A stretch of 39,895 bases of DNA from a virus. A program made the position numbers and the translations under genes. Below the pieces are notes generated by a model. The model saw nothing but the letters and a program-made list of their open reading frames with translations, did no database searches and had not been told where the DNA came from. Positions 1-39,895 of the stretch are shown here, one piece after another (positions within the stretch are counted from its first letter, which is position 1; the number at the start of each line of letters is the position of its first letter). The stretch lies in the IMG/VR virus record IMGVR_UViG_3300011432_000030, positions 1 to 39,895 of that record. The stretch is one strand, 5' to 3'.

Positions 1-12
1 CCATTGGTATCC
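1..12. repeat. Terminal direct repeat, left copy
   Basis: The first 12 bases, CCATTGGTATCC, are identical to the last 12 bases of the window (39884-39895). This is what a circular or circularly permuted phage genome looks like when it is cut open with a short overlap, or when a cohesive-end sequence is kept at both ends. Twelve bases is shorter than usual assembly k-mers, so a biological end (cos-like) is possible but not shown. Confidence 0.7.
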
Positions 13-28
13 CCTTTAACGTTAAAGG
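13..28. promoter_or_regulatory. 16-bp perfect palindrome CCTTTAACGTTAAAGG
   Basis: A perfect 16-bp dyad lies right beside the terminal repeat. On the circular map it is about 100 bp upstream of the terminase small-subunit candidate (start at 39825, leftward). Such a site could bind a terminase or a dimeric regulator. Only the symmetry is seen; the function is inferred from position. Confidence 0.45.
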
Positions 29-47
29 TTGGGAAGGACCCAAATTT

Positions 48-94
48 TTCTCAAGTATGAGAAATAGGGCATGGGCTGTTCTCGCAAATGAGAA
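48..94. promoter_or_regulatory. Two tandem 16-bp dyads spaced 31 bp apart
   Basis: TTCTCAAGTATGAGAA (48-63) and TTCTCGCAAATGAGAA (79-94) are two related 16-bp imperfect palindromes sharing the arms TTCTC and TGAGAA. Their centres are 31 bp apart, about three helical turns, so both sites would face the same side of the DNA. They resemble paired operators, or the repeated terminase-binding R sites of lambda cosB, which is in line with their position upstream of the terminase genes. Confidence 0.5.
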
Positions 95-140
95 ATGCTC
101 GCATTGGCCCCTGGCTTGGCTTATAGCGCGTTTTGATTGT

Positions 141-174
141 GTTTGGCTATGGTATGGTGGTGCACATACCAAAC
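141..174. promoter_or_regulatory. Bulged hairpin in the terminase upstream region
   Basis: GTTTGG, a 5-base bulge (CTATG), then GTATG on the left pair with CATAC and CAAAC on the right around an 8-base loop (157-164). The structure sits between the end of the leftward early operon (196) and the terminase start on the circular map. No T tract follows on either strand, so it is not a typical intrinsic terminator. It may be part of the packaging region. Confidence 0.35.
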
Positions 175-195
175 ATTTGTTTGGGTTCATACTGG

Positions 196-432
196 CTATT
201 GTCTGAGCCATAACGCGACGATCATGACAAAAGAGAACATGACCGCCCACCCCAAGAGGGTAATTGCGAACTTTATATCAATTATCTCTTTGTTTAGTTT
301 GTGTTCTTCTTCAGTCATGGGTTTAAATAACCTGAGCGATTCAGCCTTAGCCTCATCCACGGTTGGGCACACCAGTATATCTGCTTTACGTATGGGCTTG
401 TCCCACATCATCACTGTGCAGTGTTCTTTCAT
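196..432 (-). CDS. Small protein with one C-terminal membrane segment
   Basis: This 78-residue protein has a soluble N-terminal part with acidic and lysine-rich stretches, and one hydrophobic segment near residues 55-76 ending in LRQ, so it is probably anchored in the inner membrane by its C-terminus. It overlaps the preceding gene by ATGA (429-432), which makes the start secure. It is the last gene of the leftward early operon before the terminase upstream region. No family is recognised. A lysis or host-takeover role is possible but unsupported. Confidence 0.6.
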   Translation of the reverse strand: MKEHCTVMMWDKPIRKADILVCPTVDEAKAESLRLFKPMTEEEHKLNKEIIDIKFAITLLGWAVMFSFVMIVALWLRQ

Positions 433-926
433 ACTGTGAATCGTTCAGGCCACAAGGCTTTAGCGATGGGCAACAGTTCAGTCTTGAGTTCATCAACCCC
501 TTCCTTGGGCCATGCTGTGACCGGGGCGACCTTGACCACGGACTTGACCCACCTGGTCATGTCCTGTAGATGAGCGAACCATGCAGGGGCTACCTTGCGC
601 TCGGTCTGTTCTTTGGGTTCATCTGTGGGGCACATGAGCAGGAGCATCTGTTTGGGGTCACTGAACCTTGGTGGGTTGGATGCTACCCGCATGTAGACCT
701 TGGCCTTGAGCGGGTTCAGTTTGGGACAGGTAGCAGCCAGGTATGCCGGCCAATCCCATTGTTCAGGGGCAGAGGCTTTGAGTCTGAGTAATTCTTGCCC
801 CTGCATTAATACTTCAACCAGGGTATCGTTAGCCTTGCCCAGGGTGGCTTGTTGCAGGGCTTGGATAACGTCCTCTCGGTCGTTTATGCGGCGGATTAAG
901 GATTTAACTTCTGCGGGCGGGTTCAT
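429..926 (-). CDS. DUF3102-like phage protein
   Basis: The 165-residue protein starts at the ATG whose first base overlaps the upstream stop (GAATGA, 923-926), rather than at the longer in-frame start at 974. A stretch of residues ~35-85 (ELLRLKAS...W..YLAATCP...KVYMRVASNP) resembles the pattern of DUF3102 proteins, in which a helical stretch precedes an aromatic/cysteine motif and a YMR-type motif. DUF3102 has no settled function and is common in phages and plasmids. It is coupled to the HTH-like gene before it and the membrane protein after it. Family assignment is by eye only. Confidence 0.6.
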   Translation of the reverse strand: MNPPAEVKSLIRRINDREDVIQALQQATLGKANDTLVEVLMQGQELLRLKASAPEQWDWPAYLAATCPKLNPLKAKVYMRVASNPPRFSDPKQMLLLMCPTDEPKEQTERKVAPAWFAHLQDMTRWVKSVVKVAPVTAWPKEGVDELKTELLPIAKALWPERFTV

Positions 927-1333
927 TCCAGTTTCATGTGATCGGTTTTGATTTCGGGAAACTTTTCCTTCCATTTAGCCACCCATCGGCCAAGGCTTTG
1001 TTTGTCTCGACCGTGCATAGAAGCTATTTGGGTCAGGGACAGGGGGCGTAAGCGTGTCAAGAATATCCAGCACGCGATTACAGCCCGGACCTCGATGCCG
1101 TCTCCGTTTTGGATACCCTTTCGGCCGGGCTGATAGATCCATTCAAGGATCTTCTGCAAAACGCTTATTGCCGCCGCAATATCAACTTGGGAAACGTCGC
1201 CTGTGTCGAAGCCCAGGTTCTTGTCAACGGCGTCATAATCGAAGTCTTGAGACGGGACGGCCATGCTGCCATCGTCGAAGGCCGTTTCTTGCACGAAAAT
1301 ACTATTAGTAGTGGCTGGATAGTCTGTCAACAC
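923..1333 (-). CDS. Small HTH-like DNA-binding protein, possible regulator
   Basis: The 136-residue ORF begins at GTG 1333 and has an acidic N-terminal half. Residues ~80-125 (RAVIACWIF...RPLSLTQIASMHGRDKQSLGRWVAKW) read like a helix-turn-helix in which LTQIASMHGRDKQSLGRWV is the recognition unit. A good promoter (TTGACA, 17 bp, TAATAG) lies inside the first 11 codons, so the functional start may be the ATG at 1264. The gene follows directly after the pentamer array and heads a coupled trio ending before the terminase region. A role in late or terminase-region control is inference. Confidence 0.6.
   Translation of the reverse strand: MLTDYPATTNSIFVQETAFDDGSMAVPSQDFDYDAVDKNLGFDTGDVSQVDIAAAISVLQKILEWIYQPGRKGIQNGDGIEVRAVIACWIFLTRLRPLSLTQIASMHGRDKQSLGRWVAKWKEKFPEIKTDHMKLE
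1302..1330 (-). promoter_or_regulatory. Sigma70-type promoter, leftward
   Basis: On the minus strand a perfect -35 TTGACA (1325-1330) is followed after 17 bp by TAATAG (1302-1307). It would drive the HTH-like gene, the DUF3102-like gene and the membrane gene, and lies just beyond the pentamer array. If used, the transcript would start near 1295 and the HTH-like protein would begin at ATG 1264 instead of GTG 1333. Confidence 0.5.
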
Positions 1334-1363
1334 TTAATATTGTGTTGTTTCAGACATTACAGA

Positions 1364-1893
1364 ATTGCCTGCCTTGCCATGCCTCGCCACACCCAGACGT
1401 GCCGTGCCCCGCCAAGCCACACCCAGCCACACCACGCCTGCCTAGCCTAGACAAGCCTCGCCATGCCGAGCCGGGCAACGCCGCGCCTTGCCGAACCTCG
1501 CCTCGCCTCGCCAAGCCTGCCGGGCCACACCTTGCCGTGCCCAGCCAAGCCTCACCTTGACAAGCCTCGCCTCGCCATGCCATGCCCTACCCGGACATGC
1601 CTGCCTTGCCTAGCCTGACCCAGCACCGCCTTGACACGCCCAGACTTGCCTTGCCTTGCCCCGACTGCCCAGCCTAACCCCGGCGTGCCATGCCCAGCCT
1701 AACCATAACATGCCTCACCCCGCCAAACCGCGCCTCGCCTGCCAAGCCCAACCTTGACATGCCTCGCCTCGCCTGCCACACCCAGCACTGACTCGCCTCG
1801 CCTTGCCTGCCAAGCCCCGCCTGCCCAGGCCTGCCACGCCGAGCCTTGCCGGGCCCGGACATGCCATGCCGTGCCTGGCCCAGCCCCGCCTGC
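1364..1893. repeat. Degenerate pentanucleotide array (GCCNN)n, ~530 bp
   Basis: About a hundred consecutive 5-base units carry GCC (sometimes ACC, GAC or GCA) followed by two freely varying bases, as in TTGCC ATGCC TCGCC ACACC. The phase slips by a base only occasionally. The plus strand is strongly C-rich and G-poor and the minus strand is GGC-rich. Because the period is not a multiple of three, every frame gives pseudo-periodic peptides; two leftward open stretches (1350-1583, 1674-1862) encode only A-R-G-rich five-residue repeats. It fills the whole gap between the genes ending at 1894 and starting at 1333, and no gene is supported in it. An origin, recombination or packaging role is conceivable. 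Confidence 0.85.
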
Positions 1894-2391
1894 CTAAGCT
1901 ACTTCCAATTCTTCAATGGCGTTGAACACCGATTCGAAGAACTGTTTGTAATCTGAATAGCGTTGTTTCCATTCCCTCAGTTCGGCCATGGCAGCATCGA
2001 GGATCTGGGATTTGTAATCCTCATTCTTTGATGCCACTTGGATAGGAACATACGCCGTGCCTTCGAATTTGGTTTCGGTATCGCTGGCTTGAACGGAAAC
2101 GAACGCTCGCACGATGGGCTGTTCTTGTGGGGGCATGTCGCATTGAATGACGCGCACCGAACGAATCAACCCTCGGGCTTGGTCCTGTCTCCACTCCTCA
2201 GCCGCTACTGAATCATCCCATTCAAAGAACGCGTGCAATGGGTTCTCTTTGGGGCGTGCGGCATCCACAACCATTGCTGGCTTGATGCACCCCTGTTTCT
2301 TTTGGATTCGGTGAAGCTCGCGCCCCACAATAGGAACATGCCCAGATGAAACTTTAGAGTTGGGCATTGCGATGTATTTAATCTTTGCCAT
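1894..2391 (-). CDS. Conserved phage protein of unknown function
   Basis: The 165-residue protein has a central motif LHAFFEWDDSVAAEEWR (about residues 52-68) that I recall from uncharacterised phage proteins, and a glutamate/lysine-rich helical C-terminus (AAMAELREWKQRY..YKQFFESVFNAIEELE). Three bases separate it from the possible RAMP-fold gene upstream, so the two are probably cotranslated and may work together. No catalytic motif is visible. Its stop codon abuts the pentamer array. Confidence 0.6.
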   Translation of the reverse strand: MAKIKYIAMPNSKVSSGHVPIVGRELHRIQKKQGCIKPAMVVDAARPKENPLHAFFEWDDSVAAEEWRQDQARGLIRSVRVIQCDMPPQEQPIVRAFVSVQASDTETKFEGTAYVPIQVASKNEDYKSQILDAAMAELREWKQRYSDYKQFFESVFNAIEELEVA

Positions 2392-2394
2392 AGG

Positions 2395-3021
2395 TCATTT
2401 CACGTGAAACATTCCAAAACTACCGTTGCATTGCGGCCGCCATTCACCGACCCCGATAGCGAACCCGCCCACGTTGAACAGGTTCACGATTTCCTCGGCG
2501 CTGAGCACCCCCTCGTTGTATCTGATTGTGAGTTTGCACTCCCACTGTCGGAACTCACCACGGAAGCGAATATCAGCCGCGCCCATGCCTACCCGTACCA
2601 TGTCCTGGCGTATAGTTGGGGTTCCGCTGATTTCGATCATGTCTCCGACGATGTGAAATGCGCCACGGGCTTCAACCTTCGTGACCCCGTGCACATGTGA
2701 GCAGGCGTCCACAGCCGCGCTCTTGAACGCTACTGCAGGGAAACCATGCTTGCCATTGGGCAGGTGATACAGGCTATCCTGGAAGTCCTGCTCTGGGTTC
2801 TTGGCTGGCCGTTCGGTCTTGGCTTTCTGCATCTGCTTTTCAAGCATCATGGTTTCAGCTTTCTCTGACCATGCGTGACAGATCAGCGAGCTATCACCGA
2901 TAATGGTGATTTCAATGTGCCTGATGTTCATCTTCGGCAATTGCACGTCGACCTTGACGCTGGCTGCTTTGCCGTTTCCGTTTGTGTGTTTAGCTATGCG
3001 GTTCTTTTCTAGTGTTTTCAT
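2395..3021 (-). CDS. Phage protein with RAMP/Cas7-like features
   Basis: I chose the ATG at 3021 because AAAGGA precedes it closely; the upstream in-frame ATG (3045) has no such site. The 208-residue protein contains an N-terminal beta-strand region (IRHIEITIIGDSSLICHAW), a charged linker rich in Lys/Glu, the segment GFPAVAFKSAAVDAC (~95-110), and a glycine-rich end GGFAIGVGEWRPQCNGSFG. Strand-rich ends with a G-x-G...R...G-x-F loop recall RAMP-fold RNA-binding proteins such as Cas7, although no CRISPR array or cas gene is present. Function unknown; a nucleic-acid-binding role is inference. Confidence 0.6.
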   Translation of the reverse strand: MKTLEKNRIAKHTNGNGKAASVKVDVQLPKMNIRHIEITIIGDSSLICHAWSEKAETMMLEKQMQKAKTERPAKNPEQDFQDSLYHLPNGKHGFPAVAFKSAAVDACSHVHGVTKVEARGAFHIVGDMIEISGTPTIRQDMVRVGMGAADIRFRGEFRQWECKLTIRYNEGVLSAEEIVNLFNVGGFAIGVGEWRPQCNGSFGMFHVK

Positions 3022-3088
3022 TTTTCCTTTGGGTTTATGGTTCATTGGGTTTAACTAAATCTGTAAGAAAAACATGGTCATATTTCTT

Positions 3089-3349
3089 TCAGCCAGCGTT
3101 GAACGACGCGCAGATTACGCCCTGCGGTTTGTCGGTTTCTCCTAGGTATTCCACGGTCACTTGGTCTGGTGATTTGCACCACCCGATGTAAGCGTGTCTT
3201 GCCCAATCCATCTGTATATTGCCCAATCCACTAGGCCCGCCACTTGGGTTCATGTTGCGAGCTGCGGCCTCATCGGGTGCAGCCACAACAGCAGAATCGT
3301 ATGTGTCGTATCCGTCCTCCTGGGTCTGTGATATTTTGAATAGTTTCAT
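3089..3349 (-). CDS. Small conserved phage protein, unknown
   Basis: This 86-residue protein begins MKLFKISQTQEDGYDTYDSAVV and ends GVICASFNAG. The pattern of a short strand, a tyrosine/aspartate-rich segment and the block WCKSPDQVTVEYLGETD is familiar from uncharacterised small proteins scattered among phages and bacteria. It is coupled to the VRR-NUC gene by ATGA (3346-3349). There is no membrane segment or metal-binding motif. The 67 bases before the next gene downstream hold nothing recognisable. Confidence 0.65.
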   Translation of the reverse strand: MKLFKISQTQEDGYDTYDSAVVAAPDEAAARNMNPSGGPSGLGNIQMDWARHAYIGWCKSPDQVTVEYLGETDKPQGVICASFNAG

Positions 3350-3750
3350 AATAGTGCGATAAATTCATCCATGCTCCTCACGGTGTGTACGGTATGGCCA
3401 AGCATCTGCATTTCTTTAGCCCAGCCCTGTTGATCCGGGTCGAGCTTGCCCCCGGGCCGTTTAACCTCGATACACAAGACACGACCAGGAGCGAATATGG
3501 TGAAGTCCTGACAGCCGGCCGCTATCGTGCTGCGTTTATCGGTTCGAGCGTGGATATACTTCCACTTGGGCCATTGTGCGTTGCAATAGCGTATGATCTG
3601 GTCGTGCAGGTCCAGCTCGCGTTCGATCTTGGCTTTGATGGCCCGGCTTATGTCCCGAAGTGAACCATCGGCAATCACGCTTCGGCCACGGACATCTTTC
3701 CGCAGCCAGGCGTCGTATTGTTGGTTGGTCCAGTTCATGGGCCGGTCCAT
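3346..3750 (-). CDS. VRR-NUC domain nuclease
   Basis: The 134-residue protein matches a stand-alone VRR-NUC nuclease, a PD-(D/E)xK-type fold. The C-terminal half carries GCQDFTIFAPGRVLCIEVKRPGGKLDPDQQGWAKEM..LGHTV, where D of GCQDF, E of IEVK and the following lysine are the expected metal-binding and catalytic residues. A basic N-terminus includes a possible DNA-contact helix. Phage VRR-NUC proteins act as structure-specific endonucleases in replication or recombination. It starts with ATG 3750 behind GGAGG of the preceding gene end; an alternative start is the Met at residue 5. It belongs to a tightly coupled set with the small membrane protein and HTH-like gene upstream. Confidence 0.85.
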   Translation of the reverse strand: MDRPMNWTNQQYDAWLRKDVRGRSVIADGSLRDISRAIKAKIERELDLHDQIIRYCNAQWPKWKYIHARTDKRSTIAAGCQDFTIFAPGRVLCIEVKRPGGKLDPDQQGWAKEMQMLGHTVHTVRSMDEFIALL

Positions 3751-3754
3751 TCTT

Positions 3755-3934
3755 TCACTTGTCCCTCCATTTCCAGGTTGTGGTGCCGTTCTTCGGGTTC
3801 ACAAGCCACTCGGCATAGCCACGTTTTACGGCTTCGGATTTGAATTTGCTGCACCATGAATTAGCTACCATTGCGGCCACGAATCCAACCATAAACCCAC
3901 CAGTCAAAAACAAGAGTGACGACAGTGTTGTCAT
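3755..3934 (-). CDS. Small membrane-anchored protein, 59 residues
   Basis: A short gene fits exactly between its neighbours: its ATG overlaps the upstream stop (CCATGA) and its stop lies 4 bases before the VRR-NUC start. The N-terminal ~25 residues (MTTLSSLLFLTGGFMVGFVAA) are hydrophobic, giving one membrane segment with the C-terminus probably cytoplasmic. The tail KRGYAEWLVNPKNGTTTWKW is a pattern I recall from many small phage proteins of this layout, which supports real coding. Function unknown. Confidence 0.7.
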   Translation of the reverse strand: MTTLSSLLFLTGGFMVGFVAAMVANSWCSKFKSEAVKRGYAEWLVNPKNGTTTWKWRDK

Positions 3935-4149
3935 GGCAGCACCAGAACAACTCTCGTGTTAATCCGCACCACTCGCGGGTAGGGGATGACTTTGGAATCA
4001 TACAACCGATTTATCACGGTCGAGACCGGCACGCCCAGTTTATTGGCCTGTTCGAGTCGCCATTGTTTCATCGGAATCGCTCCTGGATGCCGTTCCAGGG
4101 CTTTTTCGGTCTTGAGTTTATAGAATGCTCTCCGTTCGGTTAGGGTCAT
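3931..4149 (-). CDS. Small HTH-like protein
   Basis: I chose ATG 4149, preceded by GGGAGG, over the longer open frame reaching 4263, which overlaps the neighbour. The 72-residue product MTLTERRAFYKLKTEKAL... contains WRLEQANKLGVPVSTVINRLYDSK (residues ~33-56), a convincing helix-turn-helix of the kind used by small phage regulators. A short strand-rich tail with several valines follows. It is coupled by ATGA to the membrane protein downstream. Its target is unknown. Confidence 0.65.
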   Translation of the reverse strand: MTLTERRAFYKLKTEKALERHPGAIPMKQWRLEQANKLGVPVSTVINRLYDSKVIPYPRVVRINTRVVLVLP

Positions 4150-4181
4150 AAATTCGCCTCCCTTCTCGATTTTTGGCAGGA

Positions 4182-4568
4182 TCATTCCCGCCCCTCCGTA
4201 GCGATGAAATGATCTATCCGATCGCACGCTACTTTGACCATGGCTTCGGGGGTTTTTGCCCACTCCCAGTCTGATGCAAATTGCGACGGCCAGTTTCCGA
4301 CATGAAATAACCTCTCAGATTCCAAAAGACCAAGGCCAAGAATTAGGCAGGGGTTCCTGTCTATTGAAGGATCCATCACGCTATCAAACAATCTGTCTGC
4401 ATCTCTGGGGTTCATCTTGTTGTGCAATGCAACCGCCCAGCCCCCAATGCACGCGGCTGTCCCGCAGTTTGGAATGCCGCAGCCCCGGCTAAAAAAGGCG
4501 CTCATTCTAAACTGTTTCGGCTCCTCGGTTATCTTCGTCTGTATCTGGCGCAATAAGTTAATGTTCAT
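4182..4568 (-). CDS. Conserved phage protein with Cys-rich motif
   Basis: Starting at ATG 4568 (AAAGAGAACCT upstream) the product is 128 residues. The block RGCGIPNCGTAACIGGWAVAL (about residues 29-49) followed by a helical segment, LGLLESERLFHVGNWPSQF, and a C-terminal helix is a layout I recall from uncharacterised phage proteins containing 'CGTAACIAGWA'. The four cysteines could bind a metal, but no enzyme class is assigned. About 78 bases upstream of the gene (4569-4646) carry no visible feature. Confidence 0.65.
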   Translation of the reverse strand: MNINLLRQIQTKITEEPKQFRMSAFFSRGCGIPNCGTAACIGGWAVALHNKMNPRDADRLFDSVMDPSIDRNPCLILGLGLLESERLFHVGNWPSQFASDWEWAKTPEAMVKVACDRIDHFIATEGRE

Positions 4569-4646
4569 AGGTTCTCTTTGCTCTGAAAGAATCGCCTTTG
4601 AGTTTGGCCCGCGCAAGAAACCAAAAATCTGTAATGGGTCGATATC

Positions 4647-5081
4647 TCATAAATTCGCCTCTTTCCAAGCTTTCAACTGTTCAGCCAGTTTCGTTCGTTC
4701 CATGGCTGCCGCGGCTGTCTCAGCAGGTTTCTCCAGTTCAGCCACGCGCCCGCTCTGTCTCAACACGCGATCCCGCTGCCAATTAACCCGCTTTTGTCTG
4801 GTCTGCATCCGGGCATCGAGCAAATCATCCTCAAACCGGCTCGGCTCGATTAAGTTATACAATCTCAGACTCTCCTCCCGTCTCTCCCGTCTATCTATCT
4901 TCCCTTTGATATACTGTATGACCAGGTGCAAATCTTCCTCGGTCCAGCCTCTCACCGCCCATTGTTCCCATCTCCCGTACGTGGGCATCTCATACCGCAT
5001 CTCTCGCATGGTCAGTGAACAATAAAGACTGTGCAGTTGCTTGCACCGTTCGAAGGAACAATCGGGGGCTGTGGCTGTCAT
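4647..5081 (-). CDS. Conserved phage protein, helical, possibly replication-linked
   Basis: ATG 5081 is preceded by AGGAGG, so I prefer it to the longer frame reaching 5228. The 144-residue protein contains REMRYEMPTYGRWEQWAVRGWTEEDLHLVIQYIK and RLYNLIEPSRFEDDL, a pattern I recall from small phage proteins and from C-terminal parts of replication-associated proteins. A charged coiled-coil-like C-terminus follows (AELEKPAETAAAAMERTKLAEQLKAWKEA). The gene is the first downstream of the structured non-coding stretch. A role in replication is a guess. Confidence 0.6.
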   Translation of the reverse strand: MTATAPDCSFERCKQLHSLYCSLTMREMRYEMPTYGRWEQWAVRGWTEEDLHLVIQYIKGKIDRRERREESLRLYNLIEPSRFEDDLLDARMQTRQKRVNWQRDRVLRQSGRVAELEKPAETAAAAMERTKLAEQLKAWKEANL

Positions 5082-5229
5082 GGGGCTAATCCTCCTGGGC
5101 CATAGGGCTTCATTGGTCCACCCCCTGTACTGTACGAGTAATGTACTGTTCCGGGCTTGTCCTGCGCGTCTCCTCCGAGCCAAACGTAAAACGGAAAGAA
5201 AACCAAAGAAAAGAAAGAACCCCCCCAAG

Positions 5230-5700
5230 AAAGATACGGGTCACTACGCAAGCCCATTTTGCTTCGTAGGCAGCCCTTAGAAAGAAAAGAAAGGGAAAAC
5301 TGTAATCCTCTGTACCCGTAGGTGGGTGGAACTGGTGGCTAGTTATTCCCCGGCTCGGTACCACTCCGCGGGACTCTTGGTTAATTAGACCAAGAGTTTC
5401 TGTGACATCCGAAGTCGTCACTTCATCAGCCGCAAAAAGCCGGGCCAGATGTGTCCTGCACATTCCACCCATGGACACCCACGGGTGCAAAGGACTAATG
5501 TTTTGCCTTCCTTGTTGGCCGGTGGGTAGGTCTGTCCCCGCGTGCCCTATCCACAGCACCCACCGTAGTGGGGCCGTGCATGTTTCAGCTAACCTATGTC
5601 GAGAAGCTGGGTCTCGTAAAGAAAAGTCCCGCCTGATCCTGAGACCAGGCGGGTTGTCATGTTCCAAGAAGATACTGCATTTTCCACTCTGGCGAGTGAA
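5230..5700 (-). ncRNA. Candidate structured RNA, hairpin-rich
   Basis: No convincing protein is encoded in 5082-5814, but strong inverted repeats line up. CTACG-C-AAGC/GCTT-CGTAG (5244-5269, enclosed by GGG/CCC), a perfect 9-bp stem ACTCTTGGT/ACCAAGAGT with a 7-base loop (5373-5397), GTGAC/GTCAC (5402-5420), CACC/GGTG (near 5478-5489), CCCAC/GTGGG (5559-5572), an 8-bp stem (5628-5653) and CACTC/GAGTG (5685-5698). Pyrimidine-rich linkers occur on the minus strand, which matches the surrounding operon, so I assign that strand tentatively. It could be a large phage RNA or a long leader of the gene at 5081. The family is not recognised. Confidence 0.4.
5617..5653 (-). terminator. Intrinsic terminator-like hairpin, leftward
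   Basis: An 8-bp perfect stem CCCGCCTG/CAGGCGGG (5628-5635 with 5646-5653) with a 10-base loop is followed on the minus strand by ACTTTTCTTT. It would end leftward transcripts arriving from the small genes at 5815-6420. GGTCTC (5610-5615) can alternatively pair with GAGACC (5641-5646), which overlaps the loop and one base of the stem, so an antiterminator-like switch is possible. Confidence 0.5.
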
Positions 5701-5814
5701 AACCCTAAATCTCTCACTGTTCTTGGCACGACTCCAGTAAGGTATACACCCCATATTCAAGGCGCAAGTAATTTCTGTAAAATAATCCATTTAGGGTCCA
5801 GATTTCCTAACTTT

Positions 5815-6009
5815 TCACCTTTTCGATTTCAAGATTTTGGTCAGGTCGTTTACAATCCCCCTGAAAAGCATTGCATCATGAGCGTATTGGACGGCGAATT
5901 TATGGAGTCCCCCCTCTGTCATAGCCCGCTTGTGGCGGTGTATATGCCAAATTTGCTCCTCGTATTCGGCGATTAATGCTTTAAGTTTTTTCTTCATGGA
6001 TCGGGTCAT
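5815..6009 (-). CDS. Small basic helical protein
   Basis: The 64-residue protein MTRSMKKKLKALIAEYEEQI... is rich in Lys, Arg and His and looks like two amphipathic helices (residues ~5-22 and ~30-60). Its ATGA overlaps the stop of the zinc-ribbon gene (6006-6009). It is the last gene before the hairpin-rich non-coding stretch. No family is recognised; nucleic-acid binding would fit its charge, without further support. Confidence 0.55.
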   Translation of the reverse strand: MTRSMKKKLKALIAEYEEQIWHIHRHKRAMTEGGLHKFAVQYAHDAMLFRGIVNDLTKILKSKR

Positions 6010-6203
6010 TCGAAGTTGCAGCAGTGGTCTGTCTCATAAAGTTTTGCGCCGCACTCTTTGCAATATCCTTCCGTTATCTGCGCAAAAAGGATAAGCCTCG
6101 TCCCGGGGGTTAATCGGTCCAACTCCTTTCGAAGCATCTCTACAGGGTTAAAAACGATTTGCTTAAAATATTCTGGTTCGTTCATTGAGCTAATGTTTCC
6201 CAT
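6006..6203 (-). CDS. Small zinc-ribbon-like protein
   Basis: This 65-residue protein ends with YCKECGAKLYETDHCCNFE, giving CxxC plus CC, a probable single zinc-binding site. The N-terminal part is an amphipathic helix (EYFKQIVFNPVEMLRKELDRL). ATG 6203 or ATG 6185 may be used; neither has a strong ribosome binding site. It sits between two small coupled genes. Function unknown. Confidence 0.55.
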   Translation of the reverse strand: MGNISSMNEPEYFKQIVFNPVEMLRKELDRLTPGTRLILFAQITEGYCKECGAKLYETDHCCNFE

Positions 6204-6213
6204 GCGAGTTTAC

Positions 6214-6420
6214 CTACTTTTGCAAAGTCTCCTTAATAACCCGGCCCAGTTCGGCCCGGACAGGTTTGGGCAATTTTGGGATCCAATGGCGAAGCGAATC
6301 GCGCCAGACCAAGCTGTAATTGAGCCAGCGTATGTCGTGTGCTTCACGATAAGACTTAATCCAGAAAGCGAATGACATGGCTTCTCGGGTCAATACGTCT
6401 TGAGCAAGGATGGTTCTCAC
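6214..6420 (-). CDS. Small unknown protein
   Basis: The 68-residue product is rich in Trp and Arg (WLNYSLVWRDSLRHWIPKLPKPVRAELGRVI) with an amphipathic helical C-terminus. ATG 6420 overlaps the stop of the HNH gene by ATGA, which supports the start and real coding. There is no recognisable domain. The gene appears to be a member of the coupled early operon. Confidence 0.5.
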   Translation of the reverse strand: MRTILAQDVLTREAMSFAFWIKSYREAHDIRWLNYSLVWRDSLRHWIPKLPKPVRAELGRVIKETLQK

Positions 6421-6815
6421 AAATCGCCTTTCTGTATGTCCAAGTCCAAATCAGCCCGGTCCAGCACAGTCCGTTCGTGTGCTTCCTCGGGCGATTCGGG
6501 CAGGGGTTCTGGGTCGTTCCAGGAGCCTTTAGGACCGAACAGGCCAAGTTTGGTGGCATGGTCAACGTTGCTGTGTGTCCATTGGTGGTGATCCCGGCAC
6601 AACACAAACCAATGGCGGGTATCAGTTAGAAGCGACCCCGCCTTGCCCCTAGAATGGTGGATTTCTGTGGCCATGTTCCAACAGCCCAAGAATTGACATA
6701 TCGGGAACATCTCGCCAAACGTGTCCATAAGCCACTTCTTCTTGACCCTGGCATACTCCGCGTTCCGCCTGGCTTGGCGTCGGGATACTCTCTTTATGGG
6801 TTTGCGGGGAGTCAT
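6417..6815 (-). CDS. HNH-type nuclease domain protein
   Basis: The ATG at 6815 overlaps the methylase stop (CGATGA) and yields 132 residues. A basic N-terminus (PRKPIKRVSRRQARRNAEYARVKKKW) precedes CQFLGC, then EIHHSRGKAGSLL, and HWFVLCRDHHQWTH, the expected His-His...Cys-x-x-His-His arrangement of the HNH/ββα-metal nuclease fold. Phage proteins of this length are usually annotated as HNH endonucleases and can act in recombination, like NinG, or packaging. Here it follows a DNA methylase in an early operon. Enzyme activity is inferred. Confidence 0.75.
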   Translation of the reverse strand: MTPRKPIKRVSRRQARRNAEYARVKKKWLMDTFGEMFPICQFLGCWNMATEIHHSRGKAGSLLTDTRHWFVLCRDHHQWTHSNVDHATKLGLFGPKGSWNDPEPLPESPEEAHERTVLDRADLDLDIQKGDL

Positions 6816-7333
6816 CGAAGCCACCGTATTTCAGCGAGGCATATTGTGTCATTGTGTGCGCCTCCATGATTCACAAGCATGGTTTCTAATGGCTCAAACC
6901 CTCGCCTCCGGCCCATGCCTGCACTGTTCCAACCAAAAGAAAGCACAATACCACCAACGCAAATTAAAGACGCGAGAGCATCCCTGACCCGTGAATATAA
7001 CCGCGCATTTTGGGTGTCCTCTCTCGTTGCCGCTTTTCCAAAAGACCCATAACATTCTGTGATTTGCGTGGGAGAATAAGGAGGGTCAAAAATCCCCAGG
7101 TCTGCCAATACAAGACGCGCTCTCATCAAATTGCAAAACCACTCGGCATCCATGTGATATTCAGCCTCTGTTTGGGGGTTGATATCATTGGTATAGGTTG
7201 CCCAGCGTCTGTTCCTAGCAAATGAATCAATGGAAACACTGGATTCCCGTATATACTTTTGAACGAACTGGCCTATTGGATGGCAATCAAATGTGTCCGG
7301 TGTGGGCATCCCCCATTTTCTGGAAAATATCAT
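6812..7333 (-). CDS. DNA adenine methyltransferase-like protein (DPPY)
   Basis: The 173-residue protein begins MIFSRKWGMPTPDTF and carries IDSFARN (about 35-41, an AdoMet-binding motif I variant), NPQTEAEYHMDA, and IFDPPYSPTQITECY with the catalytic DPPY at 83-86, then GGIVLSFGWNSAGMG and ending NHGGAHNDTICLAEIRW. This is the layout of short phage N6-adenine methylase-like proteins. It probably transfers a methyl group to adenine in DNA, protecting phage DNA from host restriction or marking it. No partner endonuclease of restriction type is next to it; the HNH gene downstream is a candidate only by position. ATGA couples it to the coiled-coil gene. Confidence 0.85.
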   Translation of the reverse strand: MIFSRKWGMPTPDTFDCHPIGQFVQKYIRESSVSIDSFARNRRWATYTNDINPQTEAEYHMDAEWFCNLMRARLVLADLGIFDPPYSPTQITECYGSFGKAATREDTQNARLYSRVRDALASLICVGGIVLSFGWNSAGMGRRRGFEPLETMLVNHGGAHNDTICLAEIRWLR

Positions 7334-8058
7334 ACCTCCACCACCTTCTGATTCAGCCTCACATCAGCCTTGATATGGGGCTTGGCCACGATACCAGCCA
7401 CCTTGACCCCGTCCCGGAGCAGGTTTTTAATCTCTCCAATTAATGGGGTGACTTTGACACAGTGAGAATGCGACCGAACCAAGGCCCAAATATCTGTGAC
7501 GGTTATGTCCCAATCCTGTGTGATTCGTTGACCTTCAGCCCGGTTAACTTCGACTATGGGCAGATTGGCTGAGCGTTCGGAATATTCCTGATCTATCGCG
7601 TCCAGTTCATCATGTGACTTAGCCTCAGCCCGGGCCTGTATCCGTTTCCGTTCCAATTCTTCCAAATCCTTGAGCCGAGCCATCTCAGCCGCTCTTGCTT
7701 TGGCTTGTTCAAGGGTTTGATAATCCCCGACCATAGTTGATATCACCGTCAGCTGTTGTTCGGCTTCCATTAGGAACGCATCTCGAACCGCCCAGAGCCG
7801 CTTCCTGTAATCGTTGGCTCGGTCAACCTCGGCCTGGATGCTCTTTTTTGTTGATGTGATTATATCCTTTAAATGCGCCTGAGCGCGCACAGCTTGAGCC
7901 TGCTCCATCGGGTTCGTGACCTGCTCGATTGTTTCGGCCAGCGTTAGTGCTTGGTTCAGAAGTTGAACCGCATTTGGGGTAAACGACACTGAGTCTTTGA
8001 CTGAAACAATCAGCGCGCCGCCGTCCGGGGCTGATTCGAATAGTTGGTTAATGTTCAT
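7330..8058 (-). CDS. Coiled-coil phage protein
   Basis: The 242-residue product has a long charged helical centre (about residues 55-165, with EQAKARAAEMARLKDLEELERKRIQARAEAK) flanked by an N-terminal segment and a C-terminal strand-containing domain (QDWDITVTDIWALV...IKADVRLNQKVVEV). This layout is seen in uncharacterised phage proteins placed next to single-strand-binding or recombination genes (DUF1351-like, by eye). Here it sits between a DNA methylase and an SSB-like cluster and is coupled on both sides. Its biochemical role is not known. Confidence 0.65.
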   Translation of the reverse strand: MNINQLFESAPDGGALIVSVKDSVSFTPNAVQLLNQALTLAETIEQVTNPMEQAQAVRAQAHLKDIITSTKKSIQAEVDRANDYRKRLWAVRDAFLMEAEQQLTVISTMVGDYQTLEQAKARAAEMARLKDLEELERKRIQARAEAKSHDELDAIDQEYSERSANLPIVEVNRAEGQRITQDWDITVTDIWALVRSHSHCVKVTPLIGEIKNLLRDGVKVAGIVAKPHIKADVRLNQKVVEV

Positions 8059-8402
8059 TCTGGTAAGTGCTGTTTCTCCCGGTCGATTATGGCTTCCATT
8101 TTCCGGGTATAGTAAGACTCAAACAATTCTTCCTGGGGTTTCTCATGCTCAAACCGTCTATAGAGCACGGCCCTCAACCGTTGCGATGGGGTCTTGAAGC
8201 CCAACACAGCTTTCACTGTGACCAATTCTTCGGCTGGGTCTGAATGCGGTTGGATAAGCACGGTCAGATTGTGATTCATTAACTCCATGAACGTGGCCTT
8301 TTCTGTCGCGGTCAACTCCGGGGTTGACATGCCCAAACTCATCGAACCATCCATCTTTGCGCTAGCCCGGGTCAGTTGCATGGTGGTTTGGATGGCTTTC
8401 AT
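8055..8402 (-). CDS. Conserved phage protein near SSB, unknown
   Basis: The start at 8402 is fixed by the ATGA overlap with the Ala-rich gene; the longer open frame reaching 8525 is only a shadow of that gene's GCC-rich repeat. The 115-residue protein reads MKAIQTTMQLTRASAKMDGSMSL and has TATEKATFMELMNHNLTVLIQP and KTPSQRLRAVLYRRFEHEKPQEELFESYYTRKMEAIID. I recall this pattern as a family of short phage proteins often encoded beside recombination or SSB genes. No catalytic residues are apparent. Confidence 0.7.
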   Translation of the reverse strand: MKAIQTTMQLTRASAKMDGSMSLGMSTPELTATEKATFMELMNHNLTVLIQPHSDPAEELVTVKAVLGFKTPSQRLRAVLYRRFEHEKPQEELFESYYTRKMEAIIDREKQHLPE

Positions 8403-8911
8403 TTCTTGAACGGATTTATCAGGGTGCGCAATTTGTCGGCCTGCCATTTGTTTTCCGCCGCCTCTGCCGCCGCCCATGCCGCCGACCATGCCGCCGAAAA
8501 TGTCTGCGCCTCTGCCGCCGCCCATGCCGCCGACCCTGCCGCCGACTCCGCCGCCTCCGCCGCCTCCGCCGCCGCCCTTGCCGCCGCCGGGTTATCAATC
8601 AGCGTCCGCGCAAACTCTATTGCTTGCCGTGGCCGTTTATCGTTTGGGTATTTATCCTCGAACAGGTGCAGTGTATGTTCCGCGCAGGCCACAGCAAATT
8701 GTCGGGCAGTCCGTTCATCAATGATTCCGAATTTCTTCAGCGCCCAGACCATCCACTCCACGTTCTCACACTTGTCCCACATCGTCTTGAGCGTCTTGTG
8801 TTTTTTGATAAACGCACGGCCTTCATCGCATGGACTTAAGTCTAGTAAAGCTTTCTTGGTTAGTTTAGTTTTCATCGGAACATATCTCGGTTTAAGGTCT
8901 TTCAGGTTCAT
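8399..8911 (-). CDS. Ala-rich repeat protein, Imm5-like N-terminus possible
   Basis: The first ~110 residues contain LSPCDEGRAFIKKH, a WDKCENVEWMVWALKKFG segment, RTARQFAVACAEHTLHLFED and RPRQAIEFARTLI. This order resembles a family annotated as putative immunity proteins (Imm5-like) in actinobacteria and phages. From ~110 on, about 40 residues of near-pure alanine helix follow (AAAEAAEAAESAAGSAAWAAAEA), encoded by GCC/GGC-rich triplet repeats at 8455-8590. The start overlaps the SSB-like stop by one base (TGATG). Function unknown; the repeat length may vary between relatives. Confidence 0.65.
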   Translation of the reverse strand: MNLKDLKPRYVPMKTKLTKKALLDLSPCDEGRAFIKKHKTLKTMWDKCENVEWMVWALKKFGIIDERTARQFAVACAEHTLHLFEDKYPNDKRPRQAIEFARTLIDNPAAARAAAEAAEAAESAAGSAAWAAAEAQTFSAAWSAAWAAAEAAENKWQADKLRTLINPFKK

Positions 8912-9348
8912 CAGAACGGTACGTCGTCGTCTGGCGGTTCGGGCTCAAGCGGGGATGGCGCTGGTGTGGCCGCAGGTTTCTGTTGTTGCGCAGTAGCAGC
9001 CTTGCCACGCGGCGCCCTGACCCGAATTCCGCCCACGAGCTTGCCTTGATATGGGACGTTCGGGTCATCATATAAAACTATTTGCTGCCCCCTCCAGTTA
9101 TCTGTTTCCGAGATGTCGTCCATGGGCATGCCTCGGCTTGCCAGGATGGATATGATAATATCCTTGTTGGTCTTGTTTAAAACCAGGGGCCTTTCTACAC
9201 CTGTGAACGAAATGCACACCTTTAACTCTTCTGGTGCGCCCTCTTTGGCCACGTTCTCATGAAATACATCTTCGATAGTAGCCAGCACCCCAGAGCCTAC
9301 ATCTGCCCGGGTCAAGAACTTGCTTTGTGTTAGTTTGCTAATGTGCAT
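8911..9348 (-). CDS. Single-stranded DNA-binding-like phage protein
   Basis: The 145-residue protein has a strand-rich N-terminal domain (~1-110; LTQSKFLTRADVGSGVL, ISFTGVERPLVLNKTN, NWRGQQIVLYDDP, GIRVRAP), a proline/glutamine-rich linker and an acidic tip ending PPDDDVPF. An OB-like domain with a flexible linker and an acidic DDxxPF tip is the hallmark of bacterial and phage SSBs, where the tip recruits replication and repair proteins. It should coat single-stranded phage DNA during replication or recombination. ATG 9348 follows a purine run (AGAGAGAAATT). The sequence is not classical E. coli SSB-like, so the fold is inferred. Confidence 0.75.
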   Translation of the reverse strand: MHISKLTQSKFLTRADVGSGVLATIEDVFHENVAKEGAPEELKVCISFTGVERPLVLNKTNKDIIISILASRGMPMDDISETDNWRGQQIVLYDDPNVPYQGKLVGGIRVRAPRGKAATAQQQKPAATPAPSPLEPEPPDDDVPF

Positions 9349-9387
9349 AATTTCTCTCTCTGTTTATTCCCCGGGGCGCAGGTGTCC

Positions 9388-9627
9388 TCAGTCATGTCGG
9401 GACACAATCACTCCGCGATCGGGCGTAGGCTGCGCCCCGGGTAAAGTCTTTAAGGATTTGTAACGTTCTATCCAGATCCGGTCCTCGGCCCGCTTCTGTT
9501 TGGCATGGGCTGGGCAATATCCATGTGACGGGTTTGAAGTATCTGCAGGCGGGTCCACGATTGCATTTGCGGTGTACCAGACCTTGCAGATGCAGCATTG
9601 CCAAATGGGGTCTATCACGGGGTTCAT
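9388..9627 (-). CDS. Zinc-finger-like small protein
   Basis: ATG 9627 overlaps the upstream stop (ATGA, 9624-9627), giving 79 residues. WQCCICKVWYTANAIV and GYCPAHAKQKR supply CxxC plus CxxH, a likely zinc-binding finger. The C-terminus is basic and unstructured. It forms a coupled set with a second Cys-rich protein and a tiny membrane protein upstream. No specific family is recognised. Confidence 0.6.
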   Translation of the reverse strand: MNPVIDPIWQCCICKVWYTANAIVDPPADTSNPSHGYCPAHAKQKRAEDRIWIERYKSLKTLPGAQPTPDRGVIVSRHD

Positions 9628-9824
9628 AATCCTTGCCCCACTTCTCCGGTAATGATCAGTTCGATACAGGCGATGCATTTCTCAGTGTGGATTTCAAATC
9701 GGGTTTCGTCGCATTCACACTTGTAGTCAGATGGGATGCCGAGATCGAATCCGCCATCTTCGCGCCGATACACATTGAACCAGCGCGTAAACTCGAATCG
9801 TTGTGGTGTGGTTTCGGCGTTCAT
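9624..9824 (-). CDS. Small Cys-rich protein
   Basis: This 66-residue protein has a strand-rich N-terminal half (RFEFTRWFNVYRREDGGFDLGI) followed by YKCECDETRFEIHTEKCIAC, two CxC/CxxC pairs that could bind zinc. GAGGAGTT sits right before the ATG at 9824. It is coupled to neighbours on both sides. Function unknown. Confidence 0.6.
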   Translation of the reverse strand: MNAETTPQRFEFTRWFNVYRREDGGFDLGIPSDYKCECDETRFEIHTEKCIACIELIITGEVGQGL

Positions 9825-9904
9825 AACTCCTCACTGGTCCACCACACACCGAACATCCACAGAACAGCTAATATGGCAAAGGCCATCGGGATTGTGATAA
9901 TCAT
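9821..9904 (-). CDS. Tiny membrane peptide, 27 residues
   Basis: ATG 9904 follows GAAAGGCAACCC, a plausible ribosome binding site, and the stop overlaps the next start (TTATGA). The 27-residue product is almost all hydrophobic (MIITIPMAFAILAVLWMFGVWW, then TSEEL), a single membrane segment with an acidic tail. Exact coupling and SD support make it likely to be translated. Function unknown. Confidence 0.5.
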   Translation of the reverse strand: MIITIPMAFAILAVLWMFGVWWTSEEL

Positions 9905-9930
9905 GGGTTGCCTTTCATTTAGTTAAATCA

Positions 9931-9993
9931 AGCGCCGCGCAGGTTGAGACTCCGACCAAACTGGGGGCTGTTCCGGTCGGCCGGCGCGGTGCT
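9931..9993. promoter_or_regulatory. Large nested hairpin
   Basis: AGCGCCGCGC (9931-9940) pairs with GCGCGGTGCT (9984-9993) over 10 positions with one G-T pair, and inside it CCGACC (9952-9957) pairs with GGTCGG (9975-9980). It separates the gene ending at 10005 from the tiny membrane gene. On the minus strand it is followed by TGATTTAACT, which is only weakly U-rich, so it may be an attenuator, processing site or 5' stabiliser rather than a strong terminator. Confidence 0.5.
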
Positions 9994-10004
9994 GTAGAGT
10001 GGGT

Positions 10005-10355
10005 TCATTGTTGTGAAAGCCTTATTGGTTCATTCCGTAAAAAGTTGCGTCGCCAAACCGCTACCACCCTTGCGTGAGTCGATGGAATGGCGGATTTGCG
10101 ATAACCAACCCGCCTTATGGCTCCAGTCTTGGCAACGGCACAGATAGCAGCACCCCAGGCATTGGGAGATTTTGGTGACGGCAACCCAATCGCACGGCAG
10201 GCAATTCTCACATCGTCGTTGGTGAATTCTCCGCTTAGCGACAGGATTACAGCCCGCACCGTGTCTTTCCATTCGGGGTTGTTCGCTGTCACTAACGCCA
10301 TGCCCGCCGCTTTGGCAGCCTCGCCAGAGAACAAATCAAGCTCCATGGATTTCAT
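10005..10355 (-). CDS. Conserved phage protein, possibly DNA-binding
   Basis: The 116-residue protein MKSMELDLFSGEAAKAAGMALV... contains WKDTVRAVILSLSGEFTNDDVRIACRAIGLPSP, then WGAAICAVAKTGAIRRVGYRKS and AVWRRN, an arrangement resembling winged-helix-like small phage proteins in which a G-F-T-x-D-D-x-R segment precedes a P-P/SP turn. It is coupled by ATGA to a ribbon-helix-helix gene upstream. It may be a regulator or replication accessory factor; confidence in function is low. Confidence 0.6.
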   Translation of the reverse strand: MKSMELDLFSGEAAKAAGMALVTANNPEWKDTVRAVILSLSGEFTNDDVRIACRAIGLPSPKSPNAWGAAICAVAKTGAIRRVGYRKSAIPSTHARVVAVWRRNFLRNEPIRLSQQ

Positions 10356-10522
10356 AGCGGGTTAAGCTTCAGCCGGTGGTCGCGCTTCAGGCTCATATAG
10401 TGAGCGAAGGCTATTTCGATAATTCTGGTTTTGGTGCGGTTGGTTTCAGCCGCCTCTTTGGTCAATAAAACAACGGTTTTTGGCGGGAATCTGAACTGTT
10501 GCAATCGCCTGTTTTGCTTCAT
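10352..10522 (-). CDS. Ribbon-helix-helix-type small regulator
   Basis: A 56-codon gene runs from ATG 10522 to a TGA overlapping the next start (CTATGA). The product has RFPPKTVVLLTKEAAETNRTKTRIIEIAFAHYM, that is a short strand, a helix, the T-x-K/R-S/T turn and a second helix, as in Arc/MetJ-fold proteins. It is the first gene of the leftward operon and diverges from the rightward RHH genes, so it is a good candidate to bind the half-sites at 10533-10592. No strong SD is seen. Confidence 0.6.
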   Translation of the reverse strand: MKQNRRLQQFRFPPKTVVLLTKEAAETNRTKTRIIEIAFAHYMSLKRDHRLKLNPL

Positions 10523-10532
10523 TGGGCAAAGA

Positions 10533-10592
10533 GTAGTTACGTGTTACTACACATGCAAGCATTATTTGTGGAAAAGTGTTGCCCGTAACTAC
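10533..10592. promoter_or_regulatory. Divergent control region with GTAGTWAC half-sites
   Basis: GTAGTTAC (10533-10540), GTTACTAC (10543-10550, the inverse GTAGTAAC) and GTAACTAC (10585-10592, the inverse GTAGTTAC) are three copies of one 8-base half-site in both orientations, between the leftward start at 10522 and the rightward start at 10634. RHH proteins bind such short repeated half-sites as dimers. This should be the switch between the leftward early operon and the rightward block. Confidence 0.55.
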
Positions 10593-10633
10593 AAACCCTG
10601 CTATTGTCCCCGCCAATGCTAGGTTTTTTAGAT

Positions 10634-10864
10634 ATGGCAAAAAGGAAGAGCAAGCAACTTTCGACCTTCCGATTTACCCGGCAAATCAGGGCAGCGCTTA
10701 AAATCCAGGCCGCGGCGGACGGGCTTTCACAAGGTGCGCTTTTGGAGCGTGCCTTCTTGTTGTACCGGTCAGAGGTAAGTCGTCAGACGAAAGAGCAGCG
10801 CGAAGCTTTGGCCTTGGAGGCCGAGCGTCGTTTCGCAAATATAGCGCAAGACAAGCCAGAATAA
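10634..10864 (+). CDS. RHH-like small regulator (76 residues)
   Basis: I chose ATG 10634 over the TTG at 10604 because MAKRKSKQLSTFRFTRQIRAALKIQAAADGLSQGALLERAFLLYR is a normal RHH start: a strand (STFRF), helix A, the turn GLSQGAL and helix B. The C-terminus is Glu/Arg-rich helical. It opens the short rightward block and is divergent from the leftward RHH gene. It probably binds the half-sites in the intergenic region and may repress its own promoter. Confidence 0.65.
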   Translation: MAKRKSKQLSTFRFTRQIRAALKIQAAADGLSQGALLERAFLLYRSEVSRQTKEQREALALEAERRFANIAQDKPE

Positions 10865-10897
10865 ACGTGTGGTCAACTTTCATGGGAAGGGGATACT

Positions 10898-11134
10898 GTG
10901 ATAACGTTCGGTGATAAAAAAGCGGCCAAATCGACTCAGTTCAACTGCAGACTTGCTGTCGATGTGGTGAAGATGATCGAAAATGGGTGCCGTGAAACCG
11001 GCTTGTCGCAGAGCAAGTTTTTGAGCCTTTGTGTGCTGAAACAGTCCCACCAGATTCCCAGCCTGGTCAGGGACCTTCAACGTGCCGTTTGGAGCGTTGT
11101 CTCCAAGGACTCGGTAAACGGCACACTGAAGTAA
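10898..11134 (+). CDS. Second RHH-like small regulator
   Basis: The start is GTG 10898 behind GGAAGGGGATACT. The 78-residue product KSTQFNCRLAVDVVKMIENGCRETGLSQSKFLSLCVLK has the strand-helix-turn-helix order of RHH proteins, with GLSQSKFL as the turn. It lies 33 bases after the first RHH gene, suggesting cotranscription. Its last 50 bases contain a strong inverted repeat (11082-11124), so the end of the coding region and an RNA structure overlap. Confidence 0.6.
   Translation: MITFGDKKAAKSTQFNCRLAVDVVKMIENGCRETGLSQSKFLSLCVLKQSHQIPSLVRDLQRAVWSVVSKDSVNGTLK
11082..11124 (+). promoter_or_regulatory. 9-bp inverted repeat with inner stem, at gene end
   Basis: GTGCCGTTT (11082-11090) and AAACGGCAC (11116-11124) are perfect inverse copies, with GGAG/CTCC (11091-11094, 11101-11104) forming an inner stem. 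The element lies within the last codons of the second RHH gene. No T tract follows, so it is not a simple terminator; mRNA stabilisation or a protein binding site would fit. Confidence 0.4.
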
Positions 11135-11170
11135 GGCATTGACAGAGGAGAAAGCTTTCGCTGGGAAATT

Positions 11171-11236
11171 GCCCCACCCGTTCGCACAATGTTTGGAACA
11201 TTCAAGCACTTCGCGACTCAGAGTGGGGTAGGGGCA
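11171..11236 (+). promoter_or_regulatory. Nested structure before the secreted-protein gene
   Basis: The ~200 bases from 11135 to 11333 hold no gene but contain GCCCCACCC (11171-11179), which pairs with GGGTAGGGGC (11227-11236) with one bulged A, and inside it AATGTT-TGG-AACATT (11188-11202). ATTATAATTAC follows the structure, including TATAAT (11239-11244), but no matching -35 hexamer is seen upstream. An AAGGAG at 11248-11253 precedes only a short frame without ATG. The element may terminate transcription from the RHH genes or control the gene at 11334. Confidence 0.35.
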
Positions 11237-11333
11237 TTATAATTACAAGGAGAAATTACAATCGGAAGCAAAGTTATAGCACTAGTGGTTTTACTGACTT
11301 GACCACGGGCCAGCCTTCAGGCAAAAGGGGTCC

Positions 11334-11699
11334 ATGCGGTTTATCATATTGTTGTTGATGACTGTTTCGGCTTTGGCCCAACCCACACCAAAGAAGGCTG
11401 CCACGAACGATTTGTTCACGATCAGGTGCAAGGCTGACTCGGAACATAAATGGATCATGACCCGGCTTGCCGCGATTGATATTCAACTTGCGAAGTACAG
11501 GTCGAACACTACCAGGCTAACCACGCTTCAACATCTGAAAATGACTGCCGGTCAAAGCACAAAACCAGAAGAACAGGCGCGGAAACAATTGAATGCCGAG
11601 GCAAGCCCGATTGCAAAAGAACGAGCCGATTTAATGGTCAAGAAATTCCACGTCGAGGAACGGATCAGGGCTGGTCTGCCCAAACAGCCCGTTAAGTGA
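11334..11699 (+). CDS. Secreted small protein with signal peptide
   Basis: AAAAGGGG precedes ATG 11334. The first ~16-18 residues (MRFIILLLMTVSALAQ) form a classic Sec signal peptide with a likely cleavage after ALA. The mature ~105 residues are helical and charged (TRLAAIDIQLAKYR...TKPEEQARKQLNAEASPIAKERADLMVKKFHVEER). It should act in the periplasm or outside. The gene lies alone on the plus strand with convergent neighbours and could influence host envelope or superinfection; that is speculation. Confidence 0.6.
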   Translation: MRFIILLLMTVSALAQPTPKKAATNDLFTIRCKADSEHKWIMTRLAAIDIQLAKYRSNTTRLTTLQHLKMTAGQSTKPEEQARKQLNAEASPIAKERADLMVKKFHVEERIRAGLPKQPVK

Positions 11700-11702
11700 G
11701 CA

Positions 11703-11894
11703 CTACCGGGAACTGGTCACACCGGCCGAGGCTGAGGAATGGTTTGGTTGAGGGCTTCGCTTTTTCAGCTCTTGCCGAAGATCGAATAATCTCATGGCCC
11801 ATTGCGATTCAGCACGGTACGGCCTGCGAGTGAGCCGCTCGATTTCATCCCTGATTTGCGCGGTCTCCATTTTGCTGATTTCTTTCAGTTTCAT
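11703..11894 (-). CDS. Small helical protein
   Basis: The 63-residue product begins MKLKEISKMETAQIRDEIERLTRRPYRAESQWAM and has one long charged helix followed by a Ser/Pro-rich tail. It overlaps the end of the gene before it by about 50 bases, and the internal Met at residue 9 (11870) is an alternative start. Its stop lies 3 bases from the convergent secreted-protein gene. Function unknown. Confidence 0.45.
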   Translation of the reverse strand: MKLKEISKMETAQIRDEIERLTRRPYRAESQWAMRLFDLRQELKKRSPQPNHSSASAGVTSSR

Positions 11895-12078
11895 GTGTTA
11901 GTGAAATCCCAATGGTCGGTGCCGACACGAACCCTTTTGTGGATTCCCGTTCTTTCCGTTTCCGTTCCCTGGCCTTGACCATGGCCCGGGCCTGGGCCGG
12001 GGTTAGCTTCCGATGCTTCCGGACCTTACTCCCCAGACTGCCCCAGGCTTTGAATTGGGAAAGGGTGTACGTTTTCAT
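11845..12078 (-). CDS. Small basic protein
   Basis: The 77-residue protein has a strongly basic middle (KVRKHRKLTPAQARAMVKARERKRKERE) that suggests nucleic-acid binding, and a low-complexity tail. Its ATG at 12078 directly follows the stop of the 56-codon gene upstream (TGAATG). No family is recognised. The C-terminal part overlaps the following gene. Confidence 0.5.
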   Translation of the reverse strand: MKTYTLSQFKAWGSLGSKVRKHRKLTPAQARAMVKARERKRKERESTKGFVSAPTIGISLTHETERNQQNGDRANQG

Positions 12079-12249
12079 TCATCGGTTGCTCCACACGATG
12101 CAGCCGTTGAGTCTGGCAACCGACACCGGGACAAACCTGTCCGCTGGCTGTTGCCCAAGGTATTCACGTGCAGCTTTTATTGCCGCAACCTTCGATGCGT
12201 GGACGCTCACTTTCACTGTTCCATGCAGGACTTGGTATTTCGTTTTCAT
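12079..12249 (-). CDS. Small strand-rich protein, 56 residues
   Basis: This gene is too short for many ORF filters but its stop touches the next ATG exactly (TGAATG, 12076-12081). The product MKTKYQVLHGTVKVSVHASKVAAIKAAREYLGQ... has two predicted strands, a helix (ASKVAAIKAAREYL) and two more strands ending IVWSNR. It is the first gene after the operator-like dyad at 12260-12280. Function unknown. Confidence 0.55.
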   Translation of the reverse strand: MKTKYQVLHGTVKVSVHASKVAAIKAAREYLGQQPADRFVPVSVARLNGCIVWSNR

Positions 12250-12259
12250 GCCCAAATCC

Positions 12260-12280
12260 TATCATATCCCCGATACGATA
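12260..12280. promoter_or_regulatory. 21-bp operator-like near palindrome
   Basis: TATCATATC (12260-12268) and GATACGATA (12272-12280) match as inverse arms at 8 of 9 positions around CCC. On the minus strand the proximal arm contains TATGAT, a good -10 hexamer for the gene at 12249, so a repressor bound here would block it. No clear -35 is seen. The 84 bases 12250-12333 hold nothing else recognisable. Confidence 0.5.
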
Positions 12281-12333
12281 CAAGCATTATTTTCTGAACC
12301 CGGCCTAAGTGCTTGTCTGGTAATGAAATTTAG

Positions 12334-12537
12334 CTAGCGTTTCTTGCGTCGATAAGCAGCCACAACCCGGCCCAGGTGGTCCCTTTTTATGACCTTTTCC
12401 CATGCACCAGATTTGAGCTGTGCGTCGATGAACCCGTAAAGCATGTTCCGGCTTTTGGGCCAAACCTTCATGAGGTCAGCAACTGATTCGGCTTTTTGGT
12501 CCACCGCTATCTTTGGGAAATCATCAGATAAGCTCAA
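12334..12537 (-). CDS. Small conserved phage protein, possible HTH
   Basis: The 67-residue protein has ESVADLMKVWPKSRNMLYGFIDAQLKSGAWEKVIKRDHLGRVVAAYRRKKR, which resembles a winged-helix segment with a GAWEKV strand and a basic end. It is coupled to the exonuclease by ATGA (12534-12537). DNA binding is plausible from charge and fold pattern, but no family is assigned. Confidence 0.55.
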   Translation of the reverse strand: MSLSDDFPKIAVDQKAESVADLMKVWPKSRNMLYGFIDAQLKSGAWEKVIKRDHLGRVVAAYRRKKR

Positions 12538-13094
12538 AATGAACTCCCCCTTTCGTCAATGCCTTTGACCAGTCGTTTGGCTTTGTCATAAACTTTTTCC
12601 AGTAAATGCACGTCGGCTACGCAATGGTCCACGATGTAATTCAGGGATTTGGAATTACCGTCCAGTGCCGATTGCATCCAGTAAACCCACTTAATGGGGG
12701 TTTTTTCTTCCTCGATCCCGAAGAACTGAAGCACGTTCCCGAGGCTGCGCCGGCTCAATCGCATGTGGCGCCGGGCCAACATAACCGGGTCGATGAATCG
12801 TGAGAACCGTAGATCCACACGCAGGTTGAACTTCAAGGCCCAACTCGTGAGCATGGTCTTATCAAAGAATTGCCCGTTATGAGCAACATAAATGTCGTAA
12901 TCGAGCAGGGCGTTGATTGTGGCCTCGACAATTGGCTTACAGTTCGATCGTTGATTCTTCCATGTGCCGAACTGGTCCGCTCGGATAACAGTTGGGGCAG
13001 ACTTGGACCCGTATTCCTTTATGACAGCACAGAGCAGTATGCCCGTGTCGGCGTAAAGGTTTGATGTTTCCAGGTCGAATATTGCTGTTTTCAT
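12534..13094 (-). CDS. DEDD-type 3'-5' exonuclease (RNase H-like)
   Basis: The 186-residue protein contains the DEDD set: FDLETSN (D7, E9), VAHNGQFFDKTML (H72 N73, D78) and IVDHCVADVHLLEKVY (D156, D161). This is the RNase H-like 3'-5' exonuclease superfamily, with a compact size like YprB/RNase_H_2-type or phage DnaQ-like enzymes. It probably degrades single-stranded DNA or RNA ends, in replication proofreading, recombination or nucleotide recycling. No DNA polymerase is found in the window, so it would not be a polymerase domain of this phage. It is flanked by coupled small genes. Confidence 0.85.
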   Translation of the reverse strand: MKTAIFDLETSNLYADTGILLCAVIKEYGSKSAPTVIRADQFGTWKNQRSNCKPIVEATINALLDYDIYVAHNGQFFDKTMLTSWALKFNLRVDLRFSRFIDPVMLARRHMRLSRRSLGNVLQFFGIEEEKTPIKWVYWMQSALDGNSKSLNYIVDHCVADVHLLEKVYDKAKRLVKGIDERGSSF

Positions 13095-13283
13095 TTAATC
13101 CCCGCGATGCGGGTACACCGTGTTTGGTTTGGGGTCACCTTCTGCTTCAATCGCTTTTTGAATCCACCACAAAGCCATGGTTAACCACCCGTCGATATCA
13201 CCCCGGCCCCGGTTCGCTGCTGATTCTTTGGCTCGGATAATGTTCTCTCTAGCCCCAGAAATCAGTTGAGCTTCAGCGTTCAC
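13095..13283 (-). CDS. Small unknown protein
   Basis: The GTG start at 13283 overlaps the stop of the structural gene upstream (GTGA). The 62-residue product SGARENIIRAKESAANRGRGDIDGWLTMALWWIQKAIEAEGD looks helical with a Trp-rich centre, a pattern seen in small helical phage proteins. It sits at the border between late structural genes and the exonuclease. Function unknown. Confidence 0.5.
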   Translation of the reverse strand: MNAEAQLISGARENIIRAKESAANRGRGDIDGWLTMALWWIQKAIEAEGDPKPNTVYPHRGD

Positions 13284-13981
13284 GAATGTTCTGCATCTGG
13301 CTCGCGCACAGTTCGGTGAATGGTCAGGGGAAAAGAGGATATGGCCAGGCCACCGTACCAGAACTTGGACCCGGTTGGGGCACCCACATCGCCGAGTGGG
13401 CCGAACAGAAGCTTAGCCACGCCGCCGGGGAACGTGCCCACGGTCGTTACATAGTTGCCGCTGGTCGGTTCAGGTTGGCCATCCAATGCCCAGGATAGCC
13501 ACATGAGACTCGGTGTGCCGGGTCCGTTCACGGTCTTGAACGTTTGCCAAACTCGAATCCAGGTGTTTAAAGGAACTGGATTTTCGATGGGTTTAAGAAT
13601 TGAATCCGGGCCGCCGAACAGGGTCAGGTTGCCATTCGGGAACAGGTAACAATTGCAGATTTCATGGACAAAGGTTGAATCGTATAGATCACACACTTCC
13701 ACGATCCTGGCCGGGTATTTGTCCACCTTGAATCGATACGTCACATGGGCTGTTGGATGTGGCCCGTTCAACTGCCGGCTAATCGAAGCGGCATAACCCG
13801 AGACCGGACTTGACCAGTCAGATAAAAGCACGCTTGGCGGGTCGTTCCTTTGCAGATAATCCCAGGTAAGGGTGTGATGCTGAAAATCAAAGTTCTCTGA
13901 CCATCCATCGGTTCGGCTCGTGAATGAATCCGTGTATATGTCCGGGATGGGAACCCGCTTCCTGCGTCGGGCTTGAATCAT
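13280..13981 (-). CDS. Putative virion-associated beta-sandwich protein
   Basis: The 233-residue protein starts IQARRRKRVPIPDIYTDSFTSRTDGWS and continues with alternating strands, aromatic residues and Gly/Asn turns (NGNLTLFGGPDS, WIRVWQTFK, LSWALDGQPEP, KFWYGGLAIS), typical of concanavalin-like carbohydrate-binding or fibre-tip domains. It comes after the lysis-type genes in the leftward late operon. A host-surface or glycan-binding role is inferred from composition only. GT at the start separates it from the upstream stop. Confidence 0.55.
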   Translation of the reverse strand: MIQARRRKRVPIPDIYTDSFTSRTDGWSENFDFQHHTLTWDYLQRNDPPSVLLSDWSSPVSGYAASISRQLNGPHPTAHVTYRFKVDKYPARIVEVCDLYDSTFVHEICNCYLFPNGNLTLFGGPDSILKPIENPVPLNTWIRVWQTFKTVNGPGTPSLMWLSWALDGQPEPTSGNYVTTVGTFPGGVAKLLFGPLGDVGAPTGSKFWYGGLAISSFPLTIHRTVREPDAEHS

Positions 13982-13983
13982 AC

Positions 13984-14154
13984 TTAGCCAGTTGTTAGGA
14001 AATCCAAGTCATCCTTCTGATAATCCTTCATGATCACCCAACCCTCAGTACTGCCAACGATGGTCTTAGAGCAGACCGTCACTTGCAGTCCGTTGAAAAT
14101 GAACCAAAGCAAAAACCGAGCGGCGTTGAGTCGAATCTTTTCTGTCATAATCAT
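13984..14154 (-). CDS. Small late-operon protein, 56 residues
   Basis: The ATG overlaps the preceding stop (CAATGA) and the gene ends 2 bases before the next start, a perfect fit. The product MIMTEKIRLNAARFLLWFIFNGLQVTVCSKTIVGSTEGWVIMKDYQ has a semi-hydrophobic N-terminal helix and a strand-rich end. Coupling argues for real coding. It could be a small tail or lysis accessory protein; no family is known to me. Confidence 0.55.
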   Translation of the reverse strand: MIMTEKIRLNAARFLLWFIFNGLQVTVCSKTIVGSTEGWVIMKDYQKDDLDFLTTG

Positions 14155-14468
14155 TGTTGCCTCGCTTCGATTGCGAACAATGCAAACACTGGTTCAGGTG
14201 TTCCCGTGGAATACGTCACTGCTTGACCCGTCCCAGGGATACCCTTGCTCACATAGTTCCACGCGCCGAACTGCTGCGAGACATCATCGAAGGCTTTGCA
14301 CAACACGTAATAGTTTACGTTTGTCTCCGTGGTCCAACTCAGCGTGGCTTGATAACAACAATGCAATCCCATCCCGTTGGTTTTCCCAGTTGGTGTGAAC
14401 CATGTCACCGAACCATCACACGCCACAATGTTCGTGATGGTTAATGCGAGTATGACGGGGTTGGTCAC
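14151..14468 (-). CDS. Fibronectin-III/Ig-like small virion or secreted protein
   Basis: It starts with GTG 14468, overlapping the upstream stop (GTGTGA). The 105 residues (NPVILALTITNIVACDGSVTWFTPTGKTNGM...SWTTETNVNYYVLCKAFDDVSQQF...IPGTGQAVTYSTG) show the strand order of a fibronectin type III-like domain with Trp and Tyr core residues. A short hydrophobic N-terminus may be a signal or a first strand. It probably decorates the particle or acts outside the cell. Confidence 0.55.
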   Translation of the reverse strand: MTNPVILALTITNIVACDGSVTWFTPTGKTNGMGLHCCYQATLSWTTETNVNYYVLCKAFDDVSQQFGAWNYVSKGIPGTGQAVTYSTGTPEPVFALFAIEARQQ

Positions 14469-14656
14469 ACCGGGGGGTTCAGTCTCGCCTTGGCTTCAGT
14501 GATGTATTGGTCGTAAGACTTCTCGGCCAAGTTGCAGAAGGTTTTCACCTCTTCAACCGTCAAGTCCTTGTTCCAGATCTCGGCAAGCTTAGGGGCGTAT
14601 TGAAGCGCCACCGGGCCGAGTGCGATTATTAATTGTGCGATGATTGCTCCACTCAT
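14465..14656 (-). CDS. Small protein with hydrophobic N-terminus, lysis region
   Basis: The 63-residue product MSGAIIAQLIIALGPVALQYAPKLAEIWNKDLTVEEVKTFCNLAEKSYDQYI has a hydrophobic helix at residues ~4-22 and a charged helical end. It is coupled to the lipoprotein gene (ATGA, 14653-14656). Position after holin-like genes suggests a lysis role, such as an antiholin or spanin partner, but that is inference. Confidence 0.5.
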   Translation of the reverse strand: MSGAIIAQLIIALGPVALQYAPKLAEIWNKDLTVEEVKTFCNLAEKSYDQYITEAKARLNPPV

Positions 14657-15021
14657 TGGTTCACCTTCACTTGTGGGGTTGTTTGTGCGGTTTGGAAAAA
14701 TGAAAGCATACTCAACAGCGCGAATTGGTTCGCTTCGAGCACTTCCGCGGCTGATGTGTAAAGGTCTTTATTCCCGGCAGTGGCGGCCGCCACGTAAGCA
14801 TCCCGGGCAATCCGCATGGATGCTTGGTACTTAGCATAGGCCGTTTTCACTTGCGCCTCTTGCTCTTCGGTGGCGTTTCCAAGAGCAACGTATGTTGCCC
14901 ATCCCTGCATGGCTGAATCTACGGTAACGGCGGTTGTGGCTAGAGACTTTCCCACATTGGCGCATCCTGTAATCAAGACCACCGAGACTGCGGCCAGTAA
15001 TAGTGATATGAGTTTTTTCAT
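14653..15021 (-). CDS. Outer-membrane-type lipoprotein
   Basis: The N-terminus MKKLISLLLAAVSVVLITGC has a positive start, a hydrophobic core and a lipobox L-I-T-G-C with the lipidated Cys at residue 20. The mature ~100 residues are alanine-rich and helical (WATYVALGNATEEQEAQVKTAYAKYQASMRIARDAYVAAATAG). Phage lipoproteins next to holins are often outer-membrane spanins (o-spanins) or superinfection factors. Here two holin-like genes lie directly upstream, so a spanin-like role is plausible though not proven. It argues for a diderm host. Confidence 0.65.
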   Translation of the reverse strand: MKKLISLLLAAVSVVLITGCANVGKSLATTAVTVDSAMQGWATYVALGNATEEQEAQVKTAYAKYQASMRIARDAYVAAATAGNKDLYTSAAEVLEANQFALLSMLSFFQTAQTTPQVKVNQ

Positions 15022-15296
15022 GGTTTAGTTATGGTTTCTGTGTTTCCGCTAACGGTTTCCGGGTCTTTTCCTTTGAACAACGCGACAGTCTTGCTAAAGA
15101 ACATTTCGCCCCCTTTAATTGCGGTCAGGACTGTTCCGAGCACGAATGAAGTCACCTTTAGAGCCTTGGGCGAGAGCCAATCCTGTGCGGGTAAATTTGC
15201 TAGAACCTGGGTCAGGACCATGACCACCACACCGGCCGCGAGCTGCAATAGGATTAGCTTCGTGATCCGTGCGTTACCGTTTGTGAAAATGCTCAT
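15018..15296 (-). CDS. Holin-like membrane protein with two segments
   Basis: ATG 15296 is preceded by AAGGACG and overlaps the stop of the small membrane gene upstream, so I reject the longer frame starting at 15383. The 92 residues contain two membrane segments (LILLQLAAGVVVMVLTQVLA, ~13-32, and VTSFVLGTVLTAIKGGEMFF, ~46-65) and a charged C-terminus (KGKDPETVSGNTETITKP). This matches a class II-type holin, which makes holes in the inner membrane at lysis. No endolysin is recognised beside it. Confidence 0.6.
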   Translation of the reverse strand: MSIFTNGNARITKLILLQLAAGVVVMVLTQVLANLPAQDWLSPKALKVTSFVLGTVLTAIKGGEMFFSKTVALFKGKDPETVSGNTETITKP

Positions 15297-15472
15297 TCGT
15301 CCTTTTGGATTTTGATTAGGTAATAAATGATCGCGCAGACCCCGCCGCAAATACCCACGCACAGAGACGCAATCCTTAGCCACTGCTCAACCGCAGCCAG
15401 GCTTACCCCGGTAGCAATCCACGGGCTTGTAGCGGCTGCTGTGGCGATAAAATCCTTTACGCGTTCACTCAT
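15293..15472 (-). CDS. Second holin-like small membrane protein, 59 residues
   Basis: A short gene overlaps the tail-fibre stop (CCATGA, 15469-15472) and the next start (GAATGA), so coding is well supported. The product MSERVKDFIATAAATSPWIATGVSLAAVEQWLRIASLCVGICGGVCAIIYYLIKIQKDE has a weak first and a clear second hydrophobic segment (residues ~36-53) and a charged C-terminus, like small phage holins. Along with the gene at 15018-15296 it may form a holin/antiholin pair. Confidence 0.6.
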   Translation of the reverse strand: MSERVKDFIATAAATSPWIATGVSLAAVEQWLRIASLCVGICGGVCAIIYYLIKIQKDE

Positions 15473-17991
15473 GGGTACACCAGGATTTGGATACAGGAAC
15501 CCGCTGGGATAAGGTCGTCAGCATAGTTCCCACCGTCCCCACTATTCACCGATATTACATCGGCGGATGTGTGCAGGGCGTGCGCCTTCGATGGCGACTC
15601 GCCGGTCGAAGCAAGGCTTAACAAGAGAAATGTTTTATTTGCCGTGAAAGCAGAGGATAGCGTGGCTGTGTATCTGCCCACGTCCGAATACGCCCAGACC
15701 ACTGTACCACCAAGGGTGTTTTCCAGCACAGTGGCAGATGGTGCGCCAACACCAGACTGAGTTATCAACGCCCGGTAAATCTTCACGGTCACATTCGTTA
15801 AAGACCCATTGGAGAATTGCAGCCCATTATAGTTCGTGGTCATGCCCGAAGCCCCAACGGCATTGGTAGCGTTCACCGCCCGAAAGGCTCCATCAGAAAG
15901 CACCTGGACATAACGCACCCCGGACCCGGCAAGGGCTGTATTGGTTTGTGCCCCACCCACGGTCAGCGCATCACCGACCGTTGTATCGTCTGATGATGTA
16001 ACATCCGCACCACTCACGGTTCCTGTAGCAGCCACGTCAGCGCCAGCAATAACATCGGTCGTGCTGGTGATGTGATTCCCTTGCAGGATTTTGTCGGTGA
16101 CTATTCCGCTATTAATCCCTCCGCCAGTCACCGTGAGCAGATCGTTTACATCGTCCCAAGCGAAAGTAGCTTCACCGCCGAATGCTCCGCCGTTGTTATA
16201 CTGCACATAGCTATCGCTACCGCCGGGCGAACCCCCACCCCCAGTTGATGCTATAGTGAAGCTCCTCTTGTTCGCGTTGGTCGTGATTGTGACATTGCTA
16301 CCAGGAATCAGGTCCACGGCATTGCTTAACCCACCCCCGCTCCCAATGAATGTGCCACCAGTGGTCGCCGTGAAATCATCTGAGCTTGTGAACCCACCCA
16401 CGTTAACGACCTCGCCCGCCGAACTAACCGAGAGCACCTCGCCGAGCAGCCCATTCACAAGACTGATTACTTTCGCCCCCGCGGCAAAAGTCTCGTCCGT
16501 GTCGTTGATTGTTAGAATAGGATCAGCCCCGCTGTCCCCATTTAGCTGGATCTCGGTTCCGCTAAACTCCGCAGTAGATGCTAAGACCCCATTCGTCCGG
16601 GTTGCCAGGTATGTCACCGTCGAGCCAGCAAGCCCAAACGGCGTGGCGTGGGTTGAAACAATATCGCAGTTTTGAAAAACGTAATGTGCACTCGCACAAT
16701 TCAGCAGGCCGAAAGAATTGGTCGATAAATTGATTCGGGCGTTCTTAATCGTGAGCACACCGTATGAACTGCACAGGCCGGATTGAATCCCGAATGTGTT
16801 CGTTGAATAGCTGGTGATCGTGTCAGCGTCGATGATGCCACCGTTCCCGCCGAGTTTGCCGCTGGTCATTACGAGTTCACCAACTTGCGCCACGGTGTTG
16901 CTATTGCAGAACATGACCCAGTTCTGTTCCCCTTGAGATTCAGCCCGCATCGCTATCAAGTGAGTAATCCCGGCCGCGCCCGTCTCAAGAATGCTATCTT
17001 TAGCCCGGATCAGCGGAGACTCAATATAGAGTGAATCCCAGTCGCCAATACCGGGGCTAACAATGTCATATTCTGATGCGTTAAGGAAACGACTGGCCCG
17101 AACAAACACATGGCCATCAGCCAGGACGAACATGCCCGATGTGGATGTAGATTCGATTTGTTCACAGTCGATTACCAATAGGGATTGTGCGCTAATGTCT
17201 GCAAACGCGAATGCAGACCCATTGTGATACCAGCGCCCACCACGAACATAATTTGTGCAGGCTACTCCCTGGTCATAAAACACAACCCGATTTGTCGTGT
17301 TGATGATTGAGTTTTGGTCAAAGATCCATGTGACACCGTTAACTGAAAGGTTGGTCCCGACATAAGTTCCGGCTGATACCTGAACCGTGTCGCCGGACTG
17401 CACGACGGTAATCGCCCCAGCCAATGTCCTGAATGCTTTAGACCTCAGCCCCCTTGTTCCAGTGGAATCTGATCCGCTCGGGTCCACGTAAACCCGCAAA
17501 CTGTTAGTGGTGCTCGCACCCCCAGCCGTGATTAGTTCACCGTTATACCAGAACCCGTCAGAGTTGTTTGTAAGCCCGCCCGCTGTCATGCCGTCCCCAG
17601 TCACATTCACAAACCGCAAGTCTGCCCCTTGCATGGTGTAGCCAAGTCCGGGCTGATTCGTGGCAGACCCTACATAATGGCTGGCATTGATTAATCCGTT
17701 TGTAACCGGGAAAGTAAAATAATTGGTCGTGACAATGTTGCGCCCGTAGAACTCTCCTCGATAGGTCCAGCCGTACACATTAGAAATGGTTGTGCTCCCG
17801 TTGGTCCCGGTGTTCCTTGAGACCCAATCCCGGGTAATCATCGCTCCCGCACCGTTGGTGAACTGGCCCACGGGATACAGCACGAACCTACGCACCCAAT
17901 GCGGTTCAGTGGTGTAATCTTCGAAATTGAATATTACATGAGCCGCTTGAGCGGGTAAGGACAGGAGAATTAAGGCGAGAAGTATTCTCAT
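15469..17991 (-). CDS. Tail fibre/spike-like protein with beta-helix, signal peptide
   Basis: The 840-residue protein opens with an apparent Sec signal (MRILLALILLSLPAQAAH). After about residue 165, SLRVYVDPSGSDSTGTRGLRSKAFRTLAGAIT..QSGDTVQVSAGTY is the entry pattern of a right-handed parallel beta-helix (pectate-lyase-like), which continues for ~250 residues. A strand- and Thr/Asn-rich shaft follows, with a GSGGGLSNAV fibre motif, and a distal tip (KTFLLLSLAS, CIQILVYP). Such proteins bind or cleave host surface glycans. A cleavable signal on a tail fibre is unusual. It ends overlapping the holin-like gene (ATGA) and overlaps the upstream fibre gene. Confidence 0.7.
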   Translation of the reverse strand: MRILLALILLSLPAQAAHVIFNFEDYTTEPHWVRRFVLYPVGQFTNGAGAMITRDWVSRNTGTNGSTTISNVYGWTYRGEFYGRNIVTTNYFTFPVTNGLINASHYVGSATNQPGLGYTMQGADLRFVNVTGDGMTAGGLTNNSDGFWYNGELITAGGASTTNSLRVYVDPSGSDSTGTRGLRSKAFRTLAGAITVVQSGDTVQVSAGTYVGTNLSVNGVTWIFDQNSIINTTNRVVFYDQGVACTNYVRGGRWYHNGSAFAFADISAQSLLVIDCEQIESTSTSGMFVLADGHVFVRASRFLNASEYDIVSPGIGDWDSLYIESPLIRAKDSILETGAAGITHLIAMRAESQGEQNWVMFCNSNTVAQVGELVMTSGKLGGNGGIIDADTITSYSTNTFGIQSGLCSSYGVLTIKNARINLSTNSFGLLNCASAHYVFQNCDIVSTHATPFGLAGSTVTYLATRTNGVLASTAEFSGTEIQLNGDSGADPILTINDTDETFAAGAKVISLVNGLLGEVLSVSSAGEVVNVGGFTSSDDFTATTGGTFIGSGGGLSNAVDLIPGSNVTITTNANKRSFTIASTGGGGSPGGSDSYVQYNNGGAFGGEATFAWDDVNDLLTVTGGGINSGIVTDKILQGNHITSTTDVIAGADVAATGTVSGADVTSSDDTTVGDALTVGGAQTNTALAGSGVRYVQVLSDGAFRAVNATNAVGASGMTTNYNGLQFSNGSLTNVTVKIYRALITQSGVGAPSATVLENTLGGTVVWAYSDVGRYTATLSSAFTANKTFLLLSLASTGESPSKAHALHTSADVISVNSGDGGNYADDLIPAGSCIQILVYP

Positions 17992-19397
17992 GGGTCGAAA
18001 TGGACAAGTTTCCAGCGCGAAGTTGTTCCGTTATAAATCAGGATTGCCGAACCGTTCCCGGTCGTGGTTCTGTCCGCTCCGGTGTTCGAGATGATTCGGT
18101 TTCCGGCAACTGGGTCTGTCCCGGATTGATGAGCGATGGTCATGTCAAAGCCTGTGTTGTTGTCGATAATGATTAGCTTTCCGTCTCGGTTGGGGCTGCC
18201 AGTGATGCCGTGAATCGAGAACGCCGCTCCAGGGCCGGACACTTCCATATAAACGTTTGTTCCGACAATCACCCCAGAATTGTTCCCCGAAGCCAAGGAC
18301 GCATTAGCGTACCTACCGAAAGCTATGTCTGAGCCGGCTGGGAAATTGTTCGTTCCGCGTGTGGTAACATTCGTGATAGACCCAACAACATACAGGCTTC
18401 CTGAAAGGTATGCGTTTCCGTTGGTGTTAACCGAGAAAACAATGTTCTGCCCCGGGCCTTGAATCTCAACCAGATTGGTTGCAGTAGTGCCAGCTGCTTG
18501 AACAATAAACGCAGGCTGGCTGGACGCCACCGCGGACACTATTGTCGATCCATTTGTAAGCAGGCTAAGCCAATTACCAGTGCCGATTTGGCCTATAGTA
18601 AGACCAGTAGTAAGCCCGATGAGTCGCCACACAACACTTCCCTGATTCGGGGAAAGCTCAACGTATGCCTGCGTCCCGTTGGTGATCGCCAGAACCCCAT
18701 TGGTGATTGAAGTGTCTCCTATCATCTTTGGGTTTCGCCACGAACCATTTGTAACAGTGCCCAAGTTCCCGCTTATGTCTGTTGCATTCGAAACCGTTCC
18801 GTTATAGAAAATCGAAAATGAGTTGGAATAGATGTTGGTCCCCGTGAACGTCTTGTTCCCGGAAATGGATTGCGCATTGGTCCGGCCAACTAGGTTCGAT
18901 ACAGATGTGGAGCTTTCAAATAAAGCCTGGGTGACAACATTCATGTTAAAGGCATGAACCAACCCAGAAGCGATATTGGTCTGCTGCGCCGAAGCAGGTT
19001 CACCACTGACTGGCACGCGTACACCAACAAGGGTTGTACATTGCTGGGTGCTGTATGAGACCGTGGCCCACCCAGCCGAGGGTGTAACGGTCAGGAATGA
19101 ACCGCATTGACCGATAAAATTGAAGTTGGTTGAACCCGCGTCGCTGATTGCCACCGAAGCAATCGGGGATGAACCGAAATGGGAATATAGATTCGTCTTG
19201 GCCCCGGCTGCCGTGCTGTTGGTGAGAACCTGAGTTAACGGGACAAAAACCGAATTGGTCCAGGTCCGGGTACTTCCATTGATGACAATGGTCTGGCCGT
19301 TCGTGGTCCCGTTGGTGATGGATAAACTTGCCGTGATTCGAATGGCGGCATTCGCAGATAAAGACAGGAACAGAAGTAATACCAAAAGAATTCTCAT
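17988..19397 (-). CDS. Second fibre-like protein with signal peptide
   Basis: The 469-residue protein also starts with a signal-like sequence (MRILLVLLLFLSLSANAAI), nearly the same as in the next gene. It is then rich in Asn-Gly-Thr, Thr-Asn and Ser (SITNGTTNGQTIVING, SLYVVGSITNVTTRGTNNF), as in trimeric fibre shafts. It ends with a knob-like region: GKLIIIDNNTGFDMTIAHQSG, NRIISNTGADRTTTGNGSAIL, YNGTTSRWKLVHF. This C-terminal pattern is familiar from phage receptor-binding or appendage proteins. ATGA couplings join it to both neighbours. The pair probably forms the host-recognition apparatus. Confidence 0.65.
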   Translation of the reverse strand: MRILLVLLLFLSLSANAAIRITASLSITNGTTNGQTIVINGSTRTWTNSVFVPLTQVLTNSTAAGAKTNLYSHFGSSPIASVAISDAGSTNFNFIGQCGSFLTVTPSAGWATVSYSTQQCTTLVGVRVPVSGEPASAQQTNIASGLVHAFNMNVVTQALFESSTSVSNLVGRTNAQSISGNKTFTGTNIYSNSFSIFYNGTVSNATDISGNLGTVTNGSWRNPKMIGDTSITNGVLAITNGTQAYVELSPNQGSVVWRLIGLTTGLTIGQIGTGNWLSLLTNGSTIVSAVASSQPAFIVQAAGTTATNLVEIQGPGQNIVFSVNTNGNAYLSGSLYVVGSITNVTTRGTNNFPAGSDIAFGRYANASLASGNNSGVIVGTNVYMEVSGPGAAFSIHGITGSPNRDGKLIIIDNNTGFDMTIAHQSGTDPVAGNRIISNTGADRTTTGNGSAILIYNGTTSRWKLVHFDP

Positions 19398-20017
19398 AAC
19401 GTGATTACGTCCATCTTCACCGACCCATCGTCGTTGCAGCCCAACTCCAATTCGTATGTTCCGTTCGGACTTCTCAATCTGATCGTGGCCCCGTTCGTAT
19501 TGTTTGCGAACTTGACATACCGCGCATCGGACTGGGCAAAGGTTAGGAATGTCTCGGTAAGGGCTGGGGCTTCGGTTGCGTTCTCATCCACCACGGCTTT
19601 CAGGGTGAATTGGAGTTGCAGAACCGTGTCCAACTCGCCACCATCATCCAGCTTGACCTCGAAATACGCTGTTCGTTCCGAAGCCGTCCCGATAAACGAA
19701 GTAATCCCTGCCGTGTTTAAAGCTATCTCCCCTTCAAACTGTTGATTGGTGGAATCCCACGTCCAAGTGGTTTGCAGGGCTAATGGGGTCGGGCCACCGG
19801 CTGTTCCGGTCGGGGTCTGCCCAACAGACACACGAAGGGTTAAGGAACCGACATCAACCTTGGCGTATGGGTTTTGCAACTGACCAGTCGGGTCTAAAAT
19901 GGAGATTTCAAACGGCTGAGTGTCGCCTTGGAAAAGCGCAGGAATTGATACGGCGGTCCCCTCAAAGTCCACCAACGATTTGCTCTGCCGATTAATGGCA
20001 AGCTTGAGTAAGCCCAT
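19394..20017 (-). CDS. Baseplate/tail-tip type structural protein (BppU-like)
   Basis: The 207-residue protein has an N-terminal Ig-like part (IPALFQGDTQPFEISILDPTGQ...YAKVDVGSLTLRVSVGQTPTG...LQTTWTWDSTNQQFEGEIAL) similar in style to upper-baseplate/BppU-type domains, then a fibre-attachment-like end (TFLTFAQSDARYVKFANN). It precedes the two fibre genes, which fits an adaptor that holds the fibres. A GTTGACG box sits 17 bases upstream of its ATG in a 26-base gap. No enzyme motif is present. Confidence 0.6.
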   Translation of the reverse strand: MGLLKLAINRQSKSLVDFEGTAVSIPALFQGDTQPFEISILDPTGQLQNPYAKVDVGSLTLRVSVGQTPTGTAGGPTPLALQTTWTWDSTNQQFEGEIALNTAGITSFIGTASERTAYFEVKLDDGGELDTVLQLQFTLKAVVDENATEAPALTETFLTFAQSDARYVKFANNTNGATIRLRSPNGTYELELGCNDDGSVKMDVITL

Positions 20018-20034
20018 TCCTCAATGGGCCACCC

Positions 20035-20040
20035 GTCAAC
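20035..20040 (-). promoter_or_regulatory. GTTGAC start-associated element (fibre-adaptor gene)
   Basis: GTTGAC, followed by GGGTGGCCCATTGAGGA, lies 17 bases before ATG 20017. CCCG and CGGG flank TTGA, so a small hairpin is possible. The 26-base gap has the same length and similar sequence as the gap before the tail-tube gene, so the motif is not chance at this site. Function unknown. Confidence 0.55.
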
Positions 20041-20043
20041 GGG

Positions 20044-21246
20044 CTAACCTAAAACAAGCCCCGTCCTGGCTGTGTATTGGGCTGGGGTTTCTCCAAGGAT
20101 ACAAAACCGGATACCACCGCAAGCTATCCCGCCTCGGATCTGAGCAAAGTCCTCCTCGCCATAATACCCATCGGCCCCAGTCTTATAAAAGCCAACGTCC
20201 TTTATCTGACCGGCTGTTAATGTGCCTTGTTCGACAACCGATGCCCCGTGAATAACATCATGCTCGATATGTGGGTAGAAATTGACCGCACCGCCAGAGT
20301 TGAAAAGCATCCCTTCAGCAATGAAATAGGACGTTGTGCGCGGTGTTCGGAACCGGGTTTTGACAGCGCGGATAGGCTGGTTCAGTGTAAACAAAGCATC
20401 TGAAATTGCAAACGTTCCACCCTTGTAATCCTCAGACAAATATACCCACCAGGAAGCCAGAACATCAAAAAAATTCTCCGGGTGTGCCGGGGCACCAAAT
20501 GGCGGAATAAAATCCACGAACTCATTCCGCCGCGGCAAAGCTACTGGGCTGCGGTCATAATCAACCGGGTCTTTTGAACCAATGTCTAGTAGGTTGTTGT
20601 ACTCATTGAACCGCTCGGGAAAGACCCCGACTTCGAATGTGGGATATGGCCGTTGTATAATCCGCTCTCTTAACCATGAAAACTCTGTAAAGAAGTCATA
20701 TTCGCCATTGGTGCTTAGGAACCAGTTCCTAGACTGGTCAGCATGAATCAATGCGGGGTCGTGTTCAGTCCAGTAAGCTTCAATCCAATCGAAAAAGAAC
20801 TCTGGGACTTCTGTATCCCAATCTTGATTGAATGGTCCCGGGTTGGGGAATGCCGGAAAAGGATTTTCCCCAGATAGCACAGATGGGTCGCCATGAATCT
20901 CCAGTGGAAACCCTTGGATCATCGGCACATCTCCCGGGCCAGCATATGAGTGAATGCCCTCATAAGACACCGCCCCATGTGTCCACGTGCTTCTCAAATC
21001 CCTAAACCGCCTTCGAACCTTCAGCCTCCAATCCGCGGTGGGGGGCACGTCAGGATAACCGGGGGATCTGAACGATGGATTGTTTCCAAGCACAACCCCA
21101 GACCCAAGCCCCGGCCATTGCTTGGTCTGCAATAACATCTGTATCTCAATCTCTGGTGGGGGTGAACTCAATCCCCGCGCAAAGTGCGGCGATTGAGTAA
21201 AGGCGTACTTTGGCGACTGATTAAAGGCGTTGCGCCCCGTGCTCAT
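20044..21246 (-). CDS. Unknown virion protein, aromatic-rich
   Basis: The 400-residue protein is rich in Phe, Trp, Tyr and Pro (NPFPAFPNPGPFNQDWDTEVPEF, FFDWIEAYWTEHDPALIHADQSRNWF, VFPERFNEYNNLLDIGS) and ends with a beta-strand region holding CGGIRFCILGETPAQYTARTG. It has no signal peptide or membrane segment. Its place after the tape measure and before the fibre adaptor suggests a tail-tip component. I recognise no family. ATGA couples it to the gene before (21243-21246). Confidence 0.55.
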   Translation of the reverse strand: MSTGRNAFNQSPKYAFTQSPHFARGLSSPPPEIEIQMLLQTKQWPGLGSGVVLGNNPSFRSPGYPDVPPTADWRLKVRRRFRDLRSTWTHGAVSYEGIHSYAGPGDVPMIQGFPLEIHGDPSVLSGENPFPAFPNPGPFNQDWDTEVPEFFFDWIEAYWTEHDPALIHADQSRNWFLSTNGEYDFFTEFSWLRERIIQRPYPTFEVGVFPERFNEYNNLLDIGSKDPVDYDRSPVALPRRNEFVDFIPPFGAPAHPENFFDVLASWWVYLSEDYKGGTFAISDALFTLNQPIRAVKTRFRTPRTTSYFIAEGMLFNSGGAVNFYPHIEHDVIHGASVVEQGTLTAGQIKDVGFYKTGADGYYGEEDFAQIRGGIACGGIRFCILGETPAQYTARTGLVLG

Positions 21247-21779
21247 ACTGCGCTGTAAGCGCGGCCGTCAATGTTCAGGTCCAGCAAGGTCAACACGTCC
21301 GGTTCTTCCTCGGTCCCAAGGTCCACATCGGTTGGTGCCGTTACCGCCCAGATTCGGCTTGTGGTGAGATACCTCGGAACCATTACTTGGGTTTCCGACT
21401 CGCCGCCAGACGTTGCCAGCCTGGTTTGTGCTGATGTGCTGTATGCGCTGAACGTTACCGCTACCCCGTCAATCGTTTGGCTTACAATGGAATGGCGCAG
21501 GTTCCACGGCTTAGCGATTCGCACCGGGTCTGTTCCCTCGGTCTCCCCATCCCATGTGTGACAGACAATATGTTCTGAATCCATCGAAACGAATTTATAC
21601 ATGGACACAATCGCCCCACTCCCGCCCCCGGGAATCAGTTCCAAAAATGTTCCGTCTGGGGTTTCTCTGATTCTATATCCGCGCCCCTGAAGGATCTGTT
21701 TGGACTTGGCCGCCCACAACAGGTTGCGGCACCATTGAACAAACAACCCTTGCCCAGTGGGTTCAATTGGGTACCTCAT
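21243..21779 (-). CDS. Unknown structural protein, tail-tip region
   Basis: The 178-residue protein is strand-rich with motifs QGLFVQWCRNLLWAAKSKQILQGRGYRIRETPDGTFLELIPGGG and MYKFVSMDSEHIVCHTWDG, suggesting one or two small beta domains. No catalytic motif is seen. It overlaps its neighbours by ATGA on both sides and lies between the tape measure and the adaptor genes. A tail-tip or distal-tail function is inferred by position. Confidence 0.55.
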   Translation of the reverse strand: MRYPIEPTGQGLFVQWCRNLLWAAKSKQILQGRGYRIRETPDGTFLELIPGGGSGAIVSMYKFVSMDSEHIVCHTWDGETEGTDPVRIAKPWNLRHSIVSQTIDGVAVTFSAYSTSAQTRLATSGGESETQVMVPRYLTTSRIWAVTAPTDVDLGTEEEPDVLTLLDLNIDGRAYSAV

Positions 21780-22582
21780 AAAACCTCGTCATAAAGAACC
21801 GTGGACCACAGTCCGAAATGCCATTCCTGGGTTATGTGCAGCCGACTAAATGCGGCCTGTTGAAGTGTCGGGGAATGTTTTAACCACCCAAACTGAATTG
21901 GCGGTTGGCCACGAGATGCCCTTAGCGTGGCTTCGGCACCAGAGATTTGATCCGTGTAAGGAGAACTGTCCAGGGTAATCAGGAACGAACCCGGCACAGC
22001 CTCGTCATCCACAAGCGTCTCTGTGCTTAGTATTCTTCGCACATTAGTATTTGCTTGCTTCGTGGCGTAAGCATTGGATACAGCCCTGGTCCGGCGCATC
22101 ACTGGCGCAAACTGGATAGCAGAACGGACCCCATTAGACATCAGAGCGTAAATCTGGCCGGCATCGGTAATGGTTGACCCAGAAAACGCCCACGATGGCG
22201 ACTCGGGCTTGCCATTGTGGATTATGTCCCGGAGTTGGTCTCGCTGAGCTATTGTTAGGTTGGCCACGGCTACATTATCCGAGTCCAGCAAGTCTTTCTC
22301 CACAATACCAGGCAACAATTCCCATGTATCAACCGGCACCTCTTCCTCGCCACCTCCACCCCCGGCCGAAATTGGAACCTCCATTTCGATTGTGGCTAAC
22401 GGTCCCGGACCCTCCTCAACCCGCCATGTGTATCTTCCAACTTTGGCTTGTCGTATCAGGTTAAGGATTGCTTCCTTTGGCCCTTTCCATGAACGGACGA
22501 TTGTATCCGGGTTCTGTGTATCACCCCGGTATCGTTTCGGTTGCTCAACCGCGCCTGGTGCTCCTAAGATAATGTGCGGCAT
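21776..22582 (-). CDS. Unknown tail-tip/minor tail protein
   Basis: The 268-residue protein begins MPHIILGAPGAVEQPKRYRGDTQNPDTIVRSWKGPKEAILNLIRQAK and includes a glycine-glutamate linker (SAGGGGGEEEVPVDTWELLPG). Its layout, with alternating helices and strands and a strand-rich end (FLITLDSSPYTDQISG...LHITQEWHF), is common in genes just after tape measures. It may be a distal-tail or minor tail protein. No family is recognised with confidence. One base separates it from the tape measure gene. Confidence 0.55.
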   Translation of the reverse strand: MPHIILGAPGAVEQPKRYRGDTQNPDTIVRSWKGPKEAILNLIRQAKVGRYTWRVEEGPGPLATIEMEVPISAGGGGGEEEVPVDTWELLPGIVEKDLLDSDNVAVANLTIAQRDQLRDIIHNGKPESPSWAFSGSTITDAGQIYALMSNGVRSAIQFAPVMRRTRAVSNAYATKQANTNVRRILSTETLVDDEAVPGSFLITLDSSPYTDQISGAEATLRASRGQPPIQFGWLKHSPTLQQAAFSRLHITQEWHFGLWSTVLYDEVL

Positions 22583-22583
22583 A

Positions 22584-23636
22584 TTATGTGGGCGGGAATC
22601 CTGTTTCCGACCCGGTTAATGACTTTTTAATATCTGCCAAGTGTTGGTTGGTAAGCGTCAAAAGCTTGTTGGTCTTTTCTGCTGCTGTGAGAATTGAAGC
22701 GCGGTTTGAGCCTAGGAAATTTCCCACGCTAACCAACCCATCGGATGAACCCATGGTCGGGGGGCTGGCTGGTGGCCCCTGCGTCATCCACGGGAGATTG
22801 TTACTAGCACCTGCGGGCCGCAGTGCTTTCATCTGTTCCGCTGTCGGCATTGGGGGTTGGTCCATCATCTTCCCCTTTTTCCTAGACCGATCGGTGAACA
22901 TCTTGTGAAGCTGGCTCATCCTGATCTTGCCCTCCCAGTATCCCTCATCTACACCAGCTAACCATTCCCCATCGAACAAAGAGATCCGACTTCCGATGGC
23001 TTCGACCTCAAACGATTTTATCTTGTTCTTTAAAGCATCTATTTTGTCCCCCATTCGTTCCACGTTATCAATACTTTCGGGTGAGACTATTGAGCCTTGT
23101 GCCCTAACCTTTGCTATGTTCTCCTCAAGCTCTTTAAGCACCGGAATCAGCTTGGTTCCAGCCCTCCCCATCGCTGTTGTCAGGTCGGCAGATACCTGGC
23201 TGGTAATGTTGGTGGTTTGCAGTGCTTTCCCTATCGCCGCCGCAACCTGGGCCGGGTTTTGTGATCTGATGTCCTCCCACGATGCCCCCAATCTAAGCAG
23301 GGCTTCCGCTGCGTCCCCGCCCTCCTCAGCGGCCGATTCCATTTGTCTTGCCAGGAAATCCAACCCCACCGCAAACTTTGCCATGGTTGACCCGCTCTGG
23401 TCCGCTGCGAATGACAACTCTTGAACCTCGGTAGTTGTCATTCCGAGTCTTGTGGCAGTATCCTTAATCTCGCTCGCAAACCGAATCAATGAACGGGTTG
23501 CACTGGCCACGGCCCCAGCGGTGAATGCGCTGGCGAGTGCGGTTTTGAGACTACCCACAGCCCCCATGACTCGGTTCATGCCGGCTTGAAAACCAGCTCC
23601 ATCCAGCCCTATTTGAGCTTCAAGCTTGAGCGCCAT
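22584..23636 (-). CDS. Tape measure protein (short)
   Basis: The 350-residue protein starts MALKLEAQIGLDGAGFQAGMNRVMGAVGSLKTALASAFTAGAVASATRSLIRFASEIKDTATRLGMTTTEVQELSFAADQSGST, a classic tape-measure N-terminus with an amphipathic helix and a central hydrophobic stretch. Long helices follow, and the C-terminal third is Pro/Met-rich (DQPPMPTAEQMKALRPAG). Tape-measure length sets tail length at roughly 1.5 A per residue, so a tail of about 50 nm is expected. It overlaps the chaperone-like gene. Confidence 0.8.
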   Translation of the reverse strand: MALKLEAQIGLDGAGFQAGMNRVMGAVGSLKTALASAFTAGAVASATRSLIRFASEIKDTATRLGMTTTEVQELSFAADQSGSTMAKFAVGLDFLARQMESAAEEGGDAAEALLRLGASWEDIRSQNPAQVAAAIGKALQTTNITSQVSADLTTAMGRAGTKLIPVLKELEENIAKVRAQGSIVSPESIDNVERMGDKIDALKNKIKSFEVEAIGSRISLFDGEWLAGVDEGYWEGKIRMSQLHKMFTDRSRKKGKMMDQPPMPTAEQMKALRPAGASNNLPWMTQGPPASPPTMGSSDGLVSVGNFLGSNRASILTAAEKTNKLLTLTNQHLADIKKSLTGSETGFPPT

Positions 23637-24231
23637 TTATCACCTCAACTTCCTGATCGGTCATCAACCGCACAGACCCAACCGATTCGGCGTGCCTGTA
23701 GAAATCCGATAAACATTGCGCCAATGGATTATTCAAAGCCTGTTCTTGAGTGTAACCAACCTGACCAATTAAAGAATCGTACAGAGCTTGTGCCCAATGT
23801 GCCCCACTGGGTTTGCCTTCCTCCTCTACCCAATATTGGGGTTGCTCTGTTGCTTCATTCAGATATTGCATGAACAACGCAACCTTGGATTTGAAGTCGA
23901 ACAGCCCCGCTTGCTTCCCCCACTTCCTGGCCTCTCTAGGCCATACAAATCTCGGCTTTGGCCGATGCCATGGCCATACCCAGGAAAGCAGAACGGACCA
24001 CCACGGATAATATTTGCGTTCGATAAACTCCAAGAAATCTTTGTAGGACATGGAACAAACAGAAACGGCAAATATCAAATCTTCCAAAGTTGCAGTCGCT
24101 TTTTCGTCATCCACAAACGAACACTCAAACCGTCTCAAGATGAAATAATGGCCGAGCGAGAACGGTTTGAGCTTTAAGCCCAGTATTCTATACGGCTCTG
24201 GGATGGCCGCTTTAAAGTAAGCGGCACCCAT
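23620..24231 (-). CDS. Putative tail assembly chaperone
   Basis: The 203-residue protein lies between the tail tube and tape measure, the usual site of tail assembly chaperones, which keep the tape measure soluble. MGAAYFKAAIPEPYRILGLKLKPFSLGHYFILRRFECSFVDD is a common N-terminal pattern of such proteins, and the rest is helical with several Trp. No frameshift extension is visible at its end, although it overlaps the tape measure start by 17 bases. It starts 3 bases after the tube gene stop. Confidence 0.6.
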   Translation of the reverse strand: MGAAYFKAAIPEPYRILGLKLKPFSLGHYFILRRFECSFVDDEKATATLEDLIFAVSVCSMSYKDFLEFIERKYYPWWSVLLSWVWPWHRPKPRFVWPREARKWGKQAGLFDFKSKVALFMQYLNEATEQPQYWVEEEGKPSGAHWAQALYDSLIGQVGYTQEQALNNPLAQCLSDFYRHAESVGSVRLMTDQEVEVINGAQA

Positions 24232-24234
24232 GGG

Positions 24235-24666
24235 TTATGAGACGATTCCAGCGTGCTTGACTAATGTAACGTTCAACCGAGCAGCGTTGGTGTTGCCCTT
24301 GACGCAACGGGCTTCCATGATGCGCCATTTTGCACCGGATGTATCAATTAATTCCGGCATACTGGTACAGGCTGTTATCGGGAAGAAGGCACCTTTGATG
24401 AAGTTAGTTCCGAGTGCGCAGTTGTTGATGGCGTTGGCGATGTTGGTTGCATCAATGATGATGATTTCCAGAACCGCCCGCTGCCCGCGGTTGTAATGCG
24501 CCTCCGCGGCCAAGTCGCCGTCTGCGTCCCGCACCTCCTCAACGTCCCCCTCTTCGCTCAGCTCCGCGCTTTGAAGCAGGCCCTTGCCGGATAAGTTGGT
24601 AGCGGTAAACCCGCCGGTTTCCGTGGTGAATCCGAAATTAATTGGAGTGCCGCGTATGGTCGCCAT
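24235..24666 (-). CDS. Major tail (tube) protein
   Basis: I chose ATG 24666 (MATIRGTPINFGFTTETGGFTA...), because GTTGACG lies 17 bases upstream as in related late genes; TTG 24681 is a weaker alternative. The 143-residue protein is strand-rich with GDVEEVRDADGDLAAEAHYNRGQRAVLEIII, a pattern seen in small tail tube proteins. It is directly followed by the chaperone-like and tape-measure genes, which fits gpV-type tube proteins. Tube subunits stack as rings around the tape measure. Confidence 0.65.
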   Translation of the reverse strand: MATIRGTPINFGFTTETGGFTATNLSGKGLLQSAELSEEGDVEEVRDADGDLAAEAHYNRGQRAVLEIIIIDATNIANAINNCALGTNFIKGAFFPITACTSMPELIDTSGAKWRIMEARCVKGNTNAARLNVTLVKHAGIVS

Positions 24667-24683
24667 ATCGAGAATGGCCAACC

Positions 24684-24689
24684 GTCAAC
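24684..24689 (-). promoter_or_regulatory. GTTGAC start-associated element (tail-tube gene)
   Basis: GTTGAC followed by GGTTGGCCATTCTCGAT lies 17 bases before ATG 24666, in a 26-base gap between genes. Fourteen of the first 17 gap positions match the gap before the gene at 20017. No Shine-Dalgarno sequence is visible, so this element may help to start translation or transcription. Confidence 0.55.
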
Positions 24690-24692
24690 GCT

Positions 24693-25145
24693 TTAGAAAC
24701 TGGTGCAGCAACAGAGCAACCGAAACCGCCAGGTCTCAACCCAACAATCTTCACCCTGGCCAGATTCATGGGCAGTATCGTCCCCGATCCCGAAGCAATG
24801 GAATTCATCGACAAGACCGTCTGACAGTTCGCCGGGTAAATCCGAATCGAACAGGGCGTTCGCCACAGAAGTCGAATAAGATTCTGAGTTTGTATGCGGG
24901 TCTGTCTCATCCTCGCCCGAATCCACCGGGGCAACCGTTTTCAGCATCACCTCAACATCCACCCAGAAGTTGCCTGTCCCAGGTATGTCCTCGGTTGCGC
25001 TGGATGCGTCACAGATAGCAATAGGCGCGGCTTTTTCCCCAGAAGCTTTCCCGTCTGCTATGGTCAGTCCGGATATGCCTTGAGCGGTCAGGTACGCAAC
25101 CAGGGCTTGCCGGGTCTTGGATAGGACTATTGCGGCAGTGGCCAT
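24693..25145 (-). CDS. Tail terminator-like protein
   Basis: ATG 25145 overlaps the upstream stop (TAATG), giving 150 residues; the longer frame to 25325 is a shadow. MATAAIVLSKTRQALVAYLTAQGISGLTI... then a strand region (FWVDVEVMLKTVAP, SYSTSVANALFDSDLPGEL, FHCFGIGDDT, CWVETWRFRL) resembles gpU/Neck-type tail terminators, which cap the tube and join it to the head. Position before the tail tube agrees. Assignment is by pattern and order. Confidence 0.6.
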   Translation of the reverse strand: MATAAIVLSKTRQALVAYLTAQGISGLTIADGKASGEKAAPIAICDASSATEDIPGTGNFWVDVEVMLKTVAPVDSGEDETDPHTNSESYSTSVANALFDSDLPGELSDGLVDEFHCFGIGDDTAHESGQGEDCWVETWRFRLLCCCTSF

Positions 25146-25804
25146 TATCGCACCTTCACCCCAGCTTGACGGGCTGTGCCTCGAAGCTTGTTCAGAATAT
25201 AATCCTTCATGGATCTGGTTTCGTGATTGAACGCTGCTTGCAGCCCAGCCATGCCGAATCTCATAAACCCGCCCCTGTCCGTCTTGGATGCGGCTGTATT
25301 GGCTATGATGGTTTTGCCACGCCACCCACCCCGGCTGGGTATGGCATAGCCGTTGGGTTTGCCGCGCTGTTTGGCGGTTCGGTCTATCTTGGGTTGGTTG
25401 CGCTTCTCAGCGAACGGTGCTAGGGTCTTAATAGCTGGCAACCAACCCGACTTGATAAAGGCGATTGAACTCATCCTTGTAGCCAACTCCTTTCGCATCA
25501 AATCTCTGACTTCCTCTTTGGCTGGTTGCTTTCCTCCGGCCCGATAAATCCTTGCCCGAATGATGCTTTCCAGCAAAGGCTTTGCAGCCAGAGTCTTGCC
25601 TTTAATGCCCCGAACCTTAATCAGCCGGCCGAGTTGAGATGCAATTTTGTCCTTGTCTGCCTTCTTGGTCTCAACCGTGGCCCGTCTGGCAATGAAGAAT
25701 CCTTTGGTGTCCGTGATCTGTTTCGGGTCACGACTGGAAAGCTGAACATACCGGCGCATGGTCCGGTCAAATTCTCGGGTATCGAGTTTGAACGTGGGCT
25801 TCAT
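25145..25804 (-). CDS. Minor tail/tail completion-like protein (gp10-like)
   Basis: The 219-residue, strongly basic protein (FKLDTREFDRTMRRYVQLSSRDPKQITDTKGFFIARRATVETKKADKDKIA...) lies between head-tail joining and terminator genes, where HK97 gp10-like or lambda gpZ-like proteins belong. Such proteins finish the tail end that docks to the head. The start overlaps the stop of the 49-codon gene upstream (GTATGA) and includes the palindrome TACCGAAATCGGTA (25804-25817). Confidence 0.6.
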   Translation of the reverse strand: MKPTFKLDTREFDRTMRRYVQLSSRDPKQITDTKGFFIARRATVETKKADKDKIASQLGRLIKVRGIKGKTLAAKPLLESIIRARIYRAGGKQPAKEEVRDLMRKELATRMSSIAFIKSGWLPAIKTLAPFAEKRNQPKIDRTAKQRGKPNGYAIPSRGGWRGKTIIANTAASKTDRGGFMRFGMAGLQAAFNHETRSMKDYILNKLRGTARQAGVKVR

Positions 25805-25950
25805 ACCGAAATCGGTATCACTGCCCGGGGGTCCCCAATAATTCGCTTTTCACCGTTGGGAAGCACCCAAACCTCGGCAACAAGGTACCCGTCCGGGTCG
25901 TAATATTCAATTTTGGCGACCACTCTTAATTCTCTCATTAGTTCGTTCAT
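25801..25950 (-). CDS. Small structural-operon protein, 49 residues
   Basis: This gene overlaps both neighbours by ATGA (25947-25950 and 25801-25804), so it is very probably translated. The product MNELMRELRVVAKIEYYDPDGYLVAEVWVLPNGEKRIIGDPRAVIPISV is strand-rich. It may be a small connector or tail-joining subunit. I know no family for it. Confidence 0.55.
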   Translation of the reverse strand: MNELMRELRVVAKIEYYDPDGYLVAEVWVLPNGEKRIIGDPRAVIPISV

Positions 25951-26273
25951 GCGCCTTTAGAAGCGTTGACACACCCGAGTCGGATGAAGCCCTGGTCTGG
26001 GGCCGTTGTTACGCTATCTATACGGTAAGTCACACTGACATAGCTTATGGTCTGCCCCCTGGTTGGTAACGTGTCCCCAAATTGACCAGACCTGCAGTGC
26101 AATACTAAATCTTCGTCCACGCTGAATCCACCGGGTTCAAGTGAAGCCCGTTTTCTGACCGCATTGGGGATACAGGCGTAAGAACCTCCCGCCCAAGTAA
26201 ACGCGGGGTCGAACAATCCTGCTTCTTCAAGTTCTTGAAATACTTCCGCGCAAAGTTCGCCTATCTCTGGCAT
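25947..26273 (-). CDS. Head-tail joining/stopper-like protein (gpFII-like)
   Basis: The 108-residue protein MPEIGELCAEVFQELEEAGLFDPAFTWAGGSYACIPNAVRKRASLEPGGFSVDEDLVLHCRSGQFGDTLPTRGQTISYVSVTYRIDSVTTAPDQGFIRLGCVNA has the size and strand pattern of phage head-tail attachment proteins (lambda gpFII-type), where TLPTRGQTI and the YRIDSV strand are typical. It is first in the leftward tail operon and diverges from the head genes. The start has GTTGACG 16 bases upstream and no clear ribosome binding site. Confidence 0.6.
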   Translation of the reverse strand: MPEIGELCAEVFQELEEAGLFDPAFTWAGGSYACIPNAVRKRASLEPGGFSVDEDLVLHCRSGQFGDTLPTRGQTISYVSVTYRIDSVTTAPDQGFIRLGCVNASKGA

Positions 26274-26289
26274 TCACCCATTACCACCC

Positions 26290-26304
26290 GTCAACCGCGT
26301 TGAC
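26290..26304. promoter_or_regulatory. Palindrome GTCAACCGCGTTGAC between divergent head and tail operons
   Basis: GTCAAC and GTTGAC form a perfect inverted repeat around CGC in the 51-base gap between the leftward tail gene (start 26273) and the rightward gpW-like gene (start 26325). Each arm points to one gene: GTTGAC is 16 bases before ATG 26273 on the minus strand and 20 bases before GTG 26325 on the plus strand. The gap has no other promoter-like match. Confidence 0.6.
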
Positions 26305-26324
26305 TAGCCAGCCTTGTTTAGACC

Positions 26325-26918
26325 GTGGCCGCCACGATTCCAAACATCGAACCGGTTCAGATTACCGCTGGCGATACCGCCGAGTGGACCCGACGCCTTA
26401 CAGATTATCCCGCTCCGGATTGGGTTTTAACCTATGCGTTCATCTCTGTCCCGATTGCTGGTGACCCAATCCTAATCGAAGCAGATGACGACGGGGACGA
26501 TCACCTGGTCACCATCGAACCAGCCACAACCGAGCTATGGGTTGCTGGGGAGTATAACGGCCAAGGGTATGTAACCAAAACCGCCACGGGCGAACGGCGA
26601 CATATCTGGTCGGGTAAACTCACCATCAACCCCAACTTTGTTAGTGCTGGCCAGATTGATACCCGAACCAACTCCCGCCGAATCCTGGACTTGATTGAAC
26701 GCTCCTTGGAACGGTTGGCCGCGAAACAAACCACCCGCGTCACTATCGAGGGTGTGAGCTTCGAGTTTCAAGACATTGAAAAGTTACTGAAGCTCAAAGC
26801 CCATTATCTGAATGAAGTATTGAATGAGGAAGCCGCGGCTGCTGGGATGAATCGCAAAGTCATCTTGGCCCGGTTCCGCGCCCCGTCACAGTGGGCCCCT
26901 GACATCACATTCCCGTGA
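26325..26918 (+). CDS. gpW-like head-tail joining protein with N-terminal Ig-like domain
   Basis: The start is GTG 26325. The first ~100 residues (ITAGDTAEWTRRLTDYPAPDWVLTYAFIS...) form a beta-sandwich-like domain, resembling BppU/Ig-type domains; the last ~75 (LIERSLERLAAKQTTRVTIEGVSFEFQDIEKLLKLKAHYLNEVLNEEAAAAG) have the helix-strand-helix order of lambda gpW (TxEGxxxxFQDxxxLxxxxxxL), which seals the portal. A fusion of the two is not usual. It is followed by the portal gene through a GTGA overlap. Confidence 0.6.
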   Translation: MAATIPNIEPVQITAGDTAEWTRRLTDYPAPDWVLTYAFISVPIAGDPILIEADDDGDDHLVTIEPATTELWVAGEYNGQGYVTKTATGERRHIWSGKLTINPNFVSAGQIDTRTNSRRILDLIERSLERLAAKQTTRVTIEGVSFEFQDIEKLLKLKAHYLNEVLNEEAAAAGMNRKVILARFRAPSQWAPDITFP

Positions 26919-28573
26919 ATCTATTTCGCAAGTTCGCTCGTTGGATAGTTAAATCCGGTATGACCACGCGGTCTTATGCTGGCGCGGTTAACTCCAGGCT
27001 GACCAGTGATTGGCTAACCTCCTACACCAGCGCAGATGCGGAGATTAAGACTGGGAGAAAGTCACTTATTGCCAGGTCGAGAGACTTGGACCGGAACAAC
27101 GAATACGCTGCTCGATACTTCAAGCTTCTGCTCAATAACGTTCTCGGGGCTTGTGGAATCAAGTTGCAGATGAAGATTCAAAACCCGGACGGTTCTTATG
27201 ATACCGGGGCCAATGATGCTATTGAGATGGCATGGGAGGATCAGTGCAAAGCCAAGAACTTCACCGTTTCTGGCCAACACACCAAGAGACAAATTGAACG
27301 ACTGGTCCTGCATGCAGCCGCCCGCGATTCTGGGGCTTTGGTTCGTATCGTGCGCGGGTTCGATAACGCCCGGAAATACGCTGTTCAACTCATCGAGATT
27401 GACCAGTTAGACCACGACTTTGACGGGATATTCGAAGGGAACGAAGTCCGCATGGGGATTGAGTTTGACCAATGGAAGCGGCCAATAGCTTACCACATCT
27501 TCAACGACCACCCAGGAGACACACTGCACAGGGCCAAACGGCGTCGAGCACGTATCCCAGCCGATGAATTAATTCACGTCTACATGCCCACACGGATAGG
27601 CCAGAACGTTGGCGTGCCGTGGATTGCTCCCTCGATTCTTCCTTTGAAGATGTTGGCCGGCTATGAGGAAGCCGAGCTGGTAGCAGCCAGAGAAGCCGCC
27701 TGCAAAGGTGCCGCTATTGAGAACACCACCCCAGACCAGTTCCAGGGCGAAGTGGACGGGCGTGGGAATGAACTGCAAGACATGGAACCCGGTATGGTTC
27801 TTAACCTCGGCCCTGGCCAAGTCTACAAAGCCATCGACCCCACTCACCCCAACCAGGCTTTTGGTGATTTCGTTAAGTCCAAGCTGCGCGGGTCTGCCTC
27901 GGGTATGGGCGTCTCCTATGTCAGCCTGGCCAATGACCTGGAAGGCGTGAATTACTCCTCAATCCGCTCGGGTGAACTCGAACAGCGTGAAGAATGGAAA
28001 GCTATTCAGGAATGGTTTATTGAAACCTTCGAGGGCCGGTTGTTCGAGGATTGGCTTCAATGGGAACTTACCATGGGACTTATCAAGTCCACATCTGGCG
28101 TCGCTCTCCCCGCTTCTAAGTTCGATAAGTTCAATAAACCCGAGTGGACCCCACGCCGTTGGCCCTGGGTCGATCCTCAGGCCGACATGGAAGCTCATAA
28201 AACGGCTATTGCCATGCGTATCGAATCCAGAAACCAGGTCATCAAGGAACTGGGCGGGGACATGGAAGCCATTGATAAAGATTTCGAAAATGACCCGGTT
28301 ACTAAGAATCTGGACACAGATTCTGTCTATGCACCCGATTCCAAGCCTGAACCACAACCAGTGGCCGCTGAAAGAGTTATTCAGCCAATCAGCAACCATA
28401 TTTCGCCTGCTCCGGTAACTATAAACGTGCCCGAAAGCAAAGTTCGGGTTGAGTTCCCGAAGGATACACCAAAGCCAGTTAAACGAATTGAATTCAATCG
28501 TAACAGTAGAGGCGAAATAACTGGCGCACTTGTGGAGGAGACCAATGGCAATAACCGCAGCGATTTGCACTAG
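26915..28573 (+). CDS. Portal protein, lambda family
   Basis: The 552-residue protein begins at GTG 26915 (NLFRKFARWIVKSGMTTRSYAGAVNSRLTSDWLTSYTSADAEI...). RSRDLDRNNEYAARYFKLLLNNVLGACGIKL, RQIERLVLHAAARDSGALVRIVRG, YAVQLIEIDQLDHDF, EVRMGIEFDQWKRPIAYHIF, ADELIHVYMPTRIGQNVGVPWIAPSILPLKML and GEVDGRGNELQDMEPGMVLNLGPGQ are characteristic of the phage_portal_2 (lambda gpB) family. The portal ring is the packaging vertex. The C-terminus is Pro/Glu-rich. It overlaps the next gene by 29 bases. Confidence 0.92.
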   Translation: MNLFRKFARWIVKSGMTTRSYAGAVNSRLTSDWLTSYTSADAEIKTGRKSLIARSRDLDRNNEYAARYFKLLLNNVLGACGIKLQMKIQNPDGSYDTGANDAIEMAWEDQCKAKNFTVSGQHTKRQIERLVLHAAARDSGALVRIVRGFDNARKYAVQLIEIDQLDHDFDGIFEGNEVRMGIEFDQWKRPIAYHIFNDHPGDTLHRAKRRRARIPADELIHVYMPTRIGQNVGVPWIAPSILPLKMLAGYEEAELVAAREAACKGAAIENTTPDQFQGEVDGRGNELQDMEPGMVLNLGPGQVYKAIDPTHPNQAFGDFVKSKLRGSASGMGVSYVSLANDLEGVNYSSIRSGELEQREEWKAIQEWFIETFEGRLFEDWLQWELTMGLIKSTSGVALPASKFDKFNKPEWTPRRWPWVDPQADMEAHKTAIAMRIESRNQVIKELGGDMEAIDKDFENDPVTKNLDTDSVYAPDSKPEPQPVAAERVIQPISNHISPAPVTINVPESKVRVEFPKDTPKPVKRIEFNRNSRGEITGALVEETNGNNRSDLH

Positions 28574-28964
28574 TTTTAAACAAGAGATTCTTGGCGGCGA
28601 ACATGAAGCCGCCGACACTTACAAAATAGCCCTGTACACCAGCGCGGCCAGCCTGGACGCCAGCACCTCGGCCTACAGCGCGACCAATGAAGTTTCGGGC
28701 ACGGGCTACAGCGCCGGTGGAGCCACGCTTTCAGGCTATACGCGGAGCGCCAGCGGAACCACCGCTTGGATTGATTTTACCTCCGACCCGTCTTGGGCCA
28801 GCTCAACCATAACAGCTCGAGGGGCGCTGATCTATAACTCCACCAATAGCAACAAGGCTGTGGCTGTGTTGGATTTTGGTTCGGACAAAGTCAGCACCAA
28901 CGGTACTTTTACCGTGATCTTGCCCACAGCCGACGCAAGCAACGCGCTTATCCGATTAGGTTAA
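28545..28964 (+). CDS. Small structural protein, head module
   Basis: GGAGGAG lies just before ATG 28545, so the in-frame TTG at 28530 is unlikely. The 139 residues (MAITAAICTSFKQEILGGEHEAADTYKIALYTSAASLDASTSAYSATNEV...) are Ala/Ser/Thr-rich with strands and G-Y turns, and end SNALIRLG. Such proteins are frequent between portal and capsid genes in this phage type and probably decorate the particle. It ends in TAATG overlapping the next start. Confidence 0.65.
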   Translation: MAITAAICTSFKQEILGGEHEAADTYKIALYTSAASLDASTSAYSATNEVSGTGYSAGGATLSGYTRSASGTTAWIDFTSDPSWASSTITARGALIYNSTNSNKAVAVLDFGSDKVSTNGTFTVILPTADASNALIRLG

Positions 28965-29215
28965 TGGCAGCATGGAACCTGAAACACGGACACTGGTGGA
29001 TGGTTCAATGGTCGGTTGATTGGTGGGTATCAATCGGAATACACATTGACCTGAGAGCGAGGGTCACGCCTTCAGGCGAGCGTTACGGTCCATACGTGGA
29101 CCTGCACTTGTTATTCCTGGTTCTCAGTTTTGGAGTGAACCCGGTTAGGAGTGGGGAATTGGACTTAAAAGCTTCCTGCGGTCGTGGAGGGTTAGGCGAT
29201 GGCCACTTTTACTAA
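28964..29215 (+). CDS. Small unknown protein in the head module
   Basis: The 83-residue protein MAAWNLKHGHWWMVQWSVDWWVSIGIHIDLRARVTPSGERYGPYVDLHLLFLVLSFG is very rich in Trp and His, with strand-like alternating residues, and carries PSGERYGPYVDLHL, a pattern recurring in small phage proteins of this region. It overlaps the next gene by 17 bases. Function unknown. Confidence 0.6.
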   Translation: MAAWNLKHGHWWMVQWSVDWWVSIGIHIDLRARVTPSGERYGPYVDLHLLFLVLSFGVNPVRSGELDLKASCGRGGLGDGHFY

Positions 29216-30438
29216 ACAATTCAGCTTCAATTCCACGATTGAAGATTGGGCCTTTAACGCCAACGGCGGCTCAAGCATCGCGGGGACCAGAGACACAACG
29301 GAAGATTCCGGGAATGACACCAACGCCGGGACGGGTGTCATGCAAACCAGGCGAACCGGGAAGAACAACTCTAATGGCACACCATACTGGGAATGGTCGG
29401 GCACATGGGAAACCCTTGGGCTACCAGCCGGGGCGGTCATCAGCGCAGTTGACCTGGATTATGACTGGAGATGTTCTGAATACACTACGGGAGCATCCAG
29501 CACAACCGGGCCAGGCCGAGTTAAGAGATTCCGGTGGAACACTTCGCAACACATTTTCAAGTTCATCGGCATTTACCGGAACAACGGCTTTCGCCACCGC
29601 TGGAGGGACAAACCAGACCGGGTTAAGCGATGCTTCAACCACATCAATTAGGCTAAGGATAGGAGCTAAGCCGAACACGGGCAGCAGCACCTCCGCGGCG
29701 GTCACACTTAGGCAGGATTGGGTGGTTGTCACTGTAACATACACGCTTAGCGTTAACGTTTCTGCCACCGGAGTAAGCGGTACCGGGGCGATTGGCACCG
29801 CGACCGTTACCGGAGACGCGAACACGTCACCCACAGGCGTTTCAGCCACTGCCGCACTTGGCGAAGTAACCGTTACGACAGGAACCCCGGTGGACGTGAA
29901 TGCGGAGGGGGTTTCTGCTACAGCGACGGTCGGGTCCGTTACCGTCACCGCAGATGCGAACACTAACGCAACCGGATTAAGCGCTACCGCAAGCCTCGGA
30001 ACCGTTACCGTTACGGGCGCAGCTAACACATCGCCTAGCGGTCTTTCATCCACGGCGGCGGTCGGGACGGTCACGGTTGAAGCCGATGGCGAGCAGCCGG
30101 AAGCACCAGCCGTTCAAGGCGGTGGCAGTCGTCGGCCTAAATCCAAGGCGCGTGCGGAACTGCCCAAAATCCGTTACATATCCGAAACCTTATTCAAGGT
30201 TCAAGGTGTATCAGGCAAAGCTAGTGTGGGGTTTGTTGCTCACACAAATCGCTGGTGCAACCCCATCCCAGCCGGCACTTCCCGCGCAGGACGGCCGAGT
30301 GTCTACGTGGAGCGCCAATCAGAGGTTTCCGTATTCACGAATGAAACCCGCTCGCTATCTGGGGAGTGTCACGCCGACGCAATCCAGAACCCAACCGAAG
30401 AACTTATAGACCTCCTGTTGACGGCTGCCGACATGTAA
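29199..30438 (+). CDS. Head-module structural protein, split by an apparent +1 frameshift
   Basis: GGAGGG precedes ATG 29199. Frame one encodes ATFTKQFSFNSTIEDWAFNANG...WEWSGTWETLGLPAGAVISAVDLDYDWRCSEYTTGASSTTGP and stops at 29651, but the second frame resumes the protein as AELRDSGGTLRNTFSSSSAFTGTTAFA from about 29515 and runs to 30438. Removing one G near 29512-29516 restores a single 412-residue protein. It contains four to five ~27-residue repeats of the type GVSATATVGSVTVTADANT (29755-30090), then a lysine/arginine hinge and a C-terminal domain. A sequencing error, a pseudogene or a frameshift event are possible. Confidence 0.6.
30417..30422 (+). promoter_or_regulatory. GTTGAC start-associated element (capsid gene)
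   Basis: GTTGACGG sits in the last codons of the gene ending at 30438, with 16 bases (GGCTGCCGACATGTAA) between it and ATG 30439. There is no Shine-Dalgarno sequence before this start, although a major capsid gene should be translated strongly. Confidence 0.5.
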
Positions 30439-32337
30439 ATGGCAGCGAGAGTTATCAAGACGGGGTTGCTTCGGCGATCTTTTGACCTGGACCGCAGCGC
30501 GATTGACGAGGAGAGGCGCACGGTCAATCTCTCGTTTTCTTCCGAGTCTCCCGTCGAACGATTCTTCGGAATGGAGATCCTCGACCACGCCCCGGAATCC
30601 GTCGATCTCTCGCGCCTCCAGAATGGCGGCCCCTTACTTATGGATCATAACCCCGGAGACCAAATCGGGGTCATCGAGAAGGTTGGACTGGACGGACGTA
30701 GAGGTAAAGCTGTTGTGCGCTTTGGGCGATCTGCCCGAGCCGAAGAAATTTTCCAAGACGTAAAAGATGGCATCCGCCGCTTGGTAAGCGTCGGCTATCG
30801 GGTAGATAAGATGGTCACCGATAAGGTTGAGAAGGGTGTGGAAACCCTTCGAGCCACTGCCTGGACCCCGATGGAAATCTCCCTCGTTAGCGTTCCAGCC
30901 GATCCTTCGGTCGGTATTGGGCGAGCCAGCGAAAATCAATTTGAAACAATCATAGAAAGCACACGTATGGACACTCCTGTAGTCATTCCCCCTGGCCAGC
31001 CCCAGCCGGCCGCACCTCAAGCCCTCATGCCCGGAGTCGTTTACGAATCCGAGCGCAATGAAGGTATGATCCGCGAACGCAATCGTATCGCTGAAATCAA
31101 CGCCATCGGTGACAACCTCCGCGGTAAAGTTCCCAATATTCTGGAACTGGTTGGAGAGGCCGTTCGGAAAGGCTGGACCGTCGAACAGTTCAGGACTGAG
31201 GTCATCAAGCACATTCCCAATGTGCAGCCGCTTCCCCCAACCCGAGAATCCGGGTTCGGCATTGATCGAGAAACGCTGAAAAGGTACAGCCTGACCAGGG
31301 CCATTAATGAAATGTGCACTGGCAAACTGACTGGTCTTGAGGCAGAGCTTCACCAGGAAATCACCAAGCGAACCGGCAAATCCGCTGGCGGGTTCTGGTG
31401 CCCTCCTGAAGCCCTGGTCGGCCAACGTAATTTCGTGGCTGCCACCGGCACCCTCGGCGGTATGGTGGTTGAAACCTCGAACCTTGGCGAACAGTTCATT
31501 GAACTGCTTCGGAACCGTTCACAGGTTATGCGCCTCGGCGCTCGGTCGCTCATGCTCGACAATCCCGTGACCATCCCGCAGCAGAATGCGGCTGGCGCGG
31601 TGAATTGGGCGGGTGAAACCGTTGCCTCCACTCTCGGAACTGGTAACTTCACTCAAATCACGCTTACCCCGAAAGGTGTAACCGCGTTCCAACAGTACTC
31701 GAAACAACTGTTGGCCACGTCGAATCCTTCGATTGACCAGATCATCCGTGATGACATTGTGGCGAGCATCGCTACTGCGATTGATTTAGCGGCACTCCAC
31801 GGCACCGGAACTAACCAGCCAACCGGCATTGCTGGCATCTCCGGCATCGGCACGGTCCTGCTCTCCACGAACGGTTTGGCAATCAACAATGCCACGGCCT
31901 ACCCGGCTTTGGTTTCGTTGGAATCTGCTCTCGGCACTTCAAATGCCGACCAGGGTTCATTGGCTTACCTGCTCCGGGCTTCCATTCGTGGCGTGCTTCG
32001 CACCACGACTCAATTCGCTTCTACCGATACGCCGGTGTACACCAGTGCACCGGGGAATGTCGATGGAATCATTAATGGGTACCGTGCTGCAATCTCGAAC
32101 CAGGTTTCGAATGCTCTTACGACCGGAACAGCCACTACAATAACAACGCCCGTCTTTTTTGGGAATTGGAATGAACTTTTGATAGGCAACTTTAACGGCG
32201 GAGCAACAGACATCGTCGTGGATCCGTACACTTTAGCGGCCAATCGGGTTGTTAGGGTGCTGGCGTCGCAATGGGTGGACGTTCAAGTTCGCCACGCCGC
32301 GAGCTTCGCGCTGTTGGGTGGTATTTTAGGAGGCTAG
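30439..32337 (+). CDS. Fused prohead protease and HK97-fold major capsid protein
   Basis: The 632-residue protein joins two late proteins. Residues ~1-165 are a HK97-type prohead protease (family U35/S78): LLMDHNP gives the catalytic His at 70 and MEISLVSVPADPSVG the serine at 148. After a linker rich in Pro and Gln (VVIPPGQPQPAAPQALMPGV) a long charged helical delta-like region leads to the capsid domain from about 325 (SAGGFWCPPEALVGQ, VETSNLGEQFIELLRNRSQVMRLGARSL, VDPYTLAANRVVRVLASQWVDVQVRHAASFALL). Protease and capsid are usually separate genes, though fusions are known. Autoproteolysis is expected during maturation. Confidence 0.9.
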   Translation: MAARVIKTGLLRRSFDLDRSAIDEERRTVNLSFSSESPVERFFGMEILDHAPESVDLSRLQNGGPLLMDHNPGDQIGVIEKVGLDGRRGKAVVRFGRSARAEEIFQDVKDGIRRLVSVGYRVDKMVTDKVEKGVETLRATAWTPMEISLVSVPADPSVGIGRASENQFETIIESTRMDTPVVIPPGQPQPAAPQALMPGVVYESERNEGMIRERNRIAEINAIGDNLRGKVPNILELVGEAVRKGWTVEQFRTEVIKHIPNVQPLPPTRESGFGIDRETLKRYSLTRAINEMCTGKLTGLEAELHQEITKRTGKSAGGFWCPPEALVGQRNFVAATGTLGGMVVETSNLGEQFIELLRNRSQVMRLGARSLMLDNPVTIPQQNAAGAVNWAGETVASTLGTGNFTQITLTPKGVTAFQQYSKQLLATSNPSIDQIIRDDIVASIATAIDLAALHGTGTNQPTGIAGISGIGTVLLSTNGLAINNATAYPALVSLESALGTSNADQGSLAYLLRASIRGVLRTTTQFASTDTPVYTSAPGNVDGIINGYRAAISNQVSNALTTGTATTITTPVFFGNWNELLIGNFNGGATDIVVDPYTLAANRVVRVLASQWVDVQVRHAASFALLGGILGG

Positions 32338-32362
32338 TCCTCCTGGTTGTGGGTTAGGGTTC

Positions 32363-32391
32363 AGGGCCGCTCAGAAATGGGCGGCCCTTTT
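32363..32391 (+). terminator. Intrinsic terminator after the capsid gene
   Basis: AGGGCCGC (32363-32370) pairs with GCGGCCCT (32381-32388) over 8 bp with a 10-base loop, followed by TTTT. It ends the rightward head operon 26 bases after the capsid stop. The end of the HNH gene overlaps this element on the other strand. Confidence 0.75.
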
Positions 32392-33021
32392 GCTATGCTC
32401 TCCGTTCACATGCCTTTTCATCCATTGGCAATTCATGCAAAGTATTTGGAATCTTCCCGATTCATCGGAGAGAATGTCTTTGTAATACTTCCGCCTGTCC
32501 CTGCGTAATGATTTACGGTGCATGTTTCCACCGCCGTTAATATGGTCGACTGACAGGACTGGTGGCCTTGATTCGCCACATGTTGCACACTTTCCGCCAA
32601 GCTTGGAATAAACCTTTCCTTTTAATTCCCTCATAGTCTTGTACCTAGACTTAGCCTGGATCTCCTTGAACCTTTCTTTATTGTTCGCAAGCCACTTATC
32701 TGCGACGGCTCGCCTTTTGGCCCTGTTGTTCTGATAAAACAACTTGCCCCGCGCTCTCATTTTGTCGGCATTGGCCAGGTAGTGCGCTCGCCGACGGGCC
32801 AAGATGGTTTCCTTGTTGTTCGCTTGATATTTTTTACCACGCGCCATGGCGCTACATCTTCTGGTATCATACATCTGGTTTATCTTGCGTGGGATAAATA
32901 CGGAAGAACAAACCGGACAAGCCCTGTATAAAATAGAGTCCCCCACCCCCGGTAGAACCGGACCCGGTAAAGGATCCGCGGAGATGGGGGAAATTTGGCT
33001 GACAGGTTCTACACTGTTCAT
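32371..33021 (-). CDS. HNH homing-type endonuclease, antisense insertion
   Basis: The 216-residue protein has an N-terminal zinc motif (ACPVCSSVF...), a basic lysine/arginine-rich helical middle (KKYQANNKETILARRRAHYLANADKMRARG) and an HNH domain: KCATCGESRPPVLSVDHINGGGNMHRK, then RFQILCMNCQWMKRHVNG with the CxxC, DH and N/H residues expected. It is leftward, between the capsid terminator and the small rightward gene, splitting a head operon in the opposite direction. It probably moved in as a free-standing homing endonuclease gene. Confidence 0.8.
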   Translation of the reverse strand: MNSVEPVSQISPISADPLPGPVLPGVGDSILYRACPVCSSVFIPRKINQMYDTRRCSAMARGKKYQANNKETILARRRAHYLANADKMRARGKLFYQNNRAKRRAVADKWLANNKERFKEIQAKSRYKTMRELKGKVYSKLGGKCATCGESRPPVLSVDHINGGGNMHRKSLRRDRRKYYKDILSDESGRFQILCMNCQWMKRHVNGEHSKRAAHF

Positions 33022-33046
33022 GCCCAGACCATACCAGCCACGCCCC

Positions 33047-33052
33047 GTTGAC
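33047..33052 (+). promoter_or_regulatory. GTTGAC start-associated element (gene at 33069)
   Basis: GTTGACG occurs 16 bases before the ATG at 33069, with the sequence GCAAGCCTATTCGTGT in between and no Shine-Dalgarno sequence. The same box stands before other late genes, which supports the choice of this start codon. Confidence 0.5.
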
Positions 33053-33068
33053 GCAAGCCTATTCGTGT

Positions 33069-33323
33069 ATGCGCGTGCGCCTCGTTAAGCCAATAGTTGT
33101 CCAGAATCACCCAGGAGTACAGCCCGGAGACGTATTTGATGTGGAACACAACGAAGGCATAAACCTGATTGGCTGGGGTTATGTCGTGGAGGTCACCTAT
33201 ACTGAGTCAAGGATGAACGAGATCCAATCCCGCGAACCCGCAATCGAGAATCGAGATTTTACACCGGCACAGGAGCAGGAAACGCAGCCTCGCAAATCTT
33301 CTCGGCGCACGCCCGCCAAGTAA
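33069..33323 (+). CDS. Small rightward protein, head-module end
   Basis: ATG 33069 is chosen over TTG 33048 because of the GTTGAC box spacing. The 84 residues MRVRLVKPIVVQNHPGVQPGDVFDVEHNEGINLIGWGYVVEVTY form a small beta-barrel-like fold, as in small head-tail connector or capsid accessory proteins, followed by a basic, Arg-rich tail (RKSSRRTPAK). Its last 65 bases overlap the end of the convergent glycosyltransferase gene. Confidence 0.6.
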   Translation: MRVRLVKPIVVQNHPGVQPGDVFDVEHNEGINLIGWGYVVEVTYTESRMNEIQSREPAIENRDFTPAQEQETQPRKSSRRTPAK

Positions 33324-34290
33324 GGTTCGAGACTAGCGACGCAGACGCCTGTCCACGATCCTTCAATTCTTCCCGGTGTTTGTAGGCGTGCTCCAACTTT
33401 GCAATAATGTCTGAGATATTGCAGTGGAACCACCCCGCAGGATCATAGCTTCCGTTGGGTAAAATATACTCATTCCGATCCAGCACATCTTTGTGACCAT
33501 GTGCGTATGTGGCTATAACAGGACGGCCACAAGCCATAAATTCGCACATGACCAGGTTCGTGCCAGCTTCGCAGCGGTTCGGGAATAGGCCGATATGGGC
33601 TTGAGCGTAGACTTCTGGGGTTTTCTCATTGGGCATCGGTGGGACATGCACAACCCGGCCCTCGGGTAAACCAGCGAACGGATCTTCGAGATTAATCATG
33701 TTGCTATGCTGCATCGTGGCGATGGATTGGGGCCATTTATTGTGCCAGGCAGCTATCAGAACCGAATCCGGGTGCATCTTCATGAATAGACGCATGGCAG
33801 CAATGACTAAATCTTGCCCCTTTCGATACTCGAATTTGCCACCGGAAAAGACTACGAACGGCTTAGATTCGTTCCATGGTTTGATTGAGAACCGTTCATG
33901 GTCGATTCCTTGCAGGAGTGGTTGAGCTTTTATTCCTTTCTCGGCTAATCGCTGAACGTTCCACGTGGAACCAGCAAAGAGCAGGTCATACGCCCGGGCG
34001 TGGACTCTGGCCTTGTCTGGGATTGGCCATTCTAGGAAGCAATAGCCCATGACCAGGGGGGCATCGTATTTAACGTCCGGTTTTAAGTCTTGCGTGGCTA
34101 TGGGCACGAAGATAGGCGCGTTGAATGTCCGTCTTGTGCGGGGAGCTATCTCGACCTCGCAGAACTCGCCCAGGGAGCGAATTAGGTTAGTGTTTGCCAC
34201 GCCCCAGCCGAACCCATCTTCGGGGTTGCCTAGGTAATAGAGTTTATTCACGTTGAAAGAACATGCACCCGCGGCCGCCTTTCTGTTCAT
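33259..34290 (-). CDS. Glycosyltransferase, GT4-like (GT-B fold)
   Basis: The 343-residue protein has the GT-B layout: an N-terminal domain with an LGNPEDGFGWGVANTNLIRSL start, then VVFSGGKFEYRKGQDLVIAAMRLF (residues ~145-168; a typical domain-join motif) and GLFPNRCEAGTNLVMCEFMACGRPVIATYAHGHKDVL (~230-266), with Glu at both ends of the EAGTNLVMCE motif, as in GT4 retaining enzymes. It should transfer a sugar from a nucleotide sugar. It is part of a cassette with two methyltransferases and a TPR glycosyltransferase. It overlaps the methyltransferase gene before it. Confidence 0.85.
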   Translation of the reverse strand: MNRKAAAGACSFNVNKLYYLGNPEDGFGWGVANTNLIRSLGEFCEVEIAPRTRRTFNAPIFVPIATQDLKPDVKYDAPLVMGYCFLEWPIPDKARVHARAYDLLFAGSTWNVQRLAEKGIKAQPLLQGIDHERFSIKPWNESKPFVVFSGGKFEYRKGQDLVIAAMRLFMKMHPDSVLIAAWHNKWPQSIATMQHSNMINLEDPFAGLPEGRVVHVPPMPNEKTPEVYAQAHIGLFPNRCEAGTNLVMCEFMACGRPVIATYAHGHKDVLDRNEYILPNGSYDPAGWFHCNISDIIAKLEHAYKHREELKDRGQASASLVSNLTWRACAEKICEAAFPAPVPV

Positions 34291-34822
34291 CCCCGGTCGT
34301 TTCCTCCAGGAACTTCCAGCCCGAGCGGGTTCCGTTCAGTAATCCAAGTACTTCTATGGCTGGTCGCACATTCACGGGTTGGCCGCAGTGCGGTTGCTTT
34401 TCTTGGCCTTGTATGTGCGGGTTCACGTCATGGAAACACACGATTCCGCCCGGGCGAATGATCCGTTCCGCTCCGAGAAAGTCTTGCACGCAACACGTGT
34501 GGGCGTGGCACCCGTCGATGAAGATGAAATCGGCCGGGTCGGGGCTGGATGCGAAGTATGAAGCTGAACCCATAAGGACGATCCGACTCCGCGGAGGCTC
34601 TGGAACCCGTGTCCACGTTGGGAGATCGACGCCATCCATTTCAATGGCGCATTGGTGGGCATAGGTATTATCAAGGAAGTCATGAACGGCCATGAATGTC
34701 TTAAGGTCGCCCAGCCCGATTTCCAGATACCGGAACGGCCAAAGCTCGGTGCTTTCAAATGCCAACTTGAGATACTTGCAAAAGGCTTCCTCGTTTCCGA
34801 CCATGCAAAAGCCCCAGCTCAT
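34244..34822 (-). CDS. SAM-dependent methyltransferase (class I)
   Basis: ATG 34822 overlaps the preceding stop (GTATGA), so the start upstream at 34858 is rejected. The 192-residue protein carries FRYLEIGLGDLKTF (motif I), DFIFIDGCHAHTCCVQDF (motif IV-like acid pair) and RIIRPGGIVCFHDVNPH, typical of a Rossmann-fold methyltransferase (Methyltransf_24-like, used on sugars or small molecules). It lies in the glycan cassette with FkbM and glycosyltransferase genes and probably methylates a glycan or sugar. The C-terminus runs into the GT4-like gene. Confidence 0.8.
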   Translation of the reverse strand: MSWGFCMVGNEEAFCKYLKLAFESTELWPFRYLEIGLGDLKTFMAVHDFLDNTYAHQCAIEMDGVDLPTWTRVPEPPRSRIVLMGSASYFASSPDPADFIFIDGCHAHTCCVQDFLGAERIIRPGGIVCFHDVNPHIQGQEKQPHCGQPVNVRPAIEVLGLLNGTRSGWKFLEETTGDEQKGGRGCMFFQRE

Positions 34823-35031
34823 ACGCGTTGATTCACCCCTTGTGGAATCAGCCCCCATACATCTCCTTTATCCTCCAGTATATAATGGCCTACCCCGGTT
34901 TTAGTTTTGATGAACACCCGACCAACGCCATTATTTCTGAACTTAAATCGGCGGCGCCCTTCAGGGGCGTTTTCGAGTGGCTTTATCCCGGGCGGAATAG
35001 CCCAGACGATTTTACGACCAAGAACTTTCAT
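34819..35031 (-). CDS. Small unknown protein in glycan cassette
   Basis: ATG 35031 overlaps the FkbM stop (GAATGA), giving 70 residues. MKVLGRKIVWAIPPGIKPLENAPEGRRRFKFRNNGVGRVFIKTKTGVGHYILEDKGDVWGLIPQGVNQRV is strand-rich and basic, without known motif. The two couplings (to FkbM and to the next methyltransferase) make it a member of the cassette. Function unknown. Confidence 0.6.
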   Translation of the reverse strand: MKVLGRKIVWAIPPGIKPLENAPEGRRRFKFRNNGVGRVFIKTKTGVGHYILEDKGDVWGLIPQGVNQRV

Positions 35032-35837
35032 TCGAATACCTCGGCTTTCGCTACCCATTCGGGCGGGTCATCCTCATGTGGCACTCCGATGACGTTGTGG
35101 TCCTCCATTAATGTTCCGTCTGGGTACTGAAATGGGTTGAACCGTTCCCCGCGGGCGTTGTGTGGGCTATATAGGTGTGTGGCCAATTTCCAAGCTTTAT
35201 AATCGTGAGCTTTGAAGAACTCTTTCAATTCAGCCGCGGAACCTTCTTTGTGATCAAGTTGTTCAACCCAGATTAATGGACGACACTTCTCGATAGTCTT
35301 AACCGCCCCACGCAGAACCGCCCCCTCCATCCCTTCAACATCAGCTTTGATTAGGTGACAATCTGGCAAGCTTATGGAATCCACGTTGAGCATGGGCACC
35401 ATCTCAGTTGGGGCGGTGTGCTTATCTTGCAGAGATGTGCCGCCAAAGTTCGTTTGTTTGGTCGGGTCCAGTAATGGAACGGGTATTTCCCCAATCGTCT
35501 CACCCACCGCAGCCTTAAACGGGGTCACGTAATGAAGCATCGAGTTAAGCGCGACTGTGGCACCCAAGCACCCATGCGGGTATAGTTGCGGTTCAAAAGC
35601 GTAAACGTGCCCTTCCTGACCCACGAACCGGGCGAAGGCTACTGTCATGGTCCCGATGTTCGCGCCTATATCCAGCACGGTCCAACCGGGTTTGATTAGG
35701 CCGGATAGAAGCATGGTTTCTTCCGGAGCCCATTCACCTTGGGTTAACAGGGCGTTAGCCTGGAAGAAATCATTTATTAGGCACACTTGCCAACCCCATC
35801 GGCTGGGCAGGGTCACTGTGTAGTTTGGATGTCTCAT
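35028..35837 (-). CDS. FkbM-family methyltransferase
   Basis: The 269-residue protein has GWTVLDIGANIGTMTVAFARFVGQEGHVYAFEPQ (motif I and the FEP motif), VNVDSI-type loop LNVDSISLPDCHLIKADVEGMEGAVLRGAVKTIEKCRPLIWVEQ, and a C-terminal strand region, all standard for FkbM methyltransferases (Methyltransf_21), which O-methylate sugars or similar hydroxyl groups. It begins directly after a TAA (TAAATG) and is coupled to the small gene downstream. In this context it likely modifies a virion or surface glycan. Confidence 0.85.
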   Translation of the reverse strand: MRHPNYTVTLPSRWGWQVCLINDFFQANALLTQGEWAPEETMLLSGLIKPGWTVLDIGANIGTMTVAFARFVGQEGHVYAFEPQLYPHGCLGATVALNSMLHYVTPFKAAVGETIGEIPVPLLDPTKQTNFGGTSLQDKHTAPTEMVPMLNVDSISLPDCHLIKADVEGMEGAVLRGAVKTIEKCRPLIWVEQLDHKEGSAAELKEFFKAHDYKAWKLATHLYSPHNARGERFNPFQYPDGTLMEDHNVIGVPHEDDPPEWVAKAEVFE

Positions 35838-36017
35838 TTAATCTTGACTTTCACAACCACAGCCGCGGCCGCAATACTCGCAGTAGTGATGCTCCGGTTC
35901 TGGCTCAGTCTTTACAGGCGAACAACAGGACAGAAGCGTAACGCTTTCTCCAGGCTTTATCGGGCCGTCTTTCTCCAACTCCTCAATCGTGCGTTTTATT
36001 ATTTCTGGCAAGTTCAT
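35838..36017 (-). CDS. Small Cys-rich protein
   Basis: ATG 36017 follows AAAGGATTGCTT, preferred to the in-frame TTG at 36023. The 59 residues MNLPEIIKRTIEELEKDGPIKPGESVTLLSCCSPVKTEPEPEHHYCEYCGRGCGCESQD end in a CxxC...CxC zinc-ribbon-like tail. It overlaps the glycosyltransferase end before it and abuts FkbM (TAAATG). It may be a regulator or metal-binding adaptor; no known function. Confidence 0.55.
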   Translation of the reverse strand: MNLPEIIKRTIEELEKDGPIKPGESVTLLSCCSPVKTEPEPEHHYCEYCGRGCGCESQD

Positions 36018-37314
36018 AAGCAATCCTTTCGAATACAGGTTTCCATTCTCCAGCTTTATTTTGTTTGAACAGTTTTACACTCGGGTACCACGGGGTATGT
36101 TCACAGGTCAGGGGATAGACAAAGTATGGACGGCAGTGCATCGCGCACCAACAAGGCACCCCCATAGCCCCGGCCAGGTGCAAAATTGACGTGTCCACAG
36201 TAATAACCAGATCCACCCCGCATAGCCTTGTGGCCGTATCCAGCCAATTGCTGGGCTTTTGGAAGGTTCGTATTGAAGGGTAAAGCAGGGCTTCATCCGC
36301 ACCATCGACTTGCAGCGATTCAAACATGACACCAGGAACGGCCAGCACTGGCCCCCATTCCGCAAGGCTGGTTGATCGAATATAGTCGTTGTTCTGGGTA
36401 ACACTCCCCCGCCAGGCAATGCCTACCGTGAACTGCCCAAGCCTCCTATCGCAGAACCTCCACGGGATGTACGGCGCAGGGGGTATCGTCTCAATCGTGG
36501 TCCCGAATATCCTAGGAAGTGAAAAGGCCGGGATATGACAATCCATGTCGGGAAACTTCTCTTTGGTCTCCTTAGCGCCGAACACATGGTCAATCAGCCC
36601 CATACTTTCAGCTAAACTCACCATCGAATCCTGAAAAGCCCAGGAAACGAACAACCCACGCTCTTTTAAAAGCTTGGCATATCGCATCATCAGAATCGCG
36701 TCACCCGCTCCTTGTTCTGAATATACAAACAGCTTTTTACCGTTGGTCCCATCCCATTCCGGACAATACGCGGTGATTTTTGGTAAGCCGTTGTTCTTCG
36801 ACCGGAACCGGCATTCGTACCGCTCGAACCCGGTCTTATAATCCCCTTTCAACAGGGTAATCAATGCACGCTCAAATTCAGCTTCGTGCATCCATGGGTT
36901 TTTACCCAAAGCTCGAGCAAGCCAGTGTTCCGCATCTTTTATGTTCCCCAGCCACCGATTGGCCAGGGCTATGTTGGACATGATATCCGGGTCGTCTGGT
37001 TTCAGCTTATGTGCCTCTTTAAACGCTTGTAACCCTTCCTCGGTGTAGCCCTTATTCGCAAACACCAGCCCAACCGTGTTCAACGCACCAGCTCGGGCCA
37101 GGTTGCTCTTGCACAAGTCCAGAACCCGTTGAGCCAGGGTTAAACTGATCTGATCTTCCCCTTGCTTGGACAAATCCACCGCTAAAGCACACCACAAATC
37201 CGGGAATCTCGTGGCTGCATCGTTCAGGAGCGGTTCGGCTTCTTTATCCCGGCCATCTTCGACCAGTTTAATACCGCGCTTCCAGAGCTTGTAAAATTCT
37301 TCTTTCCTGGTCAT
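35983..37314 (-). CDS. TPR glycosyltransferase (GT9/heptosyltransferase-like)
   Basis: The 443-residue protein has a TPR array in the first ~150 residues (GALNTVGLVFANKGYTEEGLQAFKEAHKLKPDDPDIMSNIALANRWLGNIKDAEHWLARALGKNPWMHEAEFERALITLLKGDYKTGF), followed by a glycosyltransferase domain with EQGAGDAILMMRYAKLLKERG, GIAWRGSVTQNNDY and VDLVITVDTSILHLAGAMGVPCWCA, the last matching the D-T-x-x-x-H-L-A-G-A-x-G motif of GT9/heptosyltransferase-type enzymes. TPRs may guide the acceptor, as in O-GlcNAc-type enzymes. It opens the cassette behind the terminase and the small coiled-coil genes. Confidence 0.85.
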   Translation of the reverse strand: MTRKEEFYKLWKRGIKLVEDGRDKEAEPLLNDAATRFPDLWCALAVDLSKQGEDQISLTLAQRVLDLCKSNLARAGALNTVGLVFANKGYTEEGLQAFKEAHKLKPDDPDIMSNIALANRWLGNIKDAEHWLARALGKNPWMHEAEFERALITLLKGDYKTGFERYECRFRSKNNGLPKITAYCPEWDGTNGKKLFVYSEQGAGDAILMMRYAKLLKERGLFVSWAFQDSMVSLAESMGLIDHVFGAKETKEKFPDMDCHIPAFSLPRIFGTTIETIPPAPYIPWRFCDRRLGQFTVGIAWRGSVTQNNDYIRSTSLAEWGPVLAVPGVMFESLQVDGADEALLYPSIRTFQKPSNWLDTATRLCGVDLVITVDTSILHLAGAMGVPCWCAMHCRPYFVYPLTCEHTPWYPSVKLFKQNKAGEWKPVFERIAYELARNNKTHD

Positions 37315-37499
37315 GGGTTCAGGTCTACGAAAGGCTGCGTTAATTCATCTCCATAATCGTTGGGCCAGCCCGGGCAATACCTAACATCACGCACCCTTCC
37401 GGGGACATCCTCTGGAGACCCCATGCGGCATTCTACGTCGCCGTGCTGTTCCCTTAACTCGGTAAGTTTCGCTATCAGTTCTGATATCTTCATTTCCAT
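37311..37499 (-). CDS. Small conserved phage protein
   Basis: The ATG at 37499 follows GGAAAGA. The 62 residues EMKISELIAKLTELREQHGDVECRMGSPEDVPGRVRDVRYCPGWPNDYGDELTQPFVDLNP match a familiar small phage protein with an amphipathic N-terminal helix (ISELIAKLxELxxxHGDVEV). It is coupled to the TPR glycosyltransferase (ATGA, 37311-37314). The longer frame to 37529 adds a non-conserved start. Function unknown. Confidence 0.65.
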   Translation of the reverse strand: MEMKISELIAKLTELREQHGDVECRMGSPEDVPGRVRDVRYCPGWPNDYGDELTQPFVDLNP

Positions 37500-37509
37500 T
37501 CTTTCCGGG

Positions 37510-37701
37510 TCATGGCTCAAACCGCACATGGGTCCACCACTGCGGGTCTACATCCTCCAGCACAGGTCCCAGCCGGCTGGGATAAACCACAGCGGAATCG
37601 GAAAGCACATCGTGGTTGATTGTAAGGTGCGCCACATCTCGGAAGAATTTCTTGAGCTTGGCGTTTTCGGATTTTAGTTGGTCTAGTTCGTTCATTTCCA
37701 T
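37510..37701 (-). CDS. Small coiled-coil protein behind the terminase
   Basis: The 63-residue protein starts MEMNELDQLKSENAKLKKFFRDVAHLTINHD, a leucine-zipper-like helix, and ends with a Trp/His-rich stretch. It overlaps the end of the large terminase gene (37692-37701). No family is recognised; it could be a small accessory to DNA packaging or belong to the cassette. Confidence 0.5.
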   Translation of the reverse strand: MEMNELDQLKSENAKLKKFFRDVAHLTINHDVLSDSAVVYPSRLGPVLEDVDPQWWTHVRFEP

Positions 37702-39593
37702 CCATTCACGAACCCTCCCCCACGCCGCGGCCAGAGCCGTTTATACTGGGCTGGTTTCGGCATAGCCTGGACTGGGTGTGGCTTTTCGGGTTCCTTCATG
37801 TCGTAATCCTTCACCGCAGACCGGGCCATGTTCTTAGCGAGCACAGCCCAAGCCGGCCGTAAAATGTCTATCCCAGCGATGAAATACACCCGCAAATCAA
37901 TCGGTTCGTTCCGCCTGTTCGGTTCCTTGTAGTAATACCTCTCAGCAAAGCCCTTCGTGTATTTGGTCCGGATTTCTTCCGCTGTTAATCCTTCGAAGTA
38001 GTCCTTCTCGTATCCGAACCCATTGGGGAAGTGCATGTATCTCGGCCCCGGATCCCGCAGCCGCAGCCTGGCAAATAGTGTATCCTTCCCCGCGTCGGTG
38101 TTTACCGAGAACAACAGCATCCGGTAGTGCTTATTCGAGTGCGGAATGACCAACAAAGATTGCTTCCCAGAACTGCCGTAAACTGGATAGACCCTGGGAT
38201 GCCCACAGGTTTTCCAAAATTTTCTAACCCTGGATCCCTTATGCCGATGGTCGATTGCCACGAAATCAATCTTCATCTCTACCCCATCAACCCGCTTGAA
38301 CGTTCGGAACACGTTCTTTTTCAGATCGTCCCAAACCGCGTCCTTTTCCGGATCCCCAATCAATCGACCGTATTCTACCCCCCAAGTTTCTTCGTCGGCA
38401 CCCTGGGCGATAATCTCGTATTCCAACCTGTTACCCTGAACGTCCACCGTCATGCCCAGAACCAGCGCTTCAACCGGCAACGTCTCAGGCGTGTACTGCT
38501 CTCTCCGCTCAAGCAACGGCGCCACCTCGACTCGTTCTATGATTTCCTCATGCGGCTCGCACAAAAACGTGTTCTTCCAGGCAATTAGAGACGCTTCCCC
38601 GCCCGTGTAAGCGTCGTAAAACTCTGAAGCCATCTGGTGAAGCTTGGTCTTGTACCCCTTCTTCGGCGGGAAGGTCGTGTTCAACCCATTCAACCAATAC
38701 CCACGAATACCACGGAACGGCGCTGTCGCCCGCCATTCACCCGACAAAACAGCGTTTACCCGCTCAATATCGGTCCACTTAGCCCCGCAACAGGGCGTTT
38801 CGTACCACGTTTCCTCGTGTTTATGACCCTCAGGCCACTTCACCCCAGCCCACATAAGGACATGCCATTTTCCGCATTCACACGGGACAAACCATTTTTG
38901 TTGGTCACTTTTCAGCCACCAGCTATGGATCCGGCTCCCGGGAAGCCTGGTTGCCGTGCTGGAGACGACCTGGATACTGTCCGGGTAATTTTCTGCTCGA
39001 CCGAAAGCCAGGGTAACAGGGTCCCCCTCCGGCCCATCCTCCATGGCGTCCACCTCATCACAGGTCACCACCGGGGCTTGGACCTGTCTGAACCCTGAAG
39101 GCGAGTTGGCCCCGATCGCCGAAACTGTCCCACCGGGAAATTCTTTGCTTAAAATGGTGTTATTCGTCTCTTTAGACCGCACTTCCTTGATCCTGGCCCT
39201 CAATGCCTGGATGCTCCGAACCATCGGGGTAAAGAACTGTTTTGACCATTTCTTAGCCGAATCCAATGTCGGCATACAATGGAGGATATTCTTAGGGGCT
39301 TGCTCAATAACTGACCCGTGCAGGTTGTTTATCATCTCGGTTTTACCCAACCTTTTAGCCCAATACAGCGCCGTGACCTGCACATCTGGATCCGTAAAAC
39401 TCTCCTGTGGTGACTTCTGGTAGGGCGTGGCCGACACCCGATACCGCCCCGGCCGAGCAGTAACATTCTTGCTCATGCGCCGACGCAATTCGCCCCAAGC
39501 CCATACTTTCAGGGCTGGCGGTGGCTTAAGAAGCGTTAGTCCCGCTCGCAGGATCCGCTTCAATCTCGCGCAATGCGACTGTGAAATAGTCAT
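37692..39593 (-). CDS. Terminase large subunit, lambda GpA family
   Basis: The 633-residue protein is a packaging ATPase-nuclease of the GpA family. VTALYWAKRLGKTEMINN (residues ~73-90) is the Walker A region (KRLGKT; the first G is replaced), PVVTCDEVDAM (~174-183) the Walker B DE, VVSSTATRLPGSRIHSWW the coupling motif, and CECGKWHVLMW...CCGAKW a zinc-binding insert as in lambda. VDVQG (D384) and DFVAIDHRHKG mark the nuclease domain. It translocates DNA into the prohead and cuts it. The start overlaps the small-subunit candidate by 68 bases. Confidence 0.92.
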   Translation of the reverse strand: MTISQSHCARLKRILRAGLTLLKPPPALKVWAWGELRRRMSKNVTARPGRYRVSATPYQKSPQESFTDPDVQVTALYWAKRLGKTEMINNLHGSVIEQAPKNILHCMPTLDSAKKWSKQFFTPMVRSIQALRARIKEVRSKETNNTILSKEFPGGTVSAIGANSPSGFRQVQAPVVTCDEVDAMEDGPEGDPVTLAFGRAENYPDSIQVVSSTATRLPGSRIHSWWLKSDQQKWFVPCECGKWHVLMWAGVKWPEGHKHEETWYETPCCGAKWTDIERVNAVLSGEWRATAPFRGIRGYWLNGLNTTFPPKKGYKTKLHQMASEFYDAYTGGEASLIAWKNTFLCEPHEEIIERVEVAPLLERREQYTPETLPVEALVLGMTVDVQGNRLEYEIIAQGADEETWGVEYGRLIGDPEKDAVWDDLKKNVFRTFKRVDGVEMKIDFVAIDHRHKGSRVRKFWKTCGHPRVYPVYGSSGKQSLLVIPHSNKHYRMLLFSVNTDAGKDTLFARLRLRDPGPRYMHFPNGFGYEKDYFEGLTAEEIRTKYTKGFAERYYYKEPNRRNEPIDLRVYFIAGIDILRPAWAVLAKNMARSAVKDYDMKEPEKPHPVQAMPKPAQYKRLWPRRGGGFVNGWK

Positions 39594-39825
39594 CTATCGG
39601 AATTGCCTGTAAATCCGCCAATATTTCCTGCTTTTTCAGGTCCGAAATCTCTAAATACGAGATTTTCTGGGCTAACCCGCCCAAAACCGCGTTCACCACC
39701 TTCTCGACCAGCACGCACGGGATCAGTTCGCGCCGGGCTTGGGCGTTTTCCAGGGCCAATTTGTCGGCCTGTTCGCGCCTTAACCTGGTCCCTTCTGAGT
39801 TGTATTCGGCTTGATTCCATTCCAT
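39526..39825 (-). CDS. Terminase small subunit candidate, gpNu1-like
   Basis: The 99-residue protein EWNQAEYNSEGTRLRREQADKLALENAQARRELIPCVLVEKVVNAVLGGLAQKISYLEISDLKKQEI... matches the C-terminal half of lambda gpNu1-type proteins (LxREQADKLALENAxxRxELIP), which bind the large subunit, but lacks a winged HTH at the N-terminus. It overlaps the terminase start and is the first gene of the leftward packaging operon. How it recognises DNA without the wHTH is open; a longer start is not seen. Confidence 0.75.
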   Translation of the reverse strand: MEWNQAEYNSEGTRLRREQADKLALENAQARRELIPCVLVEKVVNAVLGGLAQKISYLEISDLKKQEILADLQAIPIDDYFTVALREIEADPASGTNAS

Positions 39826-39883
39826 ACCAATATCAACTACTTACGCAAAATCGTTAAAATTTCCCACCTAGCGCGGGTACGTG

Positions 39884-39895
39884 CCATTGGTATCC
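39884..39895. repeat. Terminal direct repeat, right copy
   Basis: CCATTGGTATCC at the very end repeats bases 1-12. ATTGGTAT (39886-39893) is also the inverse of ATACCAAT (39824-39831) at the start of the small terminase candidate, so the region 39824-39895 plus 1-28 is a dense set of inverted and direct repeats. The 70 bases 39826-39895 hold no gene. Confidence 0.65.

Follow-up and report, generated by a model that had tools for sequence, protein, structure and literature searches.

VIPR was first described in April 2026 for the SUSP1 and Pseudomonas systems (PMC13142463). As presented in the main text of that preprint, a VIPR system combines a RAMP protein, Vipr, with guide RNAs of alternating GGY/NN repeats, and experiments on the SUSP1 system established that the NN pairs recognize DNA while skipping one base and that transcription is thereby repressed (PMC13142463). 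In the type II system of Escherichia phage SUSP1 (PMC13142463; PDB 36pp), the guides are separate RNAs of ~100 nt that carry mostly GGT and end in conserved 3' tails. Beyond type II, the preprint distinguishes VIPR types I and III to VII, and its main text mentions staggered arrays of overlapping vrRNAs.

Here, we analyzed a stretch of 39,895 nucleotides of viral DNA (IMG/VR record IMGVR_UViG_3300011432_000030, referred to as the window), which carries a degenerate pentanucleotide array. Judging from sequence comparisons, this array almost certainly encodes the guides of a VIPR system carried by the phage. A literature search on pentanucleotide repeats returned no description matching it. Compared with what the preprint's main text reports for SUSP1 type II, the locus has a homologous Vipr, GGY/NN repeats of 9 to 16 units adjoining a two-gene operon, and a predicted 1-nt skip that falls at the codon wobble position. 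It differs from SUSP1 in that its array is continuous, tail-less between guides, mostly GGC, and punctuated by GGCA. The candidate Vap of the window, compared with Vap1 alone of Vap1 to Vap6, is unrelated to SUSP1 Vap1, and because of this, together with the continuous array without tails, the system is not type II. Its membership in the VIPR family is firm, and the staggered architecture mentioned in the preprint may be that of the window. The hammerhead-interspersed VIPR architecture does not apply, since an Rfam scan of window positions 200 to 4000 (E ≤ 1) found no ribozyme, hammerhead or other RNA. Class 1 CRISPR-Cas systems (Csm3/Cas7 backbone) also have a RAMP-fold subunit and a guide array beside its gene, but the window contains neither contiguous spacers nor direct repeats of 25 to 40 nt. 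The 5-nt repeat unit, and the lack of any match to PADLOC defense models for five proteins encoded near it, among them Vipr and Vap, argue against CRISPR-Cas membership.

Results

A cyclic HMM parse placed the array on the minus strand at positions 1368 to 1899 (532 nt, 109 units), with 99 full pentamers and 9 tetramers. The initial annotation had described it as GCCNN units ending at 1893; the degenerate array is real, but its units read GGCNN on the minus strand, it ends at about 1899, and GGCA tetramers interrupt it. Between 1364 and 1893, identity at lag 5 is 0.573, well above the 0.324 ± 0.024 of order-1 Markov sequences of the same composition, and it remains at 0.53, 0.53, and 0.52 at lags 10, 15, and 20, respectively. 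The GGCNNx6 pattern occurs once in the window and not at all in 100 shuffles. The array is thus confirmed as a real feature. In the minus-strand unit, the fixed positions are G in 96%, G in 88%, and C in 83% of the cases (T in 15%), and almost every substitution there introduces T. Both N positions vary nearly freely, with C rarer. This supports the earlier proposals that GGC (GCC on the plus strand) is under selection and that the units, with two of their five positions nearly free, are not slippage copies. Strand also matters, as had been suspected. The genes on both sides are encoded on the strand that reads GGCNN, and the strand of the array is constant among relatives. The second G is replaced by T (GTC/GTT) in 11 of the 99 window units and never by A, a departure from the GGY rule; in other arrays, A and T each occupy this position in ~3%.

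Exact GGCA makes up 198 of the 344 tetramers found across 70 arrays, with a spacing of mostly 7 to 14 units. In the window, the parse yields GGCA-separated minus-strand segments of 11, 14, 12, 16, 15, and 13 units, as well as an irregular stretch. From the 5' end of the array, these are s11 (1836 to 1890), the irregular stretch of short segments of 4, 6, and 6 units (1744 to 1831), which are perhaps decayed or fused guides, s14 (1670 to 1739), s12 (1606 to 1665), s16 (1522 to 1601), s15 (1443 to 1517, between two GGCA), and s13 (1374 to 1438). One GGCA-bounded segment probably corresponds to one guide, because in s15 and in a segment of mycobacteriophage Quico (see below) the target match fills the segment and ends at GGCA. 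Set against the main text of the preprint (PMC13142463), GGCA as guide punctuation is, in silico, a new element.

Several arrays elsewhere show further features. One GGCA-punctuated array (L092:1964-3546) contains five copies of a conserved element of ~36 nt, CACGGGAGCAGCAGCATCCGGCGYAAAGGGATGGAC, with a possible CATCC/GGATG hairpin, which makes it a candidate vrRNA tail. In the arrays of F1 mycobacteriophages (L242:4990-5275 in Quico; L243 in Donkeykong), the last unit continues as GGCTGG-GCAA-CCAGCC, a perfect hairpin that could be a terminal tail. Another architecture is represented by very long GGCNN arrays that lack GGCA and adjoin a Vipr homologue (L013:6298-7022 and L051:7607-9175).

To see how widely such arrays occur, we scanned IMG/VR with the GGCNNx6 DNA pattern, which retrieved at least 120 viral contigs with GGCNN runs; many of the matches listed are long degenerate arrays of up to ~1.6 kb. 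From these, the 62 contigs with the strongest arrays were picked from the DNA pattern alone, disregarding proteins. vipr was present in 52 of the 62 and phrog_15946, the candidate vap family, in 22, so that, as DNA, the alternating GGY/NN repeats adjoining vipr that define VIPR guides are found both in the 532-nt array and in this association. A BLAST search with the array against 50,697 phage records gave 31 matches, mostly to cluster F1 mycobacteriophages, the others including Gordonia phages and a cyanophage genome. Since mycobacteriophage and Gordonia phage isolates with complete genomes carry this kind of array, the feature as such cannot be an assembly artifact. Genes of phrog_4652 and phrog_15946 adjoin the array in every annotated relative inspected, and searches with the window Vipr and the candidate Vap each returned 33 of the 50,697 records, from the same kinds of phages. 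The F1 mycobacteriophages Quico, Donkeykong, and Saal and the Gordonia phages UmaThurman and ODay share with the window the Vipr and Vap families, the GGCA-punctuated array, and its strand, but differ among themselves in the order of vipr, vap, and array. Arrays with vipr also occur in unrelated phages with GC contents from 0.39 to 0.73. No member of the Vipr family was found in 301 genomes from the family of Nocardia (L200), a search without a positive control there. Two GenBank hypothetical proteins, Donkeykong gp48 (L243:4979-5365) and UmaThurman gp40 (L245:4982-5305), are guide array DNA. In Staphylococcus phage SA1 (GU169904.1, 91718 to 91885), a Vipr fragment is 100% identical to that of Escherichia coli phage SUSP1, and the host label looks doubtful.

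The window vipr gene (2395 to 3045, minus strand; 216 amino acids, phrog_4652) is predicted to encode a single-domain RAMP, Cas7-like protein. The phrog_4652 alignment of 76 sequences matched PDB entry 36pp, "SUSP1 Vipr protein," with an E value of 6.7e-41 (2.6e-4 for the window protein alone), and an hhalign profile comparison with SUSP1 Vipr, as encoded in that phage's genome, gave 99.9% (E = 7e-32). In agreement, the AlphaFold model (pLDDT 91.9) had a Csm3-type RAMP, 9ash_F, as its best solved match in Foldseek (E = 6e-7, TM ~0.5), and the G-loop GGFAIGVGEWRP is found in the sequence. The candidate vap (1894 to 2391, minus strand; 165 amino acids, phrog_15946) was recognized by its co-occurrence with vipr in phage records; its product gave a model with a pLDDT of 93.4, for which the fold search found no solved relative, and a related-loci search with it returned zero relatives. 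Downstream of the array lies a gene for 136 amino acids (923 to 1333, minus strand) with a weak HTH_23-like match below the cutoff. Elsewhere in the window, positions 8399 to 8911 (minus strand) encode a 170-amino-acid protein whose low-complexity C-terminal repeat is rich in Ala, Trp, and Glu and has a 12/24-nt period at 8455 to 8588.

Read with a 1-nt skip, the NN pairs of s15 (TT GA GA GA TC AA GC GT CC TC AT GA TT TA TA) decode to the peptide [FL][DE][DE][DE]S[KN]AVPS[IM][DE][FL]YY, a predicted homologue of FDDGSMAVPSQDFDY in gene 923-1333. At the nucleotide level, the own allele of this site (1236 to 1279, minus strand) matches 23 of 30 NN positions at skip 1 and frame offset 0, and the skip base coincides with the codon wobble. 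The peptide score is 33.9, compared with a shuffle mean of 14.9 (standard deviation, 2.5), that is, 7.6 standard deviations above it, and none of 15000 shuffles reached this score. As in Quico, the match is bounded by GGCA at either end. The resemblance of s15 to gene 923-1333 is therefore strong at the sequence level, and s15, as decoded, spells a homologue of its carrier's own neighboring gene. Searches for the allele that s15 would match in a sister phage were negative, and the related-loci search with gene 923-1333 gave zero relatives. Target searches with s11, s12, s13, s14, and s16 were negative; exact gapped target scans of IMG/VR with s13, s14, s15, and s16 gave 3, 0, 0, and 1 matches, and extension showed those of s13 and s16 to be due to chance. 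With small target sets, no target was found for five of the six testable window guides or for nearly all other isolate-phage guides.

The exception comes from comparing the guides of Quico, Donkeykong, Brocalys, ByChance, UmaThurman, and ODay with 13 whole or partial mycobacteriophage genomes. With a skip of 1 nt, segment 2 of Quico (q2) matches the tape-measure gene of Che8 in antisense at 19 of 20 NN positions, against best matches of 13, 17, and 15 with skips of 0, 2, and 3 nt, respectively, and none of 600 shuffles reached 18. The skip base again corresponds to the codon wobble. At Quico's own homologous site, q2 matches only 14 of 20 positions. The Che8 site also occurs in Squirty, Wachhund, and Minnie, which are closely related to Che8, and is absent from Tweety. 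In Che8 and Tweety, no vipr cassette is annotated at the corresponding place (first 50 kb), and both phages are absent from the 33 Vipr records. We take this as a strong prediction that Quico q2 targets the Che8 tape measure. When 19 guides from actinophages and cyanophages were tested at the peptide level, q2 was the sole positive. BLAST with guide-derived queries, in which C or G was guessed at the skip, gave only chance matches, a silence that means little because the method would also miss the Che8 site (estimated E ~46). The pattern of an AT-rich mycobacteriophage guide had no full-length match among the matches listed.

We then extended the decoding to 450 guides, which were read as peptides against their own loci in three codon phases. 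In the wobble phase, 6 extreme peptide scores were observed, compared with 2 in 2700 shuffles (0.33 expected), and there were 0 in the other two phases; the cutoffs of this test and of the nucleotide skip test were set in the course of the analysis. The extreme matches include a tape measure (L120), the terminase TerL (L070 and L091), and an integrase (L061), and a guide peptide of L077 points to a tail-region protein with the PHROG label glycoside hydrolase. A match of L012 to a tiny ORF, reached by 5 of 1000 shuffles, was rejected as a target and left uncounted. In the window, L077, L061, and L120, Ser or Arg is retained although its codon changes to the other family (AGC to TCx, AGA to CGx, or TCG to AGx), so the matches are explained by homology of the proteins and not by common DNA. 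In the nucleotide skip test of the 450 guides against their own loci, the mean was unshifted and there were two outliers only, both at skip 1. Taken in silico, the Quico/Che8 pair, s15, and the phase excess among the 450 guides all display the 1-nt skip at the codon wobble that characterizes VIPR. The targets other than those of Quico/Che8 and the s15 likeness are suggestive. The predicted targets comprise structural, packaging, and integration genes of relatives and one unknown gene, whereas those described for SUSP1 in the preprint's main text are satellites (PMC13142463).

Discussion

By analogy with the published SUSP1 work, the minus strand would be transcribed through vipr, vap, and the array, and Vipr subunits would bind the GGC (GGY) of consecutive units. 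Each NN pair would then base-pair with DNA, one target base being skipped between pairs, and the bound Vipr-guide complex would block transcription. As to what would be silenced, the most likely targets are alleles of competing phages that are closely related to the carrier, since the carrier's own allele is mismatched; it may be different enough to escape the guide.

Among the other readings, the one that survives best is that VIPR guides serve self-regulation, s15 binding the gene downstream imperfectly and thereby tuning it. The best s15 site does lie in the gene directly downstream of the array and on the same strand. However, the 7 mismatches among 30 NN positions look like another allele, with a synonymous Ser codon switch and conservative changes, and the Quico guide matches a sister phage far better than itself. 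We consider self-regulation unlikely, and weaker than the reading of guides against relatives' alleles.

A degenerate minisatellite, grown by slippage and mutation, would account for the tandem structure and for some exact duplicates lying side by side. It would account neither for the sharp alternation of fixed and free positions, with fixed-base changes nearly all to T, nor for arrays with vipr in unrelated phages of widely differing GC content, whose free bases decode to phage proteins, and is highly improbable. Scarcely any likelihood is left either for the proposal of the initial annotation that the array is a replication origin or a protein-scaffold DNA site in which two phased GCC would fall in each helical turn. 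Strand asymmetry, an intergenic location, and an iterated motif had spoken for it. The array, however, adjoins vipr and vap at varying positions in the gene order and in the remaining genome, its phase is broken by GGCA tetramers every 7 to 16 units, and the GC skew shows only a local change made by the array itself. Moreover, the free dinucleotides carry decodable information, as expected of guide RNAs and not of an origin. What persists of the scaffold idea is the involvement of a repeated protein, the RAMP protein, which would coat the transcribed repeat rather than a DNA site. Finally, annotators have placed short ORFs across such arrays, as in Donkeykong and UmaThurman, but a protein-coding repeat is next to impossible given a 5-nt unit with 4-nt interruptions and stops in all six frames of the window array, which show that it is not a single gene.

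Returning to VIPR guides against relatives' alleles, we tentatively suggest, as a possibility that the odds do not favor, that the window belongs to a GGCA-punctuated, tail-less VIPR lineage whose guides act against structural, packaging, and integration genes of close relatives, that is, in kin discrimination. The analysis shows VIPR in cultured mycobacteriophages of Mycobacterium smegmatis mc2 155, a standard laboratory host, and supplies one concrete prediction of a guide and its target, namely guide 2 of Quico and the Che8 tape measure. Because self and nonself differ at this homologous site, targeting rules, guide boundaries, and phage-phage exclusion become open to direct tests. A function can also be suggested for the conserved families of "unknown function" phrog_4652 and phrog_15946 and for arrays now misannotated as hypothetical ORFs. 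If the kin-discrimination reading is true, it implies a process that renews guides from the coding sequences of related phages, and if guides are ever acquired from DNA, VIPR would be a memory system outside CRISPR.

Follow-up and report, generated by a model that had tools for sequence, protein, structure and literature searches.

Why do several genes of an uncultured phage carry the same hexamer shortly before their start codons? The question is raised by a window of 39,895 nt (the whole stretch of DNA that was analysed; IMG/VR record IMGVR_UViG_3300011432_000030), for which GTTGAC boxes had been described before six late genes on both strands and read as an expression signal, possibly one like the start-associated sequences (SAS) of cluster K mycobacteriophages. 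We propose that the box is probably one half, the upstream one, of a two-part late promoter specific to the phage, which yields near-leaderless mRNAs and is likely to need a phage factor.

A hexamer at fixed distance from late gene starts

All six boxes were confirmed where the original prediction had placed them: at 20035-20040, 24684-24689 and 26290-26295 on the minus strand and at 26299-26304, 30417-30422 and 33047-33052 on the plus strand. The gaps from box end to start codon are 17, 17, 16, 20, 16 and 16 nt, respectively (starts 20017, 24666, 26273, 26325, 30439 and 33069), and those targets that have an annotation belong to the head or to the tail block, i.e., are structural (Table 1). 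A weaker seventh candidate (ATTGACGG), not noticed originally, is found 20 nt upstream of the 21246 start.

In a look-elsewhere test that covered all 4096 hexamers, any 5-nt register, the 64 starts of the window and 300 random sets of genome segments, GTTGAC was the top hexamer in a fixed register, found at 6 of the 64 starts, whereas the random-set maxima were 3 in 259 sets, 4 in 40 and never above 5 (one set). The box at fixed spacing is real and more strongly supported than was first claimed, and the enrichment holds when all starts are counted. The hexamer is not over-represented across the window (19 seen vs. 22 expected); the signal is one of position rather than frequency. That lack of window-wide enrichment would suit a chance word at a few starts, inflated by choosing the starts after seeing the box. 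We give this explanation almost no weight, since the same word tops the unbiased scan of an independent genome, G001, at homologous genes (6 of 40 starts, 0.06 expected, p 5e-11), G001-G005 contradict it, and the approximately 110 more distant loci that were checked show no such box.

Table 1. Late boxes, the genes that they precede and other features of the 39,895-nt window.
Feature	Position	Strand	Remarks
Late box GTTGAC + second element, before gene 19394-20017	20021..20040	-	box also before G001 homologue 20069
Late box GTTGAC + second element (CATTCTC), before gene 24235-24666	24670..24689	-	box at G001 homologue 15554
Late box GTTGAC + second element, before gene 25947-26273; left-going half of divergent pair	26276..26295	-	box at G001 homologue 10867
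Late box GTTGAC + second element, before head-tail joining gene 26325 (20-nt spacing); right-going half of divergent pair	26299..26318	+	G001 2439; ATTGACTTAA at G003 8127; ATTGACT at G004 5489
Late box GTTGAC + second element, before major capsid/protease gene 30439	30417..30436	+	box at G001 5228, G003 10398, G004 7816
Late box GTTGAC + second element (TATTCGT), before gene 33069-33323	33047..33066	+	without box at G001 homologue
Box-led tail-region gene, 207 aa	19394..20017	-	G001 homologue 20069-20686, 53% identity
Box-led tail-region gene, 143 aa; upstream of tape measure gene	24235..24666	-	
Box-led gene, 108 aa; leads left-going tail block	25947..26273	-	
Head-tail joining protein gene	26325..26918	+	phrog_5774, E 3e-35
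Major head/protease fusion protein gene	30439..32337	+	phrog_617, E 1e-128
Box-led small gene, 84 aa	33069..33323	+	phrog_2616, E 1e-7
Terminator-like hairpin after capsid gene	32363..32388	+	11-bp stem, 8 G-C pairs; shuffled sequence holds similar numbers
Candidate late regulator gene, upstream of terminase small subunit across circular join	923..1294	-	weak helix-turn-helix match
Contrast: sigma-70-like promoter TTGACA-N17-TAATAG, 7 nt before GTG of gene 923-1294	1302..1330	-	sequence

Conservation and turnover among related phages

The main relative, G001 (IMG/VR), has a TerL 58% identical to that of the window phage and proteins that are mostly 38-58% identical. Five of the six boxes were found again at homologous G001 starts, in agreement with the expectation that relatives would share them; the homologue of gene 33069 is the one without. 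The upstream DNA of G001 cannot be aligned with that of the window apart from the box: across the homologous starts, 32 of 35 box bases (91%) are identical vs. 54 of 170 (32%) in the upstream flank. The contig that matches the window at 100% (L002/L003/L088) is the same phage and is uninformative.

Before homologous starts in G003-G006, ATTGACT(TAA) stands in place of GTTGAC, and at the same genes phages with a TerL 44-52% identical to that of the window phage have another word together with a second element of the TAG type; their leaders vary from 2 to ~25 nt. G007 has four copies of GTCAATTT, all on the coding strand and each with a TAG-type element, and inverted-repeat elements precede the same genes in some distant relatives. 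If the box is part of a promoter, factor and word would both be specific to the lineage.

A second element at fixed spacing to the box

Downstream of the box lies a second element, with the combined form TTGAC-N8-AWT-N2-T. Aligned on TTGAC, its bases stand out at A+13 (14 of 20, p 2e-5), T+15 (16 of 20, p 3e-7) and T+18 (14 of 20, p 2e-5), whereas alignment on the ATG leaves it weak (T-7, 12 of 20). The second element, itself weak and found post hoc, keeps register with the box and not with the ATG. A leave-one-genome-out matrix of the bipartite motif also scores places away from starts; sites thus cannot be predicted from the motif alone, and the matrix was rejected as a genome-wide predictor because its specificity is too low.

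The view that the box is not a -35 element of the same gene was borne out, as the -10 site would fall on the start codon and no TATAAT is present there. A scan for sigma-70 promoter-like sites in the region returned 7 (8.8 expected), none of them at a box, and a sigma-70 -35/-10 promoter was rejected accordingly.

Box-led genes and their surroundings

Of 16 box-led starts, 15 are operon heads; among the 118 other starts, the figure is 58 (p 8e-4). The carriers are operon heads and the capsid gene, whose box lies inside an operon, within the end of the preceding ORF; dozens of internal genes have no box. Two boxes face outward in the 51-bp divergent gap 26274-26324, which must contain the promoters of both divergent operons, and this supports the promoter reading; in G001, another pair of genes is separated by 47 bp with the same layout. 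Upstream of the head-tail joining gene, the distance from the end of an intrinsic terminator to the ATG is 38 nt in G003 and 32 nt in G013, and the element alone remains in between. The box of gene 33069 lies downstream of an opposite-strand gene and a terminator-like hairpin, the latter weak on its own given the shuffled-sequence counts (Table 1).

Operon heads, a second element in box register, and, in relatives, terminators just upstream and varied leaders together point to transcription. The late promoter would take the form (G/A)TTGAC-N8-A(T/A)T-N2-T and stand directly before the leading genes of virion operons. Judging from the sequence, transcription would be initiated at the box, with mRNAs that start ~0-6 nt before the start codon and are leaderless or nearly so. 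The almost fixed distance of the box to the ATG would then arise because the mRNA starts right before the start codon.

That near-fixed distance (14-17 nt to ATG or GTG) equally fits a translation-initiation signal, a box in the mRNA leader acting in place of a Shine-Dalgarno sequence, and such sequences are indeed few in these genomes. We consider this quite improbable, given that the box is restricted to operon heads and the capsid gene, that the second element follows the box and not the ATG, and that in related phages the element stands up to ~45 nt before the start, directly after terminators. Every feature of the cluster K SAS is also missing. The latter is a 13-bp sequence (GGGATAGGAGCCC) that includes a Shine-Dalgarno core, is placed 3-7 bp from the start codon and occurs only at non-structural genes (PMC3203893); the likeness lies in a repeated short sequence before start codons, whereas our box (GTTGACG/ATTGACT) lacks AGGAG, keeps a distance of 14-17 (up to 20) nt and precedes structural genes only. 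Of the original prediction, the tie of an expression signal to late-gene starts therefore stands, and a translational signal of the cluster K type is not supported. A conserved RNA hairpin around the box was rejected, as visual inspection suggested one for just the divergent sites, the capsid site of G001 and, in weak form, 20017; an Rfam search of the window gave no match.

The box could also be an operator, bound by a phage repressor or activator next to an unrecognised promoter, rather than promoter core. In each of the two divergent regions, the boxes stand back to back and form a GTCAA-N5-TTGAC palindrome (window 26290-26304, G001 10840-10849), the L128-L132 word GTCAATTT reads AAATTGAC on the opposite strand, so that orientation may be free, and the inverted repeats of distant relatives fit as well. 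However, the majority of sites have one box, on the coding strand and at fixed distance to both the start and the downstream second element, the 51-bp gap leaves little space for two more promoters, and the sites are without a sigma-70-like core. We regard an operator as unlikely.

A candidate late regulator

If the box is promoter core, host RNA polymerase would probably be redirected by a phage-encoded factor that recognises it. No RNA polymerase gene was recognised in the ~40 kb genome; among uncharacterised ORFs, just one, of 840 aa, has the size of a polymerase, and it is in tail-fibre position and has a variable C-terminal part. A PF00940 search of 12 records for a T7-like polymerase gave no match, but the positive controls were silent too. 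The one match of a Pfam search for sigma-like factors was a LuxR-type protein of 70 aa, which G001 has and the window lacks.

Gene 923-1294 (45% identity) and its neighbour are the only two non-structural genes common to the window and G001. Related proteins are encoded upstream of TerS in G003, G004 and G006, and box type tracks the type of this protein across these phages. The product has weak HTH_23/HTH_28 matches, and the family shares an N-terminal FDYDxVDxRL motif and an HTH-like C-terminal part. This pattern suggests that the candidate gene may encode the protein that reads the box. AlphaFold models of the product and of its G004 homologue were of low confidence (pLDDT 50 and 60) and gave no fold match, and a search for further homologues added none to those already found. 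Two genome-collection scans for the host returned only terminase relatives (29-38% identity) in unrelated bacteria.

More tentatively, and with considerable doubt on our part, a family of head/protease-fusion phages may use near-leaderless late promoters whose word is swapped per lineage before the same head and tail genes, and the fast-evolving FDYDxVDxRL family upstream of terminase may represent late transcription factors of a new class that read them. Late promoters of uncultured phages are seldom known; here, they are proposed from sequence alone, with counterparts in relatives, and which regulator goes with which promoter word is directly testable. The box offers a rule for finding late operons and the right start codons in this phage group, and near-leaderless late mRNAs, if real, would account for the translation of virion genes that lack Shine-Dalgarno sequences. 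Word turnover at the same genes between lineages is a natural experiment in promoter-factor co-evolution.

Comparison with known late promoters

Promoters of T7-type single-subunit RNA polymerases are ~20-bp repeats with a phage-specific word, a TA-type element at the start and turnover between lineages. The window sites resemble them in these traits, whereas PF00940 gave no match (nor did it in the controls) and the ORF of polymerase size, with 840 aa, is in tail position. T4 late promoters have a single short element near the start, TATAAATA, and depend on the phage sigma-like factor gp55. CATAAATAG and AATAAATAG in G008 and G010 resemble the T4 element; in contrast, the window element is GTTGAC-N8-AWT, TATAAATA is absent at the window sites and no gp55-like gene was recognised.

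Late mRNAs of the Thermus phage P23-45 are leaderless. Its late genes use promoters without -35 contact, and a phage factor redirects the host polymerase (PMC7403470); these middle and late promoters are of the extended -10 type, whereas the window sites have no TATAAT-like element. Late promoters of AR9, a phiKZ-related giant phage, read AACA-(6N)-TA/G (PMC5312081). AR9 differs in its jumbo genome with two multisubunit RNA polymerases, and in word and spacing. The likeness lies in a short two-part design, with a word of few bases, a fixed spacer, a second element at the start and many copies at late genes. The same combination of a word and a fixed-spaced second element, repeated before late genes, is found here as TTGAC-N8-AWT-N2-T and, in G007, as four copies of GTCAATTT...TAG.

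Genome organization of the phage

The window, a 39,895-base IMG/VR virus record, belongs to a tailed phage (see table). Two non-structural genes are followed, past the circular join, by the small terminase gene, and the gene order of G001, a relative found by its terminase, matches (40952-41863, followed by the terminase at the record start). Because the order across the circular join is the same in both, the window record probably covers nearly the whole genome. The glycosyltransferase, methyltransferase and TPR/glycosyltransferase-9-like genes adjoining the head genes are 51-59% identical to those of G001 and possibly have a role in the virion or in DNA decoration. The putative Imm5-like immunity protein (PF21805, E 5e-9) also has a counterpart in the relative G003. 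Just 5' of gene 923-1294, degenerate GGCNN pentamers fill about 520 bp of non-coding-looking sequence; GGCNNGGC occurs 85 times in the window (32 expected), with more than half of the copies in this stretch, all of those on one strand. The stretch might serve as an origin, in packaging or as spacer DNA.

Coordinates of genes and other features in the window
Feature	Position	Strand	Basis
Genes leading into small terminase	429-926; 923-1294	-	
GGCNN-rich stretch	1370-1890	-	
Imm5-like putative immunity protein	8399-8911	-	PF21805
Possible seventh, weaker box	21267-21271	-	
Tape measure	22584-23636	-	gene annotation
Head-tail joining protein	26325-26918	+	gene annotation
Portal	26915-28573	+	gene annotation
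Major head/protease fusion (capsid gene)	30439-32337	+	gene annotation
Glycosyltransferase, methyltransferase, TPR/glycosyltransferase-9-like genes	33259-37314	-	
Large terminase	37692-39593	-	gene annotation
Small terminase	39526-39825	-	gene annotation

A hexamer at a near-fixed position before late genes

The original prediction placed a GTTGAC box before six late-gene starts (20017, 24666, 26273, 26325, 30439 and 33069), and all six were found there. What sets the hexamer apart is its position and not its window-wide frequency, which shows no over-representation (19 copies, 22 expected). When the commonest word in any 5-nt register was sought between -40 and -10 of 64 predicted starts (simple coding-potential gene calls with plausible missed genes added), GTTGAC ranked first, at 6 of the 64; among 300 sets of random segments the best word reached 3 (259 sets), 4 (40) or 5 (1). 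The possible seventh box, ATTGACGG, precedes the gene starting at 21246, at a distance of 20 nt.

Conservation in close relatives

One contig matches the window at 100% identity; it represents the same phage and adds no information. A terminase search led to G001 and G002 (terminase 58% identical, head genes syntenic) and to G003-G006 (terminase 57-59%, head proteins approximately 25-35% identical). In a word scan run genome by genome without a preset motif, GTTGAC at -24 to -21 was the top hexamer of both G001, where it precedes 6 of 40 starts (0.06 expected, p 5e-11), and G002. For G003, G004 and G005, (A)TTGACT or the flank ACTTAA was among the top words at -23 to -19; G003 by itself, with four starts, does not go beyond the look-elsewhere level (27 of 300 random sets also hit 4), and some G004/G005 sites are related through recent descent. 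The box recurs at the G001 counterparts of five of the six window boxes (20069, 15554, 10867, 2439 and 5228), the homologue of gene 33069 having none. Across these five pairs, which were aligned on the box itself, box identity is 32/35 and upstream flank identity 54/170, about chance. As a negative control, some 110 loci related through the capsid family alone or through a less similar terminase lacked the TTGAC signal (0 or 1 per locus).

A bipartite element favors a promoter

Twenty sites from five genomes were aligned on TTGAC and numbered from its first T, which brought out a second, weak element: A at +13 (14/20, p 2e-5), T at +15 (16/20, p 3e-7) and T at +18 (14/20, p 2e-5). Aligning the same sites on the start codon blurs the signal (T at -7, 12/20). 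Since the signal is sharper on TTGAC than on ATG, the element is bipartite, its halves in register with each other and not with the ATG. Of the sequence evidence, this speaks most strongly for a promoter rather than a ribosome signal. Among the 20 box sites, 17 have two or more of the three bases, versus 53 of 305 TTGAC elsewhere, an optimistic comparison as the positions were picked on the same sites; the motif by itself is too unspecific to predict sites in another genome.

Box-led starts also differ in context: 15 of 16 stand at an operon head or after a strand switch, whereas of the other 118 starts 58 do (p 8e-4). Only the capsid gene departs from this; its box falls within the last part of the ORF before it. 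The 51-bp gap between two divergent operons (26274-26324) contains two outward-facing boxes, and in G001 a 47-bp gap with a different gene pair is arranged likewise, because the two phages carry the head block in opposite orientations with respect to the terminase. This block runs from the joining protein to the TPR/glycosyltransferase genes (window 26274-37690, G001 2381-10850), and one breakpoint of the inversion is at the divergent box pair in both genomes. Upstream of the head-tail joining gene in G003, 38 nt separate the end of an intrinsic terminator from the ATG, with the box at -22; in the more distant phage G013 a terminator ends 32 nt from the ATG, and the terminator-element-ATG layout is also seen at loci L135, L140 and L145. 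Transcription must be restarted within the few bases between terminator and ATG. Sigma-70-like sites show no excess over expectation in the region. Upstream of gene 923, TTGACA-N17-TAATAG followed by 7 nt to the GTG looks like an ordinary leaderless promoter, unlike the box sites.

Other words in distant phages

Where terminases are 44-52% identical, the joining and capsid genes of one phage usually share a word: CGTCAATTTCA in G007, AATCAATTT in G008, CTTTATTTCGC in G010, GATACAA in G009 and CGCTACCA in G013 and L135. In G007, GTCAATTT occurs exactly four times in 24 kb, always on the coding strand, and each copy has a TAG-type element downstream at near-constant distance (GTCAATTTCAACCGCCAAAGTAGAATG, GTCAATTTCAGTTGCCTTGTTAGGCATG and GTCAATTTCAACCGCTTTGGTAGGCACATG for three copies; for the fourth, GTCAATTTCCTGCGCCTTGGTAGC, the annotated start is approximately 20-25 nt further downstream). 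G008 and G010 have the same layout, with second elements CATAAATAG, CATAGGTAG and AATAAATAG. Thus the distance from word to second element is constrained, and that to the ATG is free when the leader is longer.

Of 79 distant loci from capsid relatives, 18 (e.g., L013, L033, L037, L062, L072 and L078) have inverted repeats 39-46 nt before the joining and capsid starts. Their 5-12 bp arms vary between phages, are common to both genes of one phage, and surround a constant asymmetric core, TTTGCCTTA (example GCGGAAACG-CTTTGCCTTATC-CGTTTCCGC); A is enriched 29 nt downstream. Judging by sequence, the repeat looks like a phage-specific regulator site ahead of late promoters.

Proposed mechanism and candidate factor

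Most likely, the box is a phage-specific late promoter, the transcriptional role being one that we infer. A phage factor would redirect host RNA polymerase to the late genes, and late transcripts would begin at the start codon or a few bases before it. Near-leaderless mRNAs would result for the gene at the head of each virion block, with downstream genes read by coupling.

The only non-structural genes common to the window and G001, two phages that share GTTGAC, are 923-1294 and 429-926. The 923 protein, a candidate late regulator, has a weak helix-turn-helix match and an N-terminal FDYDxVDxRL motif; diverged relatives occupy the same place 5' of the small terminase in G003, G004 and G006. The word present, GTTGACG or ATTGACT, tracks the 923 protein type, a correlation that draws on a few genomes. 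Structure predictions for the 923 protein and its G004 homologue were of low confidence (pLDDT 50 and 60) and yielded no fold match. Just upstream of its 923-like gene, G001 encodes a 70-aa LuxR/GerE-type HTH protein (40690-40902; L114:690-902), for which the window showed no counterpart.

Comparison with known systems

The original prediction likened the box to the start-associated sequences of cluster K mycobacteriophages; that reading is not supported: every defining feature of those sequences differs from the box (PMC3203893). The T4 late type was also considered and is not seen at the window sites; for the T7 type, a search for PF00940 gave no hit in 12 records and none in the positive controls either. 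The nearest documented working analogue is the AR9 late promoter, AACA-(6N)-TA/G, in which transcription starts at the last base, although AR9 differs in having its own multisubunit polymerases (PMC5312081). Thermus phage P23-45 has late promoters without a -35 contact that involve a phage factor (PMC7403470). With the transcriptional role that we infer, the window element would belong with the phage-specific late promoters, a known kind.
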